DNA of 56,300 nucleotides, from positions 1-56,300 of IMG/VR virus record IMGVR_UViG_3300029442_000006; one strand, given 5' to 3'. Position numbers and translations under genes: made by a program. Origin of the DNA: a virus. Below, piece after piece: positions 1 to 56,300 of the stretch. Within the stretch, counting starts at the first letter, position 1; every line of letters starts with the position of its first letter. The notes beneath the pieces were generated by a model. That model searched no databases. It saw only the letters and a list, made by a program, of their open reading frames with translations, and was not told the DNA's origin.

Positions 1-341
1 GGGGGGTTTCGGGCCCGCAACCCACTCGTCAATGGCTTTGCGCGTGTCGCGCTGGGTAGATGGTAACTTAATACCGGTTTCCTCGGTGAAGATTTTACGG
101 GATAGCGGGTTGCCAATATCGAGGATAGCTTTTAAGGCGTTGGGGTCTTTGGCCTCGATCGCCGCCGTCAACCGTTCCAGCGTCTTGGGGGCGACCTGCT
201 CACGGATTGGTAGCGCATCCACCCACTTGCGATATTCCTGCGCGTACTGGTCTTTCTTCGGTGACTTCGCCATCTCCGCCAACGTCATTCCTTTGGATGC
301 TGCAAAGCGGTCTTGTAGGGTTGTCGCTACTACTGGCGCTG
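1..341. repeat. diverged second copy/haplotype of 54942-55282
   Basis: Bases 1-341 align without gaps to 54942-55282 (offset 54941) with scattered substitutions, for example at 3 and 57, and a cluster near 203-211. Both copies read in the giant-gene frame through TLQDRFAASKGMTLAEMAK. In the left copy this block directly follows the 77-nt overlap region; in the right copy about 0.94 kb separates them. This is best read as a population variant carrying a deletion, not a second gene. Confidence 0.8.
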
Positions 342-2652
342 GCTCCGCTGCTGGGGGCTGCGCTACGGGCGGGGCGGGGGGTTGGGAGGCAAGCCATTCC
401 GTGTACTCTGCCTGCAACTGCTGTTGCTGGTCTGGCGGCAACGCTCGCGCTTGCTCCATTGTCATTCCACGTTCAGCCAAGAACTTCACTTGCGTCTCGC
501 GCGCTTCACCAACTGCGCGTAAAACGTCGGCTCCCGGCCCGGCGGGCTGTGTCGTTGCGAGTTTAGGTGAGGCAGCGGGAGCTTGAGGCGGGACAGGCGC
601 GACGGCGGGAGTAGCGGTTAAATCGCTGGAGTGTAGCACCCCTTGAAAATCTTGCGGGACTTGACCGGCTTTCTTCGCTTGCTCTAAAGCCGCTTCACGA
701 GTCAACGAATTTCCGTTCTCGTCAATAAATCCAAATTCCTTAGCCTCCCTCTGCTGCGGTGTCGTCCCTTTTAATGACGGGTCTAACGCGGCGTGACCGG
801 CTTCCAATCTACCGGTGTGCATCCAATTGTTTGCATCAATCCAAAACACCCCTGTAATCGGCGTAGCTTCATTACCCTCCAATGCCGCGCTATGCTTCTT
901 CAGAAGCTCCTCTAATGCCGGCGAGATTGCAGGTTTCACTTCCGCCCCGGCACCTACTACCGGCGTTACGGGCTGTGTTGTAGTAGTCGGTGCTTGCGTA
1001 GCATCGTTTGTAGGTTCAGTCCCAGCTTTGGTAGCATCGGCACCGGGGGCAGAAGTGATCAGTAAATTAGGAATAACAGGAGAAGAAGACGCTTTATTAT
1101 TTCCTGCGGGTGGGGCGTCTTTCTTAACCGGTGTCCACTTTGTCGTGCGATTCATCAGGAGGCCATCTAAATACGCCTTTACCCTCTCCGGTCTGTCCTC
1201 GTGGACGATGAAATCCTCAATCGCCTCAATCGTCTTTTGGATTTCGCCCTCTGGTATTTCAAGTCTCTTCAGTCCGTCGTAAATCCATTTCTTAATATCA
1301 CTACCGCGAACATCGTCAAACTTACGCTGGACAACTTCTTGACCTTCGTGTAGGTAAAATCTTTCGTCAAAAATGGGCTGTTTCCATTTATCTAAAACGG
1401 GTTTTCCGCTACCATCTTTCTGTTCTACCGAACCTTCCCAGCCCTGTCTCCCATCCGGTTTTGTGACAAATTTGTAACCTGTAATGTCAACTAACTTATC
1501 TCCCGCGAAGACATAATTTCTTGTCTTTCCCTTCTCGTAAATCACTTTCTTTGAAAGAGGCCCGGAATCACTATTAAACGAATGCTTGGCACTTTGAATT
1601 GCAAACAGTGAATCTCCTAACGCACTCGGCGCATGTTTCGCGGCTGCTTCAAAATTACCATTCGCCAACTCGCGTAACATTTCAGCCGAATTCTCGTAGG
1701 AACCGGCGGCCATCTGCAATCCGAACCCAGCCCCAACCACTCGCTGCATACTTTCCGGGAGGCCGCCAGTACCAACGGCCATTAGGGCTAACATTTCCGG
1801 CTCGCCCATTGCATTGAGCCATTCACGCGCCCCCTGCTGAAGCGAATCACCAAAGCGTGAGAGTCTATCAATTCTGTCCGCCTTTGGCAGGCCCGCAAGC
1901 GACCGATGAAAGTCATCAAGTTTAACGTCCGCATCAGCCTTTGGCATTATTTTGACCAGCCAATCACCAAACGGAACCTTCAACGGCTCCTGCGCTTGCG
2001 ACTGCAATCCGGCAACTGCATAAGAAATCGGAGCCGTCACCGGTAACGCTAGACCTTGACCAACCGCTGACAAGGCTTGTACCAAAGCGTCAATCGGATG
2101 CCCGGACTTTAGGGTTTTACCAGCTTCATAACTTTGCTGAAATGGTTTGAGAATTTTATCTTTCGTCTCAGGCGGTAGCAGATTGTCCCACGGTTGCGGT
2201 TGACGAGTTGGAGTCCGTTTAGCTTCCGGGCTGTTTTCGTAAGCCTTACCCTCTGCAAGCTCAAAGGGGGTAGGTGAGCGAAGTGTTGGAGGACGGTTGA
2301 TTTCCGCATCCAACTGCTCCTTTTTCAACCAGCCGAACGGTATTGATTGATTGAGTTGGGTAATCTGATTTCCGAGTTCCTGTATATTGGGGGGATTAGG
2401 AACCCTAGTCTTCTCGGCTGCGGCAACTGGAGTAACAATCGGAGCGATTGCTTTAGCGATCGGCTGAACCCCCGGAGTTCCATTGCTTCGGATGCCAGCC
2501 GGCCCGTTGCTGGCAAGCACTACCCCCGACGGCTTGACCGGAGCCTGTGCCTTGAATTGCTTAACGAAATCCCCCGCCGTAATCGGTTGCGATGGGGATG
2601 GGGTCGTGGTAGGTGAGGTCTTAAACGAATCAACAAATTCTTGGGCTGTCAT
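1..2652 (-). CDS. giant polyvalent protein, N-terminal part (runs off the left edge)
   Basis: The frame is open from ATG 2652 to base 1, with no stop. The first ~190 residues are Pro/Thr/Gln-rich linker; then comes a predicted helical region with Ala/Gly stretches, a segment with many charged residues, and Pro/Ala linkers. Near 530-440 lies the module GMTMEQARALPPDQQQQ, related to the following GMTLAEMAKSPKKDQ module. Codon 439-441 is the same TTG codon as the first codon at the right window edge, and the preceding reading frame is in phase (737 codons from ATG to that point). The protein therefore continues at 56300. Bases 364-1 instead represent a shorter variant of the same region. It lies 9 nt after the 2662-4077 gene with no clear Shine-Dalgarno, so translation may be coupled. 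Function of this part is unknown. Confidence 0.85.
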   Translation of the reverse strand, partial: MTAQEFVDSFKTSPTTTPSPSQPITAGDFVKQFKAQAPVKPSGVVLASNGPAGIRSNGTPGVQPIAKAIAPIVTPVAAAEKTRVPNPPNIQELGNQITQLNQSIPFGWLKKEQLDAEINRPPTLRSPTPFELAEGKAYENSPEAKRTPTRQPQPWDNLLPPETKDKILKPFQQSYEAGKTLKSGHPIDALVQALSAVGQGLALPVTAPISYAVAGLQSQAQEPLKVPFGDWLVKIMPKADADVKLDDFHRSLAGLPKADRIDRLSRFGDSLQQGAREWLNAMGEPEMLALMAVGTGGLPESMQRVVGAGFGLQMAAGSYENSAEMLRELANGNFEAAAKHAPSALGDSLFAIQSAKHSFNSDSGPLSKKVIYEKGKTRNYVFAGDKLVDITGYKFVTKPDGRQGWEGSVEQKDGSGKPVLDKWKQPIFDERFYLHEGQEVVQRKFDDVRGSDIKKWIYDGLKRLEIPEGEIQKTIEAIEDFIVHEDRPERVKAYLDGLLMNRTTKWTPVKKDAPPAGNNKASSSPVIPNLLITSAPGADATKAGTEPTNDATQAPTTTTQPVTPVVGAGAEVKPAISPALEELLKKHSAALEGNEATPITGVFWIDANNWMHTGRLEAGHAALDPSLKGTTPQQREAKEFGFIDENGNSLTREAALEQAKKAGQVPQDFQGVLHSSDLTATPAVAPVPPQAPAASPKLATTQPAGPGADVLRAVGEARETQVKFLAERGMTMEQARALPPDQQQQLQAEYTEWLASQPPAPPVAQPPAAEPAPVVATTLQDRFAASKGMTLAEMAKSPKKDQYAQEYRKWVDALPIREQVAPKTLERLTAAIEAKDPNALKAILDIGNPLSRKIFTEETGIKLPSTQRDTRKAIDEWVAGPKPP
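365..441. repeat. 77-nt assembly overlap, left copy
   Basis: This segment is identical over 77 bases to 56224-56300; base 364 (t) differs from base 56223 (g). An exact 77-nt end overlap is what a de Bruijn assembler run at k=77 leaves at a graph junction. Together with the continuous reading frame it indicates that the molecule is circular or circularly permuted, with a unit of about 55,859 bp. The assembler is not known to me. Confidence 0.85.
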
Positions 2653-2661
2653 GGGATTAGA

Positions 2662-4077
2662 TTATTCGCGTTCTTCAATCACTCTTTGAATTGCTTCCGC
2701 TGCATCTATACCTTCTTCTTCAATCATCATTTTGGCGCGTTTCTGCTCTTCCACCGTAATGACGACCGGGGCGATTTCATCCGGCAAATCTATTTCAACT
2801 TTCGGTTGCGCCCCGGTTAAATCATTCCAAGCCTTTGCCAAACGGCCTTGCGGTTTAGCGACTGGCGTTGGAGCCGTTACACCACCAGCGGCAGGCGGTG
2901 TTCCTGCTGTTGAAAGGGTAAAAGCCGGAGCCGCCGCTTTCGCATAAGCCGTCGCTTCATCCATGTTCTGTGATTCTTTTCCTTGAAAATCGGAAATTGC
3001 ATTATTGATATGCTTTAATTTAATCAGAGCTTGTTGTCCTAATGCCTGCCCTTTATATAGCTCTGCATCTGTCTCATATTTAGTCCTCTCTTTAAGAAGG
3101 GAGGTCGGGATTTTCCTTTGGTGTGAACCGTATTCTACGTCATTGATTTGCTTGAGTGCTGCCAAGAATGGAATGTTCTGGTCATGCGCCATCCGCCATG
3201 CCGCTGCTACCCTTGTAGAGCCAGACTGTTCTTTATTTTTTGTCAGGTTTGGTGTGAAATACCCGCCGCGTGGATTCTTAGTCTCTACTCCACCACCGGA
3301 TGACTTCATACTCGCAGGGATAGCCGTCAACGGATTGCTCACAGCCTGCTGGATTAAGTCAGACTCACCCTCACCAGCTTCCTCATTACCGCCCACGTCT
3401 AGGACTGGATAACCTAACTGTTTTGCTATCGCTTCGTATTGTTTTTTAGACTGATCTAAATCCTTGCTGTTTGGATAAATTTGTTCCCAAAGTTTTAGAG
3501 ACTTCTCCATTAACTTCTGATTGTTTCCGTTTGCGTAATTCTTGAACCTCGCCAATTCAGCCCCAGCCTCGGCATCGGGTAATCCCCACTTTAAGGATTC
3601 TCTTGCTCTTTCAGCGTTGTATTGCTGAATCATCTCCTGCTGATCGGTGTAACGCTTTTGATGCTCCCGCGCCGCCACATTGGACGGGGTATCAATCATC
3701 CCGGCAATCTCTGGATGACGCGGGAAAGCCACGCGCAGCAATCCAGTTAAAATCTTATCCCACGGGCCGTCCTTCGGTTCTGGAGTTGGTTGGGTGTTTT
3801 CGTAAGGTGAAAGATTGCGCGAACCTTCAGGCATGGTCGGCATTGGCGCAGAATTAGGCCACGGAGCCGGTGATGTCGGTTGCATGGGTGGCGGAACATT
3901 ATTTACCACCGGTTGCGGCACGGGTGAGGGAACCACCGGAGCTTTAGGTATGGAAGCGGGCTGCTGTGGCTGTTGCGGTTGTCCATCTGGCGGCGGTTGG
4001 TTGCCAGTGAAAAAGCGCATAATCCCCGGCAAGGCATTCATTACCTCTGGAGGTAACTCAATAGTCCCATCTGACAT
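2662..4077 (-). CDS. Pro-rich virion-cluster protein, unknown function
   Basis: 471 residues. Residues ~25-110 are a Pro/Gln-rich disordered segment; the rest is predicted helical and rich in Gln, Lys and Glu, with KSSGGGVETKNPRGGYF near the middle and a charged C-terminus (VEEQKRAKMMIEEEG). There is no signal peptide and no recognisable family. It lies directly between the paralogous small proteins (4080-4541) and the giant gene (2652), 2 and 9 nt away. That position suggests an internal or ejected virion protein made with the giant protein. This is inferred from context only. Confidence 0.8.
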   Translation of the reverse strand: MSDGTIELPPEVMNALPGIMRFFTGNQPPPDGQPQQPQQPASIPKAPVVPSPVPQPVVNNVPPPMQPTSPAPWPNSAPMPTMPEGSRNLSPYENTQPTPEPKDGPWDKILTGLLRVAFPRHPEIAGMIDTPSNVAAREHQKRYTDQQEMIQQYNAERARESLKWGLPDAEAGAELARFKNYANGNNQKLMEKSLKLWEQIYPNSKDLDQSKKQYEAIAKQLGYPVLDVGGNEEAGEGESDLIQQAVSNPLTAIPASMKSSGGGVETKNPRGGYFTPNLTKNKEQSGSTRVAAAWRMAHDQNIPFLAALKQINDVEYGSHQRKIPTSLLKERTKYETDAELYKGQALGQQALIKLKHINNAISDFQGKESQNMDEATAYAKAAAPAFTLSTAGTPPAAGGVTAPTPVAKPQGRLAKAWNDLTGAQPKVEIDLPDEIAPVVITVEEQKRAKMMIEEEGIDAAEAIQRVIEERE

Positions 4078-4079
4078 GA

Positions 4080-4541
4080 TTAAAGCACTCCTTGCACCTG
4101 AATCAGTTGATCGTGAATCGCGGGCTGTTGATTCATCATTGCGTCATTTTGGGATAACAATTTACGATTCCAGTCAGTTGCCTTTTGTGCGCCACCGCCC
4201 CAGCCGTGAGCAAATTTATTGACCTCTCCCATCTTTTTTAGAAAAGGATTTTCCTGAGGGCTAGATGTCGCCGGGATTGTCTTCAAAGGTTCCGACGTTG
4301 GCTGAAACGGATTCGTTTGCGGATAAGCAGCATTGACAGTGCCTCCCGGTTGAATCAATGGAGCCGCAGAAGGTTGCACCGGTTGCTGGGATTTTCCACT
4401 TGCCGAACTACTTTGGTTGGTGACGGCATCATCTACCTTGACCTTGTTAAGTCCCAAAGCATCCTTCATTTTGTCAAACGAAGCTCCGCTATTATCTTGC
4501 TTCGGTTTGTTTCTGCTCAAGACCGCAGTTAAGCATGACAT
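4080..4541 (-). CDS. small virion-cluster protein, paralogue of 4554-4832
   Basis: 153 residues starting MSCL. The central segment SSSASGKSQQPVQPSAAPLI, followed by a Gly/Pro/Asn-rich tract and KKMGEVNKF.HGWGG, is shared nearly unchanged with the upstream 92-residue ORF. The N-terminal ~45 residues and C-terminal ~35 residues are unique. There is no known family and no membrane segment. A Shine-Dalgarno-like AAGGAG precedes the start. The duplication suggests this is the full-length parent copy. Likely a minor virion or assembly protein by location. Confidence 0.7.
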   Translation of the reverse strand: MSCLTAVLSRNKPKQDNSGASFDKMKDALGLNKVKVDDAVTNQSSSASGKSQQPVQPSAAPLIQPGGTVNAAYPQTNPFQPTSEPLKTIPATSSPQENPFLKKMGEVNKFAHGWGGGAQKATDWNRKLLSQNDAMMNQQPAIHDQLIQVQGVL

Positions 4542-4545
4542 AGTG
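4204..4545. repeat. tandem duplicated block, copy 1 (copy 2 about 4618-4836)
   Basis: Long identical stretches recur between ~4204-4545 and ~4618-4836, including the segment with cctcccggttgaatcaatgg and the intergenic string gtgttctccttaaaaaccca. Copy 2 lacks about 120 bases of copy 1 near the start-codon end. The repeated intergenic string shows that the duplication included the junction between two genes. Confidence 0.75.
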
Positions 4546-4553
4546 TGTTCTCC

Positions 4554-4832
4554 TTAAAAACCCATCGAACCATTTCCAGTGGTTTGTTGGGAGTCAGTTT
4601 GTGCGTCACCGCCCCAGCCGTGATCAAATTTATTGACCTCTCCCATCTTTTTTAAATGATTTCCCTGAGGGCTAGATGTCGCCGGGTTCAAATGCTTCGA
4701 CTTTGGCTGAAACGGATTCGTTTGCGGATAAGCAGCATTGACAGTGCCTCCCGGTTGAATCAATGGAGCCGCAGAAGGTTGCACCGGTTGCTGGGATTTT
4801 CCACTTGCCGAACTACTTTGTAAGCATGACAT
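4554..4832 (-). CDS. chimeric shortened duplicate of neighbouring genes
   Basis: 92 residues. The start and middle match the 4080-4541 protein (MSCL, SSSASGKSQQ, GEVNKF.HGWGG). The last ~13 residues (QTTGNGSMGF) match the end of the 4844-5506 protein (QTTGNVSMGF). It therefore looks like the product of an unequal tandem duplication that fused the two flanking genes. Start codon and AAGGAG ribosome-binding site are intact, so it may still be translated, but it could equally be a decaying remnant. Confidence 0.5.
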   Translation of the reverse strand: MSCLQSSSASGKSQQPVQPSAAPLIQPGGTVNAAYPQTNPFQPKSKHLNPATSSPQGNHLKKMGEVNKFDHGWGGDAQTDSQQTTGNGSMGF

Positions 4833-4843
4833 ATGTGTTCTCC

Positions 4844-5506
4844 TTAAAAACCCATCGAAACATTTCCAGTGGTTTGATTTGAGTCAGTGACCGTGGACAA
4901 CCCCTTCAACTGACTGCCGATTGCTAGGGCTTGATTTAATGCTTGGTTTTCCTGCGACTGCGCTTGATTCACAGCACCGCTCTGGAGGCCAAGCTGCTGC
5001 GAGTAGTCCGCCTGCTTGTTCGCCTCTTGCTGGGCATAATTCTGTTCGGCAATGTTTTGAGCTTGGGTGTAGGCCGTGTTTTCCAAACCAGCCACTTGAC
5101 CGGTCACATCCGCCGCACTCTGCCGCGCGGCCTGTCCTGCCGCCGCTTGTGCGCCGCTTGAGTCAAGCATTCCCGCTGATTGTGCGCCGCCTTGAATCTG
5201 CGCTAAAGCATTCGCAAACGATTGCTGCCCGGCCAACTCAGTCGCGCCCACCGCATTGGATAAGGCTGGGTTGTTCACTGGATCAAACGCTCCGGGAGTC
5301 GGTGCGGCTGAAAAAATACCTTGCAAAGTGTTATTCACCAAATCCGTCGAAGCAACTTTTTCCGCCCCTCCCGAAGGATCGTACTGGTTTACTGCCTCGA
5401 CGCCCTTCGGCGCGAAACTCTTAAAGAAGGGAACCGACCACTCCGGCATATTGTTCACATTGGTCGTTCCACTCGAACTTGACATTCCACCAGATACGCA
5501 ACTCAT
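4844..5506 (-). CDS. Ala/Gln-rich virion-cluster protein, unknown
   Basis: 220 residues. The C-terminal half is an Ala/Gln/Asn-rich helix likely to form a coiled coil (AQNIAEQNYAQQEANKQADY). The N-terminus begins MSCVSGGMSSSSG and is Ser/Gly-rich. Composition resembles internal core or ejection proteins of short-tailed phages, but no family is recognised. The start overlaps the end of the sulfotransferase gene by 4 nt (ATGA). Its final residues are duplicated in the next small ORF. Confidence 0.75.
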   Translation of the reverse strand: MSCVSGGMSSSSGTTNVNNMPEWSVPFFKSFAPKGVEAVNQYDPSGGAEKVASTDLVNNTLQGIFSAAPTPGAFDPVNNPALSNAVGATELAGQQSFANALAQIQGGAQSAGMLDSSGAQAAAGQAARQSAADVTGQVAGLENTAYTQAQNIAEQNYAQQEANKQADYSQQLGLQSGAVNQAQSQENQALNQALAIGSQLKGLSTVTDSNQTTGNVSMGF

Positions 5507-6489
5507 TGTTGACCTACCTTGTCGTTTCGTTGTTTGAGAGCCTCCGCAATCGCATACAACTGTGTGCTGAACTGCTGTTGTTTTGCCTGTCCGCCGAGTA
5601 GGTAAGCCACGGCGAGCGGCACTTCGGTATAAAGTCGGTACGCCAATTCATGTCGCGGGCGACCGTTGCTGTACTCCCACGCCTGAATCACATTCGCAAT
5701 GGTTGGAGCGAGCAAAACTTTCGCATTCTGGTAGAACGTGTTCGTCGGCCATTTCAACAGAATGTTGGAAAGGCACGAGTTCATAATCGCCACATCCACC
5801 TTGTCGCCATCCAAAACGTGATCCCACGTCGAAGAAAGATTGAACAAATCAATCAACCACTGCTCCACTTCGGCGTTCCCCGCGCAAAGCTCATGGATGA
5901 CTGCGTAAAAATCCAAATGAATTTGAGACGGCTGGTAAGCCTCTCGAACCGCCCGACGGATGTTTGTATTGTATTCCGGCTCGGTCTTCTCAAAAATCAT
6001 ATTCACCCGGAAGGTTTTCAACAGATGATACCGCTTCCGATTAAACGGAAGGTTGAGGTGGTTGTAAATCCGCGCCATTACTGACTCATCATCCAACTGA
6101 TCAAAGTTCACGGAATACCCGCGAGTTCCAATCAAATCACTGCAAAGCTCTAATTTGTCCGAATAGAACCGGATTTGATGCTCGGTAAGCTTTCGGTCGG
6201 GGAAAGCGTGGTTGTAACTGGTGAGGCATTCATCGGCAGGGCGGTGAACAAACAACCACGGCGCATCGGGGAATAACCCGTTAATTTGCTCCCACGAAGT
6301 GAGCAGGGCGGCTCCACAATCGCCCACCGACTTAAATTCGCGGTCGGAGAGCTTGTTTTGATACTGCTCCAACCCGTCCACCGTAGCCACCGCTTCATGG
6401 TAACAGATCGCCTCCCCATCGCTGAAAAGATTAGAAAGCCATGTCGAGCGTGTCCGACAAAGCCCAGCTATGAAAAATTGTTTAGTCAT
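5503..6489 (-). CDS. sulfotransferase-like protein
   Basis: 328 residues from ATG 6489. The longer frame to 6558 would place the start inside the previous gene and upstream of the promoter-like element. The N-terminus FFIAGLCRTRSTWLSNLF matches the 5'-phosphosulfate-binding loop of PAPS-dependent sulfotransferases, starting within 5 residues of the chosen Met. Further on, FPDAPWLFVHRPADECLTSY matches the 3'-phosphate-binding segment (hR.P.d...Sy). It should transfer sulfate from PAPS to a hydroxyl or amine; the acceptor is unknown. It is first in a unit with virion proteins and the giant gene, preceded at 12 nt by a sigma-54-type element. A P-loop kinase with a similar fold is the main alternative. 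Confidence 0.75.
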   Translation of the reverse strand: MTKQFFIAGLCRTRSTWLSNLFSDGEAICYHEAVATVDGLEQYQNKLSDREFKSVGDCGAALLTSWEQINGLFPDAPWLFVHRPADECLTSYNHAFPDRKLTEHQIRFYSDKLELCSDLIGTRGYSVNFDQLDDESVMARIYNHLNLPFNRKRYHLLKTFRVNMIFEKTEPEYNTNIRRAVREAYQPSQIHLDFYAVIHELCAGNAEVEQWLIDLFNLSSTWDHVLDGDKVDVAIMNSCLSNILLKWPTNTFYQNAKVLLAPTIANVIQAWEYSNGRPRHELAYRLYTEVPLAVAYLLGGQAKQQQFSTQLYAIAEALKQRNDKVGQQ

Positions 6490-6501
6490 GCCACTTACTA
6501 C

Positions 6502-6517
6502 TGCAACTTTCGGGCCG
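6502..6517 (-). promoter_or_regulatory. sigma-54-type promoter element, copy A
   Basis: On the minus strand it reads CGGCCCGAAAGTTGCA, followed by GTAGT. GG and GC are spaced as in the -24/-12 consensus (TGGCACG-N4-TTGCA), with one substitution (C for T) at the first base. Start ATG 6489 of the sulfotransferase is 12 nt downstream of the core. The predicted +1 would be about 2 nt before the ATG, giving a nearly leaderless mRNA. Confidence 0.7.
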
Positions 6518-6524
6518 AGTTTTG

Positions 6525-6791
6525 TTAAAAGCTGTTTATGACGTTCCATTTGATCCAAAGGTTGTTCTGCACGCAGAGGTAAAGCGTGCCAGATTGATAA
6601 GCCACATCTCCCGCCGTTCCTGCGCCTGTGCTGGTCGCCGGTGGCGTAGGAACTAGGCGCAAGGTGGTGGCTTCAATTCGGTTTAAGTCCGTCCAAATGT
6701 TGTTATGTTCATCCCGCAAATCCTTCAATAACCGTTGCGGAGGAAGGACATCCTTAAACGGTGCTTGCTGGGGGGTGCGTAACCCGGTCAT
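6525..6791 (-). CDS. small tail-associated protein, unknown
   Basis: 88 residues from ATG 6791, which overlaps the nozzle gene stop (TAATG). The upstream in-frame extension to 6878 lies inside the nozzle gene and is unlikely. The C-terminal half, GDVAYQSGTLYLCVQNNLWIKW, resembles the short beta-hairpin segments found in phage tail or trimerisation modules (GDVAYNSGTLYVCTSAN type). The N-terminal half is helical (LLKDLRDEHNNIWTDLNRIE). It closes the capsid/nozzle unit. A small tail-tip or fibre-joining protein is likely (inference). Confidence 0.7.
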   Translation of the reverse strand: MTGLRTPQQAPFKDVLPPQRLLKDLRDEHNNIWTDLNRIEATTLRLVPTPPATSTGAGTAGDVAYQSGTLYLCVQNNLWIKWNVINSF

Positions 6792-8356
6792 TAGTGTTGC
6801 CCTCGCGCTCGAAAACTCGGCGCATACGAACCTAACGAGAAAAATCCACCCACCTTTTTGAAAGTAATCTGAAACCACCGACCGCTAACCGTAAAATCAA
6901 TCCGCGCCGGCCCGTAGCATTGCCCCACTAATTGCGGAACCGCATTCTGATCATTGATTTCATCAAAAGCGGTCACGTACACCTGCAATGGTGCTTCCGT
7001 GTTCGGAATCGGTAGCAGGTCAACCCGCAAGCCGTCCATGATTTTATAAACACTCTCATCACCGAAATCTATCAACCCGCTTGTCAGGACTGCCGTATTC
7101 GTGCCGGTAACACCCGCCGGTTCGTACAGGTAGAGAAAGCCTCCCGAATCTCCGACATAGCTCTTCTGGTCAAGCTGCGTCTCCGGTTTGACCCACGGAG
7201 TATCGCCGCCATCTACCCATGTCCCTGACTGAGAATCCCAAGTCTTATTTAGGGAAGGGGGGAGCGACATCTCTGCGGCAGTAAAAGGAAAGTCACGAGT
7301 ATAAAACGCATCGTTGTCGAGGTCGTACACCAATGCCTGCGCGGGGCTGCCATCCAGATTCCAGAACCCCGTCCAAATAATTTCTTTCTGATTCGGATTC
7401 CAAAAACCCCAGCACTCGCTCAAACGTGTTTGGTCAATCTGTTGCAACCACCAATTCCACACCCGATCCCCCATTGCGTGTGGTGTTCCGTCAAAGGTGT
7501 AAATGTTGTCATTGCCAATAAAATAAAGCCGGTCGCCTTGCTTATCGCTCACCGTGATTACGCTGGCTCCGCTCGGCGTTCCGGTTCGGCTGCTCACCTG
7601 CTGCCGTTGATAAACTAATTGCCCGCTCACGTAGGTAACGGCATGAATCGAGGCCTGTTTGAAAATAATCAGGTAATCACCCAGCTTGCGTAACGCCATC
7701 ACGGATGAGTTCTCACCCGGCACCAAGAAACTCCGCGCTTCATGCGTCAAATCTACTGTATTCCAATACTGAGTATTTCCCAACGCACTCCCCATGACCG
7801 ATTGCGGCAAGTCCGAGCCACCGCCTAACCCACCGACAAGCAGATGGTTTTGGTAGTCCGTAATGTATCTCCCCACTGGAACATTGCCGGCGGTTAGAAT
7901 TGACGGATCAAGCCCCGGAGGTTTTACCGCCGTCAACGGCACAAGGTTCCCGTCTGCCCCTTGAATCCACTGGATCGGGTCTGTGCCATTCGTAAAGTAA
8001 GCGTTATTCAGAAGTGACGCCATCTCCCAGCGATAGATTCTAGTCCCATGAAAATCCGCTGTGTTCAGCCTTGTCAGAGACTCCCCATCGTTTTTTACCT
8101 TGTAAAGCGACTGATTGGTTCCCACAATCATCATCGTGGAATCAGAGAAAAACGGAGCCATTTTGATAAAGGTCAATGCCCCGTCAATAGTTTGCACCAA
8201 TGCGGTGACGCCACCCACCATCTCAATCCGCCCCTTGAACGAGCGCACATTGCTCGCCACCGCCCAACTTCCTTGCGGCAACTCCCATTCCGGTACGGTC
8301 GTGACAATCCCCTTAATCGGGCTACCCACACGCAGGGATGTAAACCGGGTTGCCAT
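6791..8356 (-). CDS. tail nozzle / stabilisation-like protein
   Basis: 521 residues. Repeated beta-rich blades (WAVASNVRSFKGRIEMVGG, MMIVGTNQSLYKV, DYLIIFKQASIHAV, DRLYFIGNDNIYTFDG) match the beta-propeller of short-tailed phage nozzle proteins such as P22 gp10-like families. The start motif 'GIV...PEWELPQGSWAVASNVR' is typical of that group. It would close the portal-adaptor channel at the tail tip. It follows the secreted fibre-like gene by 4 nt. Short-tail morphology is inferred largely from this gene and the absence of tape-measure and tail-tube genes. Confidence 0.75.
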   Translation of the reverse strand: MATRFTSLRVGSPIKGIVTTVPEWELPQGSWAVASNVRSFKGRIEMVGGVTALVQTIDGALTFIKMAPFFSDSTMMIVGTNQSLYKVKNDGESLTRLNTADFHGTRIYRWEMASLLNNAYFTNGTDPIQWIQGADGNLVPLTAVKPPGLDPSILTAGNVPVGRYITDYQNHLLVGGLGGGSDLPQSVMGSALGNTQYWNTVDLTHEARSFLVPGENSSVMALRKLGDYLIIFKQASIHAVTYVSGQLVYQRQQVSSRTGTPSGASVITVSDKQGDRLYFIGNDNIYTFDGTPHAMGDRVWNWWLQQIDQTRLSECWGFWNPNQKEIIWTGFWNLDGSPAQALVYDLDNDAFYTRDFPFTAAEMSLPPSLNKTWDSQSGTWVDGGDTPWVKPETQLDQKSYVGDSGGFLYLYEPAGVTGTNTAVLTSGLIDFGDESVYKIMDGLRVDLLPIPNTEAPLQVYVTAFDEINDQNAVPQLVGQCYGPARIDFTVSGRWFQITFKKVGGFFSLGSYAPSFRARGQH

Positions 8357-8360
8357 GTTA

Positions 8361-9482
8361 TCAATTCAACTTGAGAAAGGTCATCGAACTGCCAGCTTTT
8401 AAGTAAAGATTGACAGCAGATTTTTTGGCTTGGCTCCACACGAGCGAAAAATCATTTGTCGCTGAATTTAGGTTGAACAGCGTCCCTTTGAAGTGAACAA
8501 AAGTATAAAACGCAGCTATAGAATCATCGACCATGATATTACAAGTTGTAGATAGTATATTTGTTCCGAAAGCGGCTTGCTGTGCATTCGTCCAATAAGA
8601 AGGATACCGTGCAAACCAATTCCATTGCGTGAGAATAAACGAATCAATAGATTCTTGAACATTAAATCTGAAATTTGTTCCTGAAAAAGCGATTTCAATA
8701 AACCCACTATTGACGGCATTGGTTTGTGAAAAATATAAATTCCCTTCCACCAAGTAAGTAGCGTTGCTTTCCATCGTAAAACTTAAATCCGGATCCACTG
8801 CGGCATAATTTGTGATGTTGGTAAAATTGCTCCTTACTGTATCGTTACTTTTCACCAAGCAGACAGGGGTTTTAACTCGGCTTGTAAATGCGGTGACGTT
8901 GGAGTTAATGATAGTCTGAACGTAAGTGGTGACTGAGTTCGTATCAAACGGAGGAACATTGGTTGAAATTAAAACGGTGTTACTGCCGCTGCCGCCTGAA
9001 AACAATTGAAAGTTCGTTCCGTCAAAGACTGTTTTATAGAATTGATCAGCCACAATCGCGCCAGTCGTCAACGCATTGGTTCCAATAATGATCGGAACCG
9101 CACCAATCGGGTAGCTGTTCCCGTTCAAAACCTGTAAAGTCGTCGCCCCGGAGTTGTTGTATGCCGCTTTGAAAGTGAACTCCATGCCTGCGTCGTAATT
9201 GGTGTAGGTAAAGGGAACACTTAATTGAACAGCATTGGCCACACCTGAATCCACCGCAAACAACCGAATCTCGCGCCCATCCAAGTAATGCCCCCGGTTC
9301 GACCAGTCAATAATCGCCGCCTTCAGAGTACGAATCTGCGCCGCACCATCGCTGTACGAATCGTTGTTGAATGGGCGAGAGGGATCAATGTTGACCAAAC
9401 CCGGTGCCGTATAGTTTAGCTGACCATGCGCCAGCACCGCTGTCATAATCCAAATACTTCCAATGAGTCGTGCGATTTTCAT
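8361..9482 (-). CDS. secreted Asn/Thr-rich fibre-like virion-cluster protein
   Basis: 373 residues from ATG 9482, chosen because GGAGAAAAGTAAA precedes it; ATG 9497 is the alternative. Residues 1-20 (MKIARLIGSIWIMTAVLAHG, then Q) form a Sec signal peptide with an A-H-G cleavage-type end. The mature part has YLDGREIRLFAVDSGVANAV, an ATTLQVLNG segment typical of tail-fibre/head-fibre beta repeats, and many TN pairs. The C-terminal ~180 residues look like a TNF/C1q-like jelly roll (YLVEGNLYFSQT..., SSMTFLKLN). A signal peptide on a gene sitting between capsid and nozzle genes is unusual. Confidence 0.75.
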   Translation of the reverse strand: MKIARLIGSIWIMTAVLAHGQLNYTAPGLVNIDPSRPFNNDSYSDGAAQIRTLKAAIIDWSNRGHYLDGREIRLFAVDSGVANAVQLSVPFTYTNYDAGMEFTFKAAYNNSGATTLQVLNGNSYPIGAVPIIIGTNALTTGAIVADQFYKTVFDGTNFQLFSGGSGSNTVLISTNVPPFDTNSVTTYVQTIINSNVTAFTSRVKTPVCLVKSNDTVRSNFTNITNYAAVDPDLSFTMESNATYLVEGNLYFSQTNAVNSGFIEIAFSGTNFRFNVQESIDSFILTQWNWFARYPSYWTNAQQAAFGTNILSTTCNIMVDDSIAAFYTFVHFKGTLFNLNSATNDFSLVWSQAKKSAVNLYLKAGSSMTFLKLN

Positions 9483-9605
9483 TTTACTTTTCTCCATTCA
9501 CGAAGCCACGGCGATGGGTTGCTTACCCGCTGGACGAGTGGAAAGCGGAGGCTAAGACACCCTTTCCAGACAACAACCCACCGCCGATAAACCTCGATTT
9601 TTTGT

Positions 9606-10079
9606 TTAACCCTTAGCGGAGTCCACGCCGGCGTGCAATGCGACCGCCAACTTGACGAGCGCATCCTTCTTGGCTTCAGGCGCGTACTTCCCGCCCTTCT
9701 TCTCAATGATCAATTTCAGAGTTTCTTCATCCAATTCTTCAAAAGCCATCGTCTTGGCTTTGGTGATTTCGCGCTTCTGAATGCTGGTGAGCCGGTCTTG
9801 CCGGTTCCAAATCCCACGAGTGCCAACTGTTTTCTGAACCTTGCAGTCCTTGAATTGTTGGCTGTCCTCGATGATTGTCGCGAGTTCTTCCGCCGTGCTA
9901 TCACGGAACGTGCCATCGTCCTTTTTCTGCTTCACCATCGTTTGCAGAAACTTGTTTCCCGTGTCCAATGTTCCAAACACCAACCCGGTCAAGTCATCCT
10001 TTTGAGGGGTGAAGTTAAGCATCCCGTTATCCGTCGCGATGCCATAGCTGCCACTTGCTGCTTCATATACTTTTGCCAT
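9606..10079 (-). CDS. head-cluster protein of unknown function
   Basis: 157 residues. The N-terminal 70 residues are mixed (MAKVYEAASGSYGIATDNGM), then KKDDGTFRDSTAEELATII, and a helical lysine-rich C-terminus (KKGGKYAPEAKKDALVKLAV) that resembles an SAP/HeH-type helix-extended-loop-helix. It sits two genes after the capsid. A minor capsid or head-completion role is possible from position only. No family recognised. Confidence 0.7.
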   Translation of the reverse strand: MAKVYEAASGSYGIATDNGMLNFTPQKDDLTGLVFGTLDTGNKFLQTMVKQKKDDGTFRDSTAEELATIIEDSQQFKDCKVQKTVGTRGIWNRQDRLTSIQKREITKAKTMAFEELDEETLKLIIEKKGGKYAPEAKKDALVKLAVALHAGVDSAKG

Positions 10080-10119
10080 TGCTACTCTCTCCGCCTTTCT
10101 TTTTTTTGGTTGTGAGAAA

Positions 10120-10145
10120 GGGCGGCTCCGGTGAAGGAACCGCCC
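10120..10145. terminator. hairpin, possible weak terminator
   Basis: GGGCGGCTCC and GGAACCGCCC flank a 6-base loop, with one non-canonical pair. It lies 13 nt beyond the stop of the 10159-10569 gene. On the minus strand the tail is TTTCTC, only weakly U-rich, so read-through is likely. Confidence 0.5.
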
Positions 10146-10158
10146 CAGTCTCAGTTGA

Positions 10159-10569
10159 TTAGTTGCCCCATTCAGACCAGATGAACGCCGCTGTTACGTT
10201 GGTGTTGACACTTCGAGCCGAGATTGGCCCGTTATATCCTTCCCCAAGAAACAACTGCTCACCGGTTCCCGCCGGGATGGTAATATCTGCAACATCATTG
10301 GTCGTGTACTTTGAGCCTAACCTCAGCCCCAACTGACCGGGGCCGCTGTTATAGACGTTGACGGATATGCGGAACCCCGAACCAGCCGAGTAAGAACCAA
10401 TGACTGCTGTGACATTGGTCGCGTCTAACGACGCAACCGCTGTCAAATTGGTTCCGTGACTGATTCCGACGATTCGCCCTTGAGCTTCGACTTTGGGAGC
10501 CAAGCAAAGAGCGACGATAACGCAGACGACCATTGCGACTGCGCTGATGATTTTGAATGCTTTCTTCAT
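10159..10569 (-). CDS. small secreted protein next to the capsid gene
   Basis: 136 residues. A clear Sec signal: KK charge, hydrophobic core IISAVAMVVCVIVALCLAP, and VEAQ cleavage end. The mature part (~105 residues) is beta-rich and Thr/Asn-rich (NLTAVASLDATNVTAVIGSY; ADITIPAGTGEQLFLGEGY), about the size of a head-decoration protein. AAGGAAA precedes ATG 10569. The slot directly after the major capsid gene usually holds a decoration protein, yet a decoration protein assembled in the cytoplasm needs no export. An envelope-directed protein is the alternative. Confidence 0.75.
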   Translation of the reverse strand: MKKAFKIISAVAMVVCVIVALCLAPKVEAQGRIVGISHGTNLTAVASLDATNVTAVIGSYSAGSGFRISVNVYNSGPGQLGLRLGSKYTTNDVADITIPAGTGEQLFLGEGYNGPISARSVNTNVTAAFIWSEWGN

Positions 10570-10601
10570 TTTTAGATTTCCTTATGTTTATGTTTTGGTT
10601 G

Positions 10602-10635
10602 CAGGGCTGGACGGGGTTTAGTCCAACCAGCCCTG
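10602..10635. terminator. hairpin after the major capsid gene
   Basis: CAGGGCTGG and CCAGCCCTG form a perfect 9-bp stem with a 16-nt loop, 14 nt beyond the capsid stop codon. There is no U-tract on the minus strand. It may be an mRNA 3'-end stabiliser or attenuator separating capsid from downstream expression. Confidence 0.5.
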
Positions 10636-10648
10636 TTCACCATGTTGT

Positions 10649-11815
10649 TTAGGCTTCTGTTCCGAGCGAGGAGGCTCCATGCAGTAACATGCAGGACTTC
10701 TCTTGGATTCGGAGGCCGAAGTCCGTATAGATGTCCCCGATGGTTCCGTCGGTCGTGAGTCCGTTTTCTGGAGTGAGTTTCCGCTCCAGCATCCATTGAC
10801 GGGTCTTGGTCTGCTGATCGCGGGTCGTCACGATTTCCAGTGCCGCCGGGTCAATAGCCGCCATGACATCGGAGCAGTTGTTTGAGAGGTGATCCACAAT
10901 CATCAGTTTCCACGTCTTCCCGCACATCCGGAAGGAGGTGATGTTGATGTTGAGAATGTTCTCATACACCGGCGTGATGTTGCCCTTATTGAACACGGCG
11001 CGATCAAACAACTCGCTACCGAGCCGGCTGACAAAGAGCCAAACGGTGCTGGAACGCATAAACCGGGTTCCCTGCGTCATCGCCGTCCGGAGCTTGTTGA
11101 TCGTGAACTGATTACTGCCGAACCCGCTGACGTTCGTGGTAATCATGTTCATGACGCCGCCGGTCTTGTACAGGGTGTTCCCTTGCGGGCCGGTGGTCTG
11201 CGCTTTGGCGTTGAACCACAAACCACGGTCAATCCCGCGCTTGTGTTCGTACATCGCCTGTTCGCGGTTGTGATAACCGCGTGCGCCGCCGTAGAACTTC
11301 ACGGTCTCAACCCATCGGCTTTGACCGTAGGTGTCCCAAGCGTTTTCGGCAAAGTTCGTGACTTGTGCCGGAACGCGCGAAACAACCGACGGACGCTGCG
11401 CCAATTCCTCGACCGCCGCCGAACCGAGATTCGGAATCGAACCCACGGTAAAGCCGGTGTTGTTGTCGAGGGTGACTTGACCGGTCGCGTAATTGACCGC
11501 CGTGACTAGGGCCACGGTCTGCCAATCCACGCGCAAGGTCAAACCGGGGCGAATGTACTTCACGTCATCCGCCGAAACGGTGATGTTCACACCGTCATTG
11601 GCTTGCGTCACCACGGTCACATAACCGGGGTCTTGGTCTTGAATGTTGATGCGGAACTCACGGTCGTCAACCGTCACGCGGTTGAGAGCCATAAGCAGCG
11701 TCAAGATTGTGGTTTCTTCGGGGCGGTACTTGAAAATCTCATTCGAGATGTCCAGTGGCCGCATCCCTGCTGGGGTTGTCGTCAGATATGCCTGACTGTT
11801 TACTGGTGCTGGCAT
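10649..11815 (-). CDS. major capsid protein (SU10/DUF5309-like)
   Basis: 388 residues. The N-terminal arm RPEETTILTLLMALNRV resembles the conserved start of SU10-type HK97-fold capsid proteins. The central region, REQAMYEHKRGIDRGLWFNA followed by a Gly-rich turn and GGVMNMITT, matches the helix and loop that precede the peripheral domain in that family. A good ribosome-binding site (GAGGAAAATACA) precedes ATG 11815. Neighbouring scaffold-like and decoration-size genes support the call. It assembles the icosahedral shell. Confidence 0.85.
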   Translation of the reverse strand: MPAPVNSQAYLTTTPAGMRPLDISNEIFKYRPEETTILTLLMALNRVTVDDREFRINIQDQDPGYVTVVTQANDGVNITVSADDVKYIRPGLTLRVDWQTVALVTAVNYATGQVTLDNNTGFTVGSIPNLGSAAVEELAQRPSVVSRVPAQVTNFAENAWDTYGQSRWVETVKFYGGARGYHNREQAMYEHKRGIDRGLWFNAKAQTTGPQGNTLYKTGGVMNMITTNVSGFGSNQFTINKLRTAMTQGTRFMRSSTVWLFVSRLGSELFDRAVFNKGNITPVYENILNINITSFRMCGKTWKLMIVDHLSNNCSDVMAAIDPAALEIVTTRDQQTKTRQWMLERKLTPENGLTTDGTIGDIYTDFGLRIQEKSCMLLHGASSLGTEA

Positions 11816-11870
11816 TGTATTTTCCTCATGTCTTTCTGCTCAATCGTTCAGCGGGATTCGGGTGCTTACC

Positions 11871-13193
11871 TCAAATCGGGCCGGGTCGTGCGCCTGTGAG
11901 CGCGGAGATGCCGGCAAGGTCGGTAACACTTCCACCCTTGCTACCATTCCCCATGTCAACGTAAGTCGGTTCTGCGCCGCCGCCGGGGATTGCCCCGAAT
12001 TGAAGTTTGCCGGTAATATCATTCCGACCTGCTTCAAACGACTTGACTTGAACCTCTTTCAGGATTTTACCGAACCGATTGACCTCGGCTAATGCTCGCA
12101 ACACCTTGAGCCGGGATTCCCCACGGATTGCGCCCTGTAAGGGACGGCCATCCGGGGTGTGCGTCGGGCCAAGCAACGAGTTCCACGCCGAAACCGCCGG
12201 CTTGTAGTAGGTCTCATAATCCGGAGACTTCTTGAGTTCCGTAATAAACCCTTCCACGAGCCGCTGATTTTGAGCGGTTTCTTGCTGTTGTTGCTGCTGA
12301 CGGTAAAACGCCTGCTGCTGTTCCTGTTGTTGACTGGCGAGCTTCCAAGCGGATAAGTCCGTATCCAGCTTTCGCCGCGCGGCAGGATAGCCTTCAATTT
12401 CTTGCAGCTTCTCATCGAAAGTCAGTTCGTCGCCCGGCTTCACCGTGTTGACGTACTGCTCCATCCATGCGCGTTCGAGTGCTTCTCTGGTATCTGCGAC
12501 CTGAGCATTCACCGGAACCACCTTCAGGCCAACTTCGGCTAAGGTAGATTCAAGTTCGAGCTGTGGTACAGCACGGGCAAACTCGACCACTGCATTGGCA
12601 GTTGGTCGTATATTGCCGCTTTGCGGGTCTTTGATAAACCGCTTACTGATTTCGGAGACACCTTGCTTGTAGGCTTCAACCTCTTTTCGGAGCGTGCCGA
12701 TCTCTTGCGACCGCCGCCCGATGAACGACTGAGCGTTTGTTAATTGTTGTTCCAGAGATGCCTTACCATCCGGGTTGATGACTTTTGCCATCTGCTCCGG
12801 AGTGGTGGGTAACTCTGCTTCTTGGGTTGCAGGAGTGGTCGGAGCGGGAGCCGTAGGCAAGGCCAACGCGCCAATCTCTTGCAGGTACTCTTCACCGGGG
12901 AGCTTGGCGGCTCCTGCGGCTGGGTCTGCTTGTCCATCCGGTGCGGTCTGACCGGCGGGTGCCGGAACCGTTCCGTCTGGCGATGCTGCCGGAGTAGCTT
13001 CGGGCGCAGGCTCAAGTTGCCCTTGTAGTGCGTAGTCACCTAAAACGGAAACCGCTTTAGCGGTGACGGACGGTTCTACAACCTGAGTGGGTGTACCGGT
13101 GGGCTGAGTTAGCGGCGACGGTGAAGCCGCCGGCTGAGTCGGAGCCGGTTGCGCGGGTGCTGCCACTGTCGGCATAGTTGCTGTATCTGCCAT
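11871..13193 (-). CDS. scaffold-like protein
   Basis: 440 residues, acidic and disordered at the N-terminus (Pro/Ala/Gln/Thr-rich, ~150 residues), then a long Gln-rich coiled coil with a run around QQEQQQAFYRQQQQQQET, and a Gly-rich end. This arrangement immediately before the major capsid gene is typical of phage scaffolding proteins, which guide shell assembly and are then lost. There is no HExxH or Ser-protease motif, so it is not a fused protease. Confidence 0.75.
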   Translation of the reverse strand: MADTATMPTVAAPAQPAPTQPAASPSPLTQPTGTPTQVVEPSVTAKAVSVLGDYALQGQLEPAPEATPAASPDGTVPAPAGQTAPDGQADPAAGAAKLPGEEYLQEIGALALPTAPAPTTPATQEAELPTTPEQMAKVINPDGKASLEQQLTNAQSFIGRRSQEIGTLRKEVEAYKQGVSEISKRFIKDPQSGNIRPTANAVVEFARAVPQLELESTLAEVGLKVVPVNAQVADTREALERAWMEQYVNTVKPGDELTFDEKLQEIEGYPAARRKLDTDLSAWKLASQQQEQQQAFYRQQQQQQETAQNQRLVEGFITELKKSPDYETYYKPAVSAWNSLLGPTHTPDGRPLQGAIRGESRLKVLRALAEVNRFGKILKEVQVKSFEAGRNDITGKLQFGAIPGGGAEPTYVDMGNGSKGGSVTDLAGISALTGARPGPI

Positions 13194-13377
13194 TTTCGAT
13201 TTCTTTCTTCTCCGCCATTCTTTCTTGGTTTTGAAACAGACTCGCGAGTAAGGGCGAGCTACCTGCTTCGTGATTGCTCACTGCCAAATTGGTAGCGGGA
13301 GATGAAGTTGAATCATCAGTCTCCTGCGTATGAAGCAGGCGTGTTACCGGGTTACACCATCCCGCAGTCTTAAATTT
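13194..13377. other. intergenic gap
   Basis: 184 bases between the coiled-coil gene and the scaffold gene. I see no sigma-54-type element, no strong hairpin with a U-tract, and no convincing ORF. GGAGAAG lies ~15 nt before the scaffold ATG. Confidence 0.5.
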
Positions 13378-13791
13378 TCAATGCAACGCCGCCGGACGGA
13401 TTGCCGCCGGCTTCTCGCGCTGCTCACGTTGTTGCTCTTGTTGCTCCACGGTTCGCATCAGATTTTCCGCTTCATTCCCAGCGTGAATCAATTGGGCAAC
13501 CTGTGCAAGTGCGTCCTGAACTCCTTGAACACGGCCTTTCAATTCAATCCCTTTCGGCCCGGAGAACTCCCCGACATCCATCCGCACTAAGCTCTCCTTA
13601 TGCCCCCGCACCACTTCCGCTAAATGCTCCCGAAACACCTTCCACTGCGGTAACTGCACAAGCTCCAAAACCGAGTCCCGCAACGCAACTCGCTGGCGTA
13701 ATACCTCGTCCGGAATCTCCGTCGCCACATCTCCTGACTTGCCGCGCATCAATCGCCCTGCCGCCGCTGTCAGTTGTGGTAAAAACCTCAT
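13378..13791 (-). CDS. coiled-coil head-cluster protein, unknown
   Basis: 137 residues, mostly alpha-helical: DEVLRQRVALRDSVLELVQL, then GIELKGRVQGVQDALAQVAQ and a Gln/Glu/Arg-rich tail (VEQQEQQREQREK). It abuts the stop of the Zn-ribbon protein gene. Helical dimer-forming protein, perhaps an assembly chaperone for capsid or portal by position; function not known. Confidence 0.7.
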   Translation of the reverse strand: MRFLPQLTAAAGRLMRGKSGDVATEIPDEVLRQRVALRDSVLELVQLPQWKVFREHLAEVVRGHKESLVRMDVGEFSGPKGIELKGRVQGVQDALAQVAQLIHAGNEAENLMRTVEQQEQQREQREKPAAIRPAALH

Positions 13792-14034
13792 TTAGTTTCC
13801 GCCGCTATCTCCGCCACCAAGCTGGCGGGCAATCATGTCTGACTCGCCGCCCCCGCTGCCGAACTTTGGCAAGCTCTTAGTGTTGACATTCAATCCGGAC
13901 GGCTCCGCCGCCACCACCTTGAGCTTCGCTCCGCATTGCGGACAAGCGCAGCCACCTCTTAGATCGGCCTCCAATGGAGCAGGGGAGGGTGTTGGTTCGT
14001 CTTGCAATCTTGGATTTGGATTTAGATTAGGCAT
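13792..14034 (-). CDS. small Zn-ribbon-like protein
   Basis: 80 residues. A short CACPQCGAKLKVV segment could provide one CxxC half of a zinc ribbon, but no second pair follows, so any zinc site would need a partner or dimer. The rest is Gly/Pro/Ser-rich and likely disordered (FGSGGGESDM, LGGGDSGGN). It lies in the capsid unit between the 63-residue leader gene and the coiled-coil gene. Role unknown. Confidence 0.6.
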   Translation of the reverse strand: MPNLNPNPRLQDEPTPSPAPLEADLRGGCACPQCGAKLKVVAAEPSGLNVNTKSLPKFGSGGGESDMIARQLGGGDSGGN

Positions 14035-14053
14035 GTTTTTCCTTTGGGTTAAA

Positions 14054-14245
14054 TTATAGAACCGCTGTGGCCACGCGCTTACGGACTTTGTTCGTTAAAG
14101 CTGGCCCTTTACTGATGATGCTTCGGGTGTTCACCTTGCCCGCGCTGCCTTGAAAGTTTCCCTTTGGGCCTTTGCAATGTTTACAATCTGCAACCCGCGT
14201 TTGTCCGAGGATATAGTTCGGGCCTTTGTATTCAGGTTTTCCCAT
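14054..14245 (-). CDS. small basic protein, first gene of the capsid unit
   Basis: 63 residues, rich in Lys/Arg and Gly, with one CKHC pair (DCKHCKGPKG) in mid-sequence. It might bind nucleic acid or zinc. The start ATG 14245 lies 16 nt from a sigma-54-type element and has no visible Shine-Dalgarno sequence. The predicted leader is ~6 nt. The position as first gene of a late unit parallels the 53-residue basic protein before the portal. Confidence 0.6.
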   Translation of the reverse strand: MGKPEYKGPNYILGQTRVADCKHCKGPKGNFQGSAGKVNTRSIISKGPALTNKVRKRVATAVL

Positions 14246-14261
14246 TGTGCTATTCCACTAC

Positions 14262-14277
14262 TGCAACTTCCGGGCCA
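14262..14277 (-). promoter_or_regulatory. sigma-54-type promoter element, copy B
   Basis: Minus strand TGGCCCGGAAGTTGCA, followed by GTAGT. It matches the consensus TGGCMYG-N4-TTGCA with exact -24/-12 spacing. It sits between the zincin gene stop (14287) and ATG 14245, and would drive the scaffold, capsid and nozzle genes. Confidence 0.8.
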
Positions 14278-14286
14278 AGCGACCAG

Positions 14287-14709
14287 CTACGGCATATTGA
14301 CTACCGCCTTGTCATACGTCTCCCACGAAATCCCAAGCTGACGGCAAATCAATTTCTCAATCTTGGTGGCAAATTTATGCTGCCGACGGTAGGGGGCTTT
14401 CGGGTGATTACCGGGTTCGGCTGTGCTGGAGTGTTTACCCACTTCTCGATCCTGCTCAAATTTTATATCAAAGTCCGAAACTTCGGCATCTGTAATCCCT
14501 TCTCTCAGGCAAAGGTACGCCTCAATCAATTCGTGGACAGCAACCATGAACTCGTAATCCGCATTATTCATCTTGGAAACACGGACATCCAAGCGAATGC
14601 AATCTTTGCCATCTAAAAACGGAATCCAATCACCGACCGTCGGGTATCTGTGGTTCTTGTGATCAATCGGATAAACCAACAAGGAAGGCATCTGTTTTTG
14701 AGTTTTCAT
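14287..14709 (-). CDS. zincin-like metallohydrolase-type protein
   Basis: 140 residues. The motif FMVAVHELIEAYLC is a HExxE variant of the zincin active site, followed by an acidic segment (EVSDFDIKFE) and EPGNHPKAPYRRQHKFATKI, where the His may be a further ligand. The combination HELIEA + EPG..APY is a pattern I associate with uncharacterised phage proteins. The start overlaps the ATP-grasp stop, so the two are coupled. A role in modifying or trimming the ATP-grasp product, or in head maturation, is conceivable (inference). Confidence 0.65.
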   Translation of the reverse strand: MKTQKQMPSLLVYPIDHKNHRYPTVGDWIPFLDGKDCIRLDVRVSKMNNADYEFMVAVHELIEAYLCLREGITDAEVSDFDIKFEQDREVGKHSSTAEPGNHPKAPYRRQHKFATKIEKLICRQLGISWETYDKAVVNMP

Positions 14710-15953
14710 TAAAATTCAATCCCCAATTCTGCCGCCTTCTCAAAGGCGTCTTCGGCCTGCTTCACCGCCGCTTCTTGAATGTCCACATCATGTCCAGAAA
14801 TCATTTTAGACACTTCCTTGATCGTCGCTTCGCACTCTTTCAGGCTCTCACCCGTTGCGATAACGTCACCGATCTCAATGCTTTCGTGAGGCTGGGGCGC
14901 AATCCACAATTCGTCATTCACCTTGACTGCGTTAGAAAACGCCACATATGGCCATGCTTCCTTCTCGACATCCACCTTGACCCAATGTTTCGCAGCGTAA
15001 GGACAATGTATCCGCGCCAGCACAGCATATTTTGCCGTCGGTTCAGGAACCACAAGCCGACCTTCCGCGCCGGCGTAGATGATTTCGGATAGATTCGACC
15101 AGAGCTTGCCGTAACACGGGCCGGGCGGGATCGGCATCCGCACTGTCATGTCAATCAAGTAGCCCTTGCGGTCATCCTCAGCCACGCGAAGCTCGTTCGA
15201 ATAGAACGTCGCGCCGCCTAACTTCTTAAACGCCGGAGCCACCCCCGCGTTGCAATCTCGAACGGTTTCCCACAAATCAGGATAATCAAACACCCGCCCA
15301 ACGTAGCCGCAGTCTTTAACCTCAATCCCAGCTAACACCCGCGACGGGTACTCCCCATTGATTACCCACGTGTCGCAACCAATCTCAACACCATCAATCT
15401 TTTCTTCCGCCAAAAACTTAAACTCTTCACGGAACGGCCCTAAACCATTCAGCAAATCAATCTTCAACGTCTCAAAATTGGCCGCCTTGAATGTTTCGCG
15501 GAGTCCGCGATAGCGAGACAGCTTGATAAAAGTCTCCGGATGCTTGGCGCAATACCTTTCCAGTGCTTCCATGCCAGTGATCTGTTCGGTTCCCGGTGTC
15601 GGCATTCCTCTATGACTTTGCAGGTTGCGAATCAACCAGCGGTCGAGTTCTAATTTCTCCGAATCTCCAGCCCCCCACACTCGCCGCCCTAGCCGCCGCT
15701 GTTCATTTGCCCAACTTCCAAAATAATTGTCCGGACAAATAATCAGTTCAGTGTCGTCTAGGTAGTCGTCAAGGTCTTCCACCCGCTCAATCTCGTTAAA
15801 GCCTGAGCCAATGGCCGCACCCTTAATGTCCGGGAAAGCCGTCGCCCACGGCGTCCAGTAGCGCACCTTGCCAAAATCTTGCGCCAGCCGTAACGCCAGC
15901 CAGAGGTTTAACCCGTGATCAACCAGAAGGCAGGATTTTTTGGAAAAATCCAT
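14709..15953 (-). CDS. ATP-grasp ligase-like protein (PurD-like architecture)
   Basis: 414 residues from ATG 15953, overlapping the portal stop (TGATG). GTG 15956 is the alternative. The N-terminal ~115 residues form a Rossmann-like domain (CLLVDHGLNLWLALRLAQDF; ELIICPDNYFG). The central region has ATP-grasp hallmarks: ETFIKLSRYRGLRETF (phosphate-binding Lys strand) and FLAEEKIDGVEIGCDTWVING (hinge and metal-binding strand, like the EE..pG.E..vd of PurD). The end IATGESLKECEATI matches the C-terminal lobe of the same family. ATP-grasp enzymes join a carboxylate to an amine via acyl phosphate. Substrate is unknown. The purine pathway is unlikely since no other pur gene is present. Confidence 0.65.
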   Translation of the reverse strand: MDFSKKSCLLVDHGLNLWLALRLAQDFGKVRYWTPWATAFPDIKGAAIGSGFNEIERVEDLDDYLDDTELIICPDNYFGSWANEQRRLGRRVWGAGDSEKLELDRWLIRNLQSHRGMPTPGTEQITGMEALERYCAKHPETFIKLSRYRGLRETFKAANFETLKIDLLNGLGPFREEFKFLAEEKIDGVEIGCDTWVINGEYPSRVLAGIEVKDCGYVGRVFDYPDLWETVRDCNAGVAPAFKKLGGATFYSNELRVAEDDRKGYLIDMTVRMPIPPGPCYGKLWSNLSEIIYAGAEGRLVVPEPTAKYAVLARIHCPYAAKHWVKVDVEKEAWPYVAFSNAVKVNDELWIAPQPHESIEIGDVIATGESLKECEATIKEVSKMISGHDVDIQEAAVKQAEDAFEKAAELGIEF

Positions 15954-18079
15954 CACCGCTCCGGTACCCCGCCGGGACTGCGTGGAATCTTGGTCGCCAT
16001 CCCGCCAAGCCCTTTCAAGCTTTCCAGCGCGTGTTTCTTGTCGTTCTCGCTCGACTTGTGCGCGTTCTGTAAGCCGATTTGTTCCGGCTTGGAAGCTCCA
16101 CCAACTCGCGACGGGATTAAGCCACCAGCCTTTTCAAGCTGCCGTTGTGCATCGGGCGGTAAATCTTTGTACTTCATGGAAGCAACCACCGCCGGCGGTG
16201 GGTGCGGTTGCGAATCCATCATCGCCTTTTTCTTCGCAAATTCCTCGTCTGTGAGTAAGAACCGCTCGGCGGAGTCCAAGCCCAAGCCTTCCACAATCTC
16301 GCGCCAGAGTTCTTGCTGCTTAATCCTCGGCGCAACCTCCGGCATCGCCTGAGCCATCTGCCCAGCCTGCGCCAGTAATGACGCGCGAGTCTTAGTGTCC
16401 ACCGTCCGGTTGACACCCAACACCTCCACATGCCACCGCCCTTGAATGTCTTCCGGAGTAACCTCCACCCAATCCTTGAAGCCACGAGCCATTAAAACCT
16501 TGTTTTGTCCGATAATCTTGAGCTTTTGGGGGACAGTCATCACCTGCTGGATGTCAGCGCAAATCATGTTCAGCCCGTCTTCGATCCCCTGCTCGGCCAT
16601 CAAAGCGGTAAAACTCTTCGCCTGATTCGAGGCCGAGAGAAGCTGTTGAATCCCGCCTAACGTCTCCGTTCCTTTGCCTAATCCAGAGTCACCAGCAATT
16701 CCCCGCGAATAGTCCGGCGTCGCTCCCACCTTCGCAATGCTCAATCGCGCCCGTTCCATTGATTGCCAAACATCAGGCGGAACATTCGGTGCTTTCCAGT
16801 CTAGTATGCCTGCCACGCGCCCCACACGAATGCGCTTGCCCGGCTCACGAGTCAAATCCGCCAAATCCTCCACACCAGCATCATGCTCAACCAAAGTCAT
16901 CGGATTACGCTGCTGCTCCATCATATCGGCGGATAGGTTCGTCAGGACGTTGAGCTTGCCCTGCAAATCTTCCAATTGCTCCGGAATCCCTCGCGCCTGC
17001 CAAACCTGTGGTGAACGCGGCTTAAACTTAATCTCCGAATACGGTTTCAGCCCGTGGTAATGTGGGTTCGCCATCTCTTTGAGTAGAAACTTGCGATCCC
17101 CAATAATCATAATCTTATCGCAGCCGTAACCCAGTGGGCCGGATTCGCTATAAATCAACAATTCGGCATACTTCACCGCATTCTGCCCGTACACCTCATT
17201 TCCACCACCGCGTACATCATAACCAACCGCCGCCAACCGCTCGTAAAGGTCAAAATGTCTTTCCGACCACTCGCCTAAGGCGTAACCTTCCGTCCGATCC
17301 AGCGCGAAAAAGCCTTCCATCTCTTCGGTGTGTTGGTAGCCGGCAATCTTTCCCAACGCCTGAACTTCCCGCAGCGGAAGGATTAACCGCTCGATGAAGT
17401 ACGGCATCTCCTGAATGGTCGCACCGGTCGCCGCCGGGTAGCAATCAAAGCGCGAAATCACCCGCGACTTCGGCCATGCTTCAAAACTTTGAATCGTCTC
17501 GCGCTTCAACCCAATCTTGATACCGTATTCGGAACCGGCAATGATTGGAACATTGCGAGTCGTCCGTACCATCTTCGGTTGGACAATGTGCCGCTCTACG
17601 CCATTGCCAAAAAAGGTCGCCTCTTGCGCCTGATAGAACTTCGCCATCTTGTACTTGACGTGTTCGTTCAAGACGTAACCCATCACCAACTGCATCATCT
17701 CGCGCTCGACTTGGCCTTGATCATCCTTCGCCTTGACGTTATGCACCACGTCTTTAGCGAAAATCGGAGCCATAATTGTCTCAATGTTTTCCCATGCGAC
17801 ATTGGAAGTCTCTGGCTCAAAGAACCTCGACCAAAACGGCCAATCCCCCGGCAGAATGCTATTCACCTGCATCCAGTGGCCGAGCGCAGCCTCCTTAAAC
17901 GACCGATCAAACCGCTCCGAGACTGCCATCCGCTCCAAAACGTATTTCACCCGCGCATCTTCTTGAACCCGATTATTGCGCGGAGCCGTTAAAACAGTCG
18001 CGCTCAACGTGGAAAATGAAGCCTCCGGACCGTCGCCGGGGGCTGTAACAGGGGCAGCATTGAGTGTGGTGGTAGGCAT
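15953..18079 (-). CDS. portal protein
   Basis: 708 residues, long as in P22/N4-like portals. N-terminal region PWFW-like segment GDWPFWSRFFEPETSNVAWE, the ENIETIMAPIFAKD helix typical of short-tailed phage portals, then beta wing and stem region (GKLNVLTNLSADMMEQQ; TPDYSRGIAGDSGLG). The C-terminal ~100 residues are Gln/Pro/Lys-rich and may be a barrel or disordered tail. It forms the dodecameric DNA channel and binds the terminase. It lies 8 nt after the 76-residue gene. Confidence 0.8.
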   Translation of the reverse strand: MPTTTLNAAPVTAPGDGPEASFSTLSATVLTAPRNNRVQEDARVKYVLERMAVSERFDRSFKEAALGHWMQVNSILPGDWPFWSRFFEPETSNVAWENIETIMAPIFAKDVVHNVKAKDDQGQVEREMMQLVMGYVLNEHVKYKMAKFYQAQEATFFGNGVERHIVQPKMVRTTRNVPIIAGSEYGIKIGLKRETIQSFEAWPKSRVISRFDCYPAATGATIQEMPYFIERLILPLREVQALGKIAGYQHTEEMEGFFALDRTEGYALGEWSERHFDLYERLAAVGYDVRGGGNEVYGQNAVKYAELLIYSESGPLGYGCDKIMIIGDRKFLLKEMANPHYHGLKPYSEIKFKPRSPQVWQARGIPEQLEDLQGKLNVLTNLSADMMEQQRNPMTLVEHDAGVEDLADLTREPGKRIRVGRVAGILDWKAPNVPPDVWQSMERARLSIAKVGATPDYSRGIAGDSGLGKGTETLGGIQQLLSASNQAKSFTALMAEQGIEDGLNMICADIQQVMTVPQKLKIIGQNKVLMARGFKDWVEVTPEDIQGRWHVEVLGVNRTVDTKTRASLLAQAGQMAQAMPEVAPRIKQQELWREIVEGLGLDSAERFLLTDEEFAKKKAMMDSQPHPPPAVVASMKYKDLPPDAQRQLEKAGGLIPSRVGGASKPEQIGLQNAHKSSENDKKHALESLKGLGGMATKIPRSPGGVPER

Positions 18080-18087
18080 GTTTTATC

Positions 18088-18318
18088 TCAAAGATTCGGC
18101 TTGAGCTTGTGGCGGTGGATTAACCAACAGAGCCATGCGCTCAATCGTGAGGGGTGTCCAAGACAACCGATTTTGCACTGCTCAAAAAACGTAAAATACG
18201 TCCAACGATAGCCATGTGTAAATTCCACCAACTTAGCCTGACGCTTCAACCCTCCCACTGTAATCCGCCTCGGCAAGGGCAACGCCACCGCCAGAATTAG
18301 CAGACCAAACAGCTTCAC
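18088..18318 (-). CDS. small membrane-anchored or secreted protein
   Basis: 76 residues from GTG 18318, which overlaps the stop of the preceding basic protein (GTGA). Residues 1-15 are hydrophobic (KLFGLLILAVALPLP), then basic and aromatic residues (HGYRWTYFTFFEQC). It may be an anchored peptide. No family recognised; the coupled start and position before the portal support translation. Confidence 0.5.
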   Translation of the reverse strand: MKLFGLLILAVALPLPRRITVGGLKRQAKLVEFTHGYRWTYFTFFEQCKIGCLGHPSRLSAWLCWLIHRHKLKPNL

Positions 18319-18476
18319 AGCGACCTCGCGATAGATTCTTGCTGGTTTAATACTCCGCCACTCCCGCCACCAGAGACGCGCGGACGCTTATTCGTCGGAA
18401 CAACCGAAGAAGGGCGGGGGAACTTCCGCTTGCGATTCGGGATTTTAGTGCGGTATTTGACTGTCGGTTTACTCAT
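18315..18476 (-). CDS. small basic protein at head of the portal unit
   Basis: 53 residues: Lys/Arg/Pro-rich (KYRTKIPNRKRKFPRP), Gly/Ser-rich middle (SGGGSGG), ending SIARSL. ATG 18476 is 15 nt from a sigma-54-type element, with no Shine-Dalgarno between. It is first of the unit portal-ATP-grasp-zincin. High basic content suggests nucleic-acid or protein-binding. No family recognised. Confidence 0.55.
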   Translation of the reverse strand: MSKPTVKYRTKIPNRKRKFPRPSSVVPTNKRPRVSGGGSGGVLNQQESIARSL

Positions 18477-18491
18477 CTATGTATCAACTAC

Positions 18492-18507
18492 TGCAACTTC
18501 CGGGCCA
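18492..18507 (-). promoter_or_regulatory. sigma-54-type promoter element, copy C
   Basis: Minus strand TGGCCCGGAAGTTGCA then GTAGT, identical in core to copy B (14262-14277) and sharing two more upstream bases. It lies just downstream of the terminase terminator and 15 nt before ATG 18476. The predicted leader is about 5 nt. Confidence 0.8.
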
Positions 18508-18515
18508 AGCGCGAC

Positions 18516-18608
18516 AAGGGTTTTCCTTGCTGGGATATATCCTAAAAACAAGCTAGCTCTTTTGAGCTAGCTTCCTACGGGATAACTTAGGCGGAAGAGG
18601 AAACCCTT
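18516..18608. other. nested inverted repeats around the terminase terminator
   Basis: Outer arms AAGGGTTTTCC (18516-18526) and GGAAACCCTT (18599-18608) pair with one bulge. Inside are GGATATATCC (18533-18542, a perfect palindrome), CCTAA/TTAGG (18541-18545/18587-18591) and the 10-bp terminator stem. A folded RNA of about 93 nt could form in the 3' UTR of terminase mRNA. Confidence 0.45.
18550..18573 (-). terminator. intrinsic terminator after the terminase genes
   Basis: AAGCTAGCTC and GAGCTAGCTT form a perfect 10-bp stem with a 4-base loop. On the minus strand the stem is followed by TGTTTTTAGG, a short U-run. It lies 41 nt beyond the large-terminase stop and before the portal promoter-like element. 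Confidence 0.75.
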
Positions 18609-18614
18609 ACGCGC

Positions 18615-20366
18615 CTATATTGATTTACCGAGATTCCACCGGCGTTGCGGAGTGTAAGACTGTTGCGGACGTTTTGCGCTGCTTCCCCACGAAGTCGGAT
18701 TCAGGTTCGGATCGCCCACAATCGGCTTTGCCGCTTGCGCCATAGCGTTGCGATTGGCTTGGCTGCTGGGCATTACTGTGCCGCCAACAACTCTCGCCCC
18801 GACTCCGCCACTGGCAGCACGCTTATCTAGTCCAATCACATTCCAAGTCATGTATGACCAGCAATCTACAACGTGGTCAAACTCGCCATCTTTGACGGGC
18901 AAGCCATCCTCGCCACGATGATAACCCCCGCGTAACGCCGCCAATAACTTCGGGCAACCCGTTGGATCAACCTCTAGGCTCCCAGACGATATTATGGATT
19001 GAGAAACATCCAGACGAGTATCTACCGCCGCCACGCTCGTTTTAACGATAATACCATACGCCGCGCAAACCTGAATGGAACTTTCACCGGTCTTGTCAGA
19101 ACGCTGGTGGCCGGCGGGATCACCGTAGTATTCGACGATGGCTCGCGGAAAGACACGCGCCACATACGGCAGTAGGTAATCTTCGAGAAAATGCCCGATT
19201 GTGACGTTGTTGGCGATCGTTTCCTTTAAAACGTGCATTCGCAGTTGTACCGGCTTGCCGGATTCACCCGCCAGAGGCTCAATCTGGCTGAAGGTTGCCG
19301 CTGTCTCAGTAAAACCGAAATCCAAACCGACAAAGACTTTCAACGACGGATCGTAAAGCTGTGGAATCGCTGAAATCTTCTCCGTGTCGCAAAAAACCGG
19401 CAAACCCGCCGGTACGGCAAAATCTACTTCCATTTCTCGGTTCCACTTTCTCGTGCTGTAAGAAGGCCGCACCGCATCGAACCAAGCTCGACCCTCCGCA
19501 CCGGCCGGGTCTTTCTCCGTATCTGCACTGTAATGGATTCGCAAATGCCTAAACGCATTGTAATCCCACGCCTGCAAGCCCTTTGCGAGGATTTGCATTG
19601 GTGGATTTTCCTGACCCACTGGAGCCGCCGCCGAATCATCTAAGGCTCCATACCCAAGCCGCCAAAAGAAATTACGCCCATTGGCGCTCGAAACAATGTT
19701 AAACCGTCCGCCGGCACCGACGCAGGGTAGGGCGGCAGCATAGATTTCATCCTGCCCAGACTGAAACGCCGCCTCATCCCAATTGATTCCAGAGTAAGTA
19801 AAGCTTCGCAACTGGTTCGCTGCATCCGCCGCGCGACCACGTTCCGCCGCTATTGCCTCAATTCGACTGGTCGGAATCGCGCTCTCCGCATCATGAAACA
19901 CCCGCAACTCGCCCTCCACAAATTCCACAACCGGCTTTTCCCATTCCGAGGGTATCTCTTGGTAAATGTACTGCAACCGGCTTTGCAGGTGATCACTAGC
20001 GTCCGCAAAAGTCTTGCATATCCACGCCACCCTCTGACCGCGATTCTTCAAAACCCAATGCAACCATAACGCCGCCAACAGCCATGTGATCAAGATTTGC
20101 CGGCTTTTCTCAATCCTCAGCCTCCGATTGCGCTCCCACTCTCGTACTGTCATCTGCAGGTAAGCCTTGTCAGGGAAACGCCGGCGCGGATCAAGACCAG
20201 TTGTTTTCGCCAGCTCATCGAATGTGTAGCAGCAATCGCGCACGAACTCCCACGGATCATCGGGTATCGGCTTCCGAATCGCCGGCTTAATCTTTGTCGC
20301 CGCCAAAAAAGTATCAGCGATGACTTTGTTGACCGTAAGTTTCGATGTCTTGAGCGAGAGCGGCAT
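18615..20366 (-). CDS. terL: terminase large subunit
   Basis: 583 residues. ATPase domain: the Walker A-like RIEKSRQILITW (lacks the GK of the classical loop, as in many TerL), Walker B in INWDEAAF, and a following coupling segment FNIVSSANGRN. Nuclease domain: VGLDFGFTETAA, with a further acidic position in DGEFDHVVDCWSYM. It packages DNA into the prohead with the portal. GGAGGAACATC precedes ATG 20366. It overlaps the small subunit gene by 53 nt. Confidence 0.9.
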   Translation of the reverse strand: MPLSLKTSKLTVNKVIADTFLAATKIKPAIRKPIPDDPWEFVRDCCYTFDELAKTTGLDPRRRFPDKAYLQMTVREWERNRRLRIEKSRQILITWLLAALWLHWVLKNRGQRVAWICKTFADASDHLQSRLQYIYQEIPSEWEKPVVEFVEGELRVFHDAESAIPTSRIEAIAAERGRAADAANQLRSFTYSGINWDEAAFQSGQDEIYAAALPCVGAGGRFNIVSSANGRNFFWRLGYGALDDSAAAPVGQENPPMQILAKGLQAWDYNAFRHLRIHYSADTEKDPAGAEGRAWFDAVRPSYSTRKWNREMEVDFAVPAGLPVFCDTEKISAIPQLYDPSLKVFVGLDFGFTETAATFSQIEPLAGESGKPVQLRMHVLKETIANNVTIGHFLEDYLLPYVARVFPRAIVEYYGDPAGHQRSDKTGESSIQVCAAYGIIVKTSVAAVDTRLDVSQSIISSGSLEVDPTGCPKLLAALRGGYHRGEDGLPVKDGEFDHVVDCWSYMTWNVIGLDKRAASGGVGARVVGGTVMPSSQANRNAMAQAAKPIVGDPNLNPTSWGSSAKRPQQSYTPQRRWNLGKSI

Positions 20367-20787
20367 GATGTTCCTCCGGCACGTACTTCATTAAGATTGG
20401 CGCAATCTGCTGAACCACTAAGATTACAACTTGATTGGCATCTTCCCCCTCTCTCAAATACTTGCCCAACTTCAAACATAGTTCCGTAGCTCGAATTTGG
20501 ACGGCATTATCCGGGACACTGAGCGCATCCTTGCCGGCGACAGTCTGACAGTCTAGCAATTCAGAAAGCTTTCGCCCAAGCCTAATCTCCGAGATTTTAC
20601 CCTTCTGCAATAGCCTCGCATTATCAGGGTTCCGCGCAATCGTCCTAAAGGTTCGACAGCCTTGCTTCTCAGCCACGGACTTGGAAGCCCCTGCCATCAA
20701 CAAAGCCTTACGCTTGGAACCAGTCTTAGCGTACCCAATCGCAGCCTTATGGTGCATAATTTCAACGGCCTGTGAGACGCCTTGCAT
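20314..20787 (-). CDS. terS: terminase small subunit-like protein
   Basis: 157 residues. The N-terminal half has a helix-turn-helix-like segment (KRKALLMAGASKSVAEKQGC) with GYAKTGS preceding it, as in DNA-binding TerS domains. The rest is helical (VQIRATELCLKLGKYLREGE) for oligomerisation. It overlaps the large subunit and is the first gene of that unit. No sigma-54-type element precedes it. Confidence 0.7.
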   Translation of the reverse strand: MQGVSQAVEIMHHKAAIGYAKTGSKRKALLMAGASKSVAEKQGCRTFRTIARNPDNARLLQKGKISEIRLGRKLSELLDCQTVAGKDALSVPDNAVQIRATELCLKLGKYLREGEDANQVVILVVQQIAPILMKYVPEEHHAALAQDIETYGQQSHR

Positions 20788-20918
20788 TTCTACATCATCC
20801 GACAGGTTTTGCTTAAAAGCGTGTTTGGCGCATGTTTTTGCATAAATCAGCCCTCTAAAAGCCCCGTATAGCCATTCTGAGAAAGATTAACGCTAGTTGG
20901 TAAGCAGTTTTTAGAACA
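20788..20918. other. divergent intergenic region
   Basis: 131 bases between terS (minus) and the first plus-strand ORF. A near-match to a sigma-54 element occurs on the plus strand at 20826-20842 but has one base too many between its halves. No clear -35/-10 pair is visible in either direction. Confidence 0.4.
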
Positions 20919-21161
20919 ATGAAAAAACATTCTGTACTTCTGCCGAAAGGCGCGGTCACACGTCGCTGGTTAAACCAGAACCACCCACATGCCGAACCGC
21001 TATCTAATGGATTCATCTCGTGGATTCATAGTCCTCCTCCCTCAAAACGTCAAACACTTTCTGTACTGAGGTTTTGGATAATACTTGAAAATAAATCTTG
21101 CGTAGTCTTAGGTAAGGGTGTAGATTCTCACATATCAGGACAGCAGTATGACCAGCACTAA
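20919..21161 (+). CDS. hypothetical protein
   Basis: 80 residues, basic (MKKHSVLLPKGAVTRRW). It shares the nucleotide string gacaatgaaaaaa-like start and tgccgaaaggc with the 25081 ORF, but no protein similarity is evident. No good Shine-Dalgarno. It overlaps the next ORF and its end runs through the clear promoter at 21098-21126, so it may be spurious. Confidence 0.3.
   Translation: MKKHSVLLPKGAVTRRWLNQNHPHAEPLSNGFISWIHSPPPSKRQTLSVLRFWIILENKSCVVLGKGVDSHISGQQYDQH
21098..21126 (+). promoter_or_regulatory. sigma-70-type early promoter
   Basis: TTGCGT, 17-base spacer, TAGATT. A start near 21133 would place ATG 21148 about 15 nt into the transcript. It would drive the plus-strand replication genes. 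Confidence 0.6.
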
Positions 21162-21459
21162 CCAAAACTCTAAAGCAACTCGTATCGGTGGCATGACCTT
21201 CCGCAAGGCTGGTTCACGTCCTGATACAACGGTGTCGCCGGTGCGGGTTGCGAATCTCAAGGAAGGTAAAGTTATGAATACCAACAATGTCCGTCAACGA
21301 GCGGTGACCAAAGCAATCGTTAGTTACATCAACCGTGGTTATGTTTGCCCAGTTTCGATTATTGAATCAGTCAAAATCGCTCATGATGCCAGTAGCGTTA
21401 AAGCCGCCCTAAAAAACCTCTACCGCCTTTTTCCTCAAATGCGCCCGGAGGCCAAGTAA
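21148..21459 (+). CDS. small early protein, unknown
   Basis: 103 residues. An internal ATG at 21274 has the better ribosome-binding site (AAGGAAGGTAAAGTT), giving a 61-residue form (MNTNNVRQRAVTKAIVSYIN...). The N-terminal 42 residues are Thr/Ser/Lys-rich. Residues ~46-100 are helical. First gene after a good promoter, so likely expressed very early. No family recognised. Confidence 0.6.
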   Translation: MTSTNQNSKATRIGGMTFRKAGSRPDTTVSPVRVANLKEGKVMNTNNVRQRAVTKAIVSYINRGYVCPVSIIESVKIAHDASSVKAALKNLYRLFPQMRPEAK

Positions 21460-21461
21460 TC

Positions 21462-21638
21462 ATGCCCCTCAACCCAACACTCCAAGCCAAGCACCTACGC
21501 CAGTTACGCACCTGCTTAGAGCGTGCGCAACGCGACATTCAACGGACGTTGCGCGAGTATAACTGCCCATCGTATGCCGACGATAAATTGACCGCAGTTT
21601 GTGACACCATCTTGGCTACCTTAGAGGCGACAAAGTGA
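21462..21638 (+). CDS. small early protein, unknown
   Basis: 58 residues, helical and basic (KHLRQLRTCLERAQRDIQRT), two Cys. ATG 21462 is 2 nt after the previous stop and the stop overlaps the next start (GTGA), supporting translation in the operon. Confidence 0.6.
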   Translation: MPLNPTLQAKHLRQLRTCLERAQRDIQRTLREYNCPSYADDKLTAVCDTILATLEATK

Positions 21639-22033
21639 ACCACTGTAAGGCCATGTTCGTCGGGCTGGCTACGTTGCTGGTGATGCTTGGCACGTCTGCA
21701 ATGGCCGATGATATTAAGCTCCTGAAGGCGTTCCGGGTTGTCGAATCGTCTAACAACTACCAAGCCATCGGTGATAATGGTAAATCATGGGGTGCGTACC
21801 AGTTTCACGCCGCAAGATGGCATGAGGTTAGCAAGGCAAGCTACCGCCACGCCACGAATGCCGAGCAAGACGAAGCAATGGTCAAGGAAATCAGCATCGG
21901 TCTTAGAATCGCCCACCAGCGCGGGATTGACCCGGTGAGCGCGGTGGCGAGCTTGCACCACGCCGGTCACGTGACGCTTGACGACGTGGTTTATATCGCG
22001 AAAATTAAAAAAGCGTTAGGAGAAAAAATATGA
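21635..22033 (+). CDS. secreted lysozyme-like (SLT/GH23-type) protein, endolysin candidate
   Basis: 132 residues from GTG 21635. Signal peptide at residues 1-24 (AMFVGLATLLVMLGTSAMA, then DD). The mature part starts LLKAFRVVESSNNYQAIGD and contains GKSWGAYQFHAARW. The Glu of VVESSN is the expected catalytic acid of lytic transglycosylase/lysozyme folds, and the Gly-x-x-Gln-Phe strand also fits. It would cut peptidoglycan from the periplasmic side, needing no holin for export. Placed in the early operon, not with the membrane proteins at 34.5-35.2 kb. An ejection or virion lysin is an alternative. Confidence 0.7.
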   Translation: MNHCKAMFVGLATLLVMLGTSAMADDIKLLKAFRVVESSNNYQAIGDNGKSWGAYQFHAARWHEVSKASYRHATNAEQDEAMVKEISIGLRIAHQRGIDPVSAVASLHHAGHVTLDDVVYIAKIKKALGEKI

Positions 22034-22239
22034 GTACCTACGAAAAAGGCCGCTGCGAAATATGTGGGTGTGCAACCACGATTGAGTCAGGTTGTGCGCC
22101 GATTTGCGGGTCGTCTCTTTGCGAGTCAGAATGGGACATCCGTCAGGCCGAAATTGAGAGCGGCGAGGAACCGCTTGACCCGCCGGAAAAGAAATTATTG
22201 ACGCAAGACGAATTATTAGCTAAGCTCCCAAAAGAGTAA
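22030..22239 (+). CDS. small Cys-rich (zinc-finger-like) protein
   Basis: 69 residues. CEICGCA followed by CAPICGSSLC gives two Cys pairs, consistent with a treble-clef or ribbon zinc site. The C-terminal half is acidic (EIESGEEPLDPPEKK). The start overlaps the lysozyme-like gene stop (ATGA). Confidence 0.7.
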   Translation: MSTYEKGRCEICGCATTIESGCAPICGSSLCESEWDIRQAEIESGEEPLDPPEKKLLTQDELLAKLPKE

Positions 22240-22244
22240 GTCTT

Positions 22245-22472
22245 GTGAATAAAAAATCTCAAACTTTAGGCGGCGGGTTAAGAATGTCGTACCGTACACG
22301 CGAGCTGAATTGCACCGAGTTACTTGGTGGTTTTGTGAGCGACTTGATAAACTTACCGCCGTCTAATCAACTTCGCCCCGCCAAGATTCACAGCGAAACA
22401 TACCTAATACCTCCCACCCTATTATGGCGGGTGCTTTCAAAAACCAACCAACACGAAAGGCAGCATGAATAA
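22245..22472 (+). CDS. possible small protein, doubtful
   Basis: 75 codons from GTG 22245, filling the gap before ERF and overlapping its start. No Shine-Dalgarno at the usual distance. Composition (Leu/Pro/Ser-rich, no known motif) is not persuasive. The stretch may instead be a non-coding spacer. Confidence 0.3.
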   Translation: MNKKSQTLGGGLRMSYRTRELNCTELLGGFVSDLINLPPSNQLRPAKIHSETYLIPPTLLWRVLSKTNQHERQHE

Positions 22473-23280
22473 ATCCGATCAGCTAGACTTGCTCGCTACC
22501 GCATTAGCAGTAGCACAAGGTCAAATCAAAAACGCTAGTAAAGACTCCAAAAACCCCTTCTTTAAGTCAGCCTACTCTACGCTAACGAGTGTGCGCGATG
22601 CAATCAATGATGTGTTTACGCAGAACGGCCTAGCAATTACGCAGTTGCTTGGTAACGATGACCACGGCGTTACCGTTGAAACTGTCTTGCTCCACAAGTC
22701 AGGTCAATGGCTGTCCGGCGTGGTGAGCGTGCGGCCAGTCAAAGACGACCCGCAAGCACTTGGAAGCGCGGTGACGTATGCGCGACGGTATTCACTGTCT
22801 GCGATTGCTGGCATTGCCAGTGAGATTGACGATGATGGGGAGGCGGCGATGGCGCGGGATGCACAGAAGCCGCGAGACACAAAGACGGCCACACCGAAGT
22901 CAACGCCGCCCCCTGTCGCGTTAGCCAAGCCGGTTGAGCAACCTAAAGCCGCGCCAACAAAAGCGACACCACCACCGGCAGCGACAGACACTAAAGAACT
23001 CTTGCCCGGCGTTAAATCCATCATCGGCACGTTTAACAAGGTTTTTACAAAAGAAGGAACGTCAAGCCGTGGCGCGTGGGTTAAGGCTAGCGTTAGACTT
23101 GGTGATGTATGGTACTCGACATTCGACGAGCGTCTGCGCGGCAAGCTTGACGAGTTGAAAGATTTGCCAACGGAGATTCGCTACATGACCGACAGCAAAG
23201 GCTTCCACTCGGTTGTGGAATTGTTGCCAGCCGAAGCCGCGCCGACACCAGAACCGCAAGACGATGATATTCCTTTTTGA
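22465..23280 (+). CDS. erf: ERF-family single-strand annealing protein
   Basis: 271 residues. The N-terminal ~130 residues match the ERF recombinase domain: NPFFKSAYSTLTSVRDAIND, GLAITQLL, LGSAVTYARRYSLSAIAGIA and the acidic EIDDDGEAA. A Pro/Ala/Thr linker follows, then a C-terminal segment ending DDDIPF, a tip like those that bind SSB or DNA-binding partners. It anneals complementary single strands in phage recombination or replication. Followed closely by a PD-(D/E)XK nuclease gene, its usual partner. Bases 23025-23067 are duplicated in inverted form at 27150-27192. Confidence 0.9.
   Translation: MNKSDQLDLLATALAVAQGQIKNASKDSKNPFFKSAYSTLTSVRDAINDVFTQNGLAITQLLGNDDHGVTVETVLLHKSGQWLSGVVSVRPVKDDPQALGSAVTYARRYSLSAIAGIASEIDDDGEAAMARDAQKPRDTKTATPKSTPPPVALAKPVEQPKAAPTKATPPPAATDTKELLPGVKSIIGTFNKVFTKEGTSSRGAWVKASVRLGDVWYSTFDERLRGKLDELKDLPTEIRYMTDSKGFHSVVELLPAEAAPTPEPQDDDIPF
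23025..23067 (+). repeat. inverted duplication, arm 1 (in ERF)
   Basis: 43 bases matching the reverse complement of 27150-27192 with two mismatches. Here it encodes TFNKVFTKEGTSS of the ERF C-terminal region, so this is probably the parent copy. Confidence 0.9.
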
Positions 23281-23285
23281 GGTAT

Positions 23286-23624
23286 ATGAGCGACATTAAA
23301 GAAATCATGGAAATACAGCAACGCATGGAGGCTGCGCGGCTGTATCTCCGAGACAACGCCGACAAGGTCGGAAAAGAATACGATTCAGATCGGCGAAAAC
23401 AATTACTAGCTCGCCAAGCCAAGCCGTTTGTCTCCAACGGTGACGCGAATGCCGTTGCCGAGACAAAGGCGCGGTCTGGTGATACCTACGCAATCGAGCT
23501 AGATAAATTAGCCGACCAATATGCATCGGCAGTGTCCACGATTAAAAAATATGATTCGGCTGAGATTAGTTTTAAGGCGGCGCAATCGTTATTAAGTTAC
23601 TCGAAAGGGCAGATGCAATTATGA
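23286..23624 (+). CDS. small recombination-cluster protein, unknown
   Basis: 112 residues from ATG 23286, preceded by TGAGG at 5-6 nt. Entirely alpha-helical by composition (IKEIMEIQQRMEAARLYLRD; ISFKAAQSLLSYSKGQMQL). It sits between ERF and the nuclease and its stop overlaps the nuclease start. It may be an adaptor for the recombination pair (inference). Confidence 0.7.
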   Translation: MSDIKEIMEIQQRMEAARLYLRDNADKVGKEYDSDRRKQLLARQAKPFVSNGDANAVAETKARSGDTYAIELDKLADQYASAVSTIKKYDSAEISFKAAQSLLSYSKGQMQL

Positions 23625-24457
23625 GTCAAGTTACGTCCGCAAAAACAGAAGTCGCCAGCGATGCGGGACACTGGTATCGCAAAGACGGCACACCATGTTA
23701 CGAAGTCCCGGCTAAAGCTGCTGGCAAGTTCAAGGCGACAACCCTTCGTGAAGCCCGGATAATGGGGTTAGTTCCATCGGTTACGACTGTTACTAAAATC
23801 AAATCAGCGCCGGGCTTGGCAAACTGGAAAGAAGATCAAGTTTTGGAGTCGGCAGCGACAATGCCGCACACCGATAAAGACGGCAAGCTCCTAACAGATG
23901 TTGAATGGAAAAAAGCCGTGAAAGTTGAGGCAAAACTAAAAGCCCAAGCTGCCGCCGAGCGTGGAACTAGGTTACACACGGCGATTGAGCGTCACATTCA
24001 AGGTAAGACTGTCGAGCCGGAGTTTTTCGCGCACGTCAATAAAGTCGAAATTGAACTAGAGAAAATTGGGATTGATGTTAAGTGCGGCAACGTGGAAAAA
24101 TCATTCGCACATCCGCTGGGTTATGGCGGCAAGGTTGACTTGCATGGCGACGGATGGATTATTGATTTCAAATCCAAACAAGTGATTGAGGACGGCAAAA
24201 AGCTGGCGTGGTCTGATCATGAAATGCAACTGGCCGCTTATTCGCAAGGGCTGAATTTAACCGCGCCACGGTATATCAATGTGTTTGTTGGAGTTGACGA
24301 TTGCAAGGTTGCGATTGTTGAACACGGCTTATTAGCGATTGAGCATGGCTGGAAAATGTTTCAAGCCTGTTTAACCCTTTGGATTCTAGAGAATGACTAC
24401 GATCCACGCAAGGCTGATATGAGCATCAACGACAAGCTGGACGCCGCCGGCCTATGA
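23621..24457 (+). CDS. PD-(D/E)XK exonuclease (RecB/Cas4-like)
   Basis: 278 residues. Core motifs: GTRLHTAIERHI (helix with catalytic His), GYGGKVDLHG (Asp of the first strand), WIIDFKSK (D-x-K-type pair) and DHEMQLAAYSQGL (Q-x3-Y helix). This set defines the RecB/lambda-exonuclease-like nucleases that pair with ERF or Red-beta annealases. It would resect double-stranded ends. Overlaps both neighbours by 4 nt. Confidence 0.85.
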   Translation: MSQVTSAKTEVASDAGHWYRKDGTPCYEVPAKAAGKFKATTLREARIMGLVPSVTTVTKIKSAPGLANWKEDQVLESAATMPHTDKDGKLLTDVEWKKAVKVEAKLKAQAAAERGTRLHTAIERHIQGKTVEPEFFAHVNKVEIELEKIGIDVKCGNVEKSFAHPLGYGGKVDLHGDGWIIDFKSKQVIEDGKKLAWSDHEMQLAAYSQGLNLTAPRYINVFVGVDDCKVAIVEHGLLAIEHGWKMFQACLTLWILENDYDPRKADMSINDKLDAAGL

Positions 24458-24702
24458 CCATTCCTCTCGATAAACCATTCTCGACGTATGGCATAACCGG
24501 GATTGGCAAGCCTACCCAGCCGCCGAGCAAGCTACCACGCCGGTTGCCATGTCCTAAATGTGGCGGCACAATGGATGTCTGGAATAAGCAGACCAAGCAA
24601 GTTGAGGAATGTGACCAATGTTGCGATTATGCTGGCAACCCAAAGGGTTATATCGAGAATCTTGATGGTGATGCTACGCCAGAAGTTGGTCAACATGATT
24701 GA
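24454..24702 (+). CDS. small zinc-ribbon protein
   Basis: 82 residues. CPKCGG and CDQCC are spaced 24 residues apart as in zinc ribbons of the DnaJ or replication type. Start overlaps the nuclease stop (ATGA). Confidence 0.75.
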   Translation: MTIPLDKPFSTYGITGIGKPTQPPSKLPRRLPCPKCGGTMDVWNKQTKQVEECDQCCDYAGNPKGYIENLDGDATPEVGQHD

Positions 24703-24817
24703 GATAGAGCCGAAGTATTGCGAAACAGCCAAGCAGCGCATGATTCGTGAAATATCGCAACCCTGCTTGCCCACTATGGAGCCGGAACGACAAGTTAAAC
24801 AGAGTAATTTACTATGA
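24695..24817 (+). pseudogene. DNA methyltransferase C-terminal remnant
   Basis: 40 codons from ATG 24695, overlapping the zinc-ribbon gene by 8 nt. MIEIEPKYCETAKQRMI matches the C-terminal end of D12/beta-type DNA methyltransferases (G-I-E-I-E-P-K-Y-x-x-x-A-x-x-R). No methylase core lies upstream. The stop overlaps the next start (ATGA), so the fragment may still be translated in the coupled chain. Confidence 0.5.
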
Positions 24818-25023
24818 CTGATTTCAAGATGAGCGATGCCGAGCGCATCCGTAACCGTAAATACCAAGCTGACTTCAAGAAACGTCATGTGCTATTCCAC
24901 GAAGCGATGCGGCAAGCGTTGCAAGCCGTCGCTGCGTTACCGGGGTTACTAGAGGCTTACGGTAACACGCGCAAGGCTAACGTGATTAGGAAGGCGATAA
25001 AATTGATTGAGGATGAGGAATAA
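24814..25023 (+). CDS. small basic protein, unknown
   Basis: 69 residues, helical and basic (RIRNRKYQADFKKRHVLFHE). Coupled start (ATGA). No family recognised. It ends the first recombination sub-operon. Confidence 0.65.
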   Translation: MTDFKMSDAERIRNRKYQADFKKRHVLFHEAMRQALQAVAALPGLLEAYGNTRKANVIRKAIKLIEDEE

Positions 25024-25026
25024 TTC

Positions 25027-25055
25027 TTGACGTGGTTTGTATTGTGTGAGAATAT
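25027..25055 (+). promoter_or_regulatory. sigma-70-type promoter
   Basis: TTGACG, 17-base spacer, GAATAT; AATATA at 18 is an alternative -10. Start near 25063, 18 nt before ATG 25081. It would serve the replication initiator and loader genes. Confidence 0.6.
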
Positions 25056-25080
25056 AAAAACGTGAAAAGCATTTACGACA

Positions 25081-25212
25081 ATGAAAAAAAGCAAAACTTT
25101 ACGCACTCTTAGTTTGTGCCGAAAGGCAACGGTTTCTCGTAAATCCCGTTCACAACAGGCTAGGAGTGTGTTTTTTACCGGTGAACTTTATTACCAAAGC
25201 TGGTTAGAATGA
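25081..25212 (+). CDS. small basic protein, leader of the replication unit
   Basis: 43 residues, very basic (SKTLRTLSLCRKATVSRKSR). The stop overlaps the initiator start (GAATGA). Its 5' end resembles that of the 20919 ORF at the nucleotide level (tgccgaaaggc, a hairpin with a GAAA loop). It may be a leader ORF. Confidence 0.5.
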   Translation: MKKSKTLRTLSLCRKATVSRKSRSQQARSVFFTGELYYQSWLE

Positions 25213-25958
25213 AGGTGTATCAAATCCGAGAATGGAACAAGTATTACGAAAACAATCGCACACGCGATCTTAAAAACATGGCGTGGATTCCAGTCCCTAA
25301 CGCTCACGATGGCGATGGTTATACAACGCTTGTAAGCCGCGAAAATGGCGCGGCAATGTTGGGCGCATGGTTAGCAATTCTACAAGTCGCATCTAAGTGC
25401 GACCCTCGCGGCACCCTACTGCGGCGCGGTAAAATACCGCATGATGCTGAATCATTGTCACGGATTACAAGATTGCCGTCAGGCATACTTTCGGAAGCAC
25501 TAACCATCTGTTCTGTTGAGATACAATGGCTTGAATATGTAGAGGTTACAGAAATCCCGCAGGAAGGTGCGGGATTCCCGCAGGAAGGTGCGCCTAAACC
25601 GCAGGGTACTGACGAAGAAGGGAAGGGAAGAGAAGGAACGGAAAAGAAGGGAATGGACGGTGGCGAAATACCCACTTTAACCATGTGCCAAGAGTATGCC
25701 AGCAATCCGGCTTGTGGCTTTCCATCGGAACTTGTCGAGGAATGGTTTAATAAATCCAGTGATCGAGGTTGGGGGCAAGACTGGAGAGCTAGGATGCGCG
25801 GCGCGGTCGCAACATATCGCGGAATCCAAAACGAGAGGAATCAGAAAAATGGACGACAAAGCAAATACAGTGGTGCAACAAGTAATCAGCCGTCACCCAG
25901 CGACGGTCAATATGACGGATTTGAAGGTGAGGTCATTTCCACCGTGCCGAAAGTGTAA
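25209..25958 (+). CDS. replication initiator-like protein (DnaD/replisome organiser type)
   Basis: 249 residues. Residues 1-110 resemble the winged-helix N-terminal domain of phage replisome organisers (YTTLVSRENGAAMLGAWLAI; IPHDAESLSRITRLPSGILS). A Gln/Pro/Glu/Gly-rich linker follows, then a C-terminal helical patch (VEEWFNKSSDRGWGQDWRAR) of DnaD/DnaT-like kind. It should bind the phage origin and recruit the loader encoded next, with which it overlaps by 110 nt. Confidence 0.65.
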   Translation: MKVYQIREWNKYYENNRTRDLKNMAWIPVPNAHDGDGYTTLVSRENGAAMLGAWLAILQVASKCDPRGTLLRRGKIPHDAESLSRITRLPSGILSEALTICSVEIQWLEYVEVTEIPQEGAGFPQEGAPKPQGTDEEGKGREGTEKKGMDGGEIPTLTMCQEYASNPACGFPSELVEEWFNKSSDRGWGQDWRARMRGAVATYRGIQNERNQKNGRQSKYSGATSNQPSPSDGQYDGFEGEVISTVPKV

Positions 25959-26508
25959 ATGCACCGATAACGATACTGCTGGCGAGTTTCAGCTTTGCAC
26001 TTATTGCTGGAATGGATTGTTGCAAGAATACAAAACTTTTCCAAAATTTTACCGTGAGAGAGTCAAAGCTGGAGAGGGGCAAGCCGTAGAAATGGAAAGC
26101 CGCCCATTTATCACGTTGCTAGGGAAAGCTGGAGTCGGCAAGAGCATCACGGCTGTCAAGTTGGCGCGGCGTCTATGTTTTGAGAATGTTTTAACTCCAG
26201 CTTTTAAGAATTGCGCTGAGTTGATGATGGAAATTCGCGCCACGTTCCGTGATAAGTGCGACCGTACTGAGGAATACATTATTCAAGAAATATCTCGCGT
26301 ACCGCTTTTAGTTCTTGACGATCTCGCGGCTGAGAAAGTCAGTGATTACAGTGTGTCAACTCTCTACATCATTCTCAACCGGCGCGGCGAACAAGATAAG
26401 CCAACGATTATTACCAGTAATTTAAGCATTAAAGAAATCGCCGAGACAATGGGTGACAGAATCGCTAACCGCCTTGTTCGGTATGGGAAAGTGGTAACAC
26501 TAAAATGA
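25849..26508 (+). CDS. DnaC-like helicase loader (AAA+ ATPase)
   Basis: 219 residues from ATG 25849 (GAGAGGAA upstream). N-terminal Zn-knuckle CRKCKC...CTYC. Walker A LLGKAGVGKSITA, Walker B PLLVLDDLAAEK, sensor 1 IITSNLS, and an Arg finger-type DRIANRLVRYG. These are features of DnaC/IstB loaders that place the host replicative helicase. No phage helicase or polymerase gene is seen, so replication depends on host proteins. Confidence 0.85.
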   Translation: MDDKANTVVQQVISRHPATVNMTDLKVRSFPPCRKCKCTDNDTAGEFQLCTYCWNGLLQEYKTFPKFYRERVKAGEGQAVEMESRPFITLLGKAGVGKSITAVKLARRLCFENVLTPAFKNCAELMMEIRATFRDKCDRTEEYIIQEISRVPLLVLDDLAAEKVSDYSVSTLYIILNRRGEQDKPTIITSNLSIKEIAETMGDRIANRLVRYGKVVTLK

Positions 26509-26819
26509 AAACCAATCCCGACATAGTGATAGCCTACTGGCGAGCCGCCGGGATACCGGAGCCGATAACCGAGTACAAGTTTGCAATCATGCTAGGCCGT
26601 AAGTGGCGCATGGATTACGCATGGCCGGAACGTAAGCTCGCGCTCGAAGTGCAAGGTGGAATTTTCATTCAAGGTCGGCACAGTCGCGGCGCGGCGTTGC
26701 TAAAGGAATGGGAAAAACTTAACACTGCCGCCGGGATAGGCTGGCGATTTCTGTACTGTCAGCCCAGCGATCTACTTAAACAGCCGCTAGTTGACCAAAT
26801 CAAGAAAGCACTTCACTAA
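26505..26819 (+). CDS. small PD-(D/E)XK-type nuclease (DUF559/Vsr-like)
   Basis: 104 residues. KWRMDYAWPERKLALEVQGG supplies D, then E-x-Q/K of the nuclease core, followed by GRHSRGAALLKEWEKLN and WRFLYCQP, the final strand. This pattern is common in small phage endonucleases that act in replication or junction cleavage. Overlaps loader and HNH genes by 4 and 1 nt. Confidence 0.7.
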   Translation: MKTNPDIVIAYWRAAGIPEPITEYKFAIMLGRKWRMDYAWPERKLALEVQGGIFIQGRHSRGAALLKEWEKLNTAAGIGWRFLYCQPSDLLKQPLVDQIKKALH

Positions 26820-27172
26820 TGAAACAAACCCCACTTCGCAAGCGCAGCCCACGCAAGGCTGAGACTGACCGGCTAGATGCTGCCGATAAGAAGCTACTAA
26901 TGGGCATGGTGTTCCCTAAGTGCGCGATTTGCGGAGGCATCCATGACTTGCATTTGCATCATATTTTCGGCAAGAAAGCGTTTCCACACTTACGGCACTA
27001 CCGACCAAACCATATGCTACTTTGCCCCCGTCACCATTTTCTCATTCACGACAAGCCGGCAGTCGGCAAGCTGCTAAGCATCGGCGTTATCCGCTTTGAG
27101 GCTTGGCAGGAATTAGAACGGCTGGCTAACCAACGTAAATCAGACAGGAGCTTGGCGTTCCTTCTTTTGTAA
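26819..27172 (+). CDS. HNH-type endonuclease (NinG/recombination-like) with altered 3' end
   Basis: 117 residues. Basic N-terminus (PLRKRSPRKAETDR), CAICGG, LHLHHIFGKK (HH of the HNH), then MLLCPRHHFLIH. The two Cys pairs and the His set give a beta-beta-alpha metal site. The last ~8 residues (RSLAFLLL) are encoded by the 27150-27192 inverted duplicate of ERF, so the native C-terminus has probably been replaced. Confidence 0.75.
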   Translation: MKQTPLRKRSPRKAETDRLDAADKKLLMGMVFPKCAICGGIHDLHLHHIFGKKAFPHLRHYRPNHMLLCPRHHFLIHDKPAVGKLLSIGVIRFEAWQELERLANQRKSDRSLAFLLL

Positions 27173-27192
27173 AAACCTTGTCAAACGTGCCG
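27150..27192 (-). repeat. inverted duplication, arm 2 (HNH 3' end)
   Basis: Reverse complement of 23025-23067 with two mismatches. It replaces the end of the HNH frame and leads into the 27.2-29.5 kb block. Confidence 0.9.
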
Positions 27193-27210
27193 TCGAGTGC
27201 AAATTGGGTG

Positions 27211-27238
27211 TTGACAAACCTAGCGATAGGTATAGAGT
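27211..27238 (+). promoter_or_regulatory. sigma-70-type promoter, possibly leaderless start
   Basis: TTGACA, 16-base spacer, TAGAGT (TATAGA at 14 is an alternative). A start near 27245 would coincide with ATG 27245. Confidence 0.5.
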
Positions 27239-27244
27239 GTGGGC

Positions 27245-27445
27245 ATGAGAAGAACCAATAAAAAAAGCGTGCGAGCCAGCCTCATCAAACTCCGTGGACT
27301 CTGCCACGAGCATAATATCAACGTGGACGATATGCCCATGCCACGCGACGTGCGGACGTGCAGTGACCTCGGCGACCAAATCGGCCTCGTGATGGAGCGA
27401 CTCCAAAAAGCCGGAGTGATGGACGGTAATGTGGTGGTGAAATGA
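27245..27445 (+). CDS. small early protein, unknown
   Basis: 66 residues from ATG 27245 (GTG 27239 is possible). Basic start RRTNKKSVRASLIKLRGLC, then an acidic-proline part (DDMPMPRD). First gene of the GC-richer accessory block. Confidence 0.6.
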   Translation: MRRTNKKSVRASLIKLRGLCHEHNINVDDMPMPRDVRTCSDLGDQIGLVMERLQKAGVMDGNVVVK

Positions 27446-27618
27446 ACCGTGCCGCCCAAGCCCTCGGACGAATCAAGACCGCAAAGAAAGCCGCCGCCAG
27501 CCGGGAGAACGGCAAGCTCGGCGGACGACCGAAGGAACAGAAACGCAAAGTGGCGAACGACAAGCTATGCGGCGGCGCTGCGCCGTCCGAATCAGCGTCT
27601 GGTTCGCTGTCGGAGTAA
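27442..27618 (+). CDS. small basic protein (GGRPK motif)
   Basis: 58 residues: KTAKKAAASRENGKLGGRPK, a Lys/Arg-rich AT-hook-like tail seen in many small phage and plasmid proteins, then Ser-rich end. ATG overlaps the previous stop (ATGA). Confidence 0.6.
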   Translation: MNRAAQALGRIKTAKKAAASRENGKLGGRPKEQKRKVANDKLCGGAAPSESASGSLSE

Positions 27619-27621
27619 CGA

Positions 27622-28113
27622 ATGCAAGAAACGCTCGACATAGGCTTCGCCCACGACCGCACGACCGGGAAAGAGGACTGGCTGACACCGCCGGAAATCA
27701 TCCGTGCCTGTGGCGACTTCGACCTCGATCCGTGTGCGCCCATCAAACGACCGTGGGACATGGCGAAGAAACACTATACACTCGCGGATAACGGCCTGCT
27801 CAAACCGTGGGAAGGGCGCGTCTGGATGAATCCCCCCTACGGCAACGAAACTGCGCGATGGATGGAACGCCTCGCCAAACACGGCAACGGAATCGCGCTC
27901 ATCTTCGTGCGAACTGAAACAGCGACCTACTTCCCGTGGGTGTGGGAATATGCGACCGCAATCCTTTTCCTGCGCGGTCGCCTGAGCTTCTACACGCTCG
28001 AAGGCAAGCGCGGCGGCCCGGCAGGTGCGCCAAGCTGCCTGATAGCCTACGGACAAAACAATGTGACCGCGCTGGAGAAATGCGGCCTGAGAGGAAAGCT
28101 GGTGAGACTATGA
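27622..28113 (+). CDS. phage N6-adenine DNA methyltransferase (Dam type)
   Basis: 163 residues. WLTPPEIIRACGDFDLDPCA and VWMNPPYGNETARWMERLA (NPPY catalytic motif) identify the phage Dam-like family; ALIFVRTETATYF and ILFLRGRLSF follow as expected. It likely protects phage DNA from host restriction. Length is typical. Confidence 0.85.
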   Translation: MQETLDIGFAHDRTTGKEDWLTPPEIIRACGDFDLDPCAPIKRPWDMAKKHYTLADNGLLKPWEGRVWMNPPYGNETARWMERLAKHGNGIALIFVRTETATYFPWVWEYATAILFLRGRLSFYTLEGKRGGPAGAPSCLIAYGQNNVTALEKCGLRGKLVRL

Positions 28114-28286
28114 AGAAACTCAACCTGCTGGCGCACCTGACGCCAGCCGAAAACAAAACGTGGACAACTGCCTTTGAGTATCACGTCAACAACGGGAAAA
28201 CAGACCGGCAAGCTGATGCGCTGGCGTGGAAAGAAACCGCCCGCGAACATCCGAGACTCAAAAAATATGTGGGGGCAAAAACATGA
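28110..28286 (+). CDS. small helical protein, unknown
   Basis: 58 residues (LTPAENKTWTTAFEYHVNNG; a Lys/Arg-rich end). Coupled to both neighbours by 4-nt overlaps. A similar short DUF is common beside phage Dam genes, function unknown. Confidence 0.6.
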   Translation: MKKLNLLAHLTPAENKTWTTAFEYHVNNGKTDRQADALAWKETAREHPRLKKYVGAKT

Positions 28287-28738
28287 TCAAAGCAATCTAC
28301 CGCGCCCGTGAAGATGGTGGCTATGACTTCGTGGCAGCATTCGAGACAGAGGAAACGCCACAAGAACCAAGCAACTGGCCGAATGAAATAACCGAATGGC
28401 TACGCAGTGAGGGCGAAGATGTGCTCGTCGTTGAAAATATCTCGCTGCACAATCTGACGGATGTGTGGAGCAAGGCGACAACTCCACCGCAACCCACCCG
28501 CCAATATCGCGCCGACGATGAAGATGAGGACTGGCAAAAGGAACTGGCCGCGCAACTGAATCGGCTGATGACTCTCGCCAACAAGCTGCAACAGCGCGGG
28601 GAAACAGAGGCGATGCAAGACGTGGACGCCGCAATCTCTCGAATCGCGGAGTTTGAGGGCATCCAGCTTGCTCGCACGAATGAGACAGCGAACGTCCAAG
28701 CTGAGCCGCCCGCGCCGAAAGGAAGCGCCAATGTATAA
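28283..28738 (+). CDS. acidic helical protein, unknown
   Basis: 151 residues from ATG 28283. Acidic tract (DDEDEDWQKELAAQLNRLMT), then helices. No family recognised. It ends before a 28-nt repeat. Confidence 0.6.
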   Translation: MIKAIYRAREDGGYDFVAAFETEETPQEPSNWPNEITEWLRSEGEDVLVVENISLHNLTDVWSKATTPPQPTRQYRADDEDEDWQKELAAQLNRLMTLANKLQQRGETEAMQDVDAAISRIAEFEGIQLARTNETANVQAEPPAPKGSANV

Positions 28739-28805
28739 CCCGGCAGCAAGAATATCACATCTATAACTTCGCGGCGATAGACGCCATCAGAGGCAAGTGA
28801 GTGGA

Positions 28806-28833
28806 TGCAAAGTAAAGAAAAGGAAAATGAAAA
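28806..28833 (+). repeat. 28-nt direct repeat, copy 1
   Basis: Identical to 28966-28993 (spacing 160). It carries AAAGAAAAGGAAAATGAAAA and ends at an ATG (28833), so it acts as the ribosome-binding region of the following ORF. Confidence 0.85.
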
Positions 28834-29036
28834 TGGCAAAACCTATCAAAGAAACTCCAATCCTCCACGGCAAAGAAGCTGAACGGTTCGCTTCTCGTGT
28901 CGAAAATAACGAGCGACGAGACCATTCAAAATCGTTTGCTCGTGCGAAGGGCGTTTATGACCGGGTGCAAAGTAAAGAAAAGGAAAATGAAAACTATGAC
29001 AGCACCCCAAACTCCACCCGCCCACCCGTTAGGTGA
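28833..29036 (+). CDS. small basic protein, unknown
   Basis: 67 residues from ATG 28833 (ATG 28827 is equally near a Shine-Dalgarno). Lys/Glu-rich (ILHGKEAERFASRVENNERR). Contains the second repeat copy in a different frame. Confidence 0.55.
   Translation: MAKPIKETPILHGKEAERFASRVENNERRDHSKSFARAKGVYDRVQSKEKENENYDSTPNSTRPPVR
28966..28993 (+). repeat. 28-nt direct repeat, copy 2
   Basis: Identical to 28806-28833. It lies 2 nt before ATG 28996 of a 25-residue ORF, again supplying a ribosome-binding site. Confidence 0.85.
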
Positions 29037-29073
29037 AGCGCATGGTTCGGACTCGAAGAAAGGACAATCATGA
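28996..29073 (+). CDS. tiny Pro/Gly-rich ORF
   Basis: 25 residues, MTAPQTPPAHPLGEAHGSDS and a short end. Ribosome-binding site in the repeat; the stop overlaps the next start (ATGA). It may be a translational coupler. Confidence 0.45.
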   Translation: MTAPQTPPAHPLGEAHGSDSKKGQS

Positions 29074-29447
29074 ATGGATACAGAACGCTCGAAAAGGGCG
29101 AGATAATCGAAGCGGGCGACGAATACGACGCCTGCTCAAATGCGTGGAAAGACGATGCCAACTGGAAGCCAGCACCGGCGCACATGGTAGGCAAGCCAGC
29201 CAGCGACCCGAAGTATCCAGCGCACACAATCTACCGGCGGCGACTGCATCCGGCGGATGACCCGAACCACTGCCACCCGCACGACTGCGGCTACACCGTG
29301 ACCGGGCACATCCACAACTGCAACTGCGAATGGCGAGAGCATGATAATACCGGCATGAGGTATCCAGAACGGAGCGACACAACTGGCGGTGAAACTGATA
29401 GTCCGAACGGGAAGCTGAGGCACAGCCCCAGCGAAAGGAAAGCATGA
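29070..29447 (+). CDS. small protein with YRxLxxGE..GDE start, unknown
   Basis: 125 residues. The start GYRTLEKGEIIEAGDEYDAC is a pattern common in phage and environmental bacterial small proteins. Then WKPAPAHMVGKPA and a His/Cys-rich stretch (HCHPHDCGYTVTGHIHNCNC), possibly metal-binding. Function unknown. Confidence 0.65.
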   Translation: MNGYRTLEKGEIIEAGDEYDACSNAWKDDANWKPAPAHMVGKPASDPKYPAHTIYRRRLHPADDPNHCHPHDCGYTVTGHIHNCNCEWREHDNTGMRYPERSDTTGGETDSPNGKLRHSPSERKA

Positions 29448-29512
29448 ATGACACTCAAGGCGTGAACGATGGAACAACTACTCCGCCCCGAAGTGACGTA
29501 CCGGTAGGCTAA
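29444..29512 (+). CDS. tiny ORF at convergent junction, doubtful
   Basis: 22 codons starting at ATG overlapping the previous stop; it overlaps the end of the opposite-strand gene by ~35 nt. Coupled start is its only support. Confidence 0.3.
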   Translation: MNDTQGVNDGTTTPPRSDVPVG

Positions 29513-29711
29513 GTCTTTGGACTGCCTGTAACTTGTGTTGCGCGTCCAGTAAATCGCCCAGTGCCTCTGTGACTAGCTCGCGCCGCTCACTGTCTAGCTC
29601 GCGAACATCGTGGGCCGAGACCACCACGCTCTTAGTCGTGTCAAGGGCTTTAAGGCTATGTCTGATGTAATCAGCAAAGACTTGGTTCGCAGATGGTGGG
29701 GTATGTTTCAA
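29478..29711 (-). CDS. small helical protein, unknown
   Basis: 77 residues, acidic helix (AHDVRELDSERRELVTEALG). Start overlaps the next gene's stop (ATGA). Last gene of the minus unit from the adaptor to here. Confidence 0.65.
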   Translation of the reverse strand: MKHTPPSANQVFADYIRHSLKALDTTKSVVVSAHDVRELDSERRELVTEALGDLLDAQHKLQAVQRLSLPVRHFGAE

Positions 29712-29956
29712 ATGCGGAAATTGAGTGATAAGTGTTTTAGATAAATCGAGTTCAAACTCCGGCCAAGTTTTTTAGCTAAGACTCTCGCCGGAACCTTACC
29801 GTAAAACATCCGCAAAACTTTTGTTTCTTCGTCAGTCCAACCGCGATTGCGCGGCGCGTAAGATTCTGCCAACTGTTGCAAATCGGAAAAGTCAATCGTC
29901 AAACATCTAGCGTTAGGTGATTTTTTGTTTTTACTTTGAGAAGAACCGGTCGCCAT
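29708..29956 (-). CDS. Myb/SANT-like DNA-binding protein
   Basis: 82 residues. WTDEETKVLRMFYGKVPARV followed by LAKKLGRSLNSIYLK is a Myb/SANT-like helix-turn-helix. Strong ribosome-binding site AAAGGAGACTATAA. It overlaps the phosphoesterase gene by 58 nt. May be a regulator; target not known. Confidence 0.65.
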   Translation of the reverse strand: MATGSSQSKNKKSPNARCLTIDFSDLQQLAESYAPRNRGWTDEETKVLRMFYGKVPARVLAKKLGRSLNSIYLKHLSLNFRI

Positions 29957-31683
29957 TTATAGTCTCCTTTATTGGTTTCAAACACCACAAACCCGAAATC
30001 TACCGTTCCCGAACATTGCCGAGTACCGTACTTACTACCAAGCCCTTGCAAGGCCGGTGTTGTCATCGCTAACCAATCCGCGCCACCGGCATAATCGTAG
30101 TAATGGACATGGCTATTGCCGAGTATCGCCGCCTTGCCGTTGCGCCTCGTAACTATTGTTCCATTCGGAACTGAAACACACCATGTCGCACCATTGTAAG
30201 GGACTGTCTTAAAGTTCGCGCCTTTTGCCGTGATGATTTGCTTGGGGGTAAACCCTACGACATAATTAACTTTCCCCCACTTTGTCCGCCGTGACACTTG
30301 TGCTTTATATCCGTTGGTGATTAACAAAATTTGCAACCGGTCGGCAAGGTCGGAGTTGCTTGTAAAAATCTTTCCAGATCTTCCGAGTTTTTCCATGTGG
30401 CCATCGCCGCGAACGTACTCAGCAAGGAAAACCTCAAATTGGCGACGATTCATCCACATCAACCAGTCGGGGATGTTCTTCTTTCCGCCCAACAGGGCAA
30501 TTATGTTTTTACTGTCCGGTTGACGAATATAGAAAACAATCCCATCTTCCTTTGTTTCGTAAACCCGTCCATTTAACTCGTGAATCTTCTGCCCTTTTTG
30601 TTTTCTGAAATGCTTAGTATAAGACACGCCAGCTTCCTTGAGAACCGCCTCGATTTCATTTGAGCGACTTATCCTCTGGAAAAGGCGAACATTGTTCTTT
30701 TCTTTATACCCCTTTGAGCGATTCCCGGCGTCCATGTTACCCTCAGCGATGGTCCATGCCAAAAGCTTCAATACGCCATCAGGAATAACCACTCCGGGGT
30801 TTTGTAGGAAACCAGAAACGGGCAGCCTGAAGATATTCATTTTCGCCAATTCATCTGCCGGCCTCTTTAGGAAATTACGAGAGACGGAAGAATGATAGAC
30901 AATGGTGTGGTCATGCGTTACGAGCGCGTCATATCCCTTCGCTTTCATCTGAATCATGGTTTTATCTGTGTTTTGGGATGTAACCTTCTCCACGGCCTGC
31001 CATTCGAGATTCCCCGATCTGAGATTAAGAGTACATACTGAATCGCCAACAGAAATCATCCCACGCCTCTTCCATCCAGCCGGTGTGAGTATTTCCGTAT
31101 CTTCCGAAAGGCACCGCACTAACACATCCGCCTTTTTCGTCGCACTATGTTCTGTCCATAATTGCGCCCAAAGGTGTTCGCGGGCGATTGCGGTATGCCT
31201 GCCGTGCGGAATTTGGCTTGAGCCGACCTTGTGTTTTACATCGAAAGTCACGCCGTCCACTCGCAAGTATTGGTGGCCGGAAATGTCTGCATCGAGTAGG
31301 TGCGCGATATTCCCTTCAAAATCTTCGCCGGTGCCGGTATGGTAGGGAGTTCCATAAGTCATCACGACTTTAGTGCCTGCTGAGACTGCCTTTCGGATTG
31401 CGAATACGGCCATTTCACATTGCTCGTTGCGGTCGCTGGTAATACATTCAGTCCCACCCGACTTCTCGCCCTTACCGTCAATGCAATCGCCATTCACAAT
31501 CACCACGTCGAACTTTCCATGACGCCGCAAGGAATCGGTGTAGAAATCCCAATAAGCTCGCTGGTATTGCGCGATTCGTTTAAGCCGTTGATCCGCTAGG
31601 CTTGTGTTCAACTGCCAGCCCGGCGGGGTTAAGCCGACAAGGTGCCCGCAATGTAAGTCGGAGAGGATTAGAACTTTTTTCAT
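29899..31683 (-). CDS. calcineurin-like phosphoesterase carrying an intein
   Basis: 594 residues from ATG 31683 (overlapping the previous stop; an N-terminal extension to 31773 is unlikely). Extein motifs: LILSDLHCGH (DxH), VVIVNGDCIDG (GDxxD), MTYGTPYHTG, FDVKHKVG and SHVHYYDY (GHxH-type). These define metallophosphoesterases (DNA/nucleotide phosphatases/nucleases). The intein (30115-31113) interrupts it just before SHVH, the last metal-binding motif, so splicing is needed for activity. The spliced product would be about 261 residues. Role unknown; DNA repair or DNA-degradation is plausible. Confidence 0.8.
   Translation of the reverse strand: MKKVLILSDLHCGHLVGLTPPGWQLNTSLADQRLKRIAQYQRAYWDFYTDSLRRHGKFDVVIVNGDCIDGKGEKSGGTECITSDRNEQCEMAVFAIRKAVSAGTKVVMTYGTPYHTGTGEDFEGNIAHLLDADISGHQYLRVDGVTFDVKHKVGSSQIPHGRHTAIAREHLWAQLWTEHSATKKADVLVRCLSEDTEILTPAGWKRRGMISVGDSVCTLNLRSGNLEWQAVEKVTSQNTDKTMIQMKAKGYDALVTHDHTIVYHSSVSRNFLKRPADELAKMNIFRLPVSGFLQNPGVVIPDGVLKLLAWTIAEGNMDAGNRSKGYKEKNNVRLFQRISRSNEIEAVLKEAGVSYTKHFRKQKGQKIHELNGRVYETKEDGIVFYIRQPDSKNIIALLGGKKNIPDWLMWMNRRQFEVFLAEYVRGDGHMEKLGRSGKIFTSNSDLADRLQILLITNGYKAQVSRRTKWGKVNYVVGFTPKQIITAKGANFKTVPYNGATWCVSVPNGTIVTRRNGKAAILGNSHVHYYDYAGGADWLAMTTPALQGLGSKYGTRQCSGTVDFGFVVFETNKGDYKWRPVLLKVKTKNHLTLDV
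30115..31113 (-). mobile_element. intein with LAGLIDADG-type endonuclease
   Basis: 333 residues, from Cys (CLSEDTEILTPAGWKRRGMI, blocks A) to LGN followed by Ser+1. Block B-like region DALVTHDHTIVYH. The DOD/LAGLIDADG helices are LLAWTIAEGNMDAG and FLAEYVRGDGHMEK. The C-terminal block ends AAILGN, so the penultimate residue is Gly instead of the usual His. The Cys1, Asn and Ser+1 are present. Confidence 0.9.
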
Positions 31684-31916
31684 CAATTTCCTTCCCAATG
31701 TCTTTCCACTGCCGCCCGGTTGTAAGGGCGGTCTTGACCGGCGGCGTGCCACTTTATTCGGCAGGTATTGCACCGCCAGTAGGCGACGGATTCCTTAACA
31801 CCCTCAACGGCGCAGCCGGTGGCGATTCTAGCGCATTTCGGGCAGAGTTCGCGGCGTTGTGCCTTGAACGCCTTACCACTTAGAAATTCGTCTAGGAATG
31901 ACGGTGTATCATTCAT
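31683..31916 (-). CDS. small zinc-ribbon protein
   Basis: 77 residues. CPKCARIATGC and WRCNTCRIKWH give two Cys pairs. Stop overlaps the phosphoesterase start (TGATG). The TnpB element is inserted just before its start codon, which may have removed its original ribosome-binding site. Confidence 0.7.
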   Translation of the reverse strand: MNDTPSFLDEFLSGKAFKAQRRELCPKCARIATGCAVEGVKESVAYWRCNTCRIKWHAAGQDRPYNRAAVERHWEGN

Positions 31917-31937
31917 AATTCCGTCGGGTCTGAAACC

Positions 31938-31953
31938 ACGGCCTTCAGGCCGT
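31938..31953 (+). other. element left-end hairpin
   Basis: ACGGCC TTCA GGCCGT, with GGGTC/GACCC forming an outer stem (31926-31930 and 31956-31960). Confidence 0.6.
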
Positions 31954-32014
31954 CCGACCCGGTTGTTGTTTCCGCACTTGACAAACTCAATACGTTATGC
32001 GAAATTGAAACGTA

Positions 32015-33169
32015 TTGAAAGCGACTCGAACAATCAAGATTAAGGTCGGGGAGTCCAAGCATTTGGATGCTCTCGCCGTCCGGTATCTGGCTGCTGCTTG
32101 CTGGACTTCTAAGCGCGTGTTCAAATCGAAGGAACTCAACTCGAATCGACTGTCCCGCGCCTTCTATGCCTCCGTCCGCAAGAAGTTCAAGCTCCCATCG
32201 CAGTTGACTTGCTCTCTGTTCCGGCACGTCACCGGCAGCTACAAGACCTTGAAGGCGCTCGGCAAATGGGATTTGGCGGTATTCAAACGCGCCACCATGC
32301 CACTGACTCACAAGCGCGACTTTGCTCGCAACAAGAAAGGCGTCACAATTCTCGGTGAGACTTTCACCTTGCAGCACCCATCCATCCCGGAAACCGGCTG
32401 GAAAGATTCCAAACTGAAACGAGTCGGCAAGGTCTGGTATCTGTGCCTCGCGCACGAAATCGAAATTCCCGAACTCAAGACCGAAGGTTGCATCGTTGGT
32501 TGCGACTTCGGCATCAAGCGGATGATGGTCGCCACCAACTCGGCCAACTCCAAAACATTTTTCTTCCACGGCGGGCACTTGGAACAAGTGCGCCGCTCTA
32601 TTCGTCAACACCGTAGCGCAGTTCAAGCTGTTGGCACTCGCTCCGCTCATCGCCTTCTTAGTCGCATGAGTGGCCACGAAGCTGCCGTAACAGAACACTT
32701 GCTGCACGTTGCATCGAAAGCCTTGGTGCGCTACGCCGTCACGAATGGAGCGCGAAAAATCGTCATGGAAGATTTGAGCAACGTCCGCGATGCGTCGCTC
32801 AGCAAAGGGAAAGACCTCCGCTCGAAAGTATGCCGGTGGCCGTATGCCAGCGGACAATTCAAGATTGCCTACAAAGCGGCGGCTGTCGGAATCGAGACTG
32901 AGAAGGTCAACCCCAAGAACACCAGCCGAGGTTGCCCCCGGTGTGGTCACGTCGCAGCATCGAACCGGAATGGCTTGGACTTCTGTTGCCAGAAGTGCGG
33001 CCATCGTGGCGATGCAGACCGCAATGCGTCGGAAAACATCCGACTGCGGTCTATCAATGCCGAGCAAGACTTGGCATTGTCGAGGAGCATTAAACCCCTC
33101 GAAAACTCGGAACCGTTCGACATCACTACTCGGTCGTGCGCTGCTATCGGCGACTCGGTTTTGGTTTAG
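32015..33169 (+). CDS. tnpB: TnpB RNA-guided nuclease-type protein
   Basis: 384 residues from TTG 32015. RuvC-I VGCDFGIKRMMV (Asp), RuvC-II KIVMEDLSNVRD (Glu), zinc finger CPRCGH...CQKCGH and RuvC-III GDADRNASENI (Asp). All catalytic residues are present. TnpB of IS605-type elements is an RNA-guided DNA nuclease guided by an omega RNA from the element's right end; whether it is active here is unknown. Length is normal. The opposite-strand 420-codon ORF is a shadow. Confidence 0.9.
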   Translation: MKATRTIKIKVGESKHLDALAVRYLAAACWTSKRVFKSKELNSNRLSRAFYASVRKKFKLPSQLTCSLFRHVTGSYKTLKALGKWDLAVFKRATMPLTHKRDFARNKKGVTILGETFTLQHPSIPETGWKDSKLKRVGKVWYLCLAHEIEIPELKTEGCIVGCDFGIKRMMVATNSANSKTFFFHGGHLEQVRRSIRQHRSAVQAVGTRSAHRLLSRMSGHEAAVTEHLLHVASKALVRYAVTNGARKIVMEDLSNVRDASLSKGKDLRSKVCRWPYASGQFKIAYKAAAVGIETEKVNPKNTSRGCPRCGHVAASNRNGLDFCCQKCGHRGDADRNASENIRLRSINAEQDLALSRSIKPLENSEPFDITTRSCAAIGDSVLV

Positions 33170-33212
33170 GTTCATGGTTGAAATCCGCGCCCTTTAGGGC
33201 GCGAGTAGTTTA
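33100..33212 (+). ncRNA. candidate omega RNA (tnpB 3' end and right end)
   Basis: By analogy with IS605-type systems, the guide RNA overlaps the 3' end of tnpB, includes the right-end hairpin (33186-33203) and uses the flanking sequence after 33212 as guide. Only the hairpin is visible directly; the 5' boundary is a guess. Confidence 0.4.
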
Positions 33213-33377
33213 ATCAACGCATTCCTCGGCTTCACCACCAATCGCATCGTCAAGCAGTTGCGCTTTTAACATACACACCACGCCGATAGCTTCGGCGATT
33301 GTCACGTCAGATTCTTGCGAGTATCGCTTAATCACGGATCCCAACTCGGCAAGAAGCTGGTTGGCGCCGTTGTCCAT
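33210..33377 (-). CDS. small acidic protein, unknown
   Basis: 55 residues from ATG 33377 (overlaps the previous stop, TAATG). Helical (ESDVTIAEAIGVVCMLKAQL), acidic end. The TnpB element abuts its stop codon. Confidence 0.65.
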   Translation of the reverse strand: MDNGANQLLAELGSVIKRYSQESDVTIAEAIGVVCMLKAQLLDDAIGGEAEECVD

Positions 33378-33901
33378 TACCAGACTTTCACTCCACCGCC
33401 AAATGCCACAAATGGCTTCCACTGGTCGTATTGTGAGCCTAGTTCAAAGAATCCGTAAAGATTTGACCACTTGACGGCCTTTGCAACCAACTCAAATAAA
33501 GGTGCGCCATCAAGCCATTTTTCCAACGAGCCGTCTGGCACTACGCCAAACACGCAACCCGCACCAACAAACGTAGTGGCGAGGTCGCTAGGAAGCGTAA
33601 CGCACAATCCGGGACGGAATCTAAAGCTAGTGTTGATGTCATATTCACGGATGACATATTCGGTCGCGATACCACCCCGGTCAATCTGCGCCTTTCCGTT
33701 GTTTAATGTGGCGATATACACGCCAGATAATTCCATCCGTTGCGCGACACTCGCCAGCCAATTCGTGCCGGTTGTCAAGGCAAGCTGCGGTGGTGTTAGG
33801 AATGGCTTGGCCGATGGTGTGGCCGATGTGTCGGCTTTAACGGACATTACAAGCAAGCTAATGCCTGCCAAAACTGACGCTGAGATGAGATGCTTTTTCA
33901 T
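33377..33901 (-). CDS. secreted beta-barrel-like protein, unknown
   Basis: 174 residues. Signal peptide MKKHLISASVLAGISLLVMS with VKA cleavage end. The mature part is beta-rich with amphipathic strands (GVYIATLNNGKAQIDRGGIA; SNLYGFFELGSQYD) and ends FVAFGGGVKVW, an aromatic terminal residue as in outer-membrane barrels. May be an outer-membrane or periplasmic protein, for example in lysis or superinfection exclusion (inference). Confidence 0.7.
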   Translation of the reverse strand: MKKHLISASVLAGISLLVMSVKADTSATPSAKPFLTPPQLALTTGTNWLASVAQRMELSGVYIATLNNGKAQIDRGGIATEYVIREYDINTSFRFRPGLCVTLPSDLATTFVGAGCVFGVVPDGSLEKWLDGAPLFELVAKAVKWSNLYGFFELGSQYDQWKPFVAFGGGVKVW

Positions 33902-33915
33902 GATTTACAAGTTCC

Positions 33916-34440
33916 TTAAGGTTGAGCAGCGACCCACGAGAGTAGCCCATTAATCACACTGGCAACAGCAGGATTGGTACTCGCCAAAGCCATCAGGTCA
34001 CTGACGGTATAGACGGTGGGAGCGGTTGGCGGCGTGGTCTTGACGACGGGATACCAGATACCGCTCGCGCGAATTGGGCTGGACGGAACAGCGGCATAAA
34101 CCCCAACGCCATCAGGCAGGGTAGCTTTTGCAGCAAGCCCCTGAATGACGCTTCGCGCTGCTAAGACTAATCCCGTCAGTGAGGAGTTGTTACTTACCAG
34201 TGTAACAACAATGTTCTTGTCGTGGCCGGTGATGACATTTGTGCCGTCATACGGCGACAGAGTTGCGGTAAATACCTTGTCTGACAGGTACATTCTGGTC
34301 GCCCAATACCGGTTAAACACGCCGACAGACGGCGGAGTGTTATTGGTGATTACTGGTAAGGCTGACGACTGTGCATTTATTTTACTGGAAGTTGCCAGTA
34401 ACACGGTGACTAAGACTACTGCGATGAGATGCTTTTTCAT
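33916..34440 (-). CDS. secreted protein, unknown
   Basis: 174 residues. Signal peptide MKKHLIAVVLVTVLLATSSK and INAQ cleavage end, very similar in its first six residues to the next gene. Mature part Thr/Asn/Val-rich (VFTATLSPYDGTNVITGHDK). No family. A paired secreted protein, same length as its neighbour. Confidence 0.7.
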   Translation of the reverse strand: MKKHLIAVVLVTVLLATSSKINAQSSALPVITNNTPPSVGVFNRYWATRMYLSDKVFTATLSPYDGTNVITGHDKNIVVTLVSNNSSLTGLVLAARSVIQGLAAKATLPDGVGVYAAVPSSPIRASGIWYPVVKTTPPTAPTVYTVSDLMALASTNPAVASVINGLLSWVAAQP

Positions 34441-34481
34441 AACTTTACAAGTTCCTTGTAGGTTTGGTTGGTTTGAATGCT

Positions 34482-34853
34482 CTAACCGACGATTGGCTTA
34501 CCGGTGACTGTGCCGACATTCGTGCCGACTGCGATGCCGGTCTGTGAGAGGTCTGGCTGATGTTTGTCTGGAATGGCAAGGCTAACGTGCTTGAGGACGT
34601 GGATGATTTTAGCGAGCGGAGCGTTGCTGCCATCATCCGCCGCTGGTAAGAACTTCAAGACAAAACGCGCCACGCCAACAATGCTAAACAAGATGCCTCC
34701 CCACCGCGCCCAGAGCGTCACGAACGTTTCTGGCACTTCAACGGTGATAATCTTACCATCCGGCATCGTCACGATTACATTGTTAGACTGCGCCCAAGCT
34801 CCGAGTGCAATACAAGTGACTGCGAGTGCTACGAGTGCGAATGTTTTTTTCAT
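34482..34853 (-). CDS. secreted or membrane protein, lysis-region candidate
   Basis: 123 residues. Signal-like segment TFALVALAVTCIALGAWAQS, then a second hydrophobic segment LWARWGGILFSIVGVARFVL, and a polar C-terminus ending GTVTGKPIVG. Two-segment topology recalls class II/III holin or spanin partners. Confidence 0.65.
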   Translation of the reverse strand: MKKTFALVALAVTCIALGAWAQSNNVIVTMPDGKIITVEVPETFVTLWARWGGILFSIVGVARFVLKFLPAADDGSNAPLAKIIHVLKHVSLAIPDKHQPDLSQTGIAVGTNVGTVTGKPIVG

Positions 34854-34876
34854 TGTATGCTGCCTTTCTTTTGGTG

Positions 34877-35113
34877 TTAGCTCCCTTTACGAAATCCAAG
34901 ATACGTCAGCGCAAGATAAACCAACCCACCGACTGCGAGTACCGCTAACCCGCTGATTGTCCACTTACCGACACGAGTCTGTTGTGACTCAATCCATTCG
35001 ACGACCGCCTCCTTGATTGCGTCCTTGATAACTACCTTTAGTTCGTCGTCGCTGATGTTGGGACACTGGTCACTACCAGCCTTCGGCAAAACTCTTTTAA
35101 TAGGGTCAGTCAT
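34877..35113 (-). CDS. holin-like membrane protein
   Basis: 78 residues. Acidic amphipathic N-terminus (ISDDELKVVIKDAIKEAVVE), one transmembrane segment (ISGLAVLAVGGLVYLALTYL) and a basic end (GFRKGS). Size, topology and neighbours fit a class III-type holin. The match is to architecture, not a family. Confidence 0.6.
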   Translation of the reverse strand: MTDPIKRVLPKAGSDQCPNISDDELKVVIKDAIKEAVVEWIESQQTRVGKWTISGLAVLAVGGLVYLALTYLGFRKGS

Positions 35114-35232
35114 TATGGGTTCTTTGGGTTGTGCGGGTCATTTTGCGCTGCCCACATACCGACTCCGAGTGCAAGGACAGATCCGAATGCGTAGCAGAAT
35201 AGTGGGTGACTTTGGATAAAGGTGATAATCAT
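35113..35232 (-). CDS. tiny membrane protein
   Basis: 39 residues. One transmembrane segment (PLFCYAFGSVLALGVGMWAA) and a polar tail. Coupled to both neighbours (ATGA, TAATG). May act with the adjacent holin-like protein. Confidence 0.6.
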   Translation of the reverse strand: MIITFIQSHPLFCYAFGSVLALGVGMWAAQNDPHNPKNP

Positions 35233-35591
35233 GGTGTGAGTAAAGTTGCGGGGGGTTGCGTTCCGATAATCTGCGCGGCGTTAATCGTCCAAGCGTCTTG
35301 GTTTGCGCCACTGACTTGACCGACGGTGTAGGCGGGGAAGTTCGTGCTTGTTAGGAACGCGCTGATATTCGCCCGCGCCACGTCAAAGTTGCCGTTGATA
35401 GTATCCCACCGCCACGCCGCGCCGACTCCATTCTGCCATGTTGTGTAACTTGGATTCGGCACTGTCGCCAGCACGATATTGGTCTTTTCAATCTGGCAGT
35501 TTGAGCCGACGAAATAACCCGGACTCCATTGCGTGACCTGCCCGGTGCTGTTAGTGGTGCAAAACATTAGTGCGGCGAGTAGTATCATCAT
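35229..35591 (-). CDS. small secreted protein after the fibre
   Basis: 120 residues. Signal peptide MMILLAALMFCTTNSTG. The mature part has WSPGYFVGSNCQIE, YTTWQNGVGAAWRWDT and is Asn/Thr/Ala-rich. It may be a fibre-associated or receptor-binding accessory protein. Coupled to the fibre stop. Confidence 0.65.
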   Translation of the reverse strand: MMILLAALMFCTTNSTGQVTQWSPGYFVGSNCQIEKTNIVLATVPNPSYTTWQNGVGAAWRWDTINGNFDVARANISAFLTSTNFPAYTVGQVSGANQDAWTINAAQIIGTQPPATLLTP

Positions 35592-38323
35592 TTGAGTATC
35601 ATCCCCCGGCAGGAAACTGAATTGGAAAGTCCAAAGCCGTCAAAAGCGTAGATTCCAAAAATATAAGCCGTTGGGATATTGGTTTGTGTCCCGCACCATC
35701 TCCATTCCGGCGCACGACCGTTGATGGCCACACTCTGATAATAGGAGAGTGTCGCATTGGTCGGGTTGTGCTCGATTGCAAACCACTCAACATCTGTCGG
35801 TTGGAATCGTGTGCCGCCAAAACTCCGACGAGTACTCCCTAGCGCATCGTTAAAAGTGTTAGTGTCCGCCGCCGGGCTGGATGTATAAACCGTGTTGCCA
35901 ATACCGCGTAGAATCTCAGTGCCACTAGTCCCGGAATAAACCAGTGCGTGAACATTGCTAACACCTGTTTGCGAGCTTGCGACACCCCACGTGCGGTAGT
36001 CAGCCCCCAAACTTTCTCTCACCGCGTTTGCATTTCCCCATTGGCGGGCTATCAAGCATTCAAACCGGTGCCACGTGTTCGTTGAGGGAGACAGCAGCCC
36101 GACAATGCGTGATTGTTGAACCAGCTCGTTCGGTGACTGGAAGTCCAACCAATTCGCCCGGTTGGTTATTACCCAACTGCCGACGTTAATCACGGCTAGG
36201 CTACTCCCGTTTGTGGTCAACTGAGTCGGCCAGTATTCGACACTGCCGGTCATTTTGGTAACATCCGGTTCACCCACTGCTGCCCAGCCAAAAGCGTTTG
36301 ACATCACGACTGCGCCTGTGCGTGTGTCGTTGGAGAAGTTGACCGGAGCGACATAGGTTGCCACCGCATTCGTACCGCCTAACAAGCTTACCGTCACGCC
36401 GGTCGAGGAGTTGCTGACTGTGGCGTAGAGCAGCCCCGCGCTGGTGTTCGTGGAGCCCGTGGTGACGGCGACTAAATTATATTGTGCATTCGGGTCATTC
36501 GTCCCAATCCCCCACACTGAGCCGCTGCCGCTGACGATGCCTGCTAACTCACCGGTATTGGTCAATGTGATGCCGGAAATCTTCCCACTAATTGCCGACG
36601 ATAACGTGTTGGACAACGACACTTCCCGGTTCGTCGCCGCGCTAAGTAAGTCGTAACCGAGAGAGGTCACGGCATTACTCACCGCCGCCGCCGCGCCAAC
36701 TACGTCAAACAGATTGCTACCAAGACTGCCAATGTCACGATTCCACGCTGCCGCAACTACGCCGCTAAATGTTCCGCTGCCTGTCCATATCACAGCGCTG
36801 CCGGCATTGGTCGCGTAGAGGCTGTTTGTCGCAAACGCTGAGTTGGTGGCGAATGTGCTGCTGGCAGAATATCCGCTATTCGTGGCGAATCCCGCATTCG
36901 TGGCATAGCCGGCGTTCGTCGCGTACAGGCTGCTGGCCGAGTAAAGCGATTGGGTAGCGTACAGGCTGGAAGCTGAGAACGTCGCGCTGCCGCTGTTTGT
37001 GGCATAAAGCGCACTGCTAGCAAAAGTCGCTGTCTTACTGTTCGTCGCGTAGTTTCCAGCGGTCGAGAAATCCGCATTGGTCGCATGGCTTACGTTAGCC
37101 GCCGCGCCAATCGGGTCAAACGGCAACCCCGCAACATTCAAGTTCGTGACCGTGATCGGCGCAAACAACGTTCCAATCGCCTGCCCGTTCAACTGAATCG
37201 GCCCTCCGATTAGATTGAGTGCGCCAACCCCATTCGAGCAACTCGTAACTGTTAGAACCACCCCTGAGCAAACCAAGCTACCGCCGTTTTGGAATGCTAG
37301 CATTGTCAAGTTTGTGATATTGTTTCCACCGGCATTAACCGTGTTAGTGAGTACGTATGGGTTACTCCCTGTTACCGTAATGCTGCCGCCATTTTGAATC
37401 GCTTGACCATTGATGATGAATCCGCCATTCGTGACCGCTTGGCCTTGCAAGACCACGTTGCTGCCACCAACCGTGAGACTGCCGTTAAGTGTTAGGTTGC
37501 TACCCACGATGTTGCCGCCGGTATCAACGGTGAACGGCGAGTAGGAGTCGGAGCCGCCAACATAGAGGCCGGAGTCGCCGATTAAATAACCGCCTTCGAT
37601 ATTAAGTCCATAGGCTGTGAGGTTGCCGCCTTGGACCCAAAACCCTGTAGAAGCACCCCTTGCCCAGTCGGCGCTGTCGGCGGAGCTGGCGGTGCCGGCC
37701 CAGTTGGCGTAGCTGGCGTTGTTGGCGTTGTCAGCGTAGCCGGCATTAGAGGCGTAGCCGGCTGAGTCGGCGGTGCCGGCTGAGTCGGCGTAGTTGGCTT
37801 CGTTGGCGTAGCCGGCGGAGTTGGCGTAGCCGGCGTAGCCGGCGTTGTTGGCGTCGCCGGCGTTGTCGGCGTATGATGAGGACGTCGAGCTACCAGCATT
37901 TGCCACCGTCCCACTGGCCGAAAGTCCAGAAGCAAACGCAACATTGTTGCTAGTGATTAGCCCATTGACGTCGTTGGAGGAGATAATTGGAGTCGAGATT
38001 ATGAGAAAGTTATTACTGACCGTCCCGAGGTCCGTCTTGCTATTAACGATACCCAAGGTGGTATCGTTGGTGCTGGAGACAATCTGGTTGACTTGGTTAG
38101 AGGTTAGCGCATCGCCTGATGTAACGCCTCCGCCTGCGGTAGTTTGCGAAGTCCCGTCGCCAAAGATGATCCCTCCCTGAAAAAATCCCCAGCCATTCGG
38201 CACAAGACTCAAGGAGTGTGGTGCAGCCGGGTTACTGGAGAGCGAAAGGTTTTTCCCTTGATATTGAGCGTGGACTGAACACACGCAAAGAATTAGACCG
38301 AGCGTTGTAAGGATTCGTTTCAT
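35588..38323 (-). CDS. repetitive secreted tail fibre-like protein
   Basis: 911 residues from ATG 38323, coupled to the adaptor stop (ATGA). Signal peptide ILTTLGLILCVCSVHAQ. Two long Ala/Asn/Tyr/Ser tracts in 3- to 6-residue periods (e.g. NAGYAGYANSAGYANEANYA; ATNSGYSASSTFATNSAFAT) as in rod-like trimer fibres. Pro-poor beta regions between. The C-terminal ~250 residues (WPTQLTTNGSSLAVINVGSW; HRFECLIARQWG) resemble a lectin-like receptor-binding domain. A signal peptide on a cytoplasmically assembled fibre is unexpected. Confidence 0.75.
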   Translation of the reverse strand: MKRILTTLGLILCVCSVHAQYQGKNLSLSSNPAAPHSLSLVPNGWGFFQGGIIFGDGTSQTTAGGGVTSGDALTSNQVNQIVSSTNDTTLGIVNSKTDLGTVSNNFLIISTPIISSNDVNGLITSNNVAFASGLSASGTVANAGSSTSSSYADNAGDANNAGYAGYANSAGYANEANYADSAGTADSAGYASNAGYADNANNASYANWAGTASSADSADWARGASTGFWVQGGNLTAYGLNIEGGYLIGDSGLYVGGSDSYSPFTVDTGGNIVGSNLTLNGSLTVGGSNVVLQGQAVTNGGFIINGQAIQNGGSITVTGSNPYVLTNTVNAGGNNITNLTMLAFQNGGSLVCSGVVLTVTSCSNGVGALNLIGGPIQLNGQAIGTLFAPITVTNLNVAGLPFDPIGAAANVSHATNADFSTAGNYATNSKTATFASSALYATNSGSATFSASSLYATQSLYSASSLYATNAGYATNAGFATNSGYSASSTFATNSAFATNSLYATNAGSAVIWTGSGTFSGVVAAAWNRDIGSLGSNLFDVVGAAAAVSNAVTSLGYDLLSAATNREVSLSNTLSSAISGKISGITLTNTGELAGIVSGSGSVWGIGTNDPNAQYNLVAVTTGSTNTSAGLLYATVSNSSTGVTVSLLGGTNAVATYVAPVNFSNDTRTGAVVMSNAFGWAAVGEPDVTKMTGSVEYWPTQLTTNGSSLAVINVGSWVITNRANWLDFQSPNELVQQSRIVGLLSPSTNTWHRFECLIARQWGNANAVRESLGADYRTWGVASSQTGVSNVHALVYSGTSGTEILRGIGNTVYTSSPAADTNTFNDALGSTRRSFGGTRFQPTDVEWFAIEHNPTNATLSYYQSVAINGRAPEWRWCGTQTNIPTAYIFGIYAFDGFGLSNSVSCRGMILK
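36780..37080 (-). repeat. coding repeat tract in fibre, block 1
   Basis: Short reiterated units on the plus strand (gtcgcgtagaggctgtttgt and close variants) giving ATNSxx/ASSxYA repeats. Period is a multiple of 3. Confidence 0.7.
37640..37880 (-). repeat. coding repeat tract in fibre, block 2
   Basis: Reiterated ggcgtagccggcgttgttgg-like units giving ANSAGYA/ADNAGYA repeats. Length can be expected to vary by slippage. Confidence 0.7.
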
Positions 38324-39405
38324 GATAGGAAAGCCACCGCCCAATTTCCGTTGAAAGCCGATCCACCCCCCGGAGCCACCGGAACGCTAATCCTCACGGT
38401 GTCACTTCCGGGAAGCTGCGTGAATACCGGCACGCCGGGATCCGGACCTGTGGATGGAAGGACGCCAATAGACAGCGAACCGGTCGCTGTCATTCCGACT
38501 ACTGGAATATCTACATAAAGATTCGCCCCGCTAATGCTGAAGATGCCATGTTGTCCCACGGGAGCCGGCGGTGTCGCCGGTGTTCCACTACCGCCACCAC
38601 ACGCAATCATGGAACCCGTTCTCGGCATTGGAGGAACGTAAATTCGATCATTTGTCCCTTGTCGAATTGACCGGTCTTGCAACCACGCTGAACGGAGCAA
38701 TTCTTCCCCTTGTTGTCCGAACAATGCCGCGCGGTCTTCCTCAAATGAGTTCAACGAGACTGCGCTAGCCACCAGATAACACAATTCATTGAAGAGTTTA
38801 TCACTGAAAAAGTCGGATTTTGGAGTCGAGTAGAATGTATCATCCGGCAGGGGGAGAAAAGCATCATACTCCAATTTTAGCATTACCTGAGCATCCAGCG
38901 GCGGCGCGGTTAAAACCATCTGCCCCTCTAAATCCATCCAGCCGCTATGCTGTTGGTCGGTAAATTGAAACCATTCATTCCAACCACCCCACCAGTCGGA
39001 AAGCGAACGCTGCGGTCGCTGATTGCGTTCCATTTCTGTAACCGAGCGTAACGCTCGACCGCCTGTGATGCCATTCGGAGTGACCGGACGAACAAACCGC
39101 ATTTTCTTATAATCAGACGGGTAGGGGATTCCGTAATAAGTTGTGGGGTTTGCCGGGTCTAATGGTGGATACCAGACGTATTGATGCGCTTGCGCCAATC
39201 GCCAGTTACCGTCACTAATCTTTTCCAACTTACCCGAACGACTAGAGTACCACGGCATTTGTAGTTTGCGGTGGACTACCTGAATGGAAGGGCGGATCAT
39301 CGGCGCACCGGGTAAAGCGGTTGCTGCCGTTGTCGAGCCGGCAAGGTTCGGACGGTTGAGCATCCGAACTACATAATTTTCTACATCTGCATAAGTTGTT
39401 GCCAT
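38320..39405 (-). CDS. head-tail adaptor-like protein (SU10-adaptor type) with C-terminal extension
   Basis: 361 residues. The first ~260 residues match the adaptor pattern: TYADVENYVVRMLNRPNLAG at the start, then YPSDYKKMRFVRPV and LTAPPLDAQVMLKLEYDAFL (final beta strands), DDTFYSTPKSDFF and helix FNELCYLVASAVSLNSFEED. The last ~90 residues are a Gly/Pro-rich beta domain (GIFSISGANLYVDIPVVGM) that may bind fibre or nozzle. It links portal and tail. ATG 39405 lies 21 nt after a sigma-54-type element, without Shine-Dalgarno. Confidence 0.7.
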   Translation of the reverse strand: MATTYADVENYVVRMLNRPNLAGSTTAATALPGAPMIRPSIQVVHRKLQMPWYSSRSGKLEKISDGNWRLAQAHQYVWYPPLDPANPTTYYGIPYPSDYKKMRFVRPVTPNGITGGRALRSVTEMERNQRPQRSLSDWWGGWNEWFQFTDQQHSGWMDLEGQMVLTAPPLDAQVMLKLEYDAFLPLPDDTFYSTPKSDFFSDKLFNELCYLVASAVSLNSFEEDRAALFGQQGEELLRSAWLQDRSIRQGTNDRIYVPPMPRTGSMIACGGGSGTPATPPAPVGQHGIFSISGANLYVDIPVVGMTATGSLSIGVLPSTGPDPGVPVFTQLPGSDTVRISVPVAPGGGSAFNGNWAVAFLS

Positions 39406-39426
39406 GAGTTTCTGGCAACTGACTAC

Positions 39427-39442
39427 TGCAACTTTCGGGCCA
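39427..39442 (-). promoter_or_regulatory. sigma-54-type promoter element, copy D
   Basis: Minus strand TGGCCCGAAAGTTGCA then GTAGT. Lies between the activator stop (39452) and ATG 39405. Predicted leader about 11 nt. It would drive adaptor, fibre, lysis-like and phosphoesterase genes. Confidence 0.8.
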
Positions 39443-39451
39443 ACAGGTAGC

Positions 39452-40519
39452 TTAGGAAAGCTCGGTGAAGTGGTCGGGAGTTAAAACATTAACCCCTGCA
39501 CCCGCAGTCAAGGCAGCCTGTCGCACCACGTCAAACAGTTGGCGGGCATTCCCCGGCCAGTGCTGGCGAGATAAAAGCTGCTTTGCGTCCTCCGAAAACA
39601 GCCATTGACCGCCAAACTCGCCTGCCGCCGTTTGCAACGCATGTTCTGCGAGCAGGACAATATCCCGCTCACCACGTTCTCGAAGTGGGGGGATGAAGAT
39701 TGCCACCTGTTTCAGACGGTAATACACATCCGAGCGGAATCGCCCTTGCTTGATCGCCGCATTCAAATCTTGGTTGGAGGTCGAAATAATTCGTAAATTG
39801 ACAGCCTTTTCAGTATTGGAGCCAACGCGGGTGATTCGCCGGTGTTGCAGGAAATCGAGCAGCTTGGCCTGAGTTTCAATCGGTATTTCACTTACTTCAT
39901 CGAGTAAGAGGGTTCCGCCTTCCGCTGCCTCCACTCGCCCCATCCGATCTGTATTGGCTCCCGTGAATGCGCCGCGAACATGCCCGTTGAGTTCGCTATC
40001 CCAAAGGGTTCCGGTAATCGCCGGGCAGCAGATTGTTTTGAAAGGTTTCGCATGACGTTGGCTAGCCTTATGAATCAGTTCTGCCAAAAAAGACTTGCCG
40101 GTACCTGTTTCACCGGTAATTAAAAGCGACGCATCCCGATTTGATAAAAGTTCCGCCGTCGAGCGCATTGCCTTGATGATAGGGGACTCGCCCACAAATG
40201 AATCCAACCAATGTTTTCGCCCTTGTAATGCGACTGGATGGATCAAGGTCTCAACAATCTTGCGGGAAAGCTCGGATGGGCAAAAGGTTTTCTCGTAACG
40301 AATCACACTTAATGGAAGCCTTGCCCGCCTTGCGTACCCATCCTGCATGATTAACACTGCGGATGGAGATTCTTTCATTTTACTTTCAGCGTCAAACCAT
40401 CGCTGGGCGATATGGATCGAGATTGTTTTTGAAGCGTTCCGAATTGTTTCGATAACCAGCGACCGGCGATTAAAGTCCGGTTCATACACCACTACGGTTT
40501 GCGGCGCAGACGTAATCAT
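39452..40519 (-). CDS. sigma-54-dependent transcription activator (AAA+), without a DNA-binding domain
   Basis: 355 residues. Residues 1-115: receiver-like but degenerate ([20 protein letters not shown]; no clear phospho-Asp after AVLIMQDG). Residues ~120-325: AAA+ domain with [11 protein letters not shown] (Walker A), [15 protein letters not shown] (GAFTGA loop that contacts sigma-54), [11 protein letters not shown] (Walker B), [10 protein letters not shown] (sensor I), [10 protein letters not shown] (Arg fingers) and HWPGNARQL (sensor II). Only ~25 residues follow, with no Fis-type helix-turn-helix. It would remodel closed RpoN complexes without binding an upstream activator site, or bind via a partner. 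Preceded by a sigma-70-like promoter and a Shine-Dalgarno hairpin. Confidence 0.9.
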
Positions 40520-40526
40520 TATACAG

Positions 40527-40540
40527 CCTCCTTTCGGAGG
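40527..40540 (-). promoter_or_regulatory. hairpin covering the Shine-Dalgarno of the activator
   Basis: The mRNA reads CCTCC-GAAA-GGAGG: a 5-bp stem with a GNRA-type loop. The 3' arm GGAGG is the ribosome-binding site, 7 nt before ATG 40519. Folding would hide it, so translation may be regulated or depend on unfolding. Confidence 0.65.
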
Positions 40541-40542
40541 AT

Positions 40543-40571
40543 TATGTATTACTCCGCTCTGTAAAAGTCAA
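40543..40571 (-). promoter_or_regulatory. sigma-70-type promoter of the activator gene
   Basis: Minus strand TTGACT, 17-base spacer, TACATA. It begins 7 nt after the giant-gene stop codon. Host sigma-70 could thus make the activator before the sigma-54 units turn on. Confidence 0.6.
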
Positions 40572-40577
40572 TCAATT

Positions 40578-43500
40578 TTACTGCGAAATCGTCTGAATCA
40601 TATCCGACATCGAGGAGGCCGAGCGGGTCTTCGATGTTTTTTCAATTCTCGATAATAACTCATTCTTTTGGTCGTCAGTGAGCGAGCGCGAATATGAGAT
40701 TTTTTCTTCAATCATTCCGCGTATTTCGCTTTGTTCGGCTGATGTAAGTTTTTCAAAATAGTCAACCGCCTCCTTTGGGTGGACGTGTTGTAACTTGGCT
40801 TCTAGCGAAGAAAGTGCCGCCTGTTTTTCAATCGCTCGAACATCTGCCTCTGTAATCTTACCAGCCGAGTAAGCCGCATTGAGTGCGTTGACGGCTTTCG
40901 GATCATTAGCGCGATACATTTCGATTAAGGATTGCCGCTCAGACTGTGGCTTACCGGATGGTAAAAGCTGGCGAAGCAGTGTTTGCGCTTGTCCGCTACC
41001 GGGGACTCCAGCAAAGGTTGCCGCGCTACCCGCAAGAGCTAACCCCGCTTGAGCCTTTGTATTCGGAGTCTGTGCTTGTGCATATCTCTTTACGGACTGC
41101 GCCGCCCCCTCTATTGCATCTACAACAGGGATTCCAGTGCTACCATACTTCCATGCGCTTACGGCGTTACCCGCCATCGGAGCTACGTTTTTGACCAAAT
41201 CAATTAACAATTCCTCGCCGGCTTTGACCGCTGGGCTTGGTTCGTTTTTACGCGGTTTTTTGACTTTCTGTTGGATTCCGGCAGCCGCGAGTAAAGCCTC
41301 CGCAATCTCTTTCGTAATGTAAACTCCTAACGCAATTACACCCAAGTGAATCAAGGAAGAAATAATTATCCCTGCCGCTGCTCGACATGCTTGTTTTGCG
41401 TCGCGTTCCTCAATTCCAAGTGCTTTGAAATCGCGTTTGTAAAAACCGTACCGCTCCATTAGATACCCTTGAAATGTAGTAACCGCTCGATCCAGCGTGA
41501 CGTTGCCGGATAGCGCACCCTGCGACCGCATCAATGGCAAATCTTTTGTGAAAACTGAGGCAGTCGCCCCATGTGAATATACTAGAGCGGTTGCAAGACT
41601 CTCCTTGTTGAGTGGGATTTCCCCCGTTTCTGGTACGGGAGTACCCGCTTCTTCCATCAGCTTCCCGTAAGCCCCCGCAAAACATGCCATTGAATTGTAT
41701 TTATCCGTTACACGAGCGACCAAGTATTCGCTGGGGTGCATCCCTTGTTTCTTGTACATATCGCCGCCGCCACGGATGAATAATTCTGGAACATTCCGTT
41801 GCATGAAATCTTGCCAGCGGGTTTGACAGCAGTGAGCCACACCAGCGGCATACCACGACGGCCCGATCAACGCCTGTGCGATTCCAGCGTTTGAGATGTG
41901 CTTCATTTGTGAGAAGGGACGGTAGCTTGTCATCGCCCGATTCATCCGATTGGAAACCCAATCCACCCACTTAATCCGCTTTTGCCCATTGTCACCGCCG
42001 CCACGCTTAGCGACTGCATCTAGCCAGAGGCGAACAGCGTATTGGCCGGTAGCTCCATAGTGTTCACGGAACTTTTCCGAGCTAATTGCTCGCATCAGCA
42101 CTTGAACCGGTTCTTGCATGGAAAGATAATAGGCAACATCATCCATGTGCTGCTGAAAGACTCGCGTTGCATCCAGTTGAACATTCATGGCTCCACCGGT
42201 TCGCTTCATGGTGAATCCTTGTGGCGCTTTTGCCGACGGTTTCCGGCGTTGCTCAAACAGGCGATCATAAACTTCCATATCTGAAAGCTGTGACCAATCC
42301 CGAAGTCGCGGCCAGTAATTCTTAACTTTTGGCATTTCCCGATTGTAAAGCCGCCGCGTCAGATTGTTCACGGCGTCATATTGTGAATCCATCCGCTCGC
42401 GCGCATAGTCGTAAAACTTTTTCTCGTTGGCTTTTAAGAAAGCATCGGGATTAAACCATAGCTGATCAATGATGGACTTATCCACGCCACTCTCAAAAAG
42501 GTTTTCGACTCCTCCCGCCTGCATCGCCTCAGCGTAAGCGGCAATTCGCGAACTTGCGGCTGAATCAATTTTCCATTCCTGCAACTTCTCTGCAAGGTCG
42601 CCATAGAGTTTTTTGGACAACTTGAGATACTCTTGGTGTCCTAAGTCCACCGGCCCTTTTAGCCATTTAACCAGTCCTTTGCCGTAGTTCCGGGCGGACA
42701 TTAAATCTAAAACATAGTTGATCGGCGGATAAGCCCACCCAAAACGGGTCTGCAAATTCCGCATTGAAATCACTCGGTTGGCAAGATTATCTTGCCATGT
42801 TAGCTCTGAACCCGGTTGTGGACGGAGTAGGGGGTGTTCATTCAATGGGTGCGTCTCGCCCTCTGTTCCAAATAACCCAACGAGTTCTTGTACCTGCGAT
42901 TCAAAAAGTTGCTTCCGAATCTCTTCCGTAACGCGCCCCAATGTAACAAGCTGTTTGGTCTGCTCCGCCATCTGTTGCAGAGCTTCTGTGGACATTGCCG
43001 CATGATCCGAATTGATGAATTGGCGCAACCGGTCTTTGACTTCGACTGACACGTTCTCACTTTGCACGGCGGCTCGTGCCAGTTTCAAAATCGAGCGATA
43101 CGCTTCCCGTCGGCTTGTTTCATCTGCGAAACTGTCAATCCGCGCCACGATGGATGCCGCCTTTTTGTAACGTGCATAAACCGATTTCGCCATTTCCTTT
43201 TCACTCAACATCTTCGTCGGATCGGGTTCTTTCAAAGCATCCGTTAAAGCTCTGGCGTAACGCCCTGCAAGATTCCGTCCTAATCGCTCCTCAGCGTAAC
43301 CAATTAAACTCTTTTTCAGGAAGTCAGTAATCTGGCGTTGGTAGTTAAACGCCTGTTGAATGTCGCTTGATTTCTTGGCTTCACCATAAGCGCGACCACT
43401 GGCAGCGGCTTCTTCCATCGCCGCTATTTTCTCATTCAAAAATGCCGCCGCACCTATCGCAGTCGAAAGCTCATCGGTTGTACGCTTGATAATCTGTTTC

Positions 43501-46500
43501 GTCGTCTCGCCACTACTCGGTACAGTTTCCTGCCGAATAATATCCTTGATTACAGTGTCAGTAAAACGCGGGTCTTTCCCTCTGCGATTCCGAGCAAAGC
43601 CCCGCGCTAAACCTAATGCGGTTCGCTCTAATCGTGTCGGTGGCGTTTCGTGAAGAAGCTCACCCTTCACGTACACTTGCCCGATCTGTTGCCCTTGTTC
43701 GTTTTGACGAGTGCGAAGCCCGGTGAATGGCTTCTCTGGCTGCTCTCCCTCATCCTCCGCGCCACCGGGTTCAGTCGGCTTGGACGGCGGGGTGGGGGGC
43801 GGCAGTGCCCCGGCCTCGCTTCTGGCGAATAGCGGTTGCCCCTTGGTCAGCACGTCGGCCTTCATGCTGGGTGTCAGCTTAATGATGTGGAGGGGGACGG
43901 TATCAGGATTAGACTCGTACCACTTTTGGTATGCAGATGTCTGTGTGTAAAACTTCCCACTCGCGCGCTCAGACTCATATTGATCCTGCAACCCGCTTTC
44001 CTTTAAAAATGTTCCAAAGTCTTTTTGTGGATTAAGATTTGTTGGCGCGTTCGCCGTCTCAACCGTCCCTCCCCACTGCTTGACGTACTTCTTGGCGTAG
44101 TCAACGAGCATCTTATCGTACAGCGTCGAAGCCCAGCCACCGCCGACGCGCAACTGCTCGCCCTTCAATTCGTGGTTGCCCGCCCCATTGACAGGGGTTT
44201 CCAGCAACTTCTTGGCAACGTCTTTCCCAACGTAGTCCGCCAACTTCTCAGGTGGGACTCCCTGCTCTTTGATAACCTGCTGGTCGCCTTTTCGCGCCGA
44301 CAACTGTTTGTTGTACGGGTCATAGTGAACGCTATCCACTTCCTTGCTCAGATCATACCGCTCGGCCACGACGCTGCCGGCGTTCCACCCCACAAAGTCC
44401 ATCCCTTCCTCTGCCGCCTGCCGGATCAGCCATTTCAACGATAGCTCGTAGTGCTTCTGGATGAGGGGGGCATCCGGTGTCTCTTGCTGTCTGACGCGAC
44501 GATCCAACTCCACAAAGGTTTCATTCTCGCTTGTTCCCAAGTCTCGCTCTTGAGCTTTGGCGTACAGTCTCGCGTATTCCGCCTTTTCATCTGCGGTTAG
44601 CGGTTCAAGTTTCTTCTCTGACTCCCGCGCCTTCTGCGCCCAATCCCCCTGCATTTCCAACCCCACCTTGCCCTTGCCAATCCCCGGCACCGTCATCGTG
44701 GAGTAGATCACCCGCGCCACTTGGTTTACGTCCGACTCGTCGCCGTACTGGTGGGCGGAGGGGACGCGGAATGATTCGCCTACTGCCCTGATATTGGAGT
44801 TGGGGTTGCCTTTGTTGTAAATGGACTTGGCGGTTTCCATGATTTCAGAATCAGGCAAACCGTTATAATCACCCTTTTTATCCATCTGAATATCGTCAGC
44901 AAAGGTCGCCAGCTTCTTGCCATCGTAGTAGATAGTGTACTCGCCTTGGGTGACTGAGCGGCGGTTGCGCTCGATCTTCACATTGTCAGTGTTGAATGGC
45001 TGTTTTGCCGGTAAATTAAACACCGCCTCGCCGTACCCCTCGTCGGTCGGCACGTTCTTCATGTAACTGCGGAACTTGGTGACACCGGGAGGATTATGCG
45101 CCGTGTCATAGATTTCTGAGGCGGCTGCCTTCGCGTCTGCGTCCATCAGTGGTACGGGAAAATCATTTTGCCACTTTTTACCAACGAAAACGCTTGGCCC
45201 GGAAAACGACACTTCGATTGTTACGTCATCGCCAGTCATTTCGGGGGCAACTTCCGCTGTGGCTTTGTATCGGCCGGCAAATTTCTTATTGAACGACTCA
45301 ACAAGTTTCTCAACCTTATCTAAAACTTCACTATCAGCTTCCCCGCCCCTGTCCGTCACCTTGACGTTAACCTGATTCTCTCGCAAAAACTCCAACGCTT
45401 CGGCCTTCGTCACCGGCTTACCGTCCGCACTGCGTTGATCAATCCAAGTATTGAACCCGGTCCACTTCAATTCATCGGCCTTCACACCCGGCTTACCGGC
45501 CAGCATCCCCTTCAACTGCTGCGGACTGAACTTCTCTTGCGGTAAGTCTTCCACTGTCTTGGTCAACGCGGAATAGAACGTGTCGGCTTGTTCCTGTGCG
45601 CGCGCGGCTGTGGTCGTTACTGTTTCGCCCGAAGGCTCGACTCTCTCCCCCGGATTGCGCCCTTTCGCCTTCGCTGACAGTAAATCATTCAGGTACGCCC
45701 GAATCTCGGAATCACTCAAATCTAGTGAGAAATTGAGTTTGCGCGCCAGCCGCTTGAACGCCAGCATCACGGCATCCATGAACCGCCGCCATAACCCAAC
45801 CTTGTGCTTACCATCCCGGAACGCTTTAGCAACGACTTCATGGTTGAACTCCGGTGTCCCGCGTTTGTACCCGTAGTTCTTCTCGATCTCACCGGCAATG
45901 TTGTTCCAGTTGCCGCCATACGTCAGACTGCCGATGATGTTCCAGTCGCGTCCGCCCATCTCATTGACGAGCCGGTGACCGGCTTCCTCGCGGATGTCGC
46001 CACGCAACTGGCCGGCGTTGTCGTACCGGTCGAGGAAGAAATGACTGCGGTTGCCGTAGGTGATTGCCCGGACTTCGCCGTTGCGGGAGAGGTGGAAGCG
46101 GGGGTTATCAAGTTTCGCTACTGATTTTTTTTCTCCAAGAAATTGCAACGCCATATCCAACGGAGAGTTGTAGCCCTGATTTTCAAGCACTTCTCCCCAA
46201 GACTCATACCACGCAGTAGGAGAATCCGGTCGTCCAAACCCGCCGCGATCTCTCCGCTGTTTCGGGTTGCGCTTGTCGCCAATCCGCAAGTCAACATCTG
46301 GTACGCTCTTTGCGGAATCAGTCGCAGGGTGATCGCTGATCCGCACATCCACGCGAACATAGTTTGACTCAGGATCGTCGGCAAACTCTGCGGCATTGTT
46401 GGCGTAAAGCTCCGTCGCATCAGGCCAAAGACGGTGAGCCTTAACCGCCGCCTCATAAGATTTCGGATGCAAATACACCGTAAGATACATTGACTCTGAT

Positions 46501-49500
46501 TGGTATGACCCTTTTCCTCTAACTGTTGCGTGAGAGAAAACGTCGCTTCCCTCAATACTCCATCGTGAGTCTCGGAGTGTCTTTCTGACATTTTCCTTCT
46601 GTTCTTCGGCCTCCGCTTTCGCCTCTAGTGCCATGTCGCCGGACTTAACTTGATCGTTCGCGTAATCAAATGCTTCACGCAATGTCTTGAAATCCCTGTA
46701 CGTTTCTCCGTCATTCCAAACACGAATATCTGGCGACTCAGTTTGGTCAACCAATCCATTCCCGTTTTCATCAACTTCATCGGATAGAGGCCATCGTTCT
46801 TGTACATCCACGGATTTACCATCTGCATCTCTACCAACGTCCCACCTACGAATGCGCTGATTTCTTTCCTCGTATTCCTCATCTGGCTCTGGTGTTTGCC
46901 ATTCCTCCGCCGCCTGCCCCTCGCCGCTTTCCGCGAGCATCTTCCAGAACTCAGCATCAGCGCCGGTATCAGTGGATAGTCCTGCCGTCACGTTCTCAGC
47001 CGCAAACGGTACAGCCATCGTCTCGGAGGCCAGTGCTTCGTTGAAGGTGTCGCGGGAAAGTGGGGTGCGAGTGGTTGCGCTGGCTTCGCCAATCTTGGAG
47101 AACTTCGTGGCAACTGCATTGCGGGAAAATACGGCGTCGTACCTCGCTTTGGGTAACTCAGAAACAATCTGATCTGCCTTTGCAACAGCGGACGAAATTT
47201 CTGGATTGTCTTTGACAATCTCAGTATCCAGTTTTCCGACCAGCATATCTATCGGGCGCGGATTCCCGGAACGATCTGTGCGTAAATTGTCCCCACGCAC
47301 GTCACTCACCAAATACGGTTCACCATCCACTACCGTCACAAAATTCCGGACCGTATCCGTTGGACGCGCAATCGCCTTGTCAGACACTTCGACGATCGCA
47401 CCCCGCTGGATTGCACCTGATACATCTTCTGAACGTTCCGCACCCCACGGCTGTTTGGTGACAATGACACCCTCAGGGGTCATGCCAAGAATTTCAGTCG
47501 GCGCACCGCCGATTGCATTGTGAATACGGATTCTGTCCAGTAGGTCAAGCACGCTACCGGGCTTGGCTTTTGCGGCTACCTCACCGCGCAACTCTACAAT
47601 TCCTAAAGTGGCTCCAATCCCGCGATTGTAAGGGATATAAAGTTTGTAAGCGAACTGGTCGTTGTTAGATTGGAATACCGCGCCTTCCGCTCCTTGTCCA
47701 ACATTCACACGGCGCATCTTGTCGGAGTGAAGGCGTTCCCACAAAGACCAAGAAGAATAATTCTTTGTGTCTGAAATGCCGAGATCGGCAGAAGTGATTG
47801 GCTTTAGACCGAGGACTTCGTTGAATCGCCTTGCAAAATCTGGCGCACCCAATTGATCGCCGGATTGTCCGGAAGCCGCTGCCCACTTTCGATAATTTCC
47901 AGCGGAACTGGCGGCAATATCCCGTGCGGTGTCAGCAGCAACTCGCCGGGAGGTAAGTCGAGAAGGATTTTGCGTAACTGAGTCGCGTTCACGTTCCTCT
48001 CTATACTCACCTTCGATATTTGATGCAACAACTTTTTGTCCCGGTTCTGGATTAGTACCACGTCCAACCTCGCCAGACTCATCCCGAACCACTCGTTTCA
48101 ACTCCGCAATCGCCCGGTCAACCAAACTGCGAATCTTGATCCACGCCGCGCCAATCTTGTCCCGGAACCACTGGTACACGCCTTTCGTTGTCCGCTTGCC
48201 ATTGCCCCAAGCATCTTCGACAATAGTGCGGACTTCATTCGCTACTTCCTTTGTAAGCAGCGCGGGATTGATGATGCTTCCCTTGTCGTCCGAAAGGCGT
48301 TTCTTGAGACTGTTTTCTGCATCTTCCGGTGATTGACTCTCAGTGTCCGGGCTTTCATCGGATTGGTGTTGCTTCTTTTCAATCGCGTCAATCTCAGATT
48401 GTAAGGTTTTTAGGTATGTCTCTGACGGCCAGTCCAGTTTCTCAGATTGTTCCTTGATTTGATTGACTCGGTTTGGCCCGGTCAAATCTTCAAGTTTCTT
48501 CTCGGCTGCGGAAATCTTCACGTCGGTATCATTGCTACCGCCTTCTTTGCTTTGCTTGACGAGGCGTGACATAATCTCAGCCAGTTTGCGCTTTTCCTCG
48601 GCAAGAGTGGTATCTTGATCGAACTTCTTTCCGGTCTGCTTCTGCAATGTTTCGATATTGAACTTGGATTGCGCGATCTGATCTTCCGCACGTTTGACGT
48701 GCAACCCGCTGGCGATGCTGCGGATCGTGCCGAGCGCAGAACGGGCGATGGAGAGAGCGTCTTTCGTGCCGGACTCGTCTGCCGCCAGTCCCATCTCGTA
48801 GGTGTTTTCTCCGCGTACAAGGTAGCCATGTACGGTGTTTTGACCCGCATGCCGGCCGCCCTGCATCCGGGCGACAACAGTAAACGGTCCAATGTGGGCA
48901 ATCGGATAGTCAGTCTTGTCGAGTTCAACTCCCAGCAGTGAATCTACGGCGGTTTCGAGAGCCTTTTTTAGTGGTTCCTTCTGCTCAGTGTACGTCTTCC
49001 CGTGAACCTCAATCTCTTTAGCCTCCTGCGCCATGACGGTCTTGGCTGACTCGAAATCGCGATTGAGTCTCGGTACTTCGGCCTGCACCCGTGTAATGTT
49101 CCGGTTCTCGTAATCAATCTGTGACTGGACACGGGCTTGCGCTGTCTGGAAAATGCGCCGTTTCTGTTCTAGCTTCTTGATATTCTCCTGCGCTTCGACG
49201 GCATTCAACACATCTGGATTACCCGTTGCTTCGGCCATGACACGCGCCGGCGATATTTCCTCACTGTCGGTTTCTTCAATCTCCCGAACTTTAGCACCGT
49301 ACTTCAAGAATTGGTGAATGAACGCATCTTTATTGTTAATCAGTGACCAAACGAATGAGTCAAGTGATCCCTCGGTAACGTAACGAGAAATTCCAATCTC
49401 TGAATGACGATTTTTTTGCCGCCACGAACGGCCATCGCGCTGCCGCATTCGCCCCGGTGTCATCGGGGCGTCAATGTTGTGTCCATACTTCAAATGTTTT

Positions 49501-52500
49501 TGCGCGTTGACGCCTGTTCCCATCGTCGCGGTCGAGCCGATGCCAACCAACGCTTGACCGTTGCGGAGATTGGCAATCGCCGCGAGCCGTTCGTCGCCTT
49601 CTTTCAGCTTCGTAAAATCAATAATCTTGTTGCGCGGGATTCCGCCCTTCACCAGTCCGTCAATGATGTGCTTGTAGAGGCTGAATCCCCAATCGGTCGG
49701 GTTCACTCCCATATCGGAGAAAATCATCTGCGTGACGGTTGGATCGGCCTTATAATTCGCCAACACCGCCGCAATCGCCTTAGCTACCTTACCTTCAGGG
49801 TTCTCGGTGTAATTCGGAGTAATTAGCCCCATGTGCAACGCGGCTTTGCGGCCATCGGTGCAAATCTTGAGCATGTTATCGCCGCCCTTTTCAACCTTTT
49901 TCCCCTTCAAATCTTTGGCGCGTTGAGCAAGCTCGCGCATATACGCCGCCTGCTCCTTGTTCATGTCGGCCTTTACTACCGCCTCAATCTTCTTCGGGCG
50001 TTTGATGTTGGGCATGTCTTCGACAAACCGCGTGTCGAGCATCTGGCGCGCAATCGCGGACAACTCCTGCAAATTGGTGAACCGCTTGAAGCGTGTCGTC
50101 GGCTTGAACTCACCGGCAGCGGTCGGCTCAATCTGTGTCACGGTCTGGCCGAACGTATTCGCCCAGCCATCAAACGCCGAGATACCGCGTGCTTCGAGTT
50201 CTTCGGGTTGTAGGTACTTCTGCCAGTTGTAAAGCTCCACCATTGAATTATCAATCGGCGTGCCAGTCCCGAATACCATTATAGCTTTCGGGTTATTCTT
50301 CCGCATCCACCGGGTATTCAGCAGCAGGTTCGTCGCCCGATCAGATCGGGATTGCGGGATGCCTTTGACGCTGCCTCGGCTGGTATAGACGGGCAAACTT
50401 TTGTAAACGTGTGCCTCGTCAATCATCAGCATGTCAATCCCCGACTTCTGGAACGTAATCGCGGTATCGCGGGGGCGGTCGAGTGCTTCCTTGAGCTTTT
50501 CTTCCAACCGCTCTTTCAACTTCTCAAGCTGCTTGGTGGTTTTGTCCTTCTTGGCTCTGCGTCCGTAACGTCTCTCACCGCTATTAGCTTCGGCGGCGCG
50601 GATCACGTCCGACAACTCCGCGATTTCCTCACGGATAAACCCTTCTTCAACGTCCTTGTCCACGTCCATCATGTTGAGATTGTCGTGGGTCAGGATGATC
50701 AAATCCCAATCGCCAGTCGCAATCCGCGCAATAGTCTTGCGCCGGTTCTCCGCGTCGAAGTTCTCATTGGTCGAGAGAATCTTCATCGTCGGGAAAGCCC
50801 GTTGAATTTCCTCAGTGACTTGCTCGATATTGGCCTTCAACACCGACAATGCCGGCTTGTTGGCAAAACCCAGTTCTTTCATCTTCGCCGCTGCCATGCC
50901 GTAAATTAGTGACTTTCCTGTTCCCACTTCATGCCCCATAAGAACCCTACGAACGTGCATGATTAGTGAAACAGTATTATTCTGGTGAGTATAAGGAATT
51001 ACTGACGTACTCATCGTAGGAAACTCCAACCACGAACCGTCAGATTTGAGTTCTACGATATTATTCATGGTGTCGTTGTAGAACCGGTGCAACCTCGCCC
51101 GGCGTTCGTCGTCAGTCCAAACCCATTCTTTGAACAACTCACGAACTTCCTCAACCTTCAGGTTCGCCGCTGCCGATTCGTCGGGCAGGAACACGCGGTG
51201 TTCACCATCGGCATCCTTCACCGGCTTGTAGAGCATGATCGGCTTGTCATCCATCGCGCTCTGTACGATGTCCTGAAAGTCGGCCATTGGCGTGCCGTAA
51301 GTCTCGGTGAATGATGGGCGATTCTTGATGTACTTGTCCCGCACGTCGAGAATCCACTTGCCGGTCTTCTGCAAGTACGCCGCCGTCATCATCTCTGGCC
51401 GGAAGTTGTGCAGGGACGCGAAGAACTCGGAGTAGTCCGAACCCGGAACCCACGGCGAGCCGAGTTTCACGTCAATCTCGCTGTGCGGTTTGTCTTCTGG
51501 AATGGCCTTTTTCAGAGCCTCGACGTTGTGATTTAACGACGGATCGAGCTTCGCCGCCGCTTCCGCCTGCAACAGTTTCGCTCGCACGTTGCCGGACAGG
51601 TAGAAATCAGACAACTCCAAACCGCCGTCAGGCGTCTTGAATGCCATACCGCTGCGGGTCAGGTCGGCAACAACCTCATCATGGGATTTTCCGATCAGTT
51701 CGCCTATCCGGTCGGGATCAATCCCACCGGTCTCATTCATCGAATAGCCCACCGCCTGTTTGATGCTGTCGGCCTTAGTTTTCTTCTCCAACGCTTTGAC
51801 GGTGCGCTTGCTGAATATGTCGGCCTTTGTGACCGTCTTATTCTCCGGGTTGTATTGCTCCAATGCCAGCAGGTTCACCCAGTCGGGATCATCGGCAATC
51901 AGTCTCTTGTGGGTTTTGGAGTGCAGATTGTCAAACTTCTTCACGTAATCGTCGTAATGCCGGTTCAACGTCTCGCGCAGTGGCGTAAGATGGTCGTCGT
52001 TGACGCCAGCTAACTCCTGCGCGGTCAACTTCTTAATGTCGTCCCGGATCGCCAACAACTTCGACACTTGGGCAATTTCCTTGCCCATCTTTTTTTGCAC
52101 CATCTCGTTACCTTGCCGCTGCCAGAGTTCTTTGCTGTTGCGGACTTCGTACCCGTAATCCTTCAGCTTGGAATCCGCCTCGACGATTTTGCTCGGTGTA
52201 ACCGGCTTCGTGCGAGTCGTTTTTTCGTAAATGTTCTCCGGCAATCGCGCAATGGCCTGCTGTAACCGTTCTACGAAATCATCTGTTAGGCTTACGTTTG
52301 GTTGGCCACCACTGTAAAGCTTGCTCTTGCGGTCGAGCATACCGAGGATTTGCTCTGGATGGTCGGCGTAGTATTCGTTGATTGGGATTGGTTCGGCTGT
52401 TCCGGACATCTTGACTTCCCGAATCCCCATCCACTTTGTCCCGCTAGGCGCAACGCCTTCCGGTCGCCGTTTCAAAATTACGATGTCCGTTACAACTGAA

Positions 52501-55500
52501 GTTCCGGCGTTCTTCAGGAACGACCCACTCGGCAACCGCATCGCTGCTACCAAGTCCGCTTTCGACGCCAGCACTTCCCGGACGCGAGGATTCATCTTGT
52601 CAAGCGTGCCGGTGCTGGTGATCGCCACGAGCAACCCACCGGGCCGCACCGTCGAGATGCCTTTCAGAAAAAAGTAATCATGCAGATTTGCCCCGATCTT
52701 GTTGTACTTGTCCTGACGGATGGTAATGTCGCCAAATGGGTAATTCGATATTTGCAGGTCAAAAAAGTCGTCTGGTACATTTGCCTCTTGATACGGAGTC
52801 GTTTCGTGGTGGCCGTCCGGGTGCAACAGCTTGGCAATATTGGACGTGAGATTGTCCATTTCTGAGCCAACCAGCGAGGACTTGGCGCGCATGTCGCCGG
52901 GCATCACGCTGTAGAACAACCCAATCCCTTCAGCCGGTTCATTGATTTTGCCGCCTTTGAAACCCAGTCGCCGCACCATGTCCCACATCCCAACCGCCAA
53001 CCGAGGGGCTGTGAAGTGAGCGTTTATGGTGGAGGCTCGTGCGGACTCCCATTCATCATCCGTTAGTAACGCCTTGAGTTCTTCCCGCTCCTTGGCCCAC
53101 TTGCTCGCTTCGTCGCCGTAGTACCCAAACAGTCCTTCGGAGTATGACGACCGGCCCCAGCCAACGTAACGGGCGAGGGTGGCTTGCTCGGCGGGTGAGG
53201 CGAGTCGCTGTTCCTCCATGATCGCTTTCATCAAGCGAATGGCGGCGACGTTATCCTTGAACTTGGCTTTATCTCCGCCGTTCTCGAAGATGTCGAGGTC
53301 GGTGAGAGAGAAATTGTTAGAATTGGCGGGAGCTTTGGCTGCTGGCTTTACTCCGGCGTTAGCGACTTCAACCACTGATTCAGAGCCGACTCCGCTATCG
53401 AGTCCTCCGCTTCCTGTTCCTCCGGTGTTTCCGCTGGTGACGGACTGACGTTCTCCATCATTTCCCTGATCGCCGTCTCCCGCGCTACCTCCGGGGATGT
53501 TCCTTGTTCCACCATCAGGTTGAAGCTCTCCTTCGCTTGCTCCTGTTGCACTAGCAGGAACGGCAGTAGGTCGCTCTTTTTCAACAGTTCGAGGTGAAGT
53601 TCTGGCAGGTTGTTTTTGAGATGTTTTTTCAGAAGTTGGCCGAATGGCGTCAACTGTTTCTGCGGGAGTGTCGCCGCTTGGTCTTTCCAATAGCTCATTG
53701 TCTGCTCCTGTCTTAATATCGGCCTCGCGGCCTTGTTTGTCAATTACCTCGAAGATGCTCTTGGCGGTCGTCGCATCAACTTCATCCAGCCCCATAATCT
53801 CGGCAATCGAATTCCACGCACCACGGAGATACGCCTTGATCCTCTCCCACAATGACGGCATCCGGCCTTTCACGGCCTCCGCGAACTGCTTGAACGTCTT
53901 CGTCCCGCCCTTTGCGTACAATGCGGCCAACTGTGTCGCTGTGCTGATAATCTTGGGATCCGGTACGCCTGAAAGTACCTGTCCGAGAAGTTTGGTAAGT
54001 TCGGCTTCGAGACGCTCCGCCTCGGCTCGATCCTCGGCATTCAGGTTGTCGAGCGGGGACTTGACAGCGGGGGTAGATGTGGCTACCGGCGAAGGCTGCG
54101 CCGTTGCGGGGGCTGGCGCGACGGCTTGCGGTTTCCATGCGACACTGCCATCGGCCACGTCATCAGCCAGAAAGCTTTCCCCACCACTCAATGAGAACCC
54201 ATGCGGTGACGATGTTTTGACGCGGCTGTTGATTGTCCGTCCATCCACGTTAACCGTAACAAGGTCGCCTACGGTTGGCATCGCTACCGGTGGCTTGGCT
54301 GCCGGCGTTTCCTTAACCTGTGGGGTTAAAGGTTTCGCCGGCTCGTCCTTACGAGAATCTGCTCGCTCCACTTCGAAAGCCGGGTGAACAACCATGTTCT
54401 TGTCCACTTCTTTCTTGATAACCGCCTTCCACTGGCCGGGATTTTTCAAGAATGTTTCGAGTGAATTGCGGCTGGGGTAGCGTTTTACAAAGTAATCATT
54501 CCCGTCTTTGGTCGGCTTGATCGCCAGCAGGTTCGCGTCAGCGCGGTCGCGCAACTCTCTGTGACGTGCAAATGATATTGTAACCGGTGGGGCTGGCGGT
54601 AGGGCTGTCTGGATTGTGATGTCACCCTTGACAATCTTTGATTCTGACAAGACCGGCTTGCCGTTCTTGTACGGAAAATCTATTGCCACCACCTCATCGA
54701 ACGGCCCGGCTCCTTTTAACGTGTCAATGTTCTTCGCCTCGACCTTCGCAAATTTACCCTTAACCTGAACCCGAACACCCTTCGCACCTTCTGGAAGTTT
54801 GACCGTCTTACCGGCGTGCAATGCTTCAGCGAGGGTCTGAGGCGTGACATTTGAGGCTACCTGCCCACCGGTCACGGCCGGAGCTTCCGGCGGAACTGGC
54901 GCAGGGGTCGTTGCTTCTGGCGTGGGTGCCGGTGACACGGCGGAGGGTTTCGGGCCCGCAACCCACTCGTCAATGGCTTTGCGCGTGTCGCGCTGGGTTG
55001 ATGGTAACTTAATACCGGTTTCCTCGGTGAAGATTTTACGGGATAGCGGGTTGCCAATATCGAGGATAGCTTTTAAGGCGTTGGGGTCTTTGGCCTCGAT
55101 CGCCGCCGTCAACCGTTCCAGCGTCTTGGGGGCGACCTGCTCACGGATTGGCAGGTCTTCCACCCACTTGCGGTATTCCTGCGCGTACTGGTCTTTCTTC
55201 GGTGACTTCGCCATCTCTGCCAGCGTCATGCCTTTGGATGCTGCAAAGCGGTCTTGTAGGGTTGTCGCTACTACTGGCGCTGTATCCGCTTCTGGCGTTA
55301 CCGTACCGGGGGGCTTGATGTCAGGGTAATCGGCCAGCACTTCGGGGGGGACTGGCTTGCCGGCGGCGATTGCGTTTTTGACGGTGTTGTAATGCGCTGA
55401 CTCATTTGGAGTCGCCCCCTGATAACCTTGAGCGCGAAGTTTGGCGTTGTCTGGTTCCAGCTTTCTGCGAGTATCTTCAATCCACTCCGCGCGCGTCATC

Positions 55501-56300
55501 TGCCACGGCTCTTTTGCCGCTGCTGTGGGCGGCGCGACGGGTTTTTCAGGAGCGGGGACGGGAGTCGGGGGGTTGGCGGTGTCTGAATGACGCCGTAACC
55601 AGCCCTCAATCTTCGTAACCGCATCGGCTATCTGTTGCGGAGTGGCGTTCTTCGGCACCTCGTACCATTGGTCAACTGCGCCAAACTCTTTCTCGCGGAA
55701 AGGTGACGGTTCGTGATCGCGAATTGAAAGTTTGTACGTCTTGGTTTCGTCGGGTTCGCCGTCAGCATCCCGCGAAAGAATCTTCGTGACCTTGTAATAG
55801 ACGCTCCCCCACTTGGTGTCCTCAACTTCAACCTTCATATCAGGTGGGGTGTCAAAGGTGTTGATAATCTCATTGCGTGCTTCGGCGTTCGCTACGTCGC
55901 CTTCTGTATTTCCGCCAGCCTCAACATGCCACTTGGCTTCTTGAATGGCATCTTCGGGAGTCTTTTCCCATTTAATCGTGCTGCCGTTTTCATCTTCAAC
56001 AATGTACTGGCCTTTGTGAAGTGATACGGTTGCAGTGCGGTCATTTCCTTTTGCTGGCGATGAAATCAACCAGTTCTCCGGCTCATCCTCACCGGCTGGC
56101 CTGTGGTCAACTGTGGCTTCATTTGCAGCAAGAGCCTTCTGTTCGACTACAGCATGATCGGCAATGACTTTCGCACGCTTGGCAACCGCTCCCGTCTCTT
56201 TCGCCGCTGCTGTTGGCTGCGCGACGGGCGGGGCGGGGGGTTGGGAGGCAAGCCATTCCGTGTACTCTGCCTGCAACTGCTGTTGCTGGTCTGGCGGCAA
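40578..56300 (-). CDS. giant polyvalent protein: methylase, SNF2-like helicase, kinase and LPD modules (continues from left edge)
   Basis: 5240 codons are open to the right edge; joined to the left-edge part the product is about 5977 residues. Composite residue positions below are approximate. An N6-adenine methylase-like fold has EPAEGIG (motif I, ~1855) and SNYPFGD (motif IV, ~1923). An SNF2-type helicase has GHEVGTGKS (Walker A, ~2526), MIDEAH (~2698), GTGTPI and RQRDGRSWRQKNRH (motif VI, ~3021). A kinase-like domain has GQGAEGAVF with FAYKLY (~3604) and SDVRGDN (~3737). A zincin-like REEAGHRL lies near 4176. A polyvalent-associated module has GWNAGSVVAERYDLSKEVDS (~4708), and a hydrophobic helix lies near 5711-5744. 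The methylase-helicase pair resembles phage P1 DarB. Polyvalent proteins of phages are known to be injected with DNA to counter host defences; here that role is inferred. The gene ends 58 nt before the sigma-54 activator. Confidence 0.93.
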   Translation of the reverse strand: MPPDQQQQLQAEYTEWLASQPPAPPVAQPTAAAKETGAVAKRAKVIADHAVVEQKALAANEATVDHRPAGEDEPENWLISSPAKGNDRTATVSLHKGQYIVEDENGSTIKWEKTPEDAIQEAKWHVEAGGNTEGDVANAEARNEIINTFDTPPDMKVEVEDTKWGSVYYKVTKILSRDADGEPDETKTYKLSIRDHEPSPFREKEFGAVDQWYEVPKNATPQQIADAVTKIEGWLRRHSDTANPPTPVPAPEKPVAPPTAAAKEPWQMTRAEWIEDTRRKLEPDNAKLRAQGYQGATPNESAHYNTVKNAIAAGKPVPPEVLADYPDIKPPGTVTPEADTAPVVATTLQDRFAASKGMTLAEMAKSPKKDQYAQEYRKWVEDLPIREQVAPKTLERLTAAIEAKDPNALKAILDIGNPLSRKIFTEETGIKLPSTQRDTRKAIDEWVAGPKPSAVSPAPTPEATTPAPVPPEAPAVTGGQVASNVTPQTLAEALHAGKTVKLPEGAKGVRVQVKGKFAKVEAKNIDTLKGAGPFDEVVAIDFPYKNGKPVLSESKIVKGDITIQTALPPAPPVTISFARHRELRDRADANLLAIKPTKDGNDYFVKRYPSRNSLETFLKNPGQWKAVIKKEVDKNMVVHPAFEVERADSRKDEPAKPLTPQVKETPAAKPPVAMPTVGDLVTVNVDGRTINSRVKTSSPHGFSLSGGESFLADDVADGSVAWKPQAVAPAPATAQPSPVATSTPAVKSPLDNLNAEDRAEAERLEAELTKLLGQVLSGVPDPKIISTATQLAALYAKGGTKTFKQFAEAVKGRMPSLWERIKAYLRGAWNSIAEIMGLDEVDATTAKSIFEVIDKQGREADIKTGADNELLERPSGDTPAETVDAIRPTSEKTSQKQPARTSPRTVEKERPTAVPASATGASEGELQPDGGTRNIPGGSAGDGDQGNDGERQSVTSGNTGGTGSGGLDSGVGSESVVEVANAGVKPAAKAPANSNNFSLTDLDIFENGGDKAKFKDNVAAIRLMKAIMEEQRLASPAEQATLARYVGWGRSSYSEGLFGYYGDEASKWAKEREELKALLTDDEWESARASTINAHFTAPRLAVGMWDMVRRLGFKGGKINEPAEGIGLFYSVMPGDMRAKSSLVGSEMDNLTSNIAKLLHPDGHHETTPYQEANVPDDFFDLQISNYPFGDITIRQDKYNKIGANLHDYFFLKGISTVRPGGLLVAITSTGTLDKMNPRVREVLASKADLVAAMRLPSGSFLKNAGTSVVTDIVILKRRPEGVAPSGTKWMGIREVKMSGTAEPIPINEYYADHPEQILGMLDRKSKLYSGGQPNVSLTDDFVERLQQAIARLPENIYEKTTRTKPVTPSKIVEADSKLKDYGYEVRNSKELWQRQGNEMVQKKMGKEIAQVSKLLAIRDDIKKLTAQELAGVNDDHLTPLRETLNRHYDDYVKKFDNLHSKTHKRLIADDPDWVNLLALEQYNPENKTVTKADIFSKRTVKALEKKTKADSIKQAVGYSMNETGGIDPDRIGELIGKSHDEVVADLTRSGMAFKTPDGGLELSDFYLSGNVRAKLLQAEAAAKLDPSLNHNVEALKKAIPEDKPHSEIDVKLGSPWVPGSDYSEFFASLHNFRPEMMTAAYLQKTGKWILDVRDKYIKNRPSFTETYGTPMADFQDIVQSAMDDKPIMLYKPVKDADGEHRVFLPDESAAANLKVEEVRELFKEWVWTDDERRARLHRFYNDTMNNIVELKSDGSWLEFPTMSTSVIPYTHQNNTVSLIMHVRRVLMGHEVGTGKSLIYGMAAAKMKELGFANKPALSVLKANIEQVTEEIQRAFPTMKILSTNENFDAENRRKTIARIATGDWDLIILTHDNLNMMDVDKDVEEGFIREEIAELSDVIRAAEANSGERRYGRRAKKDKTTKQLEKLKERLEEKLKEALDRPRDTAITFQKSGIDMLMIDEAHVYKSLPVYTSRGSVKGIPQSRSDRATNLLLNTRWMRKNNPKAIMVFGTGTPIDNSMVELYNWQKYLQPEELEARGISAFDGWANTFGQTVTQIEPTAAGEFKPTTRFKRFTNLQELSAIARQMLDTRFVEDMPNIKRPKKIEAVVKADMNKEQAAYMRELAQRAKDLKGKKVEKGGDNMLKICTDGRKAALHMGLITPNYTENPEGKVAKAIAAVLANYKADPTVTQMIFSDMGVNPTDWGFSLYKHIIDGLVKGGIPRNKIIDFTKLKEGDERLAAIANLRNGQALVGIGSTATMGTGVNAQKHLKYGHNIDAPMTPGRMRQRDGRSWRQKNRHSEIGISRYVTEGSLDSFVWSLINNKDAFIHQFLKYGAKVREIEETDSEEISPARVMAEATGNPDVLNAVEAQENIKKLEQKRRIFQTAQARVQSQIDYENRNITRVQAEVPRLNRDFESAKTVMAQEAKEIEVHGKTYTEQKEPLKKALETAVDSLLGVELDKTDYPIAHIGPFTVVARMQGGRHAGQNTVHGYLVRGENTYEMGLAADESGTKDALSIARSALGTIRSIASGLHVKRAEDQIAQSKFNIETLQKQTGKKFDQDTTLAEEKRKLAEIMSRLVKQSKEGGSNDTDVKISAAEKKLEDLTGPNRVNQIKEQSEKLDWPSETYLKTLQSEIDAIEKKQHQSDESPDTESQSPEDAENSLKKRLSDDKGSIINPALLTKEVANEVRTIVEDAWGNGKRTTKGVYQWFRDKIGAAWIKIRSLVDRAIAELKRVVRDESGEVGRGTNPEPGQKVVASNIEGEYREERERDSVTQNPSRLTSRRVAADTARDIAASSAGNYRKWAAASGQSGDQLGAPDFARRFNEVLGLKPITSADLGISDTKNYSSWSLWERLHSDKMRRVNVGQGAEGAVFQSNNDQFAYKLYIPYNRGIGATLGIVELRGEVAAKAKPGSVLDLLDRIRIHNAIGGAPTEILGMTPEGVIVTKQPWGAERSEDVSGAIQRGAIVEVSDKAIARPTDTVRNFVTVVDGEPYLVSDVRGDNLRTDRSGNPRPIDMLVGKLDTEIVKDNPEISSAVAKADQIVSELPKARYDAVFSRNAVATKFSKIGEASATTRTPLSRDTFNEALASETMAVPFAAENVTAGLSTDTGADAEFWKMLAESGEGQAAEEWQTPEPDEEYEERNQRIRRWDVGRDADGKSVDVQERWPLSDEVDENGNGLVDQTESPDIRVWNDGETYRDFKTLREAFDYANDQVKSGDMALEAKAEAEEQKENVRKTLRDSRWSIEGSDVFSHATVRGKGSYQSESMYLTVYLHPKSYEAAVKAHRLWPDATELYANNAAEFADDPESNYVRVDVRISDHPATDSAKSVPDVDLRIGDKRNPKQRRDRGGFGRPDSPTAWYESWGEVLENQGYNSPLDMALQFLGEKKSVAKLDNPRFHLSRNGEVRAITYGNRSHFFLDRYDNAGQLRGDIREEAGHRLVNEMGGRDWNIIGSLTYGGNWNNIAGEIEKNYGYKRGTPEFNHEVVAKAFRDGKHKVGLWRRFMDAVMLAFKRLARKLNFSLDLSDSEIRAYLNDLLSAKAKGRNPGERVEPSGETVTTTAARAQEQADTFYSALTKTVEDLPQEKFSPQQLKGMLAGKPGVKADELKWTGFNTWIDQRSADGKPVTKAEALEFLRENQVNVKVTDRGGEADSEVLDKVEKLVESFNKKFAGRYKATAEVAPEMTGDDVTIEVSFSGPSVFVGKKWQNDFPVPLMDADAKAAASEIYDTAHNPPGVTKFRSYMKNVPTDEGYGEAVFNLPAKQPFNTDNVKIERNRRSVTQGEYTIYYDGKKLATFADDIQMDKKGDYNGLPDSEIMETAKSIYNKGNPNSNIRAVGESFRVPSAHQYGDESDVNQVARVIYSTMTVPGIGKGKVGLEMQGDWAQKARESEKKLEPLTADEKAEYARLYAKAQERDLGTSENETFVELDRRVRQQETPDAPLIQKHYELSLKWLIRQAAEEGMDFVGWNAGSVVAERYDLSKEVDSVHYDPYNKQLSARKGDQQVIKEQGVPPEKLADYVGKDVAKKLLETPVNGAGNHELKGEQLRVGGGWASTLYDKMLVDYAKKYVKQWGGTVETANAPTNLNPQKDFGTFLKESGLQDQYESERASGKFYTQTSAYQKWYESNPDTVPLHIIKLTPSMKADVLTKGQPLFARSEAGALPPPTPPSKPTEPGGAEDEGEQPEKPFTGLRTRQNEQGQQIGQVYVKGELLHETPPTRLERTALGLARGFARNRRGKDPRFTDTVIKDIIRQETVPSSGETTKQIIKRTTDELSTAIGAAAFLNEKIAAMEEAAASGRAYGEAKKSSDIQQAFNYQRQITDFLKKSLIGYAEERLGRNLAGRYARALTDALKEPDPTKMLSEKEMAKSVYARYKKAASIVARIDSFADETSRREAYRSILKLARAAVQSENVSVEVKDRLRQFINSDHAAMSTEALQQMAEQTKQLVTLGRVTEEIRKQLFESQVQELVGLFGTEGETHPLNEHPLLRPQPGSELTWQDNLANRVISMRNLQTRFGWAYPPINYVLDLMSARNYGKGLVKWLKGPVDLGHQEYLKLSKKLYGDLAEKLQEWKIDSAASSRIAAYAEAMQAGGVENLFESGVDKSIIDQLWFNPDAFLKANEKKFYDYARERMDSQYDAVNNLTRRLYNREMPKVKNYWPRLRDWSQLSDMEVYDRLFEQRRKPSAKAPQGFTMKRTGGAMNVQLDATRVFQQHMDDVAYYLSMQEPVQVLMRAISSEKFREHYGATGQYAVRLWLDAVAKRGGGDNGQKRIKWVDWVSNRMNRAMTSYRPFSQMKHISNAGIAQALIGPSWYAAGVAHCCQTRWQDFMQRNVPELFIRGGGDMYKKQGMHPSEYLVARVTDKYNSMACFAGAYGKLMEEAGTPVPETGEIPLNKESLATALVYSHGATASVFTKDLPLMRSQGALSGNVTLDRAVTTFQGYLMERYGFYKRDFKALGIEERDAKQACRAAAGIIISSLIHLGVIALGVYITKEIAEALLAAAGIQQKVKKPRKNEPSPAVKAGEELLIDLVKNVAPMAGNAVSAWKYGSTGIPVVDAIEGAAQSVKRYAQAQTPNTKAQAGLALAGSAATFAGVPGSGQAQTLLRQLLPSGKPQSERQSLIEMYRANDPKAVNALNAAYSAGKITEADVRAIEKQAALSSLEAKLQHVHPKEAVDYFEKLTSAEQSEIRGMIEEKISYSRSLTDDQKNELLSRIEKTSKTRSASSMSDMIQTISQ
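56224..56300. repeat. 77-nt assembly overlap, right copy
   Basis: Identical to 365-441. It encodes the same stretch of the giant protein, read on the minus strand as PPDQQQQLQAEYTEWLASQ and onward into a Pro-rich linker. Joining here restores one uninterrupted gene. Confidence 0.85.

Follow-up and report, generated by a model that had tools for sequence, protein, structure and literature searches.

The phage and its late genes

The window, by which is meant here the whole stretch of 56,300 nucleotides that was analysed, is the entire IMG/VR record IMGVR_UViG_3300029442_000006. Judged by the capsid and portal families that it encodes (PF17236 and PF23899), it is a short-tailed phage of the SU10 type. 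Its core structural genes are these:

6791 to 8356, minus strand: nozzle-like virion structural protein (phrog_3287, E=2e-46; PDB 9nwi_Y, E=4e-9)
10649 to 11815, minus strand: major capsid protein (PF17236 SU10_MCP, E=3e-16), without signal peptide
15953 to 18079, minus strand: portal (PF23899 SU10_portal, E=8e-15), without signal peptide
38320 to 39405, minus strand: putative head-tail adaptor, so named from position only, without signal peptide

The adaptor candidate at 38320-39405 has no Pfam or PHROG match, and hhalign was negative for an adaptor; the SU10_adaptor family (PF24175) has no match anywhere in the record. TerL matches phrog_2. The PDB match of the nozzle-like gene comprises six chains.

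Interspersed with these genes, on the same strand, are those whose products begin with a signal peptide or something like one, together with a putative holin-like gene. The slash marks the predicted cleavage site.

8361 to 9482, minus strand: tail fibre protein, 373 aa, predicted to be exported; signal peptide MKIARLIGSIWIMTAVLAHG/QLNYTA; directly upstream of the nozzle-like gene
10159 to 10569, minus strand: predicted exported protein, 136 aa; signal peptide MKKAFKIISAVAMVVCVIVALCLAPKVEA/QGRIVG (APKVEA/QGRIVG); directly after the capsid gene
33377 to 33901, minus strand: putative exported protein, 174 aa; signal peptide SVKA/DTSA
33916 to 34440, minus strand: putative exported protein, 174 aa; signal peptide KINA/QSSA
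34482 to 34853, minus strand: 123-aa protein, predicted to be exported; signal peptide GAWA/QSNN and one internal hydrophobic segment; possibly a lysis or envelope protein
34877 to 35113, minus strand: putative holin-like protein, 78 aa; one C-terminal membrane segment, no Pfam match
35229 to 35591, minus strand: 120-aa protein, weak signal peptide candidate; hydrophobic N-terminus MMILLAALMFCTTNSTG/QVTQ; ATGA overlap with the fibre gene
35588 to 38323, minus strand: fibre-like protein, 911 aa; signal peptide MKRILTTLGLILCVCSVHA/QYQG (CSVHA/QYQG)

Two of these products resemble fibres. Protein 8361-9482 aligns over residues 74-237 with a tail-fibre module from Pseudomonas phage vB_PpuM-Voja-6 (pairwise E=2e-10, 29% identity). 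Protein 35588-38323 contains GDGTSQTTA and long ATNAGYATNSGY repeats, and is called fibre-like on its composition and repeats; database searches gave no relative for it. Its ATG and the stop codon of the gene before it, 38320-39405, overlap. Database searches with protein 10159-10569 gave no match, and AlphaFold models of its mature form and that of 8361-9482 were unusable (pLDDT 47 and 30, respectively). The small protein 33377-33901 ends in Trp, and a C-terminal aromatic residue of this kind would recall small outer-membrane barrels; family searches gave no match for it.

The record has other features of note. A perfect 9-bp stem (CAGGGCTGG and CCAGCCCTG, 10602-10635, minus strand) lies in the gap between the capsid gene and 10159-10569; it lacks a T run and is a possible attenuator or processing site. 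The structural gene cluster also holds a tRNA-Met (CAT) at 13290-13366 (minus strand) and a sulfotransferase-like gene at 5503-6558 (minus strand; PF13469, borderline). At 4080-4832 (minus strand) there is a partial tandem duplication, in which the 92-aa ORF 4554-4832 duplicates a segment of 4080-4541 as well as the end of 4844-5506. A metallophosphoesterase-like gene (29899-31773, minus strand) appears to be split by an intein that carries a LAGLIDADG-like domain, on weak Pfam matches. A phage-encoded sigma-54 activator (39452-40519, minus strand; PF00158, E=7e-58, with a GAFTGA motif) has no evident DNA-binding domain at its end, and may redirect host sigma-54 promoters. The right-end ORF is a giant DarB-like methylase/helicase, part of a DarB-like polyprotein that occupies 40578-56300 and 1-2652 (minus strand) as a right-end ORF of 5240 aa and a left-end ORF of 884 aa. 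These two are in one frame, and sequence is repeated at the two ends of the record; the genome may therefore be circular or permuted, with a single gene of about 6000 codons.

Signal peptides in the window

An initial annotation had remarked that the genes directly after the capsid and directly before the nozzle begin with textbook signal peptides, and had counted at least seven minus-strand structural-region proteins that look exported. Here, N-termini were scored with a rule-based scorer using a threshold of 4.2. Six minus-strand late genes have a positive n-region, a hydrophobic h-region and an A-x-A-like site, as expected for Sec/signal peptidase I substrates, with scores from 4.09 to 6.01. 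Protein 10159-10569 scores strongly (6.01), and its ATG is preceded by an AAGGA Shine-Dalgarno sequence; the fibre-like protein 35588-38323 scores 5.19. Protein 8361-9482, at 4.09, is the weakest of the six. Its start is placed at 9482 because a GGAGA Shine-Dalgarno sequence stands there, and the longer ORF reaching 9497 is therefore not taken as the start. The seventh protein, 35229-35591, fails the scorer because it has no positive charge at its N-terminus. Thus, six of the seven are clear and one is only weak. No signal peptide was found on the capsid protein, the scaffold candidate, the portal, the terminase or the nozzle-like protein 6791-8356, which serves as a control from the same cluster.

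These scores exceed what chance delivers. The threshold was passed by 6 of the window's 46 genes; when residues 2-45 were shuffled, a mean of 0.54 genes per genome passed, with a maximum of 3 in 500 shuffles. No internal window passed (0 of 913). As background, 35 of 781 genes scored in 80 phage loci, nine of the 35 being in the focal genomes L065 and L019. The signal peptides of 10159-10569 and 8361-9482 are thus borne out as Sec/signal peptidase I signals, above chance and at starts backed by Shine-Dalgarno sequences. This leaves little room for the view that misplaced starts or too lenient a predictor produced the pattern. The scorer is, of course, rule-based and is not SignalP; the Shine-Dalgarno sites that fit the starts, the null tests and the negative control phages described below nevertheless make such an artefact hardly credible.

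One more clear signal peptide belongs to a lysozyme- or transglycosylase-like protein at 21635-22033, on the plus strand, opposite to the fibres.

Fibres with signal peptides in other uncultured phages

Relatives of the window were sought in several ways. IMG/VR single-protein scans with the major capsid protein, TerL, 10159-10569 and 8361-9482 found no relative. Genome-contig scans with the window capsid protein and with an alignment of capsid proteins from the G037 group (defined below) likewise found none, and hence no host. Nor were homologues found for any of the seven signal-bearing proteins that the window encodes. Scanning with the DarB-like helicase region yielded 80 loci; in 45 records from that scan, protein searches with the capsid and nozzle proteins of the window were negative, and a search for the SU10_MCP family among the records of the scan identified G037 (50 kb) and G044. 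The capsid gene of G037, used as a query, then led to G055-G061.

The signal-peptide pattern was seen again in six other uncultured phage records, none of them a close relative of the window. Five (G037, G057, G059, G060 and G063) form an SU10-like group with signal-bearing fibre genes, called here the G037 group; the sixth, G013, stands apart. Profile comparison did not confirm homology between the window nozzle and that of the G037 group, so the correspondence is read from position.

In G037, G057, G059 and G060, runs of fibre- or tailspike-like genes near the structural genes bear signal peptides. In G037 these runs flank both sides of a contiguous stretch after the tail genes, and the signal-bearing products have 349 aa (SYTHA/Q), 1489 aa (PLYG/Q), 255 aa (PVHA/T), 693 aa (SLSA/Q) and 200 aa (GAHA/Q). 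G057 has six such genes in tandem (about 542, 1245, 633, 485, 1054 and 205 aa), G059 at least five and G060 one (1209 aa). The proteins of the group carry repeats (TNKTLTSPTLTTP and TNANITVDAKGRITAA) that we take to be typical of phage fibres. The fibre module of window protein 8361-9482 shares a similar stretch with the 1489-aa G037 protein in a MAFFT alignment; by BLASTP the two proteins are not significantly similar.

A signal peptide together with the N-terminal domain that follows it is common to proteins of 349, 542, 1165 and 1209 aa, at 30-63% identity, while the remainder differs. A scan with the mature N-terminal domain only found the fifth record, G063, whose homologue is also signal-bearing. 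The five homologues, which span 349 to 1209 aa, thus combine a conserved signal peptide and N-terminal domain with a variable C-terminal part, beside tail genes; as far as sequence can tell, this is the classical layout of a fibre. Homologues that lack the hydrophobic segment would have counted against the initial annotation; all five of these, which are one family, keep it. Two further proteins, G037_693 and G059_667, are alike across their length, signal peptide included.

A signal-free exception in G059 is a fibre-like ORF (L112 5112-6722), which may be a piece of a broken gene. The lysozyme-like gene that adjoins the fibres in G057 and G060 has no signal peptide, and holin-dependent release at lysis is therefore plausible there.

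An adaptor with a signal peptide

In G013 (45 kb), signal-bearing genes form a run of their own. One of them encodes a bona fide SU10_adaptor of 251 aa (PF24175, Pfam E=1e-21) whose domain begins at residue 23, and a 21-residue signal peptide (MKRIISLFLFFCIIGIHSAEA) is fused precisely ahead of it. The ATG stands behind an AGGAGG ribosome site, and there is no other start near the domain. Such a signal is rare among adaptors: it was found on 1 of 20 in 49 records, that of G013 only, with one start, in G018, being ambiguous. In the structural regions of 16 control phages with SU10-type adaptors, seven sporadic genes score, and none of these has Gln at +1.

For the next gene of G013 (820 aa, with a signal-like start), position is the only ground for calling it nozzle-like; profile comparison by hhalign did not support a nozzle identity. 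The terminase ORF of G013 also begins with a signal peptidase II-like (SPII-like) N-terminus, which was set aside because the ORF overlaps the preceding gene and has ATG codons further in. A GroEL chaperonin is encoded in G013 as well (L114 4735-6372; PF00118, phrog_5725).

Cleavage sites and cysteines

The first signature of processing is the residue after the predicted cut. Of the 23 focal signal peptides, 18 have Gln at +1, compared with 4 of 23 from the background (Fisher P=4e-5), a contrast obtained with a site chooser that was blind to the +1 residue except that Pro was excluded, and somewhat flattered because the scorer that picked the focal set gives a small bonus to Q, A, D, E and S at +1. 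In the window, four of the six scored sites have it. A Gln at +1 in roughly half of the sites, or in more than half, is the mark of the Q-rule, which was described for the Bacteroidetes. Taken together, the A-x-A/Q junctions, the Gln at +1 and mature domains that start at the predicted cut point to cleavage by signal peptidase I.

Cysteines provide a second signature. The mature signal-bearing proteins of the G037 group contain 1.84% Cys, against 0.53% in the control structural proteins chosen, and the number of cysteines is even in 15 of 18 (P=0.004). In G037_693 and G059_667 the conserved Cys columns are close pairs; the N-terminal domain of the fibres has a Cys pair in four homologues and not, as a pair, in the fifth; and cysteines in the proteins of the group are gained or lost in neighbouring pairs. 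Paired cysteines fit disulfides formed outside the cytoplasm, as would be expected of exported proteins. The window's own signal-bearing proteins contain 0.59% Cys and show no enrichment.

Comparison with known systems

The closest precedent is in the Nixviridae phages of Porphyromonas gingivalis, where phage signal peptides likewise end before Gln, following the export rule of the host (PMC10367356). There, five Q-rule genes of unknown function were read as host-surface modifiers, and the signal on the major capsid proteins was ascribed to the prohead protease (PMC10367356). The present phages differ in bearing signals on recognisable tail fibres and on an SU10 adaptor. In the Bacteroidetes themselves, most substrates of signal peptidase I have Gln at +1 (PMC5837995, PMC10653852), as do most of the sites here; that rule, of course, is cellular. 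Short-tailed phages of the SU10 type (PMC9509320) have the capsid and portal families of the window, with the PF24175 adaptor in relatives, whereas the 16 control phages lack the tail-gene signal-peptide pattern.

Morons of the lambda Lom type are likewise exported and encoded among tail genes, but Lom is an outer-membrane barrel rather than a fibre. Virion proteins with a Sec signal peptide do exist, as the coat proteins of filamentous phages of the M13 type; these are extruded through the envelope as filaments and have no head or tail. No report of Sec signal peptides on the fibres or adaptors of tailed phages was found in a search of the open-access literature.

Where the signal-bearing proteins might act

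Three readings had been proposed at the outset: that these proteins act at the host envelope, that part of virion maturation happens outside the cytoplasm, or that the hydrophobic ends have another use. For the fibres we prefer the second, since the signals stand on proteins with recognisable fibre modules and on the G013 adaptor. The cleavage-site signature, with its A-x-A/Q sites, disfavours a use other than export, and action at the envelope probably fits the small proteins at 33377-34853.

The explanation favoured here, to which we give about an even chance, is that tail parts are exported to the periplasm and joined to heads at lysis. The two fibres of the window, and probably also 10159-10569, would be synthesised as Sec pre-proteins. 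The pre-proteins would cross the inner membrane, a cut by signal peptidase I would expose an N-terminal Gln, and the exported proteins would fold and oligomerise in the periplasm. They would bind the tails of DNA-filled heads only once holin and lysin had breached the inner membrane. Head, portal and core tail proteins would remain cytoplasmic, except, among the core tail proteins, in G013. A two-compartment assembly specified further, in which heads form in the cytoplasm while Sec-exported tail parts (fibres, in G013 also the adaptor ring and perhaps the nozzle) mature with disulfides in the periplasm and dock at lysis, is possible, with somewhat less than an even chance. Export, cleavage, the formation of pyroglutamate, presence in virions and joining at lysis are all steps that we infer from sequence. 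Fibres or tailspikes of P22 and T4 attach to finished particles in vitro. Against joining at lysis stands the normal need of tailed phages to close the portal with adaptor and nozzle shortly after packaging, so that the DNA is retained.

The main rival to the export of tail parts holds that the exported proteins are not virion proteins at all, but proteins of the surface or periplasm that derive from fibres. Their target would be the infected cell or its debris; they could, for example, mask receptors and so prevent superinfection or keep progeny from being lost on debris. The published reading of the P. gingivalis phage signal peptides as tools of host-surface modification (PMC10367356) speaks for this, as do the exported barrel that lambda encodes between its tail genes and the host-like extracellular domains in several of the signal-bearing proteins (HYDIN-like repeats in G057_1054, for example); the proteins at 33377-34853 fit it well. 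Yet the genes lie within late structural runs, with overlapping starts, and G013 puts a signal on a bona fide SU10 adaptor. Further, G037, G057, G059 and G060 have few or no signal-free fibre genes, which would leave receptor binding to the nozzle. On balance, we consider this rival unlikely.

A different proposal keeps the proteins at the inner membrane: their hydrophobic N-termini would tether tail proteins there, and virions would assemble at that site with little or no release to the periplasm. This would explain a signal on an adaptor without the transport of finished tails, and the terminase ORF of G013 has a hydrophobic N-terminal stretch too, although perhaps from a wrong start. The well-formed A-x-A/Q sites and the mature domains that start at the cut argue for cleavage, and the paired cysteines for an oxidising compartment, so that a tether seems improbable. 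It might also be supposed that nothing special is assembled here, and that the set is an ordinary mixture of lysis or lysogenic-conversion proteins with fibres that have recombined with a host secretion signal. A few exported proteins for lysis or for the envelope are common in phage genomes, and 34482-34853 and 34877-35113 resemble a lysis pair. The signals, however, are conserved on fibre N-terminal domains at 30-63% identity, and at least three phage lineages have them on several tail genes. Random capture would not maintain this, and such a mixture is therefore very improbable.

Implications for the assembly of tailed phages

On the accepted view, tailed phages go through the whole of their assembly in the cytoplasm. 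If the export of tail parts is real, the rule of wholly cytoplasmic assembly would be broken. With conserved secretion signals on fibres, and also on one adaptor, across several uncultured lineages, another order of assembly can be put to a direct test. It would also follow that disulfides are open to receptor-binding proteins, and that the export rules of the host can shape these proteins. For those who annotate such genomes there is a warning as well: exported proteins encoded beside phage tail genes may be fibres, and not host contamination.

Follow-up and report, generated by a model that had tools for sequence, protein, structure and literature searches.

The DNA analysed in this study, a 56.3 kb IMG/VR virus record (hereafter the window), carries in its late portal unit the genes of a PurD-derived ATP-grasp ligase and of a small HExxE metalloprotease-like protein. 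The reading that we favor, with a probability of roughly 0.4, is that the two form a late ATP-driven ligase and its partner acting on a peptide or protein, most likely one of the virion. On sequence evidence, the ligase belongs to a phage family separated from PurD, is paired with the HExxE protein, and is found in the context of virion modules. Since the pair travels together in many uncultured viruses amid particle-building genes, its probable role is the finishing or modification of proteins at a late stage of infection.

The ligase and HExxE genes overlap within the portal unit

All genes of the late unit described here are on the minus strand. The ATP-grasp gene (14709–15953; 414–415 aa) directly follows that of an SU10-type portal protein (15953–18079; SU10_portal, 8.5e-15), with the portal stop and the ATP-grasp start overlapping as TGATG (ATG at 15953; an alternative GTG start is at 15956), while its own stop overlaps as TAATG the start of the gene encoding the 140-aa HExxE protein (14287–14709; ATG at 14709). 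The original prediction of three overlapping portal, ATP-grasp, and HExxE genes was correct in its ORFs and gene calls, and the SU10_portal match upholds the portal. Upstream of the portal unit lies the terminase large subunit gene (TerL, 18615–20366; phrog_2, 4.8e-23). Downstream of the HExxE gene, the order is a 63-aa basic ORF (s63, 14054–14245), two small ORFs, a tRNA-Met gene located within the late operon (13290–13366), a scaffold-like ORF (11871–13193) assigned by size, composition, and position with no useful library match, and the SU10-type major capsid protein gene (10649–11815; SU10_MCP, 2.8e-16).

A 22-nt repeat, TTGGCCCGRAAGTTGCAGTAGT, has four copies in the window (39422–39443, 18487–18508, 14257–14278, and 6497–6518), only on the minus (late) strand, vs. 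none expected by chance. The copy at 18487–18508, TTGGCCCGGAAGTTGCAGTAGT, precedes a 53-aa basic ORF (s53, 18315–18476) and the portal, ATP-grasp, and HExxE genes, while the copy at 14257–14278 closes the unit, between the end of the HExxE gene and s63; the two copies are positioned about 11 nt ahead of the start codons of the 53-aa and 63-aa ORFs, respectively. Because these copies bracket the unit, the ligase and HExxE genes are probably co-transcribed with the portal gene. We take the element to be sigma54-like, as its GG-N10-GC core fits the sigma54 −24/−12 promoter consensus; sigma54-type late promoters would be unusual in a phage. A search of about 1 Mb from related loci yielded no sigma54-like core, and the viral contig collection contained no exact copy of the 22-nt element.

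The phage ATP-grasp ligases are a family distinct from PurD

As a single query, the window ATP-grasp protein matched nothing in Pfam, PHROGs, NCBIfam, or PDB. The profile of a 34-member family alignment (A1), in which GARS_A and GARS_C were found in 17/34 and 14/34 members, respectively, matched PurD structures over the full length (5vev, 3.1e-47, profile positions 6–422), and the PurD-like ATP-grasp identity first assigned by inspection is thereby upheld. Further, the phage proteins share with PurD (GARS) the ATP-binding lysine (K145 in the window protein, codon 15524–15522), kept in 211 members at alignment columns 141/142, the acidic metal ligand, an E or D at column 275 in 211/212 alignment rows, and a conserved arginine (R279 in model numbering) kept in essentially all 211 members. 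The window protein carries a D-x-T-x-R block, D269–R273, at 15152–15138, and one phage clade even retains the GPNTG-like loop of PurD.

In contrast, compared with four PurD proteins from bacterial genomes, which served as the reference set, 211/211 members differed at five diagnostic positions. In detail, K102 is changed to R, D210 to E, and N277 to T, C, A, or S, so that the D-H-K and E-F-N-x-R residues of PurD are not kept, and D282 and E284 are replaced throughout the phage family, while R-[LF]-G-D-P-E, which we take to be the PurD signature, was present in 4/4 aligned host PurDs. Because every member deviates at these five positions, the sequences indicate that the phage proteins are a separate PurD-derived ligase family and not a purine gene, for which the label purD would be mistaken. 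A plain purD gene, serving as an auxiliary metabolic gene that boosts purine synthesis, would agree with the full-length PurD similarity, and with an ocean survey that lists phosphoribosylamine–glycine ligase as virus-enriched (PMC11360552). This explanation is nevertheless very improbable in view of the five residues lost in all members, the conserved partner, the late virion-gene context, and the absence of any purine gene from the window proteins that were scanned, the last of which had been anticipated by the original prediction. In pipelines that score GARS domains, members of this family could be labeled purD and tallied under purine auxiliary genes; the five changed positions provide a simple sequence test against such miscalling.

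Being too diverse for a contig scan, the A1 alignment was split into two clades for scanning, and at least 511 and 141 viral-contig stretches were confirmed in the two clade scans, a family size of about 650 or more with overlaps not removed. By tblastn, the annotated phage collection yielded one clear relative only, MW202796, from an uncultured spring phage. An intein-like insert was observed in one ATP-grasp gene (L026, 3174–5594), within the conserved YMIDFC/ARAPSPP motif.

The HExxE protein has six invariant residues

Exact 8-residue searches using the single window proteins gave no matches. A degenerate DNA pattern made by hand, HE-[hydrophobic]-[I/V]-E-A ... G-[I/V] ... V ... F-D, was then scanned over 2.9 million viral contigs and gave 85 loci, with relatives encoded in 85/85. 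Six residues, H59, E60, E63, D81, H111, and E118 (the HELIEA codons are at about 14535–14518 in the window), are invariant across about 155 relatives; H59, E60, E63, and D81 were partly imposed by the first search pattern, while H111 and E118 are outside it, and the relatives gathered via the ATP-grasp scan keep all six, too. The HExxE motif noticed in the window protein is thus not a chance occurrence.

The protein itself has no HExxH, and its motif variant is accompanied by the invariant D81, H111, and E118. Judged from the sequence, HExxE followed by an acid (D81) 18 residues further on resembles the gluzincin spacing closely, and the protein is named metalloprotease-like here rather than zincin. 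It matched no known peptidase family in Pfam and no solved structure significantly in PDB, while the metal-binding domain of DtxR came up repeatedly as a weak match. The C-terminus of the HExxE protein is extended by an Erv1/ALR-like thiol-oxidase domain in 32 loci by motif count (including L062, L002, L006, and L052); the members scanned against Pfam gave 3e-8. To our knowledge, Erv1/ALR-like sulfhydryl oxidase domains have rarely been reported in phages, and this fusion fits a role in protein modification. HExxE relatives were also observed on proteobacterial MAG contigs (L093 and L095–L099), without an adjoining phage-type ATP-grasp gene and in one case (L096) near ftsZ/ftsA-like genes; these are possibly captured copies.

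The HExxE gene depends on the ATP-grasp gene more than the reverse

The pairing was evaluated from both sides in a sample of mostly metagenomic contigs, in which records are possibly fragments and loci are partly redundant. From the HExxE side, 46/85 loci had a same-strand ATP-grasp gene no more than 300 nt away, in either gene order, and 18/32 of the records with non-adjacent genes had one elsewhere. Lack of conservation of the pair had been named beforehand as a possible refutation; the HExxE proteins were homologous in all 85 loci, and an ATP-grasp gene was present in 55/60 HExxE loci whose records were 19 kb or longer (a few records give two loci). Consistently, among 53 non-redundant pairs, with ATP-grasp identities down to 12%, the inter-pair distances of the ATP-grasp and HExxE proteins correlated with r = 0.43, while the maximum in 2000 shuffles was 0.17. 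Fusions of the two proteins were sought as proof of contact, and none was found.

From the ATP-grasp side, an HExxE gene was within 4 kb in 59/160 loci (80 from each of the two clades), and when 67 of the other ATP-grasp records were searched in full, only 6 more came to light. The dependence is therefore asymmetric, as HExxE genes nearly always occur with an ATP-grasp gene, while the latter often occurs without an HExxE gene. Because the HExxE gene is missing from the majority of loci found by way of the ATP-grasp, the protease-like partner is not an obligate one.

The pair resides in several kinds of virion modules

Most neighbors of the ATP-grasp gene belong to the virion; they encode portals from two families, the proteins of a terminase/scaffold block, or tail fibres. 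A portal gene adjoins the pair in the window, and L188 encodes a relative of the window portal (2e-15); a portal cluster is present in L009, L054, L066, and L067, with a phrog_145 portal match of 6e-33 tested on L066. About 24 loci carry in one block a 746–748-aa protein (k6/c12), the ATP-grasp, a scaffold-like protein, and TerL; k6 is referred to as a putative portal, since profile comparison gave no proof of portal identity. In the second clade (A8), a tail-fibre cluster was found in 62/80 loci, while ejection-like and polyvalent ADP-ribosyltransferase-like proteins are the neighbors in other loci, and a minority of the HExxE genes adjoin DNA polymerase A and primase genes. The expectation that the pair would recur beside portal genes in other phages was thus borne out in several lineages, but many relatives reside beside tail fibres, ejection, or polyvalent proteins. 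As the pair is tied to no single structural gene, these results argue against one fixed capsid target.

In the portal-linked group defined by the k6 block, an unrelated small HExxH protein is encoded upstream. It was found in 14/17 portal-block records without an HExxE gene vs. 0/14 tested records with one, while it was found in 0/6 of the tail-fibre group without HExxE, so that the latter have neither protein. L185 encodes a k6 protein with 62% identity to that of the group (via L065), and has HExxE without HExxH. This pattern fits a lineage-specific exchange of one protease for another, and the displacement by HExxH may have been a single evolutionary event. The exchange, together with the near-gluzincin spacing, argues against the HExxE protein being some other metal-binding protein, such as a nucleotide hydrolase or a metal-dependent assembly factor. 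The database results, with no peptidase or structure match and a recurring DtxR likeness, speak for such a protein, which we consider rather unlikely, and which would be compatible with any explanation of the ligase.

Proposed function of the pair

In the favored reading, the ATP-grasp enzyme would probably convert a carboxylate to an acyl phosphate, thereby activating it for amide-bond formation with an amine, and the HExxE protein would probably cleave or trim the same peptide or protein. Because the genes of the pair accompany virion modules, a structural or ejected protein of the phage, or a late-made peptide, would be the most likely substrate. A more specific version, which we regard as unlikely in its full extent, would be a widespread virion-finishing system of uncultured tailed phages, in which the PurD-derived ligase joins an amino acid, a peptide, or a side chain onto virion proteins by amide bonds, and has as its partner a small metalloprotease, HExxE or HExxH, that can be exchanged, in some cases with the fused Erv1/ALR thiol oxidase, to produce covalently modified or crosslinked particles. 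If virion proteins are indeed modified by the pair, phages would have a new enzymatic means of building covalent particles, and the family would be a source of ligases.

Another type of tailed-phage ATP-grasp ligase, accompanied by other peptide-acting enzymes, occurs in the amidoligase/ATP-grasp/glutamine-amidotransferase cassettes of phiEco32, LUZ24, RIO-1-like, and PSA-HP1 phages, and those of the first three have been proposed to modify the cell wall against superinfection (PMC5498523, PMC10580990; gene list in PMC3890496). By analogy, the present pair could modify peptidoglycan peptides and block superinfection, with the HExxE protein cutting wall peptides or a precursor, and its movement among structural modules like a self-contained cassette would suit this role. 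However, the known cassettes sit among early or replication genes, while the present pair is mostly in late virion modules, and their amidoligase, amidotransferase, and cyclotransferase genes were not seen beside the pair; among the window proteins scanned, which cover part of the window ORFs, no Amidoligase_2 or glutamine amidotransferase was seen. The cassette ATP-grasp proteins are also unrelated in sequence by tblastn, as phiEco32, LUZ24, and RIO-1 cassette phages were not among the matches listed when several family members were searched against 50,697 phage records. Wall modification is therefore improbable.

The late position could alternatively set only the timing, with the pair making or modifying a small peptide or metabolite, or modifying a host protein, independent of the virion. 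The pair is retained while its neighbors change, and the HExxE gene is present in replication modules too, both of which favor this explanation, but the ATP-grasp side has a strong association with virion modules, and no conserved precursor peptide was found. With respect to the latter, the two small basic proteins to which the original prediction had drawn attention do exist as ORFs (s53 and s63), while a role for them is unsupported, as neither has relatives in any locus fetched. An activity independent of the virion is accordingly improbable. As substrates of the enzyme pair, s53 and s63 were dropped from consideration.

Relation to known ligases and proteases

Phage ATP-grasp ligases and ligase–peptidase pairs are both known kinds. 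Bacterial gene pairs of an ATP-grasp peptide ligase and a peptidase were reportedly described by Iyer et al. in 2009; these resemble the present pair in having adjoining ligase and peptidase genes, but they involve another ATP-grasp subfamily, while here the HExxE protein falls outside known peptidase families and the genes are in a phage late operon. Phages also encode small zincins with HExxH (SprT-like or uncharacterised), which are short metalloprotease-like proteins, while the present protein has HExxE instead of HExxH and constitutes a family of its own with no profile match. The R2K-type ATP-grasp peptide ligases of jumbo phages are thought to modify proteins (PMC7824862), and appear to be another family as described, with no protease partner noted for them there. 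No description of the present family, its pairing, or its late position was found in the open-access literature searched.

Additional features of the window

Several other features were observed in the window. Two end-open ORFs (1–2661 and 40581–56300, minus strand) share a reading frame when the record ends are joined, so that a circular genome would encode a single protein of about 6100 aa there; bases 1–441 resemble 54942–55295 and 56204–56300 at about 96%. A run of repeats with a 9-nt period is located at 37666–37908 within the ORF 35588–38344 (minus strand), and three near-identical direct-repeat pairs of 134, 57, and 55 nt are present at 4184–4888, around the ORFs 4080–4541 and 4844–5506.

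Follow-up and report, generated by a model that had tools for sequence, protein, structure and literature searches.

A phage-encoded sigma-54 activator and sigma-54-like promoters as a putative late-gene switch through host RpoN in unrelated phage groups

The DNA analysed here, referred to as the window, is the whole 56,300-nucleotide stretch of the IMG/VR virus record IMGVR_UViG_3300029442_000006. It carries genes matching a terminase large subunit, a portal protein and head proteins, a gene for a sigma-54 activator, and four promoter-like elements (Table 1). A giant DarB-like gene (phrog_10089, E=0) occupies positions 40578-56300 and 1-2652 on the minus strand, and its frame of more than 6,100 codons crosses both contig ends. 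Because this gene continues in frame across the ends and a repeated peptide segment stands on both sides, the record probably represents a circular genome opened at the repeat. If it is circular, the unit that starts at the 6497 element would extend across the giant gene and on into the activator gene, and positive feedback would be possible. A tRNA-Met (CAT) gene was also found within the head-protein unit (13290-13366, minus strand).

Table 1. Genes, motifs and promoter-like elements of the window, with the evidence for each. Transcription starts and leaders are predictions.
Feature	Position	Strand	Evidence or remark
First ORF after promoter 1, sulfotransferase-like	5503..6489	-	PF13469, 3.9e-6
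Sigma-54-like promoter 1	6497..6517	-	C at -26; precedes sulfotransferase-like and giant DarB-like genes; predicted start 6491, leader 2 nt
Virion structural protein match	6791..8356	-	phrog_3287, 2.2e-46
Major head protein match	10649..11815	-	phrog_1328, 6.9e-7
First ORF after promoter 2, 63 aa	14054..14245	-	
Sigma-54-like promoter 2	14257..14277	-	heads head-protein gene unit; predicted start 14251, leader 6 nt
Portal protein	15953..18079	-	SU10_portal (PF23899), 8.5e-15
First ORF after promoter 3, 53 aa	18315..18476	-	
Sigma-54-like promoter 3	18487..18507	-	heads portal gene unit; predicted start 18481, leader 5 nt
Hairpin with T run, terminator-like, separating the terminase gene from promoter 3	18544..18573	-	by eye
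Terminase large subunit	18615..20366	-	phrog_2, 4.8e-23
First ORF after promoter 4, 361 aa, without family match	38320..39405	-	
Sigma-54-like promoter 4	39422..39442	-	9 nt past the stop codon of the activator gene and ahead of ORF 38320-39405; start predicted at 39416, leader 11 nt
Sigma-54 activator, AAA+ without C-terminal HTH, 355 aa	39452..40519	-	PF00158, 6.8e-58; AAA_lid_14; model and fold
GAFTGA loop, residues 183-188	39956..39973	-	sequence, alignment
Walker A GETGTGKS, residues 136-143	40091..40114	-	sequence, alignment

The element YGGCCCGRAAGTTGCAGTAGT was found at four exact places, all on the minus strand, and no fifth copy could be detected with up to three mismatches in the whole 56,300-base window, nor any match in 100 dinucleotide shuffles. 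These results confirm a sequence-only reading of the same DNA, which had claimed four minus-strand copies and no other; the positions that it gave (6502, 14262, 18492 and 39427) are the low ends of the 16-mer from -26 to -11 within the 21-base element. Its further claim, that three of the copies hold all -24/-12 consensus positions with exact spacing, was also borne out: all four elements have GG and GC at a distance of ten bases, and the full core TGGC-N7-TTGCA is present in three of the four, with T at -26 in three copies and C in the 6497 copy. The pattern TGGCMYR-N4-TTGCW had three matches in the window, compared with 0.19 expected from 150 first-order Markov sequences (maximum 2). The conserved block spans -26 to -6 and extends past the sigma-54 consensus to a spacer RAAG and to GTAGT after -11, an extra conservation that could reflect either copying in the recent past or some additional constraint. 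Identity among the sites is 90-100% within the 21-mers and only 20-40% in the flanking 30 bases on each side. Since identity ends at the edges of the 21-mer, the four sites are copies of a delimited element and do not stem from a long stretch duplicated recently. The exact element was absent from every other viral contig searched. A looser form of it matched one contig, L224, and this match was judged to be due to chance, as no common gene set was found.

Every element sits between two minus-strand ORFs, in gaps of 35, 41, 138 and 46 bp, and, with unit limits drawn from the ORFs, at the head of a transcription unit, as had been proposed from the letters. The elements end 7-16 nt before an ATG in all four cases (ATGs at 6489, 14245, 18476 and 39405). 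None of the four starts behind them has a Shine-Dalgarno match, compared with 15 of 29 other starts checked, and the activator gene itself has a strong one (AAGGAGG, spacing 7). With predicted leaders of 2-11 nt and no Shine-Dalgarno match, the window messages would therefore be near-leaderless. The terminase operon had been described as having no such element, and indeed no copy with up to three mismatches precedes the terminase genes or their unit in the window. In the four 200-base stretches before the sites, no 8-mer was shared by at least three of them, and one 7-mer was, compared with 1.2 expected.

By sequence and modelled fold, the window activator (P0001) is a complete sigma-54 (NtrC-type) AAA+ activator, which is predicted to open the RpoN holoenzyme. 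Its Sigma54_activat score is 195.5 bits, compared with a curated cut-off of 20.2. Alignment with other activators showed that the Walker A, GAFTGA, Walker B and sensor II motifs, all of which had been recognised beforehand, are intact, together with the arginine fingers and the GNxR segment. In the structural model, pLDDT is mostly 87-98 over residues 111-340, which form the AAA+ module, and poor for residues 1-102. The best fold matches are the AAA+ modules of FleQ, FlrC, LuxO and NtrC-type proteins, with FleQ aligned over 246 residues (Z 28.7, 1.7 A), and the best match among solved sequences is 3dzd of the NtrC family (E=1.2e-54). Sequence, family match and model agree on the absence of a C-terminal HTH, the chain stopping just past the AAA lid, and an enhancer-independent mode is therefore expected.

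Bacterial enhancer-binding proteins of the NtrC type, such as FleQ, NtrC1, NtrC4, LuxO and PspF, contain an AAA+ module of this kind, including GAFTGA, Walker A/B and the arginine positions. In contrast to these proteins, the window activator is phage-borne, has no C-terminal HTH, shows no confident domain in its N-terminal 102 residues and likely targets phage genes. A closer architecture is seen in Chlamydia CtcC and Helicobacter FlgR, both of which consist of an N-terminal segment and an AAA+ module without HTH. The Helicobacter protein found in L013, presumably FlgR, ends like P0001 in the alignment. CtcC is reported to be a bacterial sigma-54 activator without a DNA-binding domain (PMC7482065). 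As such a bacterial activator is on record and no enhancer-like word recurs beyond chance in the stretches before the four sites, the window activator may act without an enhancer.

No relative of the window phage itself was found. Scans of viral contigs with single sequences, a method that reaches close relatives only, gave no related locus for the activator, one for the portal and none for TerL. The one locus, L005, was rejected as kin of the window phage, as the match spans 46 residues and the record has no PF00158 match. Among phage records, the window portal had one weak match (23%, Roseobacter phage CRP-4), TerL had four (25-32%), and the head protein had none. Activator matches in phage records (66 and 64 records) were set aside because, judging from six fetched among the matches listed, they seem for the most part to be bacterial sequences entered under phage names (NtrC, AtoC, etc.).

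A profile scan of viral contigs for the activator, in which the best 80 of 119 confirmed loci were examined, revealed two kinds of protein in these 80: longer ones, mostly with a C-terminal extension like that of bacterial regulators, and short ones of about 235-304 aa that stop after the AAA+ module. The 45 loci with short activators, as well as L047, L067 and L085 (in which the activator frame is cut or broken), carry at least one gene of a common set that includes a DNA polymerase, a helicase, a nuclease and others, compared with none of the remaining 32 of these best 80 loci. The genes shared from this set thus define the short ones as one phage lineage. Twelve of 13 fetched records (12 whole, one part) share terminase-like, portal-like and capsid-like genes, with functions read from sequence, in addition to the activator; the one exception, G024, encodes an activator with an HTH and lacks any site with a PWM score of at least 14. 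A second scan was anchored on the lineage capsid protein, and 79 loci were kept, some on contigs seen previously. The activator profile matched all 41 lineage records tested, which are the longer, not-yet-fetched contigs among the 79 capsid loci, with a few near-copies included.

This lineage is not related to the window phage by its main structural and packaging genes. In single-sequence comparisons, hhalign probabilities on a scale of 0-100 were 0.11 for TerL, 0.78 for the portal and 0.07 for the head protein, and a tblastn search with window proteins on the 80 activator loci matched the activator alone. Therefore, the lineage supports the general scheme and not these four particular sites. 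As to a possible independent capture of the window activator, P0001 grouped among full-length proteins in the first trees; when it was constrained to the short clade, the AU p value was 0.757 with the truncated row relabelled and the long-branch row taken out, and 0.0475 otherwise, so that after the correction a grouping with the short clade is not rejected.

Sigma-54-like promoters in the lineage were sought in several ways. The PWM was written after the published consensus and the spacer test used consensus letters, whereas the gapped-word test used neither. TGGCMYRN4TTGCW had 58 matches in 31 of 40 records that mainly belong to the lineage (reversed control, 0) and seven matches in seven of the other 40 (reversed control, 2), in a split chosen post hoc, after PWM scoring of the 80 loci, such that the lineage half includes two full-length loci and the other half includes ten short or truncated lineage fragments, which give three of its seven matches. 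With the spacer of 4, the consensus occurred 31 times in the 12 lineage genomes (24 intergenic and 7 inside genes), compared with 16 times for ten wrong spacers together (1 intergenic); the non-coding share of these genomes is 9-18% by simple longest-ORF gene calls. A site with a PWM score of at least 13.2 lies 97-235 nt upstream of the capsid gene in all 12 genomes, and one of at least 14 lies within 700 nt past the activator gene in nine of them. Among the 79 capsid loci, 69 have a site scoring at least 13 no more than 450 nt before the capsid gene, compared with 39 of 1,439 random windows from the same loci. The motif-free search of 43 dereplicated 300-nt capsid leaders returned GGCA-N7-TGCT and TGGC-N8-TGCT as top words (39/43 each; background 15/819 and 17/819, respectively), and both fit the GG-N10-GC frame of sigma-54 promoters. 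Unlike the window elements, those of the lineage keep the sigma-54 core only and have variable spacers; moreover, the capsid-gene sites lie 97-258 nt upstream, which implies long leaders in place of the 2-11 nt predicted for the window. These differences weigh against the explanation proposed below, as do the missing Shine-Dalgarno matches in the window and the seven lineage matches inside genes.

The pairing has exceptions. No site was found at eight of the 79 capsid loci (L161, L163, L164, L165, L167, L171, L186 and L203), and two more score below 12; the four of these ten site-poor loci that belong to the 41 records tested for the activator (L164, L165, L167 and L189) all carry it. MT121960.1 (L006), a phage from human faeces with a DNA polymerase and RecA, encodes an HTH-less activator at 19773-20687, and the PWM scan found no good sigma-54 site at the places tested. 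The co-occurrence of activator and sites that had been suggested as a check on the sequence-only reading was strongly borne out in an unrelated lineage, and failed at the places tested in these four activator-bearing loci and in MT121960.

Two additional features of the capsid leaders were observed. A second conserved word, AAGGGCAT, occurs in the last 300 nt before the capsid gene in 31 of the 43 dereplicated leaders (loci L133-L211), compared with 2 of 819 in the background. A variant element, TGGCATATCGTTAGCA, in which the GG/GC spacing is kept, lies about 170 nt before the capsid gene in L194-L202, L204 and L211.

Sigma-54 provides an initiation route that is silent without an ATPase. In the explanation proposed here, the phage would make its own sigma-54 activator, an AAA+ ATPase without a DNA-binding domain that works from solution. 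Host RpoN-RNA polymerase would wait, closed and silent, at the four phage -24/-12 promoters, while the activator, presumably made earlier in infection, would assemble in solution and accumulate. Its GAFTGA loops would then remodel the closed complexes, and transcription would open at four units: those that encode the portal and the head proteins, the one with the sulfotransferase-like/DarB-like region, and the one formed by neighbours of the activator gene. It is highly probable that the phage activator switches on the four phage units via host RpoN in this manner, with late timing, rpoN dependence, enhancer independence and near-leaderless mRNAs as predicted features. The in silico evidence strongly supports that a phage-encoded protein activates host RpoN for the late genes, and the earlier proposal of a phage activator acting on host RpoN gains support from the completeness of the activator and from the predicted pairing in an unrelated lineage. 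As judged from genome sequences, the scheme of activator and promoters extends past the window phage into that lineage. On a broader scale, it appears fairly likely that tailed phages of two or more unrelated groups, including a widespread lineage without cultivated members, run their late genes through host sigma-54 by means of a stripped-down, enhancer-free AAA+ activator, a system that would be ATP-gated and confined to hosts with rpoN. A Sigma54_DBD match, which would point to an RpoN of the phage's own, was found in none of 18 records including the window, in a search whose controls gave a match in 4 of 14 cases.

Other explanations should also be considered. The phage sigma-54 promoters might obey host activators that respond to nutrient or stress signals, and the phage protein might mainly target sigma-54 genes of the host. 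Several sigma-54 activators exist in many bacteria, and this possibility would agree with the lack of a DNA-binding domain to direct the window protein to phage DNA and with MT121960, which has the activator without the sites. It is nevertheless unlikely, considering that the activator accompanies the lineage in all 41 records, with capsid-gene sites in most, and that a site scoring at least 14 closely follows the activator gene in 9 of the 12 genomes, as does promoter 4 in the window.

It is very unlikely that the 21-base element serves another factor, such as an unrecognised phage polymerase or sigma factor, with a chance likeness to -24/-12 promoters and an unrelated activator. The conserved block fits both the -26 to -6 stretch and the consensus of sigma-54 promoters, an intact sigma-54 activator adjoins one copy, and the pairing recurs in unrelated phages. 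On the other hand, conservation in the window extends over the entire 21-mer, as it does in promoters of single-subunit polymerases. No polymerase or sigma factor family was detected among the window proteins scanned, a set that covers part of the small ORFs, and the RNA polymerase family search gave a match in no control, so that its result is no evidence of absence. Finally, a role on RNA or as an operator, such as a translation enhancer or repressor site near the start codon, would suit an element that ends so close before four ATGs without a Shine-Dalgarno match, but it is hardly credible for one that occurs at unit heads only, once directly past a terminator-like hairpin, and whose lineage counterparts stand 97-258 nt from the capsid gene with the sigma-54 core alone.

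The activation of host RpoN by a phage protein would add to the known ways of phage takeover of transcription, which include sigma-70-type factors, own polymerases, small activators and antiterminators. T4 gp33/gp55, P2 Ogr, Mu C and lambda Q are phage proteins that steer host RNA polymerase to late genes, and the window activator would resemble them in redirecting the host enzyme to such genes; none of them is known to work through RpoN and an ATP-driven activator. CtcC and FlgR are two-component regulators of their hosts, whereas the short lineage activators (about 235-304 aa) contain little beyond the AAA+ module. Gp46 of Bdellovibrio phage phi1422 is annotated as a sigma-54-dependent regulator, and the study of this phage raises a possible co-option of such a regulator by the phage (PMC3391216). 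Unlike the window activator, this protein has 109 aa, seemingly the HTH segment alone (by eye), and is too short for an AAA+ module. Gp2 of Pectobacterium phage Q19, of a T7-like group, was reported as a putative sigma-54 factor with weak HHpred support (E=0.67) (PMC7693777); it is a predicted sigma factor and not an activator with promoters as in the window. The psp operon is reported to respond to filamentous phage infection via PspF (PMC11720261), which is a response of the host, unlike a phage-encoded activator. No description of a phage-encoded sigma-54 activator paired with phage sigma-54 promoters could be found in a search of the open-access literature and few subscription papers. The parts themselves are known; that a phage employs them as a late switch has, as far as searched, not been described.

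If the proposed activation through host RpoN is true, a phage with its own ATPase would gain tight control of its late genes at a cost of about 1 kb of DNA, representing a new mode of phage development that dispenses with a sigma factor, polymerase or antiterminator of the phage's own. The short proteins would offer minimal natural activators for studying enhancer-independent sigma-54 activation. Moreover, host range would be tied to rpoN-bearing bacteria, which may provide a host clue for the uncultivated lineage. Of 24 stretches in genome contigs that matched the pattern, two code for the lineage capsid protein and have a site ahead of its gene; the MAGs concerned are titled Deltaproteobacteria and Methanoregulaceae. 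These two contigs are weak leads; misbinning is likely for both, and therefore no host is claimed.

The portal (one query) and capsid (two queries) of the lineage had no match in 50,697 phage records. For one lineage member, 8 of 10 proteins had no PHROG match at 1e-3, and 6 of another, partly overlapping set of 10 reached the cut-off of no Pfam family. The contigs at L095-L129 (records G020, G029, G032, G015 and others) are mostly about 45-56 kb in length and form an uncultivated group that is worth describing.
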